Shown piece after piece: positions 1-39,556 of a stretch of 39,556 nt of DNA. Numbering within the stretch: position 1 is the first letter of the stretch; every line of letters starts with the position of its first letter. A program made the position numbers and the translations under genes. The notes under the pieces are model-generated. The model ran no database searches, was not told where the DNA came from, and was given only the letters and a program-made list of their open reading frames with translations. The stretch is from positions 1-39,556 of the forward strand of contig WFXF01000070.1 in assembly GCA_015490755.1 (NCBI GenBank). The letters run 5' to 3'. Source of the stretch: Gammaproteobacteria bacterium (GTDB lineage Bacteria; Pseudomonadota; Gammaproteobacteria; JAADGQ01).

Positions 1-150
1 CTGTCCGAGAATGGAAGTCGTAGCGAGGGAAAGCCATTTTGAGGCAGATTTGGTGTAAATTTGAGGCGAATAGCTGTTCTATTTAACGAAAATTTACACC
101 AAATATGGCCGAAATGGATTTTCTGCAGTAGACTTTTCATTCTCGGACAG
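1..150. repeat. 150 bp MITE-like inverted-repeat element
   Basis: The ends are a perfect 13 bp terminal inverted repeat, CTGTCCGAGAATG at 1-13 and its reverse complement at 138-150. A second perfect pair of 15 bp lies inside, ATTTGGTGTAAATTT at 48-62 and its complement at 90-104. The arms between them pair imperfectly, so the whole unit can fold as one long hairpin with a loop near 63-89. It has no coding capacity. This is the architecture of a non-autonomous element (MITE) or a large extragenic palindrome. The window starts exactly at the left end, so a target duplication cannot be checked. I see no second copy with these ends in the window. It lies about 350 bp upstream of the nap genes. 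Confidence 0.75.
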
Positions 151-179
151 ACTCCTAGGATATTCAACAGGAGATTCAT

Positions 180-251
180 ATGAACATGAAATACGTAAGA
201 TCACTTACTTTAATTCCTTTTGCTCTCATTATCAGCTCTATTATTAGCTAA
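180..251 (+). CDS. Possible 23-residue hydrophobic peptide
   Basis: An ATG at 180 follows a good ribosome-binding site (CAGGAG about 6 bases upstream) and opens a 23-codon frame ending at TAA 249-251. The peptide has Lys and Arg near its N-terminus and then a hydrophobic run (LIPFALIISSIIS). It resembles a signal-peptide start or a one-helix membrane microprotein. It could be the stump of a longer exported protein, or a chance frame. NapE is also a small membrane protein, but this frame is shorter and shows no NapE signature I recognise, so I do not call it NapE. Confidence 0.2.
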   Translation: MNMKYVRSLTLIPFALIISSIIS

Positions 252-292
252 TCAATTTTTACAGCATCATGTAAAGGTCTATCAAAAACAGA

Positions 293-321
293 TTGCTCAT
301 TCAATGAACCTCTAATATAAA
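293..321 (+). promoter_or_regulatory. Candidate sigma70 promoter for the nap operon
   Basis: TTGCTC at 293-298 and TATAAA at 316-321 are separated by 17 bp, close to the sigma70 consensus. Initiation near 328 would give a leader of about 175 nt before napF. AT-rich sequence produces such matches by chance, so this is tentative. Confidence 0.3.
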
Positions 322-503
322 TTGAGATGAATTTCAAAATATACCTCCATAACCTTTATTTTTTAACCCGTTGATATTCAAGAGAGTTAGCATAAAACCA
401 AATTTTAAATATCATTTTTGAGAAAACCCTATAAAAATTCCTGCCACTTAACCGAAAACTGACCTAACAACATAACAGTCACTTCTCTCAGAAAAAAGGA
501 TTT

Positions 504-983
504 ATGGGTACAGAACTGAGCCGCTTCCAGTTTTTTCGTGGGCATAGCACGCCTCCTGCTCGCCCCCCATGGGCCATTGATGAAGATGACTTTATCAAAC
601 AATGCACAGGCTGTGGTGATTGCACTCAAAGCTGCCCGCACCATTTGATCAAACCTGGCCGAGCTAGCTATCCCGTGATTGACCTGAGCTTAGGCACTTG
701 TGATTTTTGTGAAGCCTGCCTGAAAAGCTGCTCATCTGGCGCACTAGCCGCCTCTGATTCACCTTGGTTCATCAAAGCAAAAATAAGCGATAAATGCCTG
801 GTGCTCAACAAAGTCACCTGCCATACATGCAAAGACGAATGTGAACCTGAAGCCATTAAATTTTCATTGAAAACAGATGGCAACCTATCCATCAAAGTCA
901 ATCAAGATAGCTGCACAGGCTGCGGTGCATGTGCTGCTGTTTGCCCTGCCAATGCAATCACCATTCAAAACAGTCATCAATAA
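504..983 (+). CDS. napF: NapF, ferredoxin-type iron-sulfur protein of nitrate reduction
   Basis: A 159-residue protein starting at ATG 504 behind an AAAAGGA Shine-Dalgarno. It has a short N-terminal stretch ending RPPWA, typical of NapF, then clusters of [4Fe-4S] ligands: C34-x2-C37-x2-C40-x3-C44, C66-x2-C69-x2-C72-x3-C76 and C137-x2-C140-x2-C143-x3-C147, with further cysteines at 98, 106, 109 and 113. No signal peptide or membrane segment is seen, fitting a cytoplasmic protein. In characterised nap systems NapF interacts with NapA and is linked to its iron-sulfur maturation before Tat export. It is the first gene of the operon, 27 bp before napA. The Nap context and the RPPWA region favour NapF over a generic ferredoxin. 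Confidence 0.93.
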   Translation: MGTELSRFQFFRGHSTPPARPPWAIDEDDFIKQCTGCGDCTQSCPHHLIKPGRASYPVIDLSLGTCDFCEACLKSCSSGALAASDSPWFIKAKISDKCLVLNKVTCHTCKDECEPEAIKFSLKTDGNLSIKVNQDSCTGCGACAAVCPANAITIQNSHQ

Positions 984-1010
984 TTCAAGTTCATTATAAG
1001 GAAATAAAGA

Positions 1011-3500
1011 ATGTCCATTACAAGAAGGGAATTTATCAAGGCCAATACTGTTGCCGCCACTGCAACAGCCGCCGGAATGACCATCCCCATACTGGATGCT
1101 GCTGCCGCTGAAACAGAAAGAGGGATCCGTTGGGATAAAGCACCCTGCCGTTTTTGTGGGGTGGGATGTAGCGTGATGGTTGGCACAAAAAATGGGCGAG
1201 TCGTCGCCTCTAAAGCGGATGAAAAATCCCCCGTCAATAAAGGCCTCAACTGCGTTAAAGGCTACTTTTTACCCAAAATACTCTACGGTGAAGATCGTCT
1301 GACCCAACCGTTACTCAGAAAGAAAAATGGCAAGTATGACAAAGAGGGGGATTTCACTCCCGTTTCGTGGGATGAAGCCTTCACACTCATGGCTGATAAA
1401 TTTAAAACATCCATCAAAGAAAAAGGACCGAACTCCGTGGGTATGTTTGGTTCGGGACAATGGACGATATGGGAAGGTTATGCGGCCGTTAAGTTCATGA
1501 AAGCTGGGCTACGTTCCAATAACCTTGAGCCCAATGCCCGCCACTGTATGGCTTCTGCTGTTGCGGCATTTATACGCACATTCGGTATTGATGAGCCGAT
1601 GGGTTGTTATGACGACTTTGAAGCTTCGGATGCTTTTGTTTTGTGGGGTGCCAACATGGCAGAAATGCACCCAATCTTATGGACACGCCTAACCGAACGC
1701 CGTTTATCGAATGATCACGTTAAAGTCGCCGTGCTCTCCACATTTAAAAACAGAGGCTTTGACCTGGCCGATATAGGTATGATTTTTCATCCACAAACAG
1801 ATCTCGTCATTCTCAACTACATCGCCAACTACATTATTCAGAACGGTCATGTGAACAAAGATTTTTTAAACAAACACGTCAATTTACGCCTTGGCAATGT
1901 TGATATTGGCTATGGACTGCGCCCGGAAGACCCCAGACAAAAAGCCGCTAAAAATGCAGATAAAGCCGGTGGCTCAAAACCAATGACATTCGATGAGTAC
2001 AAAAAATTTGTCTCGGAATACACGCTCGATAAAGCGCATGAAATTTCGGGCGTGCCCAAAAAAGAGCTCGAAAAACTGGCTCAACTTTATGCCGACCCTA
2101 AAATAAAAGTAATGTCGCTCTGGACGATGGGTTTCAATCAACATACCCGTGGCACCTGGGCCAACCATTTGATGTACAACATCCATCTGCTAACTGGCAA
2201 AATTTCTGAGCCAGGCAATGGCCCGTTCTCCCTCACTGGTCAACCATCTGCTTGTGGAACGGCACGTGAAGTCGGCACATTTGCACATCGTTTACCTGCT
2301 GACATGGTGGTTAAAAAGAAAGCCCATCGAGATTTTGCAGAGAAAGCCTGGAAACTACCGGAAGGTACCATACAAGCCAAGCCCGGTTTTCATGCCGCAT
2401 TGCAAAATCGTAAATTGAAAGATGGCGATATCAATGCCTACTGGGTCATGTGTAATAATAACATGCAGGCCGCCGCCAATATGAATAACGAAACTTATCC
2501 AGGCTACCGAAACCCGGATAATTTTATTGTCGTTTCAGATGCCTACCCAACTGTCACCGCTCAAGCTGCCGATCTGATTTTACCGACCGCCATGTGGGTT
2601 GAAAAAGAGGGAGCCTACGGCAATGCTGAGCGACGTACCCAATTTTGGCGGCAGCAGATCAAAGCTCCCGGTAAATCAAAGTCTGATATGTGGCAAATCA
2701 TCGAATTTTCAAAATACCTGAAAATTAAAGATGTCTGGCCGGAAGAGCTGATTGCGAAAAAACCAGAGTATCGCAATAAAACGCTGTATGACGTGTTATT
2801 TAAAAATGGCACAGTCAATAAATATTCACTCAAAGAGCTTGAGCCAGACTTTGATAATGACGAATCACATGAGTTCGGTTTTTACGTGCAGAAAGGCTTG
2901 TTTGAAGAGTACGCTGGTTTTGGTCGTAAAAAAGCTCATGACCTTGCCAGCTTTGAAACCTATCATAAAGAGCGTGGACTGCGCTGGCCCGTCGTAGATG
3001 GAAAAGAGACGTTATGGCGCTATAACGAAAAATATGATCCCTACGTCAGTAAAGGCAAAGGTTTCGAGTTTTACGGCAAACCGGATGGCAAAGCCACCAT
3101 CTACGCCTACCCTTATGAACCCGCCGCTGAAGCACCTGATAGCGAATATGACCTGTGGCTCACCACTGGGCGCGTGCTGGAGCACTGGCATTCAGGCTCG
3201 ATGACACGCCGCGTTCCAGAGTTGCACAAAGCCGTTCCCGATGCCATGATTTTCATGCACCCAGAGGATGCAAAAAAACGGGGCTTTCACAGAGGTCAGA
3301 CCGCGAAGGTTACCACTCGTCGGGGTGAAATGGTCGCCAAGGTTGAGACCCGAGGCCGTAATCGCCCCCCTGAAGGCATGGTGTTTGTTCCCTGGTTTGA
3401 TGCCAGCCGCTTGATCAACAAACTGACGCTGGATGCCACCTGCCCCATTTCAAAGCAGACGGATTATAAAAAGTGTGCTGCACGAATCACAAAAGTATAA
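1011..3500 (+). CDS. napA: NapA, periplasmic nitrate reductase catalytic subunit
   Basis: 829 residues, the usual NapA length. The molybdenum bis-MGD enzyme reduces nitrate to nitrite in the periplasm. A Tat signal (TRREFIKA, twin Arg at 5-6, then an Ala-rich region) leads to a probable cleavage near residues 30-34. The [4Fe-4S] site is C46-x2-C49-x3-C53 with C81 (LNCVKG). The expected Mo-ligating cysteine is C179 in [10 protein letters not shown]. The C-terminal molybdopterin-dinucleotide-binding part contains [17 protein letters not shown], characteristic of NapA. It follows napF and precedes napB, whose start lies 14 bp after the NapA stop. The dedicated Tat-signal chaperone NapD is not encoded in the visible operon. 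Start at ATG 1011, preceded by AAGGAAATAAAG. Confidence 0.97.
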
Positions 3501-3514
3501 CCAAGGATCATGCC

Positions 3515-3952
3515 ATGAAAATTAAATTGCTGATGAAATCCATTCTCACCATGGTGTTGATACTGTTCTCCCAGTTGGCCTTTACCAATGAAGGGGGGCT
3601 TCAATCACTGAGAGGGAGCCTCCCCCTGACAGAAACGGGATTAACACCGCAAACCAGGCCCTGGAAGCAAAATAGCGGAATTGTCAATCGTGACTATGAA
3701 GCACAACCACCTGTGATCCCCCATGAAATAACGGGGTATAAAATTAATTTGCGAAGTAATAAATGCCTCACTTGCCACCGACGTGAAACCTATAAAGAGA
3801 TGGGAGCCACAATGATCAGTAAAACACATTTTGAAGATAAAAAAGGAAACGGACATGTTTCTGCCAATCGCTATTTTTGCACTCAATGTCACATCCCGCA
3901 AAGAGATATACCACCCTTGGTTAAAAATACTTTTACAGAATTTCAGGAGTAA
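3515..3952 (+). CDS. napB: NapB, periplasmic diheme cytochrome c subunit
   Basis: The start is placed at ATG 3515, after AAGGA and in front of a good signal peptide (MKIKLLMKSILTMVLILF, cleavage near residues 22-26). The same frame stays open upstream into the napA end, but that extension would bury the signal peptide. The 145-residue protein has two c-type heme motifs, C84-x2-C87-H88 and C122-x2-C125-H126, as in NapB. It receives electrons from NapC and passes them to the iron-sulfur cluster of NapA. The conserved region around RPWKQNSGIVNRDYEAQPP also fits NapB. The stop lies 3 bp before napC. Confidence 0.95.
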   Translation: MKIKLLMKSILTMVLILFSQLAFTNEGGLQSLRGSLPLTETGLTPQTRPWKQNSGIVNRDYEAQPPVIPHEITGYKINLRSNKCLTCHRRETYKEMGATMISKTHFEDKKGNGHVSANRYFCTQCHIPQRDIPPLVKNTFTEFQE

Positions 3953-3955
3953 ATT

Positions 3956-4564
3956 ATGGAAAACATTGGTAAAGAGAAAATGGATCCTAAAATGAGCTGG
4001 TTAAAAAAAATATTTTCAAAATCCAGTCAACGTTACTCTTTGGGCGCTTTAATCACTTTTGGATTTATTGCAGGTATTATTTTTTGGGGCGGATTCAATA
4101 CCGCGTTAGAAGCGAGCAACACGGAAGATTTTTGTATCAGCTGCCATGAAATGAATGACTATGTTTATACTGAGTATAAAGAGTCTGTTCACTACAGTAA
4201 CAAAACAGGAATTCGTGCCACCTGCCCTGACTGCCATGTTCCAAAAGAGTGGACTGACAAACTGGTACGCAAAGCTAAAGCAAGTTTTGAGCTTTACCAT
4301 AAAATGGTGGGCTCAATTGATACGCCTGAAAAATTTGAAGCCAAGCGAATGGAGCTAGCTCAATCTGTCTGGCAAAGAATGGAAGAGTCTGATTCTCAAG
4401 AGTGTCGTAACTGTCATGACTATCAGTCAATGGATTATAGTGAGCAAAAACGTCGCGCTCAAACCCAGCACTCTCAGGCATTTGAAGATGGAAAAACATG
4501 CATCAATTGTCATAAAGGAATTGCACACTCACTGCCTTTTGGTTTTAAAGACGGTTCAATTTAA
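3956..4564 (+). CDS. napC: NapC, membrane-anchored tetraheme cytochrome c quinol dehydrogenase
   Basis: 202 residues of the NapC/NirT/NrfH family. A single N-terminal membrane helix (about residues 28-50, LGALITFGFIAGIIFWGGF) anchors a periplasmic domain with four CxxCH motifs at C60, C90, C150 and C182. It oxidises membrane quinol and feeds NapB/NapA. With NapG and NapH absent here, NapC is the only visible quinol route. Start at ATG 3956 with CAGGAG about 7 bases upstream. The C-terminus (KGIAHSLP) is normal for the family. Its stop codon coincides with the end of an unrelated antisense RHS fragment, so foreign sequence begins immediately behind it. Confidence 0.95.
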   Translation: MENIGKEKMDPKMSWLKKIFSKSSQRYSLGALITFGFIAGIIFWGGFNTALEASNTEDFCISCHEMNDYVYTEYKESVHYSNKTGIRATCPDCHVPKEWTDKLVRKAKASFELYHKMVGSIDTPEKFEAKRMELAQSVWQRMEESDSQECRNCHDYQSMDYSEQKRRAQTQHSQAFEDGKTCINCHKGIAHSLPFGFKDGSI

Positions 4565-4754
4565 TCATTTTTAATAGACCTTAAGCTGTAGTCTGGGTCT
4601 TTTTGCCAGACCACTTCGCCGAAGGCGTTGTACCTGCATTGCCAGAGAGCGCGGGTATTGGGGGAAATTTCTGAGGTGAGGTTGCCCATATCATCATAGC
4701 TCATGACGATATTGCCTGTGGTTCCGGCGGCGTTGATGGTTTTTAGCTGGCCTA
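4561..4754 (-). pseudogene. RHS/YD-repeat protein fragment
   Basis: On the minus strand this stretch encodes about 60 residues with RHS/YD-repeat signatures: MSYDDMGNLTSEISP, then CRYNAFGEVV. RHS genes normally encode very large surface or toxin-delivery proteins, so this is a small internal scrap. The open frame continues upstream to 4776 only because it reads through the adjacent repeat (4755-4813), which supplies an unrelated N-terminus (MPFYSGSIG). The fragment therefore looks broken by, or fused to, that repeat. Its stop overlaps the napC stop. No signal peptide, promoter or ribosome-binding site is apparent. Expression as a protein is unlikely. Confidence 0.7.
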
Positions 4755-4813
4755 TTGAGCCGGAGTAAAATGGCAAGCCAGAGTGTAGATATTATTTCGC
4801 GCACGCTCCTAAG
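4755..4813. repeat. One arm of the MITE-like repeat also found at 23490-23656
   Basis: This 59 bp stretch aligns without gaps to the reverse complement of the left arm of the element at 23490-23656. By my hand alignment 51 of 59 positions match, including a 16-base block TTGAGCCGGAGTAAAA, a 14-base block GGCAAGCCAGAGTG and the terminal TCCTAAG. Only one arm is present; the partner arm is replaced by the RHS fragment. It is a truncated, diverged copy of the family. Confidence 0.8.
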
Positions 4814-4873
4814 ATGAGCCGTCAATTGGCCGCTATTACCAACATAGCAAGCAATGCATTCAAGCCATCATGA
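4814..4873 (+). other. Short 19-codon frame overlapping the chemoreceptor start (ATGA)
   Basis: Directly after the repeat end, an ATG at 4814 opens 19 codons ([19 protein letters not shown]) ending at TGA 4871-4873. The stop overlaps the chemoreceptor ATG as ATGA. Such overlaps usually mark translational coupling, so this may be the tail of a gene that stood upstream of the chemoreceptor in its source genome. It could be chance; the product is not recognisable. Confidence 0.25.
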
Positions 4874-6807
4874 CGATTAGACATAGATTATATTTGCTCT
4901 CGGCCATCATCACCGTCGCAGTACTCTCCATGCTGGCGCTACAACAGTACACCAGCCATCGCTCTCATCTGCTGCACCAGGGACTCACTACATTACTGGA
5001 TGTGGAAGCCGATATGCAGGTTCTGCTGGCAGCGAAGCAAAACTACCTTCTTACCCACAGCCAGAAGTCCCGTGACTATTTTCTTCATGAACGGGAAGAG
5101 CTTTCTGAAGAACTGCACGAACTGGATGAAGTTCTCGCCGATCTGGATCTGGACGCAACGCCATTGGTCGCTATCTACCAGGATGTGGACACCATTGCAG
5201 CCAAATTTAACGAACTGGAGCAGCAGGTTAACCGTATTGGCCTGGATGAGAGCAAGGGGCTTCGGGGAGCGCTGCGCAGCGCAGCCCATCAGGTAGAGAA
5301 AGTCTTTCGCGACACTGAAGATTATCAACTGCTCTCTGAGCTACTGATGATGCGTCGCCACGAAAAAGACTTCCTGTTACGGCTTGATAACAGGTATGTG
5401 GAGAAATATGACCAGGCACACGCCAAGCTGCTTGCCACCATCAAACAAGCGCATATCAACCCAACCGACCGCCAGCAAACGAAGCAAAACCTCGAAGCTT
5501 ATACCCACCACTTCCACCAACTGGTCGACAGTAAACGTCAACTCGGACTGAAAGAGAACGAAGGGCTGAGGGCCGAGCTGGAGAACAGCATTACCAGTGC
5601 GCTGGCGCATCAAACCAGCCTGGTCAAAACCACGCTGGCCACCATCAAACGGGCTCGAGACAACCAGAACCAACTCCTCTTCAGCGGCACGATACTGCTG
5701 ATCATCACGCTCATCAGCATGGCACTGCTGATTGCCCGCAGCGTCAGCCGCAGTCTGTCGGCCATTACCAAAGCCATGGAGCATGTGGCCGATGGCAGCA
5801 CCGCGCTAAGCGTTACCCTGCCTGAAAACGGTCGCGATGAGACAGCACAAATTGCCCGCGCCTTTAACCGCTTCACCGCCAAGCTGGACGATACGGTGAA
5901 ACAGGTTCTGATGGTGGCAACCAATCTGTCACAAAGCAGCTTGCAGGCCCAGAAGATCACTCAGGAGACCAGCAAATCCATCGAAGACCAGGTGCTATCC
6001 ATCACCCACCTCACCGACACCATCAGCCAGATGGCCGATAGCAGCCAGCAGGTCAGAGCGGCCATTAACGATGCCAGTGACACCGCCCGCGAAGTACAGG
6101 TCAAAGCCACCGAGGGTCGCACTGTGGTGGACAGCGCCGTCAGCGGCATGCAGGAGATGCAAACCGAGGTGACCCGGCTGGAGCAGAGCATCAACGCCCT
6201 CACCGGCCATCATGAAGATGTCGGCCAGGTGCTCGACATGATCGTCACCATTGCCGAGCAGACCAATTTGCTGGCCCTGAATGCAGCAATTGAAGCGGCC
6301 CGTGCCGGGGAGTACGGGCGCGGCTTCGCCGTCGTCGCCGACGAAGTACGGGCCCTCTCGCAGCGCACCACCGAGGCCACGGATGAGGTACGCAAACTGA
6401 TGGACACCATCCGCAGCGGCAACCAGGAGGCCGTTTCACTGATGGCTCGCAGTACCGAGGCCTCCACCCGCAACAGGGAGCGTACCGTTGCCGCCGGGGA
6501 TACCTTCGAGGTTATCGTCCATGCCGTTGGGGAGATCAACGAGAGCAACGTGCAGGTCTCCACCCTTGCCGAACAGCAGTCGGCCCTGGCCGATGAGGTA
6601 CGGAACAATATCCGCCAGATCCACAACAGCGTCTCCGATCTGTCGGAACTGGCGCGCAAAAACATCTCCGACAACGGGGATTTATCGCAGTTTTCAGTGC
6701 AACTGGAATCGCTGGTGGCTGGCTTCTCCGGCGGCGCATCAGCGAATAGATATCAAGAAGAGACGAAAAATGCCCAGGAAGCACATGAAAACGTCGAACT
6801 ATTCTGA
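4870..6807 (+). CDS. Methyl-accepting chemotaxis protein with HBM-like sensor domain
   Basis: 645 residues. TM1 is about residues 8-27, followed by a long, almost all-helical periplasmic region (28-268), TM2 (about 269-290), HAMP (about 291-345) and a cytoplasmic signalling domain. The signalling hairpin tip is at about 463-500 ([20 protein letters not shown], then [18 protein letters not shown]). Two similar segments, [13 protein letters not shown] near residue 124 and [13 protein letters not shown] later, together with [17 protein letters not shown], resemble the helical bimodular (HBM) domain of chemoreceptors such as McpS. The ligand cannot be told from sequence. The C-terminus (ENVELF) shows no recognisable CheR-binding pentapeptide. 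No clear Shine-Dalgarno precedes ATG 4870. The G+C content (about 65% over 6241-6360 by hand count) is far above that of its neighbours, which with the repeat scraps on both sides suggests horizontal acquisition. No other che gene is in the window. Confidence 0.92.
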
Positions 6808-6907
6808 AAATACCCTCATTGAGATCTTCAAGCATCAGGAGCCTTATGATGCCAGATTGATGTTTCCGGGTTAAGTTTGGGCGGCTGAGATGAACCAGCA
6901 AGCCTGA

Positions 6908-6922
6908 TGAACGCTCCTAAGG
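6908..6922. repeat. Relic of a MITE terminal sequence
   Basis: TGAACGCTCCTAAGG matches the terminal sequence of the repeat family (TGAACGTTCCTAAG on the reverse complement of the left arm at 23490-23656) with one mismatch in the first 14 bases. It has the same orientation as the arm at 4755-4813, so the chemoreceptor block (about 4814-6907) lies between two directly oriented copies of the end sequence. It is short, so chance similarity is not excluded. Confidence 0.4.
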
Positions 6923-6965
6923 TTACTTTTTTGATAATTACATATTCAAAAGCAATCAAATAAAC

Positions 6966-8723
6966 TCACTTTTTTTTCGGTGCGTACAGATCGGTACACG
7001 TACCTTCTGCCACCTCAGCAGCAAAGTTAAAAGTTTCCGATAAAGTCGGGTGAGGGTGAATCGACAGAGCTATATCTTCGATATCAGCTCCCATCTCCAG
7101 TGCAAGCACAGCTTCCGCAATCAACTCACCTGCATTGGGACCGACCATCGCCGCCCCTATAATTTTGTGATCTTCACCAAACAGTACCTTGGTCATCCCT
7201 TCATCACGACCGAGCGACAATGAACGGCCTGAAGCTGCCCAAGGGAAAACACCTTTGTTGTATTTGATACCCTCTTTTTTGCACTCATCTTCAGTCTTGC
7301 CCATCCATGCCACCTCCGGGTCGGTGTAGGCGACTGAAGGAATGGTTCGGGCATCAAAGAAAGATTTTTCACCGGCAATATTTTGTGCGGCAACTTTACC
7401 TTCGTGAGTTGCTTTGTGAGCCAGCATGGGCTGACCGACAACATCACCAATCGCGTAGATGTGATCGACAAGCGTGCGCTGCTGTTTATCGACTTCAATG
7501 AAGCCCCGGTCGTTAACAGCCACTCCCGCTTTTTCAGCATCAATCAGCTTGCCGTTGGGTGTGCGGCCAATCGCCACCAGTACACGGTCAAAAGTATCTT
7601 TTTCGGGCGCACCCTTGCCTTCAAAAAAGCATACCAAACCTTTATCCGTTGGCTCAATAGCGGTCACTTTGGTGTTTAGAAAGATATTTTCATACCTCTT
7701 TTTGATTCGACGCTCCAGTGGACGCACCACATCACGATCAACACCGGGGATCAGACCGGGTGATAACTCCACCACACTGACTTTTGATCCCAGCGCATCA
7801 TATACTGTCGCCATCTCCAGACCGATGATGCCACCACCAACCACTAACAAACGTTCGGGCACCTCTTCTATTTCCAGCGCATCGGTAGAATCCATCACAC
7901 GTGGATCATCCCACGGAATAAAAGGCAGTTTGGTGACTCGCGAACCGGCAGCAATGATGCAATTTTCAAAACCGATGACTTTCTTGCTGCCATCTTCAGC
8001 TTCTACTTCAATGGTATGAGGTGAAGTGAATTTACCGTAGCCGTGAACAATCTCAACTTTGCGCTGTTTGGCTAAATGTTTTAAACCGCTGGTCAATTTA
8101 CCGACAACTTTTTCTTTGTGACCACGCAGTCTGTTCAGATCAATTTCGGGCTTATTAAATGTGACTCCGATCTCATGGAATTCAGCGGCTTCGTTAATCA
8201 CTTGTGCGGTGTGCAGTAACGCTTTTGAAGGGATGCAACCAACATTCAGGCAAACTCCACCGATGCTTTGATAGCGTTCGATGAGCACGACTTTTTTGCC
8301 CAGATCAGCCGCACGAAAAGCGGCAGTATATCCACCGGGGCCCGAACCCAGAACGACGACTTCACTGCTGATATCCACACCGCCACTATAGCTTGTTGCA
8401 ACAGGTGCAGAAGTTGTTGTTTGTGCAGATTCAGCAGGTTGGCTCTCTTCTATCTCTTCTGTTGGTGTGGCGTTTGCAGCTCCAGCCACATCCAGCATTA
8501 AAATCGAGCTGCCTTCAGAGACCTTGTCGCCGATGGAGACCCGCATCTCTTTCACCACGCCACCTTGAGGGGCTGGAATTTCCATCGACGCTTTATCGGA
8601 CTCAACCGAAATCAGTGAATCTTCCGGCGCAATGGTATCACCCACACCAACCAGAACTTCGATCACTTCAACGTCATCAAAATCACCGATATCAGGGACT
8701 TTTATCTCAACAATATTGCTCAT
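6966..8723 (-). CDS. lpdA: Dihydrolipoyl dehydrogenase (E3) with N-terminal lipoyl domain
   Basis: 585 residues from ATG 8723, chosen over the upstream in-frame start at 8771 because it has an AGGGGC Shine-Dalgarno and begins with a lipoyl domain. Residues 1-80 are a biotinyl/lipoyl domain with the lipoylation site K44 ([11 protein letters not shown]). A Thr/Ser/Ala/Glu-rich linker follows to about residue 112. Then comes the FAD-dependent E3 core: [20 protein letters not shown], the redox-active disulfide C158-x4-C163 in [13 protein letters not shown], the NAD-binding [10 protein letters not shown], and the C-terminal dimer interface with HPHPTLSE. It reoxidises dihydrolipoamide of the pyruvate dehydrogenase complex. 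It is the last gene of aceE-aceF-lpdA, 13 bp after aceF. The E3-fused lipoyl domain is known in several proteobacteria but absent from E. coli Lpd. Confidence 0.95.
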
Positions 8724-8736
8724 TATTTTGCCCCTG

Positions 8737-10023
8737 TCACAACAATAAACGACGTGTATCAGATAACACACGACTTAGAAATTTTGTGAAACGCGCACCA
8801 TCCGCGCCATCAATGACACGATGGTCATATGAGAGTGACAACGGCAACATCAAACGAGGTTCAAACTCTTTACCATTCCAGACCGGTTGTATTTTAGAAC
8901 GCGAAACGCCCAAAATTGCAACTTCGGGCGCATTCACAATCGGTGTAAACTGAGTGCCACCAATGCCACCCAGACTGGAGATCGTAATACACCCGCCTTG
9001 CATATCCGAAGGTTTTAATCTCTTGTCACGAGCTTTGATACTGATTTCACCCAGTTCAACCGCCAGATCGACAATACTCTTGCGATCTACATCACGTACT
9101 ACAGGAACCACCAGACCATCCGGGGTATCAACTGCAATACCGACGTTGTAATAACTCTTCAAAATCAGATTTTCACCAGCCGCATCCAGTGAAGAGTTAA
9201 AGCGAGGCAACTTTTTCAGTGCTGAAACAACCGCTTTCATCATAAACACCAGCGGTGTAATACGAATGCCCTGCTCTTTATAATCAGCGCCCAGCTCTTT
9301 GCGAAAAGCTTCCATATCGGTGATATCGGCTTCATCAAACTGTGTGACGTGTGGCACGGTCACCCAGTTACGGTGCAGGAATTGTCCTGTGAGCTTATTG
9401 ATCTTGGTCAGTGGTTTGCTTTCGATCTCACCCCATTGACTAAAATCAATTTCAGGCATGGGAGCCACGCCCAATCCACCACTTGTCGCAGGCTGACTCA
9501 AAGCACGTTTAACAAAGCCCTGCACATCCTCTTTTGTGATTCGCCCTTTACGACCCGAACCATCGACAAGACCTAAATCAACCCCCAATTCGCGGGCAAA
9601 CTTGCGAACAGAAGGGGTGGCATACGCTTTGGAAAAAGAGTCTTCGTTAATTTTTGCTGTTGGTGAAACTTTAGAGGCAGGTGCAGTCGGTTTCGGCGGG
9701 AGCGCTGAAGCGGCTGGTTTTGACGCTTCAGGAGTCGAAGCCTCTGCTTTTGAATCCTCTTTTTTCTCCTTAGAGGCTGCTGCATCATCCGCAGGTTCCA
9801 AAATCAGCAATAAACTTCCTTCAGAAACACGATCCCCCAGTTTCACTTTAATCTCTTTTACCACACCCGCTTCAGGCGATGGAATTTCCATCGACGCTTT
9901 ATCTGATTCCACTGAAATCAGCGAATCTTCTGCGGCAATGGTATCACCCACAGAGACCAGAACTTCAATGACTTCAACATCATCAAAATCACCAATATTT
10001 GGAACTAAAATTTCTTTACTCAT
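8737..10023 (-). CDS. aceF: Dihydrolipoamide acetyltransferase (E2) of pyruvate dehydrogenase
   Basis: 428 residues. A single lipoyl domain (about 1-78) carries K42 in [12 protein letters not shown] Lys/Glu/Ala/Pro-rich flexible linker follows, then the peripheral subunit-binding domain (about 135-172, [15 protein letters not shown] ... [11 protein letters not shown]). The catalytic acetyltransferase domain ends with [15 protein letters not shown], giving catalytic H401 and D405. It transfers the acetyl group from lipoyl to CoA and forms the core of the complex. E. coli AceF has three lipoyl domains, so this is a shorter form; a further lipoyl domain is on the E3 subunit instead. It begins 18 bp after aceE, in the same transcription unit. 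Confidence 0.96.
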
Positions 10024-10041
10024 TTAATCACCCACTCTGAA

Positions 10042-12702
10042 TCAAGCATGCAGAGGATTTGTTTTTTCGGTATCAATACCATATTTTTTTATAGCTTCCG
10101 TCACTTTTTCAGCATCCATCTGACCCTCGTCCACCAGAGCTTTCAAAGCAGCGACCACAACATTGACTGCATTCACTTCAAAATGTTTACGCAGTTGCGC
10201 ACGTGTATCGGAACGCCCAAAACCATCGGTTCCAAGAACCACATAACGGCCAGGCACCCACTCACGAATCTGATCAGCATACCCACGAATGTAATCCGTT
10301 GCGGCAATGAATGGCCCTTTACGACCTTTTAGCGTTTGAGCAATAAAAGGGGTTCGCGCGCTCTTCGTGGGGTGCAGGCGATTCCAGCGTTCACAATCAT
10401 TCGCTTCACGAGCCAACTCATTAAAGCTTGTTGCACTCAAAACATCAGACTCTACGCCCCAATCTTTTTTGAGAAGCTCCGCTGCCGCAATCACTTCACG
10501 CAAGATAGCACCCGAGCCCATCAATTGTACCTTCAGTTTTGCCTTGCCCCCGGCACTGAACTCATAGATCCCCTTGAGGATACCCGCTTCAACGCCCTTG
10601 GGCATTGCTGGGTGTGTGTAGTTTTCATTCATGGTTGTCACGTAGTAGAAAACATTCTCCTGCTCTGCATACATACGCCGCAAACCATCCTGAATAATCA
10701 CAACCAGCTCATAATTGAAGGTTGGATCATAACTGACACAATTCGGAATCGTGCCCGCAGTCACAAGCCCATGCCCATCCTGATGCTGCAAACCTTCACC
10801 CGCCAGAGTGGTACGGCCGGCTGTCGCACCAATCAGGAAGCCACGCGCCTGCATATCGCCTGCCGCCCATGCCAGATCACCAATGCGCTGAAAACCGAAC
10901 ATGGAGTAGTAGATATAGAAAGGAACCATATTCACGGCATGATTCGCATAAGAGGTTGCCGCCGCAATCCAGGAAGAGATTGCACCGGCTTCATTGATCC
11001 CCTCTTCCAGAATCTGACCTGATTTGTCCTCTTTATAGAACATGATCTCGTCTTTATCTTGTGGCGTATAAAGCTGACCCGCAGAAGAGTAAATACCCAA
11101 CTGACGAAACATGCCTTCCATACCAAAAGTACGCGCTTCATCAGGCACGATAGGCACAATATACTTACCCATTTTTTTATCGCGGCAGAGAATCGTCAAC
11201 ATGCGTACATAAGCCATGGTGGTGGACATCTCTTTCTCGCCACTGCCTTTAAGCAACGCATCGAAAACGGAGAGTTCGGGCACCTCCAGAGGCGTAGCCA
11301 CTTGCTTGCGCACAGGCAAATAACCCCCCAGCTCTTTACGACGCGCATGCATGTATTGCATTTCAGGGCTATCTTCTGCCGGTTTATAATATTGACCTGC
11401 AGCCGCATCTTCATCACTCAAAGGGATATTAAAACGATCACGTACATAGATCATTTCATCATCCGCCAGTTTTTTCTGCGAATGTGTGCGATTCTGCGCT
11501 TCACCCGCAGCACCCATTCCGTAACCTTTCACCGTATGCGCCAAAATAACCGTCGCCTGACCACTATCGACCGCCGCTTTGTAGGCCGCATATACTTTAT
11601 GAGGATCATGACCGCCACGATTCAAACGCCAAACATCATCGTCTGACATTTTGGAGACCATCTCCAATAGCTCAGGATATTTACCGAAAAAGTGCTGACG
11701 AACGTAAGCGCCATCTTTGGCTTTATAGTTTTGGAAATCACCATCCACGCACTCCAGCATGCGTTTTTGCAATAAACCATTCTTGTCTTTGGCAAGCAGT
11801 GGATCCCAATAAGAGCCCCATAATACTTTAATGACATTCCATCCTGCCCCACGGAAACCGGCCTCCAGCTCTTGAACAATCTTGCCGTTACCACGCACTG
11901 GGCCGTCTAAACGCTGTAGATTGCAATTAACCACCCACACCAGATTGTCCAGATTTTCACGACCTGCAAGTGAAATAGCACCCAAAGATTCAGGTTCGTC
12001 TGTCTCACCATCGCCCAGAAAAGCCCAGACTTTACGCTGCTTCGTATCTGCCAAACCACGGTCCTGAAGGTACTTCATGAAACGAGCCTGATAGATCGAC
12101 ATGATCGGCCCGAGCCCCATTGAAACCGTCGGGAACTGCCAAAAGTCCGGCATCAACCAGGGGTGAGGGTAAGAAGAGAGGCCATCACCATCAACCTCCT
12201 GGCGAAACTTATCCAACTGTTCTTCAGTCAAACGGCCTTCCAGGAAAGCGCGCGCGTAAGTTCCTGGCGAAGCGTGACCTTGAGAATAGATCAAATCACC
12301 GCCATGCTCATGGCTGGGCGCACGCCAAAAGTGATTAAACCCCACATCATAAAGTACGGCGGCAGACGCAAAAGTTGCGATATGCCCACCCAGCTCTGTC
12401 GATTTACGGTTTGCTTTCACCACCATCGCCATTGCATTCCAACGTATAAAAGAGCGAATACGCTGCTCAATCGCCAAATCACCCGGGTGAGGCGCTTCCA
12501 TATGAGTTGGAATGGTATTGACATAGGCTGTATTCGCAGAATAAGGCAAATTAGCACCCGAACGACGCGCCTTGTCGATCATCTGTTCTAACAGAAAATG
12601 GGCTCGTTCAACGCCTTCGTTTTCGATGACAGCTTCAAGAGCGTCGATCCACTCCTGAGTTTCAACGACATCAATATCAGGAATTTGTGATTGCTGAGAC
12701 AT
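10042..12702 (-). CDS. aceE: Pyruvate dehydrogenase E1 component, homodimeric type
   Basis: 886 residues from ATG 12702, almost the length of E. coli AceE. The frame stays open to 12762, but the extra 20 residues do not resemble the family start, whereas MSQQSQIPDIDVVETQEW does. The thiamine diphosphate motif starts at G230-D-G (GDGETDEPES) and ends with the asparagine-rich NCNLQRLDGPVRGNGK. It decarboxylates pyruvate and acetylates the E2 lipoyl group. It is the first gene of aceE-aceF-lpdA, minus strand. The ribosome-binding site is weak (only a GAGG about 15 bases upstream). This is the single-chain E1 of Gammaproteobacteria, not the alpha/beta type. Confidence 0.97.
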   Translation of the reverse strand: MSQQSQIPDIDVVETQEWIDALEAVIENEGVERAHFLLEQMIDKARRSGANLPYSANTAYVNTIPTHMEAPHPGDLAIEQRIRSFIRWNAMAMVVKANRKSTELGGHIATFASAAVLYDVGFNHFWRAPSHEHGGDLIYSQGHASPGTYARAFLEGRLTEEQLDKFRQEVDGDGLSSYPHPWLMPDFWQFPTVSMGLGPIMSIYQARFMKYLQDRGLADTKQRKVWAFLGDGETDEPESLGAISLAGRENLDNLVWVVNCNLQRLDGPVRGNGKIVQELEAGFRGAGWNVIKVLWGSYWDPLLAKDKNGLLQKRMLECVDGDFQNYKAKDGAYVRQHFFGKYPELLEMVSKMSDDDVWRLNRGGHDPHKVYAAYKAAVDSGQATVILAHTVKGYGMGAAGEAQNRTHSQKKLADDEMIYVRDRFNIPLSDEDAAAGQYYKPAEDSPEMQYMHARRKELGGYLPVRKQVATPLEVPELSVFDALLKGSGEKEMSTTMAYVRMLTILCRDKKMGKYIVPIVPDEARTFGMEGMFRQLGIYSSAGQLYTPQDKDEIMFYKEDKSGQILEEGINEAGAISSWIAAATSYANHAVNMVPFYIYYSMFGFQRIGDLAWAAGDMQARGFLIGATAGRTTLAGEGLQHQDGHGLVTAGTIPNCVSYDPTFNYELVVIIQDGLRRMYAEQENVFYYVTTMNENYTHPAMPKGVEAGILKGIYEFSAGGKAKLKVQLMGSGAILREVIAAAELLKKDWGVESDVLSATSFNELAREANDCERWNRLHPTKSARTPFIAQTLKGRKGPFIAATDYIRGYADQIREWVPGRYVVLGTDGFGRSDTRAQLRKHFEVNAVNVVVAALKALVDEGQMDAEKVTEAIKKYGIDTEKTNPLHA

Positions 12703-12730
12703 ATGGAGAATACAACCTCGTATTAATTCT

Positions 12731-12751
12731 TGCCTTCTTATTAATAAGGCA
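12731..12751. promoter_or_regulatory. Dyad in the aceE leader, possible operator
   Basis: TGCCTT at 12731-12736 pairs with AAGGCA at 12746-12751, around an AT core CTTATTAAT. It lies about 30-50 bp upstream of the aceE start codon, where a repressor site or a leader hairpin could act. No known regulator motif is recognised. Confidence 0.25.
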
Positions 12752-12921
12752 TAAAGTGGCAAAAAGCTATGGGCTTTTGCTGCTAAAATCTATTAAATCC
12801 AATTGATCATGCATAAGAGACCAACCCGGAACAAAGCCGTAATTCTAACCTTTTTTTCCATAAACAGGAAATCAAATACACTTTATAAAACTCTTGTACT
12901 TCACACAAAAAATTTAACATA

Positions 12922-12950
12922 TTGACCTTATATTCAACATTGGCTATGGT
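12922..12950 (+). promoter_or_regulatory. Candidate sigma70 promoter of the diguanylate cyclase gene
   Basis: TTGACC at 12922-12927 and TATGGT at 12945-12950 are spaced by 17 bp. Initiation near 12957 would give a leader of about 90 nt to ATG 13048. Confidence 0.4.
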
Positions 12951-13047
12951 GACAACATTTACTAAAGTTAAAGAATTAGCTGATAGTTGTCGCAGCAATT
13001 GCTACAGACCTTCGCATTATTAGCAATAAGAGATCTAATTCCATACT

Positions 13048-14067
13048 ATGGACATACTCGACTCTGTAGCCAAAGTTACAGAACACAAGGACAAGGATTC
13101 GTTAGAGATTAGTTTAGTCACAACTCTCGCTGAACTTTATCAGCCAACCTCCATTCGCCTGTTAAAAATCACCGACACATCAACCAACACTGAAGCATTG
13201 GTAAGCATGACATATAGTGCAACCAATAAAACAGTCAGTACCTCTACCTTGGAAATAATCCCTATTGATCAAGACTACAGCTTGCAACAATGCCTGGCTC
13301 ACACAGAGCCCGTTATTGATACTGACTACCATGACCAGTCAACCCGGGCTATCTATCCAATATTCAACAACCAGGATACAGTTATTGGTTTTATTGAAAT
13401 CATCACCTCATCATTTGATGAGACTCAAAATAAATTTGTTACCGCATTTATGAAAATATACCGTAATTACTTACGCATCATAGACGAAAGTAATCACGAC
13501 ACACTCACTGGTCTGCTCAACAGAAAAACCTTCGATTCAAACTTTCAAAAAATTCTTCTGGAAGCGCAAACAATCGAAGAAAAAAACCACAAGCGGCGCA
13601 AAATAGAGAAAAACAACCATTACTGGCTTGCTATTGTAGATATTGATCACTTCAAGCATGTAAATGATACTTATGGACACCTGTTTGGCGATGAAGTATT
13701 AATACTTTTAACCAACATCATGAGAAGTACATTTAGAAACAACGACAAGCTTTATCGTTTTGGCGGTGAAGAATTTGTTATTATTTTATCCCCTACAGAT
13801 GCCTTCGGTGCCACCTGTGCATTTGAACAATTGAGAAAAGCAGTCGAAAGCTACCAATTCCCACAAATAGAAAAAATCACTATAAGCTTGGGGTTTACCC
13901 AAATCAAACCCATGGATACACCCGCCAATGCTATTGATGAAGCCGATGCTGCGCTCTATTATGCAAAAAAACATGGGCGCAACAGAATTCATGAATATGG
14001 TCAACTGGTCAAAGCTGGAAAGCTCACCCCTACAACAATCAATACAACAGATATTGAGCTTTTTTAA
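13048..14067 (+). CDS. Diguanylate cyclase with GAF-like sensor domain (GGDEF family)
   Basis: 339 residues, no signal peptide or membrane segment, so cytoplasmic. Residues 1-150 have the length and strand/helix pattern of a GAF-like sensor; assignment is by pattern only. The cyclase domain starts at DTLTGLLNRKTFD (about 153-165) and has the active-site motif G239-G-E-E-F243, the active GGEEF variant. An inhibitory I-site RxxD (R230-N-N-D233) lies five residues before it, so product feedback is likely. The enzyme condenses two GTP to c-di-GMP. It ends exactly where the convergent hydrolase gene ends. ATG 13048 has no strong Shine-Dalgarno. It stands beside the FHA/VWA/TPR operon, on whose other side lies a PilZ gene. 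Confidence 0.93.
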   Translation: MDILDSVAKVTEHKDKDSLEISLVTTLAELYQPTSIRLLKITDTSTNTEALVSMTYSATNKTVSTSTLEIIPIDQDYSLQQCLAHTEPVIDTDYHDQSTRAIYPIFNNQDTVIGFIEIITSSFDETQNKFVTAFMKIYRNYLRIIDESNHDTLTGLLNRKTFDSNFQKILLEAQTIEEKNHKRRKIEKNNHYWLAIVDIDHFKHVNDTYGHLFGDEVLILLTNIMRSTFRNNDKLYRFGGEEFVIILSPTDAFGATCAFEQLRKAVESYQFPQIEKITISLGFTQIKPMDTPANAIDEADAALYYAKKHGRNRIHEYGQLVKAGKLTPTTINTTDIELF

Positions 14068-14862
14068 TCACTGATTCAGTGTCCACAATATTTCATTCCA
14101 CTGCTCCATCCAGCAGCAGCTGTGATCCCCCTTAACTTTAATCAGTTTCGCATCAGGCTGCCTGTTTATTACAGAGTCCAGCCATTGAGCTTGAATATTA
14201 CGATCATCTTCTGCCACATAATGTCGCTGCTTTATTTTTGCAGAAAGCGGTGGGCGTAAAGCAGGGTTCAGAGAACCTTTCAATGGGCTGTAACCATGAA
14301 ATAGCGCCCATTTTTCAATATCGAGATTGGCTGCAAGTGTTATAACCCCCTGAACATTATCAATCCGCTCAGCTAATAACATAGCCAATGCACCACCACC
14401 ACTATGCCCGATCAGGGCCACCGATTCATAGCCACCAGAATAGTGCTCTAGTGCAACAGCCATACTGTTAACAACAGACTCAGAGTAACGTCGATGTGTC
14501 CACCATATCGGCGAACAGGGTGAAGATTGTTCAAAATAACAAGGACGGCCCAAATAAATAGCAGGCGCATCATCCAGCGCCATAAGCTCCATCATTAATA
14601 CATGACGTGGAGTCGGATCAAGTGAAACCTGGTTTTTATATTTCCAGGGGCGACCATCCCCTTCAATATAAACATGCAACACACGCCCAACACCTGATTT
14701 ATAAAAAACCACATGTTGAAACAGATCGCCTTCTATTTTTTCTACAGAAAAACCGAAGCGCTCGGACAAGTGATGATATGTGGGAACCAGACTGCAACTG
14801 CTGATAAAAACAAACAAGCCAGCAAACAACCACCGACACTTTACTTTAAATAGAAAAATCAA
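14068..14862 (-). CDS. Putative lipoprotein alpha/beta hydrolase
   Basis: The N-terminus is a lipoprotein signal (RWLFAGLFVFISSC, lipobox cysteine 23 residues from the start). There is no ATG. I favour TTG 14862, which has GGAG 8 bases upstream and gives a compact signal peptide; GTG 14883 and TTG 14913 are alternatives. The body fits an alpha/beta hydrolase: an oxyanion-side strand (HVYIEGDGRPW), the nucleophile elbow G-H-S154-G-G in ALIGHSGGGALAM, and a late DHS near the C-terminus (KVKGDHSCCW) as the likely catalytic His. It is presumably an esterase or lipase facing the periplasm; the substrate is unknown. It is convergent with the cyclase gene and divergent from the ATPase-FHA gene. Confidence 0.75.
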   Translation of the reverse strand: MIFLFKVKCRWLFAGLFVFISSCSLVPTYHHLSERFGFSVEKIEGDLFQHVVFYKSGVGRVLHVYIEGDGRPWKYKNQVSLDPTPRHVLMMELMALDDAPAIYLGRPCYFEQSSPCSPIWWTHRRYSESVVNSMAVALEHYSGGYESVALIGHSGGGALAMLLAERIDNVQGVITLAANLDIEKWALFHGYSPLKGSLNPALRPPLSAKIKQRHYVAEDDRNIQAQWLDSVINRQPDAKLIKVKGDHSCCWMEQWNEILWTLNQ

Positions 14863-14900
14863 ACGCCCCACTCCCCATTTCACAGTAAACCGCCCATAGT

Positions 14901-14930
14901 TTGACCCCTGCAAGAGCTAAGTGTTATAAA
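14901..14930 (+). promoter_or_regulatory. Candidate sigma70 promoter of the FHA/VWA/TPR operon
   Basis: TTGACC at 14901-14906 is followed after 17 bp by TTATAA (14924-14929), or after 18 bp by TATAAA (14925-14930). Initiation near 14936 would leave a leader of about 35-40 nt before ATG 14973. It is the only good match in the short divergent spacer. Confidence 0.5.
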
Positions 14931-14972
14931 GAAGCGCTTTGATGCCTGCACAATAACCAAATCTGAAAATCT

Positions 14973-16145
14973 ATGTATACAGACTATTTCGGCTTAACAG
15001 AACCTCCTTTTTGCCTCACAACCGACCCTCGTTTCATCTATTGGAGCAAAACCCATATTAAGGCCAAATCCTACATGGATTGCGCTCTTTTAATGGGTGA
15101 TAGCTCGGTTATTGTAACTGGAGAAATTGGTTCAGGGAAAACCACTCTCGTTGACGACGCTGTTTCAGAGCTGGATTCGTCTGTTATTGTCGCTTACATT
15201 CACCAAACACGATTAAGTGAAGTTGAGTTTATACAGTCGGTTGCTGTGAAGTTTGGAATTGATGCGTTCAATAGCCAAAAAGTAGAGCTACTCGACCTCA
15301 TTAACAAATATTTAACCCACCAATATAAACAGGGAAAGCGTGTCCTGTTAATTGTTGATGAAGCGCAAAACCTCAATCAAAAAATGCTTGAGGAAGTGCG
15401 TTTATTGTCAGGACTGGAAATACACAATAAAAAAATTCTGAATATCGTTTTGGTCGGTCAACCCGAACTTAATGACACGCTTGATACTCCAGAGATGGAG
15501 CAACTGTTACAGCGTGTTCGTTTTCGCTTTCACCTCACAGCACTCAGTGAAGATGATATAGAGCCTTATATCACCCATCGACTGGAAGTTGCAGGTTTGC
15601 CAAATCAATCACTGTTTGAAGCCGATGCATACCCTATTATTCACCGTTACACGGGCGGTATACCCAGGTTAATCAACGTACTATGTGATATGGCACTCAT
15701 TAATGCATACGCAGAAGAGCTTGAAAAAGTCTCTAAAGATTTAGTTAAAATTGCAATCGCCGAGCTTAGATGGGTACCTTATAGCGAACGTAAAATACAC
15801 AAAGCGCAACCTGAATATTTACCTGATTTTGAAATACCGGAACTCCCTAAAAAACCACCCAAACTACTCCTTACAATGGAAGGAAAGTACGTTGCCGAGT
15901 ACCCGCTTGATACTCCACGGGTTCGGCTGGGGCGCAAAAAGGATAATGACATCATTATTTCAGGCCTGGAAGTCAGCCGCTATCATGCTGAAATAGTGAT
16001 GCAGGACAATCAGGCCACAATTAAAGACAATGGCAGTGCTAATGGCGTATTGGTTAATGACGAATCGATCAAAGAACAAAAACTCAATAGCGGCGATATC
16101 ATCACCATTGGCTCGCAACAATTCACATATAAAGATAATGAATAG
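14973..16145 (+). CDS. ExeA/GspA-type AAA ATPase fused to a C-terminal FHA domain
   Basis: 390 residues. The N-terminus (MYTDYFGLTEPPFCLTTDPR) is typical of ExeA/GspA/MshM-like ATPases. Walker A is G50-EIGSGKTT58 and Walker B LLIVDEAQ with D129-E130; an arginine-rich QRVRFRF segment follows. A Pro-rich linker (about 275-305) leads to an FHA domain (about 310-385) with the pThr-binding signature GR321KKDNDI, SRYHAE and DNGSANG. There is no membrane helix, unlike ExeA, which carries one plus a peptidoglycan-binding domain. So this ATPase looks cytoplasmic, with FHA in place of the envelope part. It is first in a five-gene operon; its end overlaps the next gene by 8 bp. The partner is not known; the FHA domain implies a phosphothreonine ligand. 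No Ser/Thr kinase gene is in the window. Confidence 0.88.
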   Translation: MYTDYFGLTEPPFCLTTDPRFIYWSKTHIKAKSYMDCALLMGDSSVIVTGEIGSGKTTLVDDAVSELDSSVIVAYIHQTRLSEVEFIQSVAVKFGIDAFNSQKVELLDLINKYLTHQYKQGKRVLLIVDEAQNLNQKMLEEVRLLSGLEIHNKKILNIVLVGQPELNDTLDTPEMEQLLQRVRFRFHLTALSEDDIEPYITHRLEVAGLPNQSLFEADAYPIIHRYTGGIPRLINVLCDMALINAYAEELEKVSKDLVKIAIAELRWVPYSERKIHKAQPEYLPDFEIPELPKKPPKLLLTMEGKYVAEYPLDTPRVRLGRKKDNDIIISGLEVSRYHAEIVMQDNQATIKDNGSANGVLVNDESIKEQKLNSGDIITIGSQQFTYKDNE

Positions 16146-17688
16146 AGACAACATCACACCCTACCTGTACATATTGTTATCCGCCCTTTTTATTTTAGGA
16201 TCAGCAAATATTCAAGCTCAGTCTGAAACGAAACATGAAGTTGTTCTCGTAATGAGTAATTCGCAAAGCATATTGGTGAGTGACCCCGACAAACTGGCTC
16301 GCGTTGCAGCCCTTGAGTTTATTGAATCTCTTGATAATAACGTAAAGTTTGGACTGATTTATTTTGATGGCAATGCCACTATCGCCTCACCACTCACAAC
16401 ACTGGGTGAATCACGAAAAACTGTACTGACTCACATTGGTCAACTCGAAGCAGGCACAAAACAATCAAACAGCCCTGAAGCGATGCAAAAAGCATTTGAA
16501 ATGCTGAGCAACAGCGATGATACAAACCCAGCAACTCAAAAGAGTATTATTTTTCTGAGCGACCAGCCAGTGAATACAGGTGACACAACTCAAGACCAGG
16601 AAAAACAGCGGTGGCTAACAAATAACTTTTCATCTGCCGCAGCACAAAAAGGTATTAAAATTTTTGCCATCTCACTGACAAGCAGTGCGGATCAAACGCT
16701 ATCAGAAACCTTGGCTTCAAATACAAATGGCCAATTTTATATGGCAAACAACCCACAGGAACTACTCGGTATTTTCAGAAAGGTCAGCACACAAATAACA
16801 GGGCAAACCATCTCTATTTCACCTACCCAGGGAATTTCAATCAATACATTAACAGAGTACGATGCAAGCCTCAGCCCTATCCCGGAAGAAGAGTCTGCTG
16901 TTCAAGAAATTAATCAAGAAAGCATCCATGAACAAAATATACTCCCATCATGGAGTATTGCTCTCGTTATTGGGCTCCTTATTGCAGGTCTATTATTTCT
17001 CACTCGTTTCAAGGAGAGTGACAACCCTGATAGTTCATCAATAGATGTACGCCCCATGCCACCTGTCACACCATCAATACCCGAAGCTTACCTGGAAGAT
17101 ATTCATCACATAACGCTGCGCAAACATTTAGCTCTCGGTTCATCAGCCACTATTTTAGGGCGTGTTGCTGGAAACCGCTTATCAGAATTTCACTATATTG
17201 AAATTGACCAGCAAACGATCAGCCGTGAACATGCAATCATTGAGTACCGTGATGACGCGTTTTACATTAATGATAAAAATAGTACCAATGGGACTTTTGT
17301 TAATGACCAGAAAGTGAGCCAATGGCAACGCCTGAACCACCTGGATAAAGTACGTCTGGACAAGTATGAGTTTATATTCACTATTCCTTCAATGCAGGTT
17401 GATGCTGATGACAGTAAATATGCATCACCTGAAGCACTGCTGGAGGATGCCACAATCATTAACACTCAACCACCAATAAAAAAACCAGCCTCAACATCAA
17501 ATCCACAACAGCAACAAAAACATGCACCTCTGCAAGAAGATGACGAAGATGCACCAACAGTCTTTATGGCGATGCCCAAAAAGAGAACGTCACCACCTAC
17601 TGACACCCACAAAGAAGAAGAGAGTATTGATAACGACCAAACTATTTTTTTGAAAAAAACACCCAATCAAAATCATGAAGAAAAATAA
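16138..17688 (+). CDS. Membrane protein with periplasmic VWA domain, cytoplasmic FHA domain and Thr-motif tail
   Basis: 516 residues from ATG 16138, which overlaps the previous stop; longer in-frame starts would hide the signal peptide (YLYILLSALFILGSANIQAQ). Order: signal peptide (1-25), VWA-like domain (about 31-215), linker, membrane helix (272-292, WSIALVIGLLIAGLLFLTRF), then FHA (about 335-400; GR342, SREHA, NSTNGTFVND). The C-terminal tail is acidic/Pro/Gln-rich with three similar motifs around T439 (EDATII), T474 (DAPTVF) and T502 (NDQTIF). In the VWA metal site, DxSxS reads S-N-S-Q-S, so the first Asp is Ser, while the later SDQP Asp is kept; metal binding is doubtful. Topology puts VWA outside and FHA inside. 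The tail motifs could be phosphothreonine sites for an FHA domain. It overlaps the next gene by 14 bp. Confidence 0.85.
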   Translation: MNRDNITPYLYILLSALFILGSANIQAQSETKHEVVLVMSNSQSILVSDPDKLARVAALEFIESLDNNVKFGLIYFDGNATIASPLTTLGESRKTVLTHIGQLEAGTKQSNSPEAMQKAFEMLSNSDDTNPATQKSIIFLSDQPVNTGDTTQDQEKQRWLTNNFSSAAAQKGIKIFAISLTSSADQTLSETLASNTNGQFYMANNPQELLGIFRKVSTQITGQTISISPTQGISINTLTEYDASLSPIPEEESAVQEINQESIHEQNILPSWSIALVIGLLIAGLLFLTRFKESDNPDSSSIDVRPMPPVTPSIPEAYLEDIHHITLRKHLALGSSATILGRVAGNRLSEFHYIEIDQQTISREHAIIEYRDDAFYINDKNSTNGTFVNDQKVSQWQRLNHLDKVRLDKYEFIFTIPSMQVDADDSKYASPEALLEDATIINTQPPIKKPASTSNPQQQQKHAPLQEDDEDAPTVFMAMPKKRTSPPTDTHKEEESIDNDQTIFLKKTPNQNHEEK

Positions 17689-18238
17689 AAACCATAAGCT
17701 AACTGGATTTACTCCACTTTTTCTTGTTTCATTTTTTTTGATCGTGATGCCATCCATCACCACAGCAGAAAATAGTCATTCATCCAAAGTGCTCGACTCT
17801 GAAATTCAAACGCTAAAAAATGAAGTATTAAAGCTCAACCGGGATCTCTTTATTTTAGAGGAGGAGCTACTTTTTCCAATCAGCACCCAAATAACTGTTT
17901 TTGTATCGCTCGATATTGGCGAGTTTTTTTCACTTGACAGTGTGCAACTAAAAATTGATGGCACACAAATTGCCAACTACCTTTATACAGAGCGCGAGGT
18001 CGATGCACTCAAGCGTGGCGGTGTACACCAGCTATACATAGGAAATATTCGTCAAGGCTCACATGAGCTCTCCGCTTTTTTTACCGGAAAGGGTCCCCAT
18101 GAGCGCGACTATTCACGAGCCGCCACTATATCTATAAATAAAACAGACGAACCCAAATACGTTGAACTAAAAATAGTTGACCTCACGATGAAGCAACAAC
18201 CCACATTTGACATAAAAGTATGGGAACCTGAAATTTAA
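17675..18238 (+). CDS. Small exported protein with coiled coil and beta-rich domain, function unknown
   Basis: 187 residues, not recognised as a named family. A signal peptide (FTPLFLVSFFLIVMPSITTA, cleavage near residue 31) is followed by a short heptad-like helix (LDSEIQTLKNEVLKLNRDLF) and then an apparently beta-rich region with PEGA/Ig-like features: SVQLKIDGTQIANYLYTERE, GGVHQLYIGNIRQGSHELSA, and alternating hydrophobic strands. It is probably periplasmic. It starts 14 bp inside the VWA-FHA gene and ends 1 bp before the TPR gene, so it is made together with them. It is a likely structural partner for the TPR proteins or the VWA domain. No catalytic residues are evident. Confidence 0.8.
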   Translation: MKKNKNHKLTGFTPLFLVSFFLIVMPSITTAENSHSSKVLDSEIQTLKNEVLKLNRDLFILEEELLFPISTQITVFVSLDIGEFFSLDSVQLKIDGTQIANYLYTEREVDALKRGGVHQLYIGNIRQGSHELSAFFTGKGPHERDYSRAATISINKTDEPKYVELKIVDLTMKQQPTFDIKVWEPEI

Positions 18239-18239
18239 A

Positions 18240-20108
18240 ATGCGTATGCGGCTGTTTTTTTCTGCTCTGTTTTTTATTTCAATGAGCAGCGGTGCCATTG
18301 GTGACGATACCTCTCAAAATCAAAGCATTGGATATATTAAAGCGCCTCATTACGGTGAGACATTGCTGCACTTTTATCAGCAAAACTATTACACCGCGAT
18401 TACCCACCTGCTTGCCGCACAAAAACAACAACGTCTGAAACATCACAAACATGATGCCGAGCTACTGCTAGGCAGCCTCTACCTTGCTTATGGAATGCAC
18501 AATCAGGCCAGCATGATCTTCGAAAATTTATCTAATGATCAGACCTCCATAAGAACCCGGAACCAGGCCTGGTTCTATTTAGCAAAAATTTACCACCAAC
18601 GAGGTTATTCTCAAAAAGCCCAAAACGCATTAACAAAAATAGAGGGTTCATTAGAAAGTAATGCACTACAACAACAACGGTTACTGTTAGAAGCATCAAT
18701 ACTCATGGCTAATCAAGATTATGAAAAAGCTTCGACCGTATTAAAAGCAATGCAACCCGACTCCATAACAGGTGCTTTTGGTCGCTATAATTTAGGTGTT
18801 GCACTGATTAAAAGTGAGCAGTTCCAACAAGGTATTGATGCACTGACCAGTGTCGGCAACATGAAAGCTGATAACGAAGAGTTTAATGCACTTCGTGACC
18901 GAGCCAACCTCACACTAGGATTTACCTACCTGGAGCAATACAAAGGGCATCAGGCACAATCACACTTCGAACGCATACAACTTGACGGCCCATATGCCAG
19001 TCAGGCTCTTTTAGGGTTAGGCTGGACTCATTCAACACTCAGTCAATACCACCAGGCACTCGTATACTGGCAAGAGCTCCAGCAACGCAATAAACTGGAT
19101 GATGCAGTACAAGAGTCACTGCTTGCCGCCCCTTATGCACTGGATCAACTCTTTGCACATAAACAGGCGCTCCAGCAATACCAAAATGCTGTTGAAATTT
19201 ATAAAACCCAACTGCAACGTATTCAATACTTTATTGAAACTATTCCAGGCAGTCAGTTTACAGATGATTTATTAGGTACATCCACTCAAAGTGAAACCGG
19301 CTGGTTCTGGCAATTACAGCACCTGACTAACATCACTGAAAACTACTATCTCCAGGAACTTTTTTCACAAAACAACTTTCAGGAGTTACTTAAAAACTAT
19401 CGTGATCTACTCTTCATGAAAGCAAAGCTACAACAGAAGCAGGCAGACCTGACACTCTATTACGACATGCTTAATGTACGCCGCAACAAATTAAGGCAGC
19501 ATAGCGCAGATATAGAGAAACAGACTAACAACACCCATTTAAACTCTTTCAATGCCCGAAACGATGCACTCACCAGCCATCTTTCGCTGATTGAAAAAAA
19601 CCCCACCCCTCGATCACTAGCCAGCTCCCAGGAGATCGAGCAGCTCGATAGAAGTGAACGTATCAAAAAGCGCATTGAACAGCTACCAGCCCACCCCCGT
19701 ATTGATCACTACCAAGATCGCCTAAGATTACTCAAAGGGCTAGTTTTATGGAATATCAACAGCCAGTTTGATAAACGTCTACAGCAAAAGCGGCAATCCC
19801 TCAAAGCAATTAATAAAAGTATAGAAGAGTACGGCCAGCACCAAAAAAGTATCAAGCAAAAACAGCACGATGCCTCTCAAACAATCCTGTCTCACCAGAA
19901 ACAAATTACAGAGCTTCAAGCACGCACCCATGAGCTAAAACGCAACATAGATAAGCTGCTGAATAAGCAATCTCATGACATTGAACAGATGGCAATCACG
20001 GTATTACAAGAGAAAAGTGAAAGGATCGCTGATTATCTTGCCCAGGCCAGCATTGCAATCGCTCAGATTTATGATCGTGCGGATGAAGAGAGTGGTGGCA
20101 AACAGTGA
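18240..20108 (+). CDS. Exported TPR and coiled-coil protein
   Basis: 622 residues. A signal peptide (MRMRLFFSALFFISMSSGA) precedes an N-terminal half of TPR-like helix pairs. Recognisable units include DAELLLGSLYLAYGMHNQAS, QAWFYLAKIYHQRGYSQKAQ, ALLGLGWTHSTLSQYHQALV, spread over about residues 30-300. The C-terminal half (about 390-610) is rich in Gln, Lys, Glu and Leu with heptad patterns, giving extended coiled coil. There is no later membrane helix, so a periplasmic scaffold is the likely role. It starts 1 bp after the previous gene and overlaps the next start as GTGA. The specific family is not recognised. The arrangement is loosely reminiscent of TPR proteins in trans-envelope motility or secretion scaffolds. 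Confidence 0.82.
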   Translation: MRMRLFFSALFFISMSSGAIGDDTSQNQSIGYIKAPHYGETLLHFYQQNYYTAITHLLAAQKQQRLKHHKHDAELLLGSLYLAYGMHNQASMIFENLSNDQTSIRTRNQAWFYLAKIYHQRGYSQKAQNALTKIEGSLESNALQQQRLLLEASILMANQDYEKASTVLKAMQPDSITGAFGRYNLGVALIKSEQFQQGIDALTSVGNMKADNEEFNALRDRANLTLGFTYLEQYKGHQAQSHFERIQLDGPYASQALLGLGWTHSTLSQYHQALVYWQELQQRNKLDDAVQESLLAAPYALDQLFAHKQALQQYQNAVEIYKTQLQRIQYFIETIPGSQFTDDLLGTSTQSETGWFWQLQHLTNITENYYLQELFSQNNFQELLKNYRDLLFMKAKLQQKQADLTLYYDMLNVRRNKLRQHSADIEKQTNNTHLNSFNARNDALTSHLSLIEKNPTPRSLASSQEIEQLDRSERIKKRIEQLPAHPRIDHYQDRLRLLKGLVLWNINSQFDKRLQQKRQSLKAINKSIEEYGQHQKSIKQKQHDASQTILSHQKQITELQARTHELKRNIDKLLNKQSHDIEQMAITVLQEKSERIADYLAQASIAIAQIYDRADEESGGKQ

Positions 20109-22996
20109 TAAATCGGCTATTTATTGTTCTTTGCACCCTACTATTAAGCAGCGGCTGCACTATATTGAATTCAAAACCATCTGAAGTGACAACGATTAAA
20201 TCAATTAAAGACAATGTCATTACAATTGAACAAAAACCCATTGCAGATGCAAATTACAATAAAACAATATCGGCCTATAAAACGGTCATGGCACGCACAG
20301 AAAAAGGCAGTCCGTATTACATTGAGGCTTTGCGCCGCCTTGCAGACATAGAGATGGAACGCGCGGATGATCTAATTACTTCATTAAATAGTGCCAACTT
20401 GAAAAGTGAAGAAACGATCTACAAACAAGTCATCGCACATTATGAAGAACTGCTACAAACCTACCCGGACATGCCTGCAAAAGATCGAGTACTGTATCAG
20501 CTCGCCAAAGCCTATGAACATAACGGACAACTGGATAACACACTGAAAACATTTGATATTTTAATCAAAGACTATCCCGACTCGCCCTATCTTGGTAAAA
20601 AAGCAGGAGTACCTGAACTCTCGTTTGGTAGAGAACAAAAGAGAAAGACCACCTCTAAATACTTGGGTGAGGTACAGTTTCGTCGCGGTGAAATCAATTT
20701 CACCCGTCAATCATATGCTGCAGCCGAAACTGCATACGCTGCCGTTGCTCGCCTGGGAGACAAAACCAAATTTTATGAACGAGCCATATACAAACACGGC
20801 TGGTCACTTTATAAACAGGGAAAATATTCAACAGCACTCAACTCGCTCTTTACTCTATTAGATATCAAATTTAATGCAAAAAATGCATCATGGAAACAGA
20901 CCAAAGATTTACAAAGCAGTGAAAAAGAGTTCAGAAATGATACGTTACGCGTTCTTTCACTCTCATTGAGCAATATGGATGGTGCATACTCCCTATCAGA
21001 ATTTTTCACACAAAACAAACGTAATTATGAGCCTATAATTTACGACTATCTGGGGCAGTTTTATTTAGAGCGGGGGCACATAGATGAAGCCACAGATACT
21101 TTTTTAACTTTCATAGAGCAACACCCCGAACATGCGCAAGCACCCTTTTTCTACCTAAGAGCGATCTTTGCCTATAATCAGGCAAACCAGATACAACGCG
21201 CACTAAATGCAAAACAGGAATTTATCAAACGCTTTGGTGTTAAAAGCAAATACTGGGCTTCAATCACCCCGGTATTACGAAAAAAACTAACACCTTACCT
21301 GGTGAGCACGATGAGTGACCTGGCACACCATTATCATGCCCAATATCAAAAAGATACCACTCAAAACTCTGTCTCCTACACAAAAGCAGTTAATTGGTAT
21401 CACCAACTACTAACAACCTTTCCCAAAAGCATTGATGCGCCCAATATCAATTTCATGCTTGCAGAAATTTTATTCGAAAACAGATCCTATAAAGAAGCTG
21501 CCATTGAATACGAAAAAACAGCATATGACTACCCAAAACATAAACAGTCCAACAAAGCTGCTTATGCTGCCCTCACAGCATACAAACAACTACTCAAACA
21601 ACCCAACATAAGCAATTACACTGAGTTTGAACAGCAAATGATAGACAGCTCCTTACGTTTCACAAAAGCTTTTCCGAATGACTCAAGAACTCCAGCCGTT
21701 CTGGTCAATTCAGCACAAAAACTTTTCGAGCAAAAAAATAACAAGAGAGCAACCATTATTGCAAAACGCATCCTGGCTCTTGACAAACAGAGTATCGATA
21801 CAAAAATAGAACGAACAGCTTGGGCAATCATAGCGCATACTAATTTTGAGCAGCAAAACTATATAGAAGCAGAAGAAGCTTATAAAAACACCCTGAAACT
21901 CACCCCATTCATGCATCCTGATCGTAACTCATGGCAAGAGAAGTTAGCGGCATCTATTTATAAGCAGGGTGAATTGCTACAGAATAGAGGCGAAACTGAA
22001 TCTGCTGTAGAAAGCTATTTACGTGTAAAAAAGGAAGCACCTGGTTCAGCAATTGCTGCTGTTGCCACCTACGATGCTGCTGCTCTGCTTATTACCATGC
22101 AGCGCTGGGGCCAAGCCAGCAATGTACTGGAATATTTTATAACCGAATTCCCAAGGCACAAATTACAACCCAACGCATTAGCTCGCCTATCTGAAACCTA
22201 TATCAAAAACAGACAGCCTACAAAAGCGGCCGGAATCTACGAAACTTTATCAACAAAAGAGCAAAATCCCGATATTCGACGTGAAGCGGCCTGGAAAGCT
22301 GCGGAGCTCTATGACAAAGGTCAAAAACCGTTACAAGCAATCAATGCCTATAAACGCTATATCACGTTTCACCCTTTTCCAGTTCCACAGGCGATGGAAG
22401 CACGTCACCGCCTGTCGTTACTTTACCAACAACAGGGGGATTACAAAAAGCAGCAATACTGGTTAGAAGATATTGTGAATACCGAAAGAGGCACAGCCAG
22501 CTTCAATAAAACTGATCGAGTACGATACATTACGGCAAAAGCTTCTCTAGCACTCGCAAGACCGCAAGGTGTTCTCTATCATAAAATTAAATTAGTAAAA
22601 CCATTCAAGAAAAACTTAAAACAAAAAAAGAAAAAAATGACAGCCGCACTTAATGCCTACAAACAGGCAATCACTTATAACGTCGCAGATATTGTAACAG
22701 AATCAACCTACCGGATTGCTGAAATTTATAATGAATTTGCTCATGCATTAATGACTTCTGAACGCCCTTCAAATTTAAGCCCTGAAGAGCTTGAGCAATA
22801 CGAAATTTTATTAGAAGAGGAGGCGTACCCATTCGAAGAAAAAGCCATTGACGCACATACAATTAATGCGAAACGAACCCAGTCAAAAATATACGACCAA
22901 TGGGTTAAGAGAAGTATCAAAAAGCTCAGTAAATTATCACCCGCCCGTTATAACAAGCAAGAGAAGGGGGAGTCATATATTTCAAGTCTGGAATAG
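20105..22996 (+). CDS. Large TPR-repeat lipoprotein
   Basis: 963 residues. The start is GTG 20105, overlapping the upstream TGA (GTGA), which implies translational coupling. The lipobox LSSGC places the lipidated cysteine at C18, and the residue after it is Thr, compatible with outer-membrane sorting. The rest is almost entirely TPR-like helix pairs, for example YQLAKAYEHNGQLDNTLKTF, NFMLAEILFENRSYKEAAIE, ARLSETYIKNRQPTKAAGIY, with several repeats ending in YP or FP as in CpoB/YbgF and GltE-like proteins. A basic Lys-rich segment (KKNLKQKKKK, about residue 835) lies near the C-terminus. It is probably an outer-membrane-anchored periplasmic scaffold. It is the last gene of the operon and is followed by a hairpin. 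Confidence 0.87.
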   Translation: MINRLFIVLCTLLLSSGCTILNSKPSEVTTIKSIKDNVITIEQKPIADANYNKTISAYKTVMARTEKGSPYYIEALRRLADIEMERADDLITSLNSANLKSEETIYKQVIAHYEELLQTYPDMPAKDRVLYQLAKAYEHNGQLDNTLKTFDILIKDYPDSPYLGKKAGVPELSFGREQKRKTTSKYLGEVQFRRGEINFTRQSYAAAETAYAAVARLGDKTKFYERAIYKHGWSLYKQGKYSTALNSLFTLLDIKFNAKNASWKQTKDLQSSEKEFRNDTLRVLSLSLSNMDGAYSLSEFFTQNKRNYEPIIYDYLGQFYLERGHIDEATDTFLTFIEQHPEHAQAPFFYLRAIFAYNQANQIQRALNAKQEFIKRFGVKSKYWASITPVLRKKLTPYLVSTMSDLAHHYHAQYQKDTTQNSVSYTKAVNWYHQLLTTFPKSIDAPNINFMLAEILFENRSYKEAAIEYEKTAYDYPKHKQSNKAAYAALTAYKQLLKQPNISNYTEFEQQMIDSSLRFTKAFPNDSRTPAVLVNSAQKLFEQKNNKRATIIAKRILALDKQSIDTKIERTAWAIIAHTNFEQQNYIEAEEAYKNTLKLTPFMHPDRNSWQEKLAASIYKQGELLQNRGETESAVESYLRVKKEAPGSAIAAVATYDAAALLITMQRWGQASNVLEYFITEFPRHKLQPNALARLSETYIKNRQPTKAAGIYETLSTKEQNPDIRREAAWKAAELYDKGQKPLQAINAYKRYITFHPFPVPQAMEARHRLSLLYQQQGDYKKQQYWLEDIVNTERGTASFNKTDRVRYITAKASLALARPQGVLYHKIKLVKPFKKNLKQKKKKMTAALNAYKQAITYNVADIVTESTYRIAEIYNEFAHALMTSERPSNLSPEELEQYEILLEEEAYPFEEKAIDAHTINAKRTQSKIYDQWVKRSIKKLSKLSPARYNKQEKGESYISSLE

Positions 22997-23006
22997 AGGC
23001 AACCCC

Positions 23007-23033
23007 CCATAGAGCCAAATTTTAGCTCTATGG
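23007..23033. terminator. Candidate bidirectional terminator hairpin
   Basis: CCATAGAGC at 23007-23015 pairs perfectly with GCTCTATGG at 23025-23033 around a 9 nt AT-rich loop. It sits between two convergent genes (the TPR lipoprotein and PilZ). Neither flank has a long U tract, so termination would be modest. Confidence 0.5.
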
Positions 23034-23060
23034 AAGTATCTTTCAATTCAGACGCGTGCT

Positions 23061-23372
23061 CTAATCATTATAAAGCATCGGACGCAAAGAGCGGATGGTA
23101 CTTACTTCAAAGTTTTTGAATGCCATACCAACACCATCATCAGTAACATACGTTACCACAGCACCAACATTGTGTGTTTTTTCACGATCACCTTCTGGTA
23201 AATTAAACATCAAATTCACTGCTGTGTTCACTTTAAGCAGTGAATTTCTAACCTTACAAAACATCCCTCCCAAACCAACGTCTTTTACCGAACCTTCAAT
23301 CACACCTAATGCCGGGTGATCAAGTTTGACGTTAAAATCAACACTCTTACGAGCGCTCCACCGATGATCCAT
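23061..23372 (-). CDS. PilZ-domain protein (c-di-GMP receptor)
   Basis: 103 residues from ATG 23372, chosen because GAGGAGG lies just upstream; the in-frame start at 23396 lacks this. It is a stand-alone PilZ domain. The c-di-GMP motifs are R4-W-S-A-R8 (RxxxR) and D31-V-G-L-G-G36, a common variant of DxSxxG. The remaining sequence forms the expected beta barrel (FNVKL, GSVKDV, VNLMFNLPEG, VGAVVTYVTDDGVGMAF). The protein is cytoplasmic and presumably transmits c-di-GMP levels to a partner. It is convergent with the five-gene FHA/VWA/TPR operon, which also has a diguanylate cyclase gene on its far side. The target is unknown. Confidence 0.9.
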   Translation of the reverse strand: MDHRWSARKSVDFNVKLDHPALGVIEGSVKDVGLGGMFCKVRNSLLKVNTAVNLMFNLPEGDREKTHNVGAVVTYVTDDGVGMAFKNFEVSTIRSLRPMLYND

Positions 23373-23396
23373 AATTACCTCCTCAGAACACATCAC

Positions 23397-23748
23397 CCTA
23401 ATCTATTGCAATTCAACAATAGACTAGATGGATGGGGAAAAATACCCTAAACATTTATTTTTATAAAAAACTTTATTTATTTAACTGACTTAGGAACGTT
23501 CACGGAATAACTTCTGCACTCTGGCTTGCCCTTTTACTCCGGCTCAAACGATCTCAATCGTTACATAGGCCAGCTATGCGCCTCTTGAGATCGTTTGAGC
23601 CGAAGCAAAATTTCTACGCCATAGTTGCAGAAGTTATTCCGTGAACGTTCCTTAGGGACTAATCAACCATCAAAAATGACGATCAAAAGGCATTATCCAA
23701 TAAATTGCAAAATAATTCATCCTTAAATTATCAGTTTTTTCAAGTGAA
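23397..23748. other. Intergenic region between PilZ gene and queC, occupied by a MITE
   Basis: This 352 bp gap is mostly the hairpin element described at 23490-23656. The rest is AT-rich sequence: the leader of the leftward PilZ gene (23397-23489), and about 90 bp downstream of queC (23657-23748). I see no tRNA, ORF or convincing U-tract terminator in it. Confidence 0.5.
23490..23656. repeat. Complete 167 bp MITE-like long inverted repeat
   Basis: Terminal arms of 27 bp are perfectly complementary, 23492-23518 and 23626-23652 (AGGAACGTTCACGGAATAAC then CTTCTGCA, and its complement). A second perfect 18 bp pair lies inside, CGGCTCAAACGATCTCAA at 23540-23557 with 23585-23602. The centre (CATAGG...CTATG) is also partly palindromic. 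TTAGG occurs directly at both edges (23490-23494 and 23652-23656) and may include a target duplication. There is no ORF. A diverged half copy is at 4755-4813 and an end scrap at 6908-6922, so it is a dispersed family. Transcripts through it would form a very stable hairpin downstream of queC. Confidence 0.85.
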
Positions 23749-24471
23749 CTATTTACCATAGCGATATTTTGTTGGATCTAAAATTCCGGCTTCTTTAAAC
23801 CCGTCAATCCGCAGGCGACATGAGTCGCAAATACCACAAGCCAGCCCCTGTTTATCCGCAGCATAACAAGAGATTGTTTGAGAGAAATCAACACCAAGAC
23901 TAGAGCCTTTTTGGATGATTTCTGCTTTGGTCATATTAATCAATGGGGCGTAAATATGAAAGGGAGCTCCTTCTACACCCGCTTTTGTTGCCAAGTTTGC
24001 AGTTTTCTCAAATGCTGATATAAATTCAGGGCGACAATCAGGGTAACCTGAATAATCAACAGCATTCACACCAATAAATAGTGCCTCTGCACTTTTCACT
24101 TCCGCCCAACCCAGTGCTATTGATAAAAAAATAGTATTACGTGCTGGAACATATGTTACCGGAATACCATCACAAGCATGGTCAGGAATCGTAATAGAAG
24201 AATCCGTTAAGGCTGAGCCACCAAACTGCCTCATATCCATATTAACGACTTTATGCTCTTCCACACCAAGCAAATCGACGACTCGCTTTGCAGCTAATAG
24301 TTCAGAACTATGACTTTGGCCATAATCAAAACTCAAAGCATAACAACGAAACCCTTGCTCTTTTGCGAGCGCTAATGTTGTCGCTGAGTCCAGCCCCCCT
24401 GACACAAGCACAACGGCAGCAGGTTTATCTGACCTACTGTTTTCATTACTATTTTTACTTACCTTGCGCAT
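23749..24471 (-). CDS. queC: QueC, 7-cyano-7-deazaguanine synthase
   Basis: 240 residues from ATG 24471 (GGA about 6 bases upstream), overlapping queE by 17 bp; a longer frame reaches 24528 but lies deep in queE. The PP-loop ATP-binding motif is S24-GGLDS29. The zinc site is C202 with C212-x2-C215-x2-C218 (ACGICDSC). The enzyme converts 7-carboxy-7-deazaguanine to preQ0 with ATP and ammonia, for queuosine or other 7-deazapurines. It is the last gene of the tol-pal-que block, directly downstream of its pathway partner queE. Confidence 0.97.
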
Positions 24472-25111
24472 TATTCCATAGATATTTATGAAGTTGTATT
24501 TGAAAACGAACGGCCAAACGATCTTCAAGAATCCAGTCAGCTAAAACCGTATCTGCAAGCTCTCCTTGCGCCGCACTGAATAATACTTCACAGCGATCAG
24601 AAAGCTGATATTGGGCGATTAAAGCCTTTGACCAAAGATAATCATTTCGGTCACAAATAACAAACTTAAGCTGATCCTTCAATGAGAGGTATGAAAAGTT
24701 GGAAAACAGGTTTTTATCCGCTTCACCTGACCCTGGTGTTTTAACATCTACAACACGAACAACACGAGAATCAACTTCAGCAATATCTAATGCGCCACTT
24801 GTTTCCAAAGAGACTTCAAAGCCTGCCTTGCACAGCAAGGCCAATAAAGGCAAACAGTTTTTTTGTGCTAAAGGTTCCCCACCTGTAACCGTCACATAGG
24901 TGGCACCATAACCTTGAACCTGCTGCATGATACTTTTAATAGAGCACCACTGCCCGCCCTGGTAAGCATATTTTGTATCACAATAACCGCAACGTAATGG
25001 ACATCCTGTTAAACGAATAAAAACAGTGGGCCAACCAACACTGCGTGATTCACCCTGAAGAGAGTAAAATACTTCTGTAAGACGTAAGCGGGCATCCAGG
25101 TCTGATGACAT
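24455..25111 (-). CDS. queE: QueE, 7-carboxy-7-deazaguanine synthase (radical SAM)
   Basis: 218 residues. The radical-SAM motif is C37-x3-C41-x2-C44 ([15 protein letters not shown]). The family-specific N-terminus [20 protein letters not shown] is present, as is the SAM-binding TVTGGEP. It rearranges 6-carboxy-tetrahydropterin into CDG, the substrate precursor for QueC. It starts 23 bp after cpoB and overlaps queC at its 3' end, so it is likely cotranscribed with tol-pal, as in many Gammaproteobacteria. No queD or queF is in the window. Confidence 0.96.
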
Positions 25112-25134
25112 AAAAAAAACAAGAGTGGAAGAGA

Positions 25135-26049
25135 TTATCTACCTTCTTCTTCCATACGTTTCAAACGATTTTCTGCCAAACGTGCAGCACTACTTGCCGG
25201 AAACTGGCTAACCAGACTTTCTAGTGAAGAGCGCGCTTGTGACCACTCATCAAGCTCATAATGTGCGTAACCAATCTTTAGCAAGGCACCAGGCACTTTA
25301 TGACTCGTGCTGTAATCACTCACAACCTTACCAAACTCATTCACAGCCTGACTAAAACGACGCGTGACATAGTTCGCCTCACCCAGCCAGTATTGAGCGT
25401 TATCAGCATATTCAGTATCCGGGTGGTTCTTTAAAAAGTTTTGGAAAGCATTGATAGCCTCATCGTACTGTCCATTTTTCAGAAGAGAGTAAGCCTCAGA
25501 ATAATCTAATGCAGGGTCACTAGAAGAGGTGAAACCTTGAGAAGGCGGCTCAGCGACCTCTGAAACAGCATCCGCTGCAGTCACTAATATTGCTCCAGGT
25601 ATCATCTCATCACTTTCCGGGGTGGCTGATAGCAACAAGTTTTCATCAGGTGTTATTGGCAGGTCACTATTTTTTGGTTCAAGAGCATCAGATGCGGTTT
25701 CCAATGCCTCCAGACGTTGATCAAGATCAAGGTACAATGCTCGCTGCCTACGCTCCATATCTTCCTGTTTATGCGTTTGTAACTCTACATCACCCTGAAG
25801 TTGTTGCAGCTGATTTTCCAGCTCATCCAGGCGTAAAGACAAATTCATTATTACCTGATTTTCCATCAAACGTTCCAACTTAATCAAACGTGATTCAATC
25901 AGACTGTTCCGCTTCTCCTGAATCGATGTTGCTTCCACAACAGGAGCCAACGCTTCACCACTCACAGAAGCAGCAGATACAGTTAATAGTAGAGCTACAA
26001 TACCTGTGTTGTAAGGAAAACACAGGCATCGTACCAGGAAGTTCTTCAT
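25135..26049 (-). CDS. cpoB: CpoB (YbgF), Tol-associated periplasmic division coordinator
   Basis: 304 residues. A signal peptide (GIVALLLTVSAASVSGEA) is followed by an N-terminal coiled coil (about 40-115), which trimerises the family, a Pro/Glu/Ser-rich linker, and three TPR units at the C-terminus (about 180-300; LDYSEAYSLLKNGQYDEAIN, AQYWLGEANYVTRRFSQAVN, ALLKIGYAHYELDEWSQARS). In E. coli, CpoB links TolA activity to PBP1B during septal growth. Its ATG overlaps the pal stop by one base (TAATG), so the two are translationally coupled. Confidence 0.95.
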   Translation of the reverse strand: MKNFLVRCLCFPYNTGIVALLLTVSAASVSGEALAPVVEATSIQEKRNSLIESRLIKLERLMENQVIMNLSLRLDELENQLQQLQGDVELQTHKQEDMERRQRALYLDLDQRLEALETASDALEPKNSDLPITPDENLLLSATPESDEMIPGAILVTAADAVSEVAEPPSQGFTSSSDPALDYSEAYSLLKNGQYDEAINAFQNFLKNHPDTEYADNAQYWLGEANYVTRRFSQAVNEFGKVVSDYSTSHKVPGALLKIGYAHYELDEWSQARSSLESLVSQFPASSAARLAENRLKRMEEEGR

Positions 26050-26612
26050 TAGCGCCCTTGATACCGTAGTTCTACACGACGATTCTGTGCCCAGGAGTCG
26101 CTATCACTCCCCATAACAGCAGGGCGCTCTTCACCGTAACTTACAACTTCCAGCTGCCCAGCGGAAACACCTTGCATTAACATTGCATTTTTCACTGAGT
26201 TTGCACGACGCTCACCCAATGCCATATTGTATTCCCGAGTACCACGCTCATCAGCATGACCTTCCAGCACCAAAAATGCATTAGGGTTATCGATAAGATA
26301 AGTTGCATGAGCACTTATAACCGATTGGAACTCATCCCTTATATTACTGGAATCATATTCAAAATAGATCACCCGAATAGCTAGAACGCTGTCAGGATCA
26401 TCTAAAGCATCACCACTATAAACTTCAGTTGTACCCGAAAAAGTAGGAGGATCAACCGGTATTGTTGTGATGGATGGAGTCACAGGCTGCTCAATGACAG
26501 CAGGTGCAGGAACCTCTTCAATAGGTGCGTCCACCACCTCTCCAGTAGAGCTACAACCCATTAATATAAGTGCAGGAGCAGCCAGCCCTAATAATTTTGA
26601 ATATGATTTCAT
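26049..26612 (-). CDS. pal: Pal, peptidoglycan-associated outer-membrane lipoprotein
   Basis: 187 residues from ATG 26612, chosen because AGGAG/AAAGG precedes it and the lipoprotein signal then starts properly; the frame runs to 26636. The lipobox gives lipidated C20 (ILMGC). A Pro-rich spacer precedes the OmpA-like peptidoglycan-binding domain (about 80-187), with IYFEYDSSNIRDEF, LEGHADERGTREYNMALGER and NRRVELRY near the end. Pal tethers the outer membrane to peptidoglycan and cycles between TolB and the wall. Confidence 0.97.
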   Translation of the reverse strand: MKSYSKLLGLAAPALILMGCSSTGEVVDAPIEEVPAPAVIEQPVTPSITTIPVDPPTFSGTTEVYSGDALDDPDSVLAIRVIYFEYDSSNIRDEFQSVISAHATYLIDNPNAFLVLEGHADERGTREYNMALGERRANSVKNAMLMQGVSAGQLEVVSYGEERPAVMGSDSDSWAQNRRVELRYQGR

Positions 26613-26647
26613 TACCTTTTCTCCTAGGTTCAACATATTTTTATGTA

Positions 26648-27961
26648 TTAATTTAATTTAAATGTAGACCACGCGGGTTCACGCACATCCCCTGCTTGTG
26701 ACAACCGCTGCCGAACATGCCCATCTACAGAAACAATAGCCAATACACTCTTGCCTCTATTTTTTGTTGCGTAAATAATCATACTACCGTTCGGTGAAAA
26801 ACTGGGCGACTCATCCAATCCTCCCTCGGATAATAGACGAACTCCGCCTCTCTCCAAATCTTTCACCGCTATATAATACTTGTCTCGCTCCCGATGCACC
26901 ATAGCTAATAATTTGCCATCAGCAGAAAAAGTCGCACGAGAGTTATAATCACCCTCAAATGTCAACCGTTTTGGCCGCCCTCCTGCAACAGGAATCTGAT
27001 AAAGCTGTGCGCCACCACTACGCGATGAAGTAAACACAATACTTTCACCATCGGGAGACCATACAGGCTCGGTATCAATAGCACGGTTATGTGTCAATCG
27101 GCGCAGTTTATCACGAGCAAGATCATACACATAAATTTCCGGATTACCATCACGCGAAAAAACCACGGCCAACTGTTTACCATCCGGTGACCAGGATGGC
27201 GCACCATTCAATCCTTTAAATGATTGCAGGCGTTTACGCTCTCCAGTCAATAACTCTTGAATATATATGACAGGCCGCTCTGTTTCAAAAGAGACATAAG
27301 CCAGACGCTGACCATCAGGTGACCATGAAGGTGACATAACAGGCCACTTTGAAGTCAAAACAGCACGCGGATTTTCACCGTCAGAGTCTGCAACAAAAAG
27401 TGAATAACGCCGCTTACCATCTGCTGCCAGTACGGAGGTCACATAAGCTATTTGTGTCGCGAATGCACCAGGTTTTCCCGTTAACTCTTTATAGATAATG
27501 TCACTGATTTGGTGCGCAGCATAGCGCAGTTCATTTTCCCGCAACACTTTACCTCTGGCAGGAATTGTATAACCCAGCAAACGCTTACCGCTATAAACAT
27601 CCAAAAGATGAAATTGAACGACATAACCATTTTTTACTTTGCGTATATTACCCACCACCAGACCTTCTGCCTGTAACATGCGCCACTCTTTAAAACGCAC
27701 CATTGATGCCGTTGTCGGGCGTGAAAGAAAATCTTTTTCAGGCAAAGGCTTAAAACGCCCGCTGCGATGTAAGTTCGCAGCAATAATACCTGCAAAATCT
27801 ACAGGAGCACTCTCCATTCCTTCTACCCCAAAAGGAACAACGGCAATCGGCATGGCACTGGAGATACCTTGTGTAATCTCAATTTTTAGTACCGCATGCG
27901 CTTGTGAAGAGATCAAGAGGTACAAACATACACTTAGCAAACGCACAGTAATTATTCTCAT
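26648..27961 (-). CDS. tolB: TolB, periplasmic beta-propeller protein
   Basis: 437 residues from ATG 27961, which gives a clean signal peptide (MRIITVRLLSVCLYLLISSQ, AHA cleavage site). A GTG at 27988 overlaps the tolA stop as GTGA and is a possible alternative. The N-terminal domain (about 25-165) is followed by a six-bladed propeller with repeated SPSWSPDG-type motifs (SPSWSPDGQRLAYVS, APSWSPDGKQLAVVF, EPVWSPDGESIVFTS). TolB binds Pal and is recovered by TolA. It lies between tolA and pal in the standard order. Confidence 0.97.
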   Translation of the reverse strand: MRIITVRLLSVCLYLLISSQAHAVLKIEITQGISSAMPIAVVPFGVEGMESAPVDFAGIIAANLHRSGRFKPLPEKDFLSRPTTASMVRFKEWRMLQAEGLVVGNIRKVKNGYVVQFHLLDVYSGKRLLGYTIPARGKVLRENELRYAAHQISDIIYKELTGKPGAFATQIAYVTSVLAADGKRRYSLFVADSDGENPRAVLTSKWPVMSPSWSPDGQRLAYVSFETERPVIYIQELLTGERKRLQSFKGLNGAPSWSPDGKQLAVVFSRDGNPEIYVYDLARDKLRRLTHNRAIDTEPVWSPDGESIVFTSSRSGGAQLYQIPVAGGRPKRLTFEGDYNSRATFSADGKLLAMVHRERDKYYIAVKDLERGGVRLLSEGGLDESPSFSPNGSMIIYATKNRGKSVLAIVSVDGHVRQRLSQAGDVREPAWSTFKLN

Positions 27962-27984
27962 AAGTAGATCCAGTTCAATTGAAA

Positions 27985-28851
27985 TCACTCCCTTGGTTTA
28001 AAAGTAAATTCCAGGTTTCTATCAAACAATGCCGGATCCGGTGGCACTGGCAGTGGTGAAGCCCTTAATACTGCTGCTTCAATTGAACGATGTACAACTA
28101 AATCACCATTGCAAATATCCACTCGCGCACTAATCACCTCACCTCCTGGAATCTGTTTGACTTTCACTGTGCATGACAAACCAGGCTTTGCGCTGGGCGG
28201 TCTACGCCAATAACGCTCAACATGCTGGGCAATCATATTTATATATTCACCTCGCAATGACTGTAAACGACGCTGCTCAGCCACACGTTGCCGCTGCAAC
28301 TCAGCCTCACGTTTTATTTTCTCCTCTTCGGCTTTACGTTTTGCTTCAGCTTCAATGGCTTCTTTCTCTTTTTTACGTTTAGCTTCTTCTGCAAGCCGTC
28401 TCTTTTCTGCCTCTTTTTTCTTTTCCTGTTCAATCCGTTTTTTCTCTTCAGCGGCTCTTTTAGCTTCAAGAGCCTCTTTCTGTTTTTTCTCTGCTTCCTC
28501 TCTCTTTTTTACTTCAGCAAGACGCTTCGCTTCAGCCTGGCGCCTTTTCTCTTCTTGCTGTTTTTTTTCTAGTTCCGCCAGACGTTTTTCTTCAGCCAAT
28601 AAAGCCTGTCGCTCCAATTCAGCTTGACGCTCTTTCTCTTCAATCTGCTTACGTCTCTCTTCTTCATGCAATTTTGCCATTTCAGCTTGCAATTGACCAT
28701 CATCAATCACAACCGCTTTTACAATTTCGACAGGCTGTTGTGAAAATCGTTGCTGAGGCTCAAGCTCCCAATCATAACTAAAAAGCACAAGCGCTAATAG
28801 TGCACCATGAATCAAAGCCGACAGCAAAAAAGAGGGCAAACTTTTAAACAT
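27985..28851 (-). CDS. tolA: TolA, inner-membrane protein spanning the periplasm
   Basis: 288 residues. One N-terminal membrane helix (about 8-27, FLLSALIHGALLALVLFSYD) includes SALIHG, matching the SHxxH-like TolA/TonB helix that contacts TolQR. A long Lys/Glu/Ala/Arg-rich single helix covers about 45-195. A C-terminal domain (about 196-288; LRGEYINMIAQHVERYWRRP, C-terminal strands) binds Pal/TolB. The repeated codons of the helix make the opposite strand open in two frames; those are shadows. It starts directly after the tolR stop with no gap. It is shorter than E. coli TolA (about 420), mainly in the helix. Confidence 0.95.
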   Translation of the reverse strand: MFKSLPSFLLSALIHGALLALVLFSYDWELEPQQRFSQQPVEIVKAVVIDDGQLQAEMAKLHEEERRKQIEEKERQAELERQALLAEEKRLAELEKKQQEEKRRQAEAKRLAEVKKREEAEKKQKEALEAKRAAEEKKRIEQEKKKEAEKRRLAEEAKRKKEKEAIEAEAKRKAEEEKIKREAELQRQRVAEQRRLQSLRGEYINMIAQHVERYWRRPPSAKPGLSCTVKVKQIPGGEVISARVDICNGDLVVHRSIEAAVLRASPLPVPPDPALFDRNLEFTFKPRE

Positions 28852-29280
28852 TTAATTCTTTTCAGGCGTTGAAGTAATCAAGCCAACACTAGGTGCTCCC
28901 GCCTGTTGCAACAGAACCATCGCTCGTACCACCGAACCATAATCAACATTCGCATCACCCCGCACATAAACAGGAGTACCAGGCTGAAGACGTAATATTG
29001 TAGATGTTCGCTGCATGACAGTATCGGAATCAATTGCTTGTTTTGGGTCACCGCCAACATTCATATAATAATCACCATTAGAATCAATAGTGAGCTCCAA
29101 TGGCTCTTTTTCATTTGAGTCGACAGATTCTGCATTGGCTTGTGGCAAATCGACCTTCACTCCCTGAGTCATCAGCGGAGCTGTCACCATAAAAATAATC
29201 AGCAATACCAACATAACATCAATGTATGGTACGACATTGATCTCGCTTATTGGGCGTTTTCTGACACGTCCATTAACCAT
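28852..29280 (-). CDS. tolR: TolR, ExbD-family stator subunit of the Tol motor
   Basis: 142 residues from ATG 29280, which has AGGTG six bases upstream; a GTG at 29289 is an alternative. A short basic N-terminus (GRVRKRPISEINVVPYID) leads into one membrane helix (about 21-40) with the essential proton-carrying aspartate at D21. The periplasmic domain follows. With TolQ it converts proton motive force into movement of TolA. It lies 27 bp after tolQ and abuts tolA. Confidence 0.96.
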   Translation of the reverse strand: MVNGRVRKRPISEINVVPYIDVMLVLLIIFMVTAPLMTQGVKVDLPQANAESVDSNEKEPLELTIDSNGDYYMNVGGDPKQAIDSDTVMQRTSTILRLQPGTPVYVRGDANVDYGSVVRAMVLLQQAGAPSVGLITSTPEKN

Positions 29281-29307
29281 TGAGTTCACCTGCTCCTAAT
29301 CTATGCT

Positions 29308-29988
29308 TTAACTTGGTGAATGTACTTTACGCTGTAAAATCGTATAAAACTCATCTGAAAAATTGTCAAAACGACCTACCAAACGCTCAACGTCAGCAGA
29401 ATATCTATTATAAGCAATAACGGCTGGAATCGCGGCAAACAAGCCCATTGCAGTTGCAATCAATGCTTCAGATATTCCGGGTGCCACCATTGCGATTGTG
29501 GCTTGCTGCACCTCACTCAGACCACGAAAAGAGTTCATAATGCCCCAGACTGTTCCAAACAGACCGATATATGGACTGATCGAACCCACCGTTGCCAAAA
29601 ATGACAAATTCTCTTCCAGTGAATCTACTTCACGATTCAATGCAACACGCATGGCTCGATGTGGCCCTTCCAGCTGAGCGGCAGGTTCGACACCCGTACG
29701 TTTACGCATTCGTGCAAACTCAGTAAAGCCGGCCATAAAAATACTCTCCATACCCGAAGCATTATGCCGCTCTGCATGAACCTGTGAATAAAGATTAGAC
29801 AGATCCTTACCTGACCAGAAACGATCTTCAAAATCATCCGCGGCATTCGCTGCCTTTTTAAGCATCGACCATTTACGAAAAATCATAGTCCATGATATGA
29901 GTGATGCCAGCAATAAGGTTACCATCACCAACTGCACTAACAGACTGGCTTCGGTAATCAAATGAACCAGGGATAGATCAACATTCAT
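29308..29988 (-). CDS. tolQ: TolQ, MotA/ExbB-family proton channel
   Basis: 226 residues with three membrane helices: about 15-37 (ASLLVQLVMVTLLLASLISW), about 135-160 (LATVGSISPYIGLFGTVWGI) and about 170-192 (IATAMGLFAAIPAVIAYNRY). The conserved small-residue and Thr/Gly motifs of the ExbB/TolQ channel are seen in the second and third. It overlaps ybgC by 11 bp and precedes tolR. It forms the pentameric channel around the TolR dimer. Confidence 0.97.
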   Translation of the reverse strand: MNVDLSLVHLITEASLLVQLVMVTLLLASLISWTMIFRKWSMLKKAANAADDFEDRFWSGKDLSNLYSQVHAERHNASGMESIFMAGFTEFARMRKRTGVEPAAQLEGPHRAMRVALNREVDSLEENLSFLATVGSISPYIGLFGTVWGIMNSFRGLSEVQQATIAMVAPGISEALIATAMGLFAAIPAVIAYNRYSADVERLVGRFDNFSDEFYTILQRKVHSPS

Positions 29989-30433
29989 CTGCTATTTCTC
30001 CTAATACAGATTGTGGTATAGAACGAGGTTTGAAAGTAACGGCATCAACACAGGCAATTTTAATCCTGCCTTCGCACAAAAGCTCGCCATTATCATTTAA
30101 TTCCAATGAATATTTTGCGGGTTTGATCACGCGACTGATATTTTGTTCAAATTCCATACTGGCCTTGCCACATCTCTTTAAAATAACCGTCACTTGTAAA
30201 AGGTCATTAAACCGGGCTGGCTTTAAATATTCCAGAGCAACTGAACGCACAGCAAAAACAACACCATGCTTCTCTTGCAAATATGGTTGGTCGATATCGA
30301 AATTTCGCAGCCATTCGGTACGCGCACGCTCCATATATTTTAGATAATTTGCATAATAGACAACGCCACCGCTATCCGTATCTTCGTAATAAATACGAAC
30401 CGGCCATTTAAAACTAGCCACCTTTTTCACCAA
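29978..30433 (-). CDS. ybgC: YbgC, Tol-Pal-associated acyl-CoA thioesterase
   Basis: 151-residue hot-dog-fold protein. The family motif [20 protein letters not shown] places the catalytic aspartate at D20 (equivalent to D18 of E. coli YbgC). The substrate in this organism is not evident; family members hydrolyse acyl-CoA and are linked to phospholipid metabolism. The start lies inside the ruvB 3' end (20 bp overlap) and the stop inside tolQ, so the ruv and tol parts appear to be one transcriptional block. The standard first gene of tol-pal. Confidence 0.95.
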
Positions 30434-31469
30434 ACAGGTCTGGTGTTATCTGCTGCTCACCATATGAAGGCGGCTTTAATCCAAAATGCAGATAAGTGCT
30501 GTTCGTTGCAACACGCCCTCGTGTCGTTCGCATCATAAAGCCCTGTTGAATAAGAAAAGGCTCCAGAACATCTTCAATCGTACCGCGCTCTTCACCAATT
30601 GCTGCTGCCAGACTATCCACCCCGACAGGCCCGCCATTAAACTTTTCAATAATAGATAACAACAGTTTTCGATCCAGCATATCAAAACCGTGAGCATCAA
30701 CGCTTAATAAATCCAGCGCTTTAATAGCCACTTCGCCGCAAATTCTACCACCCGATTTAACCTCTGCATAATCACGTACTCGCCGCAACAGTCGATTCGC
30801 AATACGCGGCGTACCTCGTGAACGACGTGCCACTTCCAAAGCACCTTCATGCTCCATATCCAGATCAAGAATGTTAGCAGAACGTTTTACAATCGTGAGT
30901 AAATCATTCACCGAGTAAAACTCCAAACGCTGCACAATGCCAAAACGGTCGCGCAATGGTGAAGTCAGTGACCCTGCACGAGTCGTGGCTCCCACTAAAG
31001 TAAAAGGTGGAAGATCCAGCTTGATTGAACGTGCTGCCGGCCCTTCACCTATCATAATATCTAATTGATAATCTTCCATGGCGGGATAAAGCACCTCTTC
31101 AACCACGGGACTCAAACGATGAATTTCATCAATGAAGAGAATATCGTTTGCCTCCAGATTTGTCAGTAATGCCGCCAGATCACCGGGGCGCTCCAGCACG
31201 GGTCCGGAAGTCTGTTTGAGATTCACACCCATTTCAGTAGCTACAATATTGGCGAGCGTGGTTTTACCTAATCCCGGCGGCCCAAAAATCAAAACATGAT
31301 CCAATGCTTCTTCGCGTTTTTTAGCCGCACGAATAAAAATTTCCATCTGCTCCCGAACAGATGGCTGCCCAATATAATCGGTCAGTCGCTTGGGGCGGAT
31401 GGCACGATCAATACTTTCTTCTTCCGGGGTGCTGTTTTGCGCTGCAATTAAGCGTTCTGGTTCAATCAT
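30414..31469 (-). CDS. ruvB: RuvB, Holliday junction branch-migration ATPase
   Basis: 351 residues, normal length. AAA+ features: Walker A G63-PPGLGKT70, Walker B LFIDEIHR with D114-E115, sensor [18 protein letters not shown], followed by the C-terminal winged-helix DNA-binding part ([20 protein letters not shown]). A hexameric motor that drives branch migration with RuvA. It follows ruvA by 6 bp and overlaps ybgC. Confidence 0.98.
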
Positions 31470-31475
31470 TCTGGA

Positions 31476-32096
31476 TCATTTTTTAACAGAGGCTTGCAGT
31501 GCAAAACGAATAATATCTTCACTTGGCAAACCTTGGGTTTCTATACTCCTTACCATACGACTTGCTTCCTGCGGTTTATAACCGAGTGCAATCAATGCAC
31601 TCACAGCATCGGCAACAGAACTCTGCTCTACCACTGCCACTGTTTGAACCACCTGTCCGGCTGAATTAGAAGCCCCTGCTACAGATTGATCCCAATCCTT
31701 CAAGCGATCGCGCATCTCAATAATCAGACGCTCGGCTGTTTTTTTACCGATACCCGGCAAACGCACCAACGTCGTGCTATCTTCCTCCTGAACACAGCGA
31801 ACAAAATCATCGGATGAAATTCCAGATAAAATAGTCAGGGCCAGCTTTGCTCCTACACCATTGACTCTAATCAGATAGCGAAACAGTGTACGCTCAGCTC
31901 TGGTTGCAAAGCCATAGAGTAACTGAGCATCTTCCCGTACAACAAAATGAATATGAAGCACCACCTCATTACCAATTTCAGGCAACACATAGAAAGTCGT
32001 CATAGGTGCATTGACTTCGTACCCTACCCCCTGCACATCCACCAGTAATTCAGGTGCTTTTTTCTCAAGCAACCGTCCCTGTAAACGCCCTATCAT
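31476..32096 (-). CDS. ruvA: RuvA, Holliday junction-binding subunit
   Basis: 206 residues from ATG 32096, which overlaps the ruvC stop as ATGA and gives the family start MIGRLQG; a GTG two codons upstream is less likely. Domain I (OB fold) is followed by helix-hairpin-helix motifs ([18 protein letters not shown] and [19 protein letters not shown]). A flexible linker leads to domain III (about 155-206), which contacts RuvB. The tetramer holds the junction open for RuvB and RuvC. Confidence 0.97.
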
Positions 32097-32608
32097 CGCC
32101 ACCGTCCTCTCGCCATACTTTTGGTATTTCCCATCTGTGCAATCGTCTGACTGGTATTAAAGTGACACAGTGCAATCGCCAGTGCATCCGCCGCATCCGG
32201 TTGTGGCGTTGCCTGAAGATTCAATAACACACGCACCATGTGCTGCACTTGTGCTTTTGTTGCATGACCATGCCCAACCACCGCCTTCTTTATTTGGGTC
32301 GGTGTATATTCAGCCACACTCAATGAAGCATTGATCGTTGCACAAATTGCAGCCCCCCGCGCTTGTCCCAGCTTCAAGGCAGAATCGACATTCAGCTTTA
32401 CAAAAACCTGTTCTATCGCCATTTCGTCAGGTTGGTAAGAGGATACAACGTTATGAACGCCTTCAAAAATATTCTTTAGACGAGCAGGAAAATTTTCACC
32501 CTCAGCACGAATCGTTCCGCATGCAACATAACATGTTTTTCTGTTTTCAATTTGAATGACCCCATAGCCTGTGATGCGAGATCCGGGGTCTATACCAAGA
32601 ATGCGCAT
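32093..32608 (-). CDS. ruvC: RuvC, Holliday junction resolvase
   Basis: 171 residues. The four catalytic acidic residues are at D7 ([14 protein letters not shown]), E66 (MAIEQVF), D138 and D141 ([14 protein letters not shown]), the same numbers as in E. coli RuvC. It cuts the junction symmetrically. It lies 19 bp after yebC, and its stop overlaps the ruvA start. Confidence 0.98.
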
Positions 32609-32627
32609 TAGGCTGATTCGACCAGCG

Positions 32628-33371
32628 CTAAAGCTGCGCCATCACCTCATCAGAGATATCTGCATTTGAATAGACGTTTTGCACGTCATCGAGCTCTTCC
32701 AGCATATCAATAAGGGCCAGCATTTTCTGTGCTCCATTAAGATCAAGTTCAACGGTTGTTGAAGCTTTCATGGTCACTTCTGCATGCTCAGGCTCCAATC
32801 CTGCTGCAACTAATGCTTTTTTAACATCCACAAAAGTCTCTTCCGTCGTCAGCACTTCAATTGAACCATCTTCATGGCTCACCACATCCTCTGCACCGGC
32901 ATCCAGTGCAGCCTCCATAATCACATCTTCATCTGCACCGGCGGGATAACTGATGATACCCTGCTTACTAAACAGATAAGAGACTGAACCATCTGTACCC
33001 AAATTACCGCCACGTTTACTAAATGCATGACGCACTTCAGAAACCGTGCGGTTTTTATTATCCGTCATGCAATCAACCATGACAGCCACACCACCCGGCC
33101 CATACCCTTCATAACGTATTTCATCAAAGTCCTGCCCCTCCAGCTCACCGGCACCACGTTTTACTGCACGCTCAATGGTATCTTTTGTCATATTACCAGC
33201 AAACGCTTTATCAATAGCCAAACGCAAACGTGGATTTGAATTAACATCCGACCCGCCCATCCTGGACGCTATCGTAATTTCACGGATCAGTCGAGTAAAT
33301 AACTTGCCGCGCTTGGCATCCTGAGCACCTTTACGGTGCTGAATATTCGCCCATTTGCTATGACCTGCCAT
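32628..33371 (-). CDS. yebC: YebC/PmpR-family protein
   Basis: 247 residues with the family start [20 protein letters not shown] and the three-domain layout ([20 protein letters not shown] in the middle). Family members were long annotated as transcriptional regulators; recent work links several to translation at difficult stretches such as polyproline. I cannot say which role applies here. It precedes ruvC, the common gammaproteobacterial arrangement, and follows nadA by 14 bp. Confidence 0.95.
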
Positions 33372-33385
33372 AACCTTTTTACCTT

Positions 33386-34486
33386 TTAAACAGAAACTTC
33401 AAACATACGCTTCAAAGCCAGTTTAGCATCAATAACTTCACGCTCCGGTACCCGAATACGATTCACTACACGACCTTCAAGCAGATTTTCCAGCACCCAC
33501 AAAAGGTGTTGTGGATCAATGCGATACATCGTTGAACACATACAGAGTGTAGGCGACATAAAGTGAACATTTTTACCCGCAGCTTTACTGTTTTCAGCCA
33601 CACGGTTCACCAGATTAAGCTCTGTTCCCACCAGCCAGCGTGTGCCTGAAGGAGCATTATTAATCGTATTGATAATAACTTCTGTAGAACCTACATATTC
33701 AGATTTTTGGCAGACTTCAAATGAACACTCAGGGTGAGAAATGACTTTCGTTTCAGGGTATTTTTCAAGAAATTGATCAATATGTTCTGCCTGAAATACT
33801 TGATGCACCGAACAGAAACCTTTCCACAAAACCATTTTTGCTTTACGAATGGCATCGGTAGTCAGGCCGCCCATAGGCTTGTCAAAGTCCCACTCGACCA
33901 TTTCATCTAACGGAATGCCCATCTTATAGGCTGTATTTCGGCCTAAATGCTGGTCGGGGAAAAACAGAATTTTTTCACGCTGCTGAAAAGACCATTTCAA
34001 CACACGCTCTGCATTGGATGAAGTACAAACGATACCGCCATGACGACCACAAAATGCTTTCAGATCTGCAGCTGAATTGATGTACGTCACCGGTGTAATA
34101 CTTGCGTCAGGATCAAGTACTTCAGCAAGCTCTTTCCAGGCGCGTTCAACATTGACCCGATTGGCCATATCAGCCATCGAGCAACCGGCATTCAGGTCTG
34201 GCAAAATAGCGATCTGATCGGGGCGCGACAAAATATCTGCAACCTCTGCCATAAAGTGCACACCACAAAAAACAATGTACTCAGCACTCGACTGTGCCGC
34301 ATCACGCGACAGTTTTAATGAATCACCACTAAAATCAGCATGCTGAAAGACTTCATCCCGCTGATAATGGTGGCCCAATATCACCAGACGATCGCCCAGC
34401 TTCTCCCTGGCCGCAACAATACGCGCCTGACACTCATCGTCATCCATGCGAGCGATCGTTTGAAATTCGACTGTGTTTACAGACAT
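33386..34486 (-). CDS. nadA: NadA, quinolinate synthase
   Basis: 366 residues. It condenses iminoaspartate with dihydroxyacetone phosphate to quinolinate for de novo NAD synthesis, using an oxygen-sensitive [4Fe-4S] cluster. Candidate cluster ligands are C102 (LNAGCSMAD), C254 (HPECSFEVC) and C315 or C317 ([10 protein letters not shown]). The substrate-site GHHYQRDEV is present near residue 38. It lies between aspS (13 bp) and yebC (14 bp) on the same strand, an insertion relative to the plain aspS-yebC-ruvC order. Neither nadB nor nadC is in the window. Confidence 0.97.
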
Positions 34487-34499
34487 ACTAAAAAACCTG

Positions 34500-36287
34500 C
34501 TAGTTATCCTGTTCTAAGATTTTCTTGCGTAAGCGGATACCTAAATCCTTTAATTGCATATCATTGACTTTAGATGGTGCAGAAGTGAGCGAACACGCAG
34601 CGGATTGAGTTTTTGGAAACGCGATCACATCACGAATCGACGCTGCACCACACATCAGCATCACCAGTCGATCCAACCCAAAAGCGATTCCGCCATGAGG
34701 AGGGCAACCATACTTCAACGCATCCAGCAAAAATCCAAACTTATCTTGCGCTTCCTCAACTGAAATACCTAGTAACTTTAATACACTTTGTTGCATATCT
34801 TCACTGTTGATGCGAATCGAACCACCACCGATCTCAGTACCATTCAGCACTAAATCATAGGCTATCGACAAACAGTTTTCAGGATCACTCTCCAATGCTT
34901 CAACACTATCTGCTTTAGGTGCAGTAAACGGGTGATGCAATGCATTGAGTTTGCCCGTATTGTCATCACAATCAAACATAGGGAAATCAACGATCCAGAC
35001 AGGTTTCCAGCCATGCTCAATAAAATCATGCTCATGACCCAATTTAACGCGCAACGCACCCAGGGACTCATTGACGATTTTAGCTTTATCTGCACCAAAG
35101 AAGACCAGATCACCATCTTCAGCGCCCACACGCTCCATGATAGATTCAATCACATCATCGGGCAGGAATTTAAGAATCGGCGACTGTAAACCCGCCCGGC
35201 CATCAGCTAATTGATTAACCTTAATATACGCCAACCCTTTAGCCCCATAAATACTCACATACCTGGTATAAGCATCAATCTGTTTACGACTCAGATCACA
35301 CCCTTTAGGCAAGCGCAGTGCTGCAACACGCCCTTTAGGGTCGTTCGCAGGCCCGGCAAATACTTTAAAGTCAACCTCTGCCATCAAATCACCGACATCC
35401 ACCAACTCCAGTGAAATACGCAGATCAGGCCGATCCACCCCAAAACGATTGACAGATTCCGCATAGCTCATGCGTGGAAATTCGCTCGGCAAAGCCTCTT
35501 TAAGCTCTTGTGCAAATACTCCACGAATCATCTCTTCCATCAAAGTCATAATCTGATCATCAGACATGAAAGATGCTTCAATATCTAACTGAGTGAATTC
35601 CGGTTGACGATCCGCTCGCAGATCTTCATCACGGAAACAGCGAGCCACTTGATAGTAGCGATCCACACCCGACATCATCAGCAACTGTTTAAATAACTGG
35701 GGTGATTGCGGCAATGCAAAAAATTCACCATTATGAGTACGACTCGGCACCAGATAGTCTCGCGCACCTTCAGGGGTAGACTTGGTCAAAATCGGCGTTT
35801 CAACATCAAGAAAACCGTGATTATTCAAAAAATCACGCAAATAGTGAGTCACACGTGAACGAAACTGAATTCGCTCCAGCATCTGTGGCCGGCGTAAATC
35901 GATATATCGATAACGCAGACGAATGTCTTCATGCGTATCCAGCGCATCATCGACAACAAAAGGGGGGGTTTCAGCCGCACTCAGAATTTCCAGTTTTTTA
36001 CCCAGAATTTCGATTTTTCCGGTCGGAATATTTTCATTAACCGTTCCATCAGGACGATGGCGTACCTTACCTTTGATCTTCAGAATGTACTCGCCACGAA
36101 CCCGCTCTGCCATCACAAAGCTTTCATGGGCATCAGGATCAAAAACCACCTGCACGACCCCTTCACGGTCGCGCAAATCGATAAAGATCACGCCACCGTG
36201 ATCGCGACGATTGTGAACCCAGCCACAAACATCGACATCCTGATCCAAATGAGATTCATTAACATGACCACAATAGTGGGTACGCAT
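34500..36287 (-). CDS. aspS: Aspartyl-tRNA synthetase, bacterial type
   Basis: 595 residues, the length of bacterial AspRS with a GAD insertion domain. The N-terminal anticodon-binding OB fold starts at [18 protein letters not shown] ([20 protein letters not shown]). Class II motif 2 appears as [19 protein letters not shown] and motif 3 as [15 protein letters not shown]. The GAD domain lies between. Whether it charges only tRNA-Asp or also tRNA-Asn cannot be judged without gatCAB or asnS information. First gene of the large minus-strand block. Confidence 0.98.
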
Positions 36288-36328
36288 AAGACCTGTTTTC
36301 CTATAACTAAAAATTTGAAAAGGCGGGA

Positions 36329-36357
36329 ATAGTACGGTTTGAAAAAAATGGGCGCAA
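36329..36357 (-). promoter_or_regulatory. Candidate sigma70 promoter for aspS and genes downstream
   Basis: On the minus strand TTGCGC (36352-36357) and TACTAT (36329-36334) are separated by 17 bp. Initiation near 36322 would give a leader of about 35 nt to the aspS start at 36287. It lies in the only sizeable gap upstream of aspS. Confidence 0.4.
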
Positions 36358-36362
36358 CTTAA

Positions 36363-36608
36363 TTAACCATTTGCAGCCGGGCAAGCATTCGTGCCACATG
36401 CAGAGCTGGGCGCTTCTTTTTTACCACCATGTTTAAAGTCAGTTTCGTACCAACCGGAGCCCTTCAAGCTAAACCCACCCGCTGATACCATTTTTGCCAA
36501 CTCAGGTTCAGCACACTCAGGGCAATCCTTCAACGGCTCATCACTCATTTTTTGTATCTTTTCCAACTGATGCCCACAAGCACCACACTTATATTCGTAG
36601 ATTGGCAT
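36363..36608 (-). CDS. FmdB-family zinc ribbon protein
   Basis: 81 residues starting MPIYEYKCGACGHQLEKIQK, the family signature. The zinc ribbon is C8-x2-C11 with C29-x2-C32. A Gly/Ser region (SAGGFSLKGSGWYETD) and a Lys/Ala-rich tail with two further cysteines follow. Members are annotated as putative regulatory proteins and commonly lie next to aspS, as here. The molecular role is not established. Confidence 0.92.
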   Translation of the reverse strand: MPIYEYKCGACGHQLEKIQKMSDEPLKDCPECAEPELAKMVSAGGFSLKGSGWYETDFKHGGKKEAPSSACGTNACPAANG

Positions 36609-36732
36609 AACAACATAAACCTCTAAACACTTAAAACAATATTTTAATTCACTGGTCAGGAATAAAAAAACAGAGCTATGATAACATGTTCAGCACTGTT
36701 TCCTGCAACATCTGGAGTGTAAAACAACCTCA

Positions 36733-37236
36733 ATGAAAATGCTCATCATCATCGCAGCCATCGTGATCATTGTGATGATTCTATTAAACTGGTTCACCCG
36801 TACACCTGCCAAAGAAGTCGCACAAACACTGCGTAAAAGTGCGCTGTTTTTAATTATTGGCATATTCATATTTTTAGCACTCACTGGACGACTGAACTGG
36901 TTATTTGCGGCCGCCAGCGCCTTGGCAGGGTTTCTCTTCATACTCATGAAGCGTTTACTCCCTACACTACTAATGAACCTTCCGTTACTGCGCCGTTTGT
37001 TTGAGCGCTATAAAGCAAGAACTCAAACAGGCCGACAATCAAACCAAGCACAAACTCACAACCAACACAGCATCAATGAAGCTTATAAGATACTGGGTCT
37101 CTCACCTGGTGCATCAAAAAAAGAGATTGTGACCGCACATAAACGGCTCATGCAAAAATATCACCCCGATCGTGGTGGCTCAACCCATTTGGCCACACAA
37201 ATCAACCAGGCCAAAGATTTACTTTTAAAACAATGA
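36733..37236 (+). CDS. Membrane-anchored J-domain protein
   Basis: 167 residues. Hydrophobic helices at about 3-20 ([17 protein letters not shown]), 35-52 ([16 protein letters not shown]) and 55-75 precede a polar, Gln-rich linker. A C-terminal J-domain covers about 112-167, with the essential H144-P-D146 ([10 protein letters not shown]). The layout, membrane part first and J-domain last, is like Pam18/TIM14-type proteins and unlike DnaJ itself. It should recruit DnaK to the inner membrane face; the client is unknown. Its stop overlaps the next ATG by 4 bp (ATGA), so the two products are translationally coupled. Confidence 0.88.
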
Positions 37237-38771
37237 GCACAGAGAAACTTGTCAAATCACTGCAAAACCCTGTAATTTACGATCACCCGATTGAAAAATT
37301 TGAAGTCATCGAAACACACAGCGCATGGGTACTACTCACCGGCCCATATGCTTATAAAATCAAAAAACCAGTTAACTTTGGTTTTCTTGACTTTTCTACT
37401 CTGGAAAAAAGGCTTCATTACTGTAAAGAGGAGCTGCGCCTGAATCAGCGACTCGCGCCAGAACTTTATATCGGACTCATCACCATCACAGGCCGTGAGA
37501 ATACACCTCAATTAAATCATGGCTCAAACGTAATTGAATATGCCGTAAAAATGGTACAGTTCCGTCAAGAAGATCAGCTTGATCAAGTACTCACCCGTCA
37601 AAGCGGCTTACCCATCCATTATATTAGAAAACTTGCAAAACAGCTTGCCGGGTTTCATCAAAGCATTCCCAGCACTGACACCAAAACAAGCTTTGGCTCA
37701 CCAGAATTGGTCAAACAACCTGTCAAAGAGAATTTTGAACAGATTCGTCCATTACTCACATCACAACAAGATTTATCTCTACTAAAAACATTAGAAAGCT
37801 GGAGCAGTAAACAGTTCAAAAAACAGATCACTCACATTAAAAACCGTAAAATCAATGGCCACATTCGAGAGTGCCATGGTGACATGCACCTGGCTAACAT
37901 CGCTCTGATCAATGATGAAATTGTATTTTTTGATTGCCTGGAATTTAACGCAAACCTACGCTGGATCGACACCATCAGTGAAACAGCCTTTCTCTTTATG
38001 GACTTTGATGACCGCAAACAAAGTCGGCTGTCAAACTGCCTGATCAATACTTATCTAGAAGCATGCGGTGATTATCAAGGCCTGACTCTATTTCGTTTTT
38101 ATCTGGTTTACCGCGCAATTGTTAGAGCAAAAGTTGCAACTCTTCGTGCGGCACAAACAAGTACCACGCCCAATGAAAGAGTTGCAGCCCGAAACCAATG
38201 CCGTGAATACCTCGCTTTAGCCCAGCAATACACCGTAAATAACCCTACACCGATTATTATCACCTATGGTTTGTCAGGCTCAGGAAAAAGCACATTAAGC
38301 CAACTGTTACTGGAAAGCTATCGTGCCATTCGCATACGTTCAGATGTAGAGCGCAAGCGGATTTTTAAACATGATTTATACTCATCAAACACAAGCCAAA
38401 AAACTTATAAGCATCTCGAAAAACAGACCCGAATAATTATCGATTCAGGCTTTCCAGCAATTATTGATGCCGCTTTTTTAAAGCAATCTCAACGGGAGCA
38501 ATTTTATTTACTCGCCAAACAGCTCAAAGTGCCTTTTATCATATTGCATACTAATGCGCCCACCAAACAGCTAGAGCAATGGATCGAAAACCGCAGCAAA
38601 GACCCCAGCAATGTATCCGATGCTGGCCACAGCGTACTCAAACAACAGCTCACCAGCATTGAACCGCTTAACGAACAAGAAAAACAATGCACAATTACGG
38701 TTTTCACAAAAAACCTGATAGAAATCAGCAAAGTGATTGATGCTATAAATATGCTCAACAGCATGAATTAA
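37233..38771 (+). CDS. Fusion of an aminoglycoside-phosphotransferase-like kinase and a P-loop kinase-like domain
   Basis: 512 residues, cytoplasmic. The N-terminal part (about 1-320) has APH/protein-kinase-like motifs: a lysine pair near residue 50 ([16 protein letters not shown]), the catalytic loop H215-G-D217-M-H-x-x-N, and the metal-binding FFDCLEF. The C-terminal part (about 340-512) is a P-loop domain with Walker A G346-LSGSGKST354, then [12 protein letters not shown] as in small nucleotide or zeta-like kinases, and a lid with arginines. The fusion is widespread in proteobacteria as an uncharacterised family (COG2187/COG0645-like, from memory). The substrate is unknown. Antibiotic resistance is not implied by the fold. 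Confidence 0.87.
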
Positions 38772-38792
38772 TTTCGGCTCAATATGCATTTC

Positions 38793-38816
38793 GGGGTCGT
38801 GCTAATATGATACCCC
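38793..38816. repeat. Possible left end of the IS1595-like element
   Basis: GGGGT at 38793-38797 and ACCCC at 38812-38816 form a small inverted repeat in the 79 bp between the kinase gene and the transposase start. The sequence beginning GGGGTCGTGC is a candidate left terminal repeat. The right end lies beyond the window, so it cannot be verified. Confidence 0.25.
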
Positions 38817-38850
38817 ATTATGAGTAGAATATGAGCAAGGATGCTGAGCA

Positions 38851-39556
38851 GTGTTAAAAGTTGTTGGCTTAGAAATAAAGAATTTGATTGATGATGAAGA
38901 ATGTTACAAACAAGTCAGGCGACTTAGATGGCCTAATAAAATTACCTGTCCGCATTGTGAATCAGAAAACATTATCAAACGCGGAAAAGATGATACCGAA
39001 GTTTTTCGACAACGATATGAATGTCATTGTTGTCACAAACGCTTTGATGATTTAACAAATACGATATTCTCTGGTCACCATCAACCGTTGAAAGTATGGA
39101 TACTATGTCTGTATTTTATGGGATTAAATTTATCTAATCGCCAAATATCTAAAGAACTGGATCTCAACAAAGATGATGCGCAGCGTATGGTCTCGCAACT
39201 TCGTTCTGGTGTTGTCAAAAAAAACCAATAGTCACTCTGAAGGGTGAAGTTGAATTCTACGAAGTGTACTTGATTGCAGGGCATAAAGGCTATCCTGCAG
39301 CAGTAGAACGTGCTGAACGACCTCCCGTAGACGGCGTTTAAAAGGCGCGCCAGCAAAAAACCATAAAGCCTTTGGTCGAATCAACTGTTGCTTTGGGTAG
39401 CTTGATCTACACAGATGAATACAGTATCTATCATCGATTGACAGAATGGGGATACGAACATAAAACGGTTAATCACGGTTCGGGAGAATATGCGCGTGAT
39501 GAAGATGGTGATGGGTTTCACGAAGTACATGTGAATACAATGGAAGGCTTTTGGTC
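38851..39556 (+). pseudogene. IS1595-family transposase, frameshifted and internally deleted
   Basis: The first part (38851-39231) encodes an IS1595-type N-terminus: a zinc ribbon (CPHCESENI ... CHCCHKRF), then the helix-turn-helix-like LSNRQISKELDLNKDDAQRM. It stops at TAG 39229 just after a run of eight A (39217-39224). From 39225 the next frame continues the family sequence (PIVTLKGEVEFYEVYLIAGH), with the first catalytic acidic region, to a stop at 39339. A third frame near 39326-39355 reads RRRRLKGAPA. From about 39351 the earlier frame resumes with KTIKPLVES, the second acidic region IYTDEYSIY, and NHGSGEYARDEDGDGFHEVH to the window end. A block of roughly 35 codons seems missing between them. 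It starts at GTG 38851 and is cut by the window end. Confidence 0.8.

Follow-up and report, generated by a model that had tools for sequence, protein, structure and literature searches.

A probable Agl/Glt-type scaffold block without a local motor, joined by an FHA gene pair, in a gammaproteobacterium

What kind of envelope machinery is encoded by five tightly packed genes of a gammaproteobacterium, and do the five genes form one system? The genes are located in a stretch of 39,556 nt (the window), which is a single contig, WFXF01000070.1 (C70), of assembly GCA_015490755.1, Gammaproteobacteria bacterium (JAADGQ01). The host genome is 2.63 Mb in size and 99.7% complete. The original prediction had described the genes as a candidate undescribed system under signalling control, spanning the envelope from the cytoplasm to the outer membrane. 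The five genes and two neighbouring features are listed below.

g1, 14973..16145, + strand: cytoplasmic ExeA/XrtA-type AAA ATPase with a C-terminal FHA domain
g2, 16138..17688, + strand: export signal, predicted periplasmic VWA domain, single transmembrane (TM) segment, predicted cytoplasmic FHA domain
g3, 17675..18238, + strand: small exported protein, a strongly conserved marker of its block
g4, 18240..20108, + strand: exported TPR solenoid with a C-terminal helix of ~110 residues, candidate GltC-position protein
g5, 20105..22996, + strand: 963-aa TPR lipoprotein, candidate GltD-position protein and most conserved large component
GGDEF diguanylate cyclase, 13048..14067, + strand: upstream gene, found in the second species as well, context only
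tolQ, tolR, tolA, tolB, pal and cpoB, 25135..29988, - strand: complete Tol-Pal operon, a convergent neighbour of the cluster in this genus only

The five open reading frames span 14973-22996, all on the + strand. Their junctions (overlaps of 8 bp for g1/g2, 14 bp for g2/g3 and 4 bp for g4/g5, and a gap of 1 bp between g3 and g4) are exactly those given in the original prediction. An alternative in-frame ATG for g2 is found upstream at 16030; with the start at 16138, the protein begins with its hydrophobic export signal. In promoter and terminator scans of the window, promoter-like sites were no more numerous than in shuffled sequences, and scans of the window for RNA families and tRNAs gave no matches. 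A second species of the genus also has the entire g1-g5 block; its proteins are 72-88% identical to those of the window genome, and pN/pS is 0.16-0.29 for all five genes. The recurrence and the pN/pS values indicate that the cluster is not a chance arrangement and that all five genes are under purifying selection. A PilZ gene next to the cluster (23061-23396) was rejected as part of it, as it is missing in the second species.

Comparison with other genomes showed that the cluster is composed of two modules, g3-g4-g5 (17675-22996) and g1-g2. A profile of g3 was positive in 90 of 370 sampled gammaproteobacterial species (24%). In a phylum-wide draw, the make-up of which is incompletely listed, 14 of 398 members were positive, all of them Gammaproteobacteria; g3 was also detected in named Burkholderiales and Ectothiorhodospiraceae genomes. 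When relatives were searched with g4, g3-g4-g5 were found together in many gammaproteobacteria. The usual order in 131 loci was g3-g4-g5-gltE-small-aglR-aglQ-aglS-gltG, often preceded by an outer membrane (OM) module of an HZS-alpha-like lipoprotein, an SH3-barrel protein, a barrel protein and a DUF3570 protein. The genes that usually follow g5 encode a TPR lipoprotein, an exported protein of ~100 aa, a MotA/TolQ/ExbB protein, two ExbD proteins and a protein with a TonB/AgmX tail. Among the 83 loci of the class sample in which over 8 kb of sequence follows g3, g5 was present in 79, aglR in 62 and gltG in 62. FHA-bearing open reading frames were found in just 2 of the 131 loci, those of the window and its sister species, so the idea of a single conserved five-gene operon was not borne out: only g3-g4-g5 travel together, and g1-g2 are linked to them in two species of this genus.

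As judged from gene order and content, the conserved block matches the gammaproteobacterial Agl/Glt core complex, which comprises GltC, D, E, G, AglRQS and one extra gene absent from Myxococcales (Luciano et al. 2011, PMC3169522). The original prediction's word "undescribed" was therefore too strong, and the loose likeness to the Myxococcus Glt/Agl core that it had remarked on pointed in the right direction. The candidates for the extra gene are g3 and the small gene. The authors of 2011 considered the core complex unlikely to drive motility alone (PMC3169522), and gliding is not implied for the window machine. The window block resembles the core complex in having envelope TPR proteins that are candidates for the GltC and GltD positions, and in relatives it forms one block with an AglRQS-type motor, a GltE-like and a GltG-like protein. 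It differs in that gltE, the small gene, aglRQS and gltG are absent and g1-g2 have been gained. Because the motor, GltE and GltG features are absent, we class the window locus as a derived relative of the core complex and not as a member.

The three scaffold proteins were examined by profile searches and structure models. No family match was obtained for g3, which is up to 65% identical to its homologues in its core. Its AlphaFold model (pLDDT 86) contains a long helix (34-66) followed by a transthyretin/Ig-like beta sandwich (72-183); a PDB fold search returned generic Ig/transthyretin-like matches only (best Z 9.5), none of them a sequence relative. The g4 protein is TPR-like below the Pfam cut-offs, and its model (pLDDT 86) is a TPR solenoid ending in the ~110-residue helix, for which the PDB fold search found generic TPR proteins only. 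The GltC model matched 4 of 24 g4-family members weakly (3e-4 at best) and was outscored by other TPR models. The g5 protein has TPR repeats (1e-19) and a lipobox-like SSGC near residue 18, with no Asp at +2, and is 29-43% identical to members outside the genus. No model match to GltD was obtained, and direct sequence links of g4 and g5 to GltC and GltD are not established. The domain calls of the original prediction agree with the domain searches, the coiled-coil/beta character of g3 and the TPR/coiled-coil character of g4 being borne out by the AlphaFold models, and its proposal of an assembly from the cytoplasm to the outer membrane is supported.

The window copy of the block ends after g5. 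No GltE-type lipoprotein, small gene or GltG-type protein is found downstream of g5 in the window, and no AglRQS-type motor gene was detected within the 39.6 kb; the only TolQ is of the Tol type (52 bits, against at least 195 bits for the AglR type). The window is not alone in this. Of the 83 class-sample loci judged, 21 do not continue into aglR, and 17 of these, as well as the window, keep g5. With an AglR-type profile (A4) that leaves a margin of over 150 bits between AglR-type proteins and ordinary TolQ/ExbB, an AglR-type motor was found elsewhere in all 18 genomes with motorless g3-g4-g5 loci (per-genome best 345-375 bits) and in none of 30 g3-negative genomes (best score 127 bits). In some motorless genomes (for example G122, G194, G368 and G186) the second motor loci are defined by position and score only. 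Co-occurrence with MotA/TolQ-TolR paralogues, which the original prediction had put forward as a check, was thus observed. Its statement that no motor genes are adjacent holds locally and fails for the genome as a whole: aglRQS-gltG normally follow the block, and the window genome has its motor on another contig, C41.

The AglR-type gene of the window genome (C41:15266-15907) lies inside a full motor cluster, locus L042. This paralogous locus encodes a MotA_ExbB protein, two ExbD proteins, a TPR lipoprotein and a protein with an AgmX/PglI (GltG/GltJ) C-terminal domain (1e-16), which also matches the GltG model (4e-11). It has its own copies of g4 and g5 without g3, and its g4 is 328 aa long and without the helix region. 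The OM lipoprotein, the outer membrane protein and the DUF3570 protein of the usual operon are located, unlinked, at C16:34483-40404. Other arrangements were found in other genomes. G058 has a single g3 locus, motorless, on contig C5 and a lone aglR-aglQ-aglS-gltG operon on contig C7; G363 has g3 in its motorless locus and none in its motor locus; a g3 is part of the motor-bearing locus itself in families f63, f77 and f74.

The g5 tree required about 8 parsimony changes of motor status, at least 3 of them forced by well-supported branches, which indicates that the motorless state arose repeatedly. The window copy clusters with the two other motorless copies of its family (support 99), and the motor-bearing copies of the family form a separate clade (99). 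The separation indicates that the duplication predates the family. The g5 tree and the alignments together show that g3-g5 of the window are homologous to g3-g5 of motor-bearing operons.

The FHA pair has a different history. The g1 protein contains AAA_22 (6e-25) and FHA (4e-18) domains, and its Walker A (GEIGSGKT, residue 50) and Walker B (VLLIVDE, residue 124) motifs are intact. It was not assigned to the XrtA/PEP-CTERM-associated ATPases: its score against the XrtA-type ExeA model (TIGR03015; 9e-86, 287.6 bits) is below the cut-off of 324.5 bits, and no EPS genes were found among the window proteins scanned. Elsewhere, full-length homologues of g1 (~48% identity) lie in XrtA-type polysaccharide (EPS) loci or among varied neighbours. 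The g2 protein contains VWA (7e-13) and FHA (5e-15) domains separated by one hydrophobic segment (about residues 268-286); hydrophobicity and domain order predict that the VWA domain is periplasmic and the FHA domain cytoplasmic. In the VWA metal site (MIDAS) the Asp is lost, with SNSQS where most homologues keep DNSGS, and the domain may therefore have a structural role. Genes like g2 elsewhere are adjacent to birA/coaX-like, parAB-like and other genes, with no g1 homologue in the neighbourhoods fetched, so a stable g1-g2 module outside the genus was rejected. The occurrence of FHA genes in two loci only and the varied neighbours of the homologues indicate that g1-g2 are recent recruits to the block. 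Literature searches found no ExeA-FHA-VWA operon, which is not proof of absence.

By gene content the locus is neither a type II nor a type VI secretion locus, as the original prediction had held. The TagH model of type VI secretion gave 46 of the 120 bits needed, and no secretin or T6SS genes were present among the window proteins scanned. Both FHA domains keep the phosphothreonine-binding residues of the GR...SRxH...NG type (LGRKK..SRYH..ANG in g1 and LGRVA..SREH..TNGT in g2), and they are the only two FHA domains found in the genome. Three Ser/Thr kinase (Pkinase) matches exceed the family cut-off, one of which, on C42, adjoins a gene called PP2C-like from reading its sequence. With the motif and the kinases both present, the two domains are predicted phosphothreonine readers, and phospho-input of the kind the original prediction envisaged is plausible.

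Known systems offer partial parallels. The GltG protein of Myxococcus crosses the membrane once, with its FHA domain in the cytosol and a TonB-like end in the periplasm that contacts AglR (PMC3169522); the GltG-like proteins of the sampled loci had no detectable FHA. By analogy, g2 may bring back the FHA-TM-periplasmic layout through a different architecture. The Nfs system of Myxococcus xanthus (NfsA-H) is a Glt paralogue without its own motor that uses AglRQS in trans, NfsG contacting AglR (Wartel et al. 2013, PMC3858216). The window scaffold likewise has no motor of its own, and the genome encodes one of the matching type at another site, the pattern found in 18 of 18 motorless genomes and in the split arrangement of G058. 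Unlike Nfs, it has a VWA-TM-FHA protein and no GltG/NfsG-type protein, and no spore coat role is implied. In Sulfolobus, the FHA protein ArnA and the vWA protein ArnB work together as a phosphorylation-dependent switch for a motility structure (PMC6509490); that pair is archaeal and acts on archaellum gene expression, whereas g2 joins a predicted periplasmic VWA domain to an FHA domain on the other side of the membrane. Force transducers of the TM-anchored vWA type adjoin TolQ-like motors (PMC12204202) and resemble g2 as inner-membrane-anchored periplasmic VWA proteins associated with TPR genes and TolQ-type motors. In g2, however, VWA precedes the TM segment and FHA follows it, the N-terminal SHLS motif is missing and there is no AglR-type neighbour.

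We consider it fairly probable that g3-g5 are an Agl/Glt-type scaffold that lost its local motor and gained g1-g2, that the C41 motor serves it in trans, and that FHA-based phospho-control was recruited in one genus. The proton-driven AglRQS-type motor of C41 would act on the window scaffold as AglRQS acts on Nfs in Myxococcus. The g4 and g5 proteins, with their TPR repeats, long helix and lipid anchor, would relay force or position outwards to the outer membrane, where the C16 OM module may be the recipient. The g2 protein would bridge cytoplasm and periplasm in the place of GltG, and a Ser/Thr kinase/phosphatase pair, such as that on C42, would decide through the two FHA domains when g1 and g2 couple to the machine or assemble it. 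Coupling in trans is likely and phospho-gating plausible; physical coupling, phospho-control and force transfer are what we infer. Several points count against this reading. The match of the g4 family to the GltC model is weak, the C41 motor may serve only the g4/g5 copies of its own cluster, and the FHA pair, linked in two species only, is tied to g3-g5 by presumed co-transcription.

The same genes could be read as one dispersed machine, a single complex of window scaffold, C41 motor cluster and C16 OM module with two g4/g5 pairs, instead of two machines with a motor in common. The single g3, the one strong AglR-type gene and the single OM module of the genome agree with this, as do the missing g3 and the helix-less g4 of C41 and the same pattern in G363. 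Two complete machines are nevertheless the norm in f63, f77 and f74, with g3 in the motor-bearing locus, and we regard a single complex as rather unlikely. A scaffold independent of any motor, acting as a static phospho-/ATPase-regulated envelope tether or assembly factor with g1 as energy source, is favoured by the locally missing motor link and by the new ATPase that the operon acquired, and the lost metal-site Asp of g2 fits a structural role. This is improbable, since motorless loci were found only in genomes that retain an AglR-type motor and g1 homologues occur in many unrelated contexts.

The Tol-Pal operon, absent from the original prediction, has TolQ and TolR genes of ordinary Tol type ~6 kb from the cluster. 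It could provide TolQR as the motor of a partnership with the cluster: in both species of this genus the two lie side by side in convergent orientation, and TPR_6-type repeats occur in both cpoB and g5. Yet these are ordinary Tol genes read from the other strand, and in G002, a third member of the family, the same motorless block is not next to Tol-Pal, which makes such a partnership highly improbable.

Starting again from the favoured scaffold driven in trans, a bolder version is possible, though we would not lean towards it. The locus would be a phosphorylation-gated Glt-type machine in which an FHA/ATPase and a VWA-TM-FHA clutch replaced GltG and the local motor, and a kinase would decide whether a shared AglRQS-type motor drives a second scaffold. 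More broadly, alternative scaffolds that make use of one common envelope motor may have arisen repeatedly in gammaproteobacteria.

Since 2011 the Glt-like core of gammaproteobacteria has been described as a complex without a known function. The repeated separation of scaffold and motor, with a matching motor always elsewhere in the genome, makes "one motor, several scaffolds" a testable general rule beyond Myxococcus. Split genomes such as G058, and this genus, in which only one scaffold carries an FHA pair, offer natural experiments on the role of the complex and on its switching.

The motor-bearing paralogue found on contig C41 of the window's genome contains no g3, the gene for the small exported protein, and its TPR gene g4 is shortened to 328 aa, with the coiled-coil part missing (L042:8676-9659). 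This paralogue is complementary to the window copy. On contig C7 of genome G058, aglR-aglQ-aglS-gltG form a stand-alone operon from which TPR genes are absent (L266:7729-10357), and the scaffold locus of G058 is motorless.

In both species of the genus, the FHA residues of g2 (window 16138-17688) are intact, unlike the VWA MIDAS motif, which is degenerate (SNSQS). The window also contains the following genes:

504-4564, consecutive genes for a 4Fe-4S protein, a molybdopterin oxidoreductase and a NapC/NirT-type cytochrome
13048-14067, GGDEF gene upstream of the cluster, also found in the sister species
23061-23396, PilZ gene downstream of the cluster, absent from the sister species

The flanking GGDEF and PilZ genes indicate a possible c-di-GMP context.

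In the third family member, G002, the motorless g3-g4-g5 block was directly preceded by an apbE-like and dtd-like gene pair (L024:10418-12034). On contig C42 of the window's genome (L262:872-4481), this pair has a PP2C-like phosphatase gene and a Ser/Thr kinase gene as neighbours. A PP2C-like N-terminus and a Ser/Thr kinase domain were combined in two ORFs (L260:7059-8780 and L261:6818-8545), one of which is adjoined by an MFS-type transporter gene.

Core-complex operons were preceded by an outer-membrane module, upstream of g3, in many gammaproteobacteria (e.g. L026, L033, L056, L161 and many more loci). Its parts encode:

a lipoprotein of about 900 aa with an HZS-alpha-type domain
an SH3-barrel protein
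a barrel
a DUF3570 protein

DUF3570 proteins are among the substrates of ApbE flavinylation (PMC8238504), a hint that the Glt-like core has a redox link.
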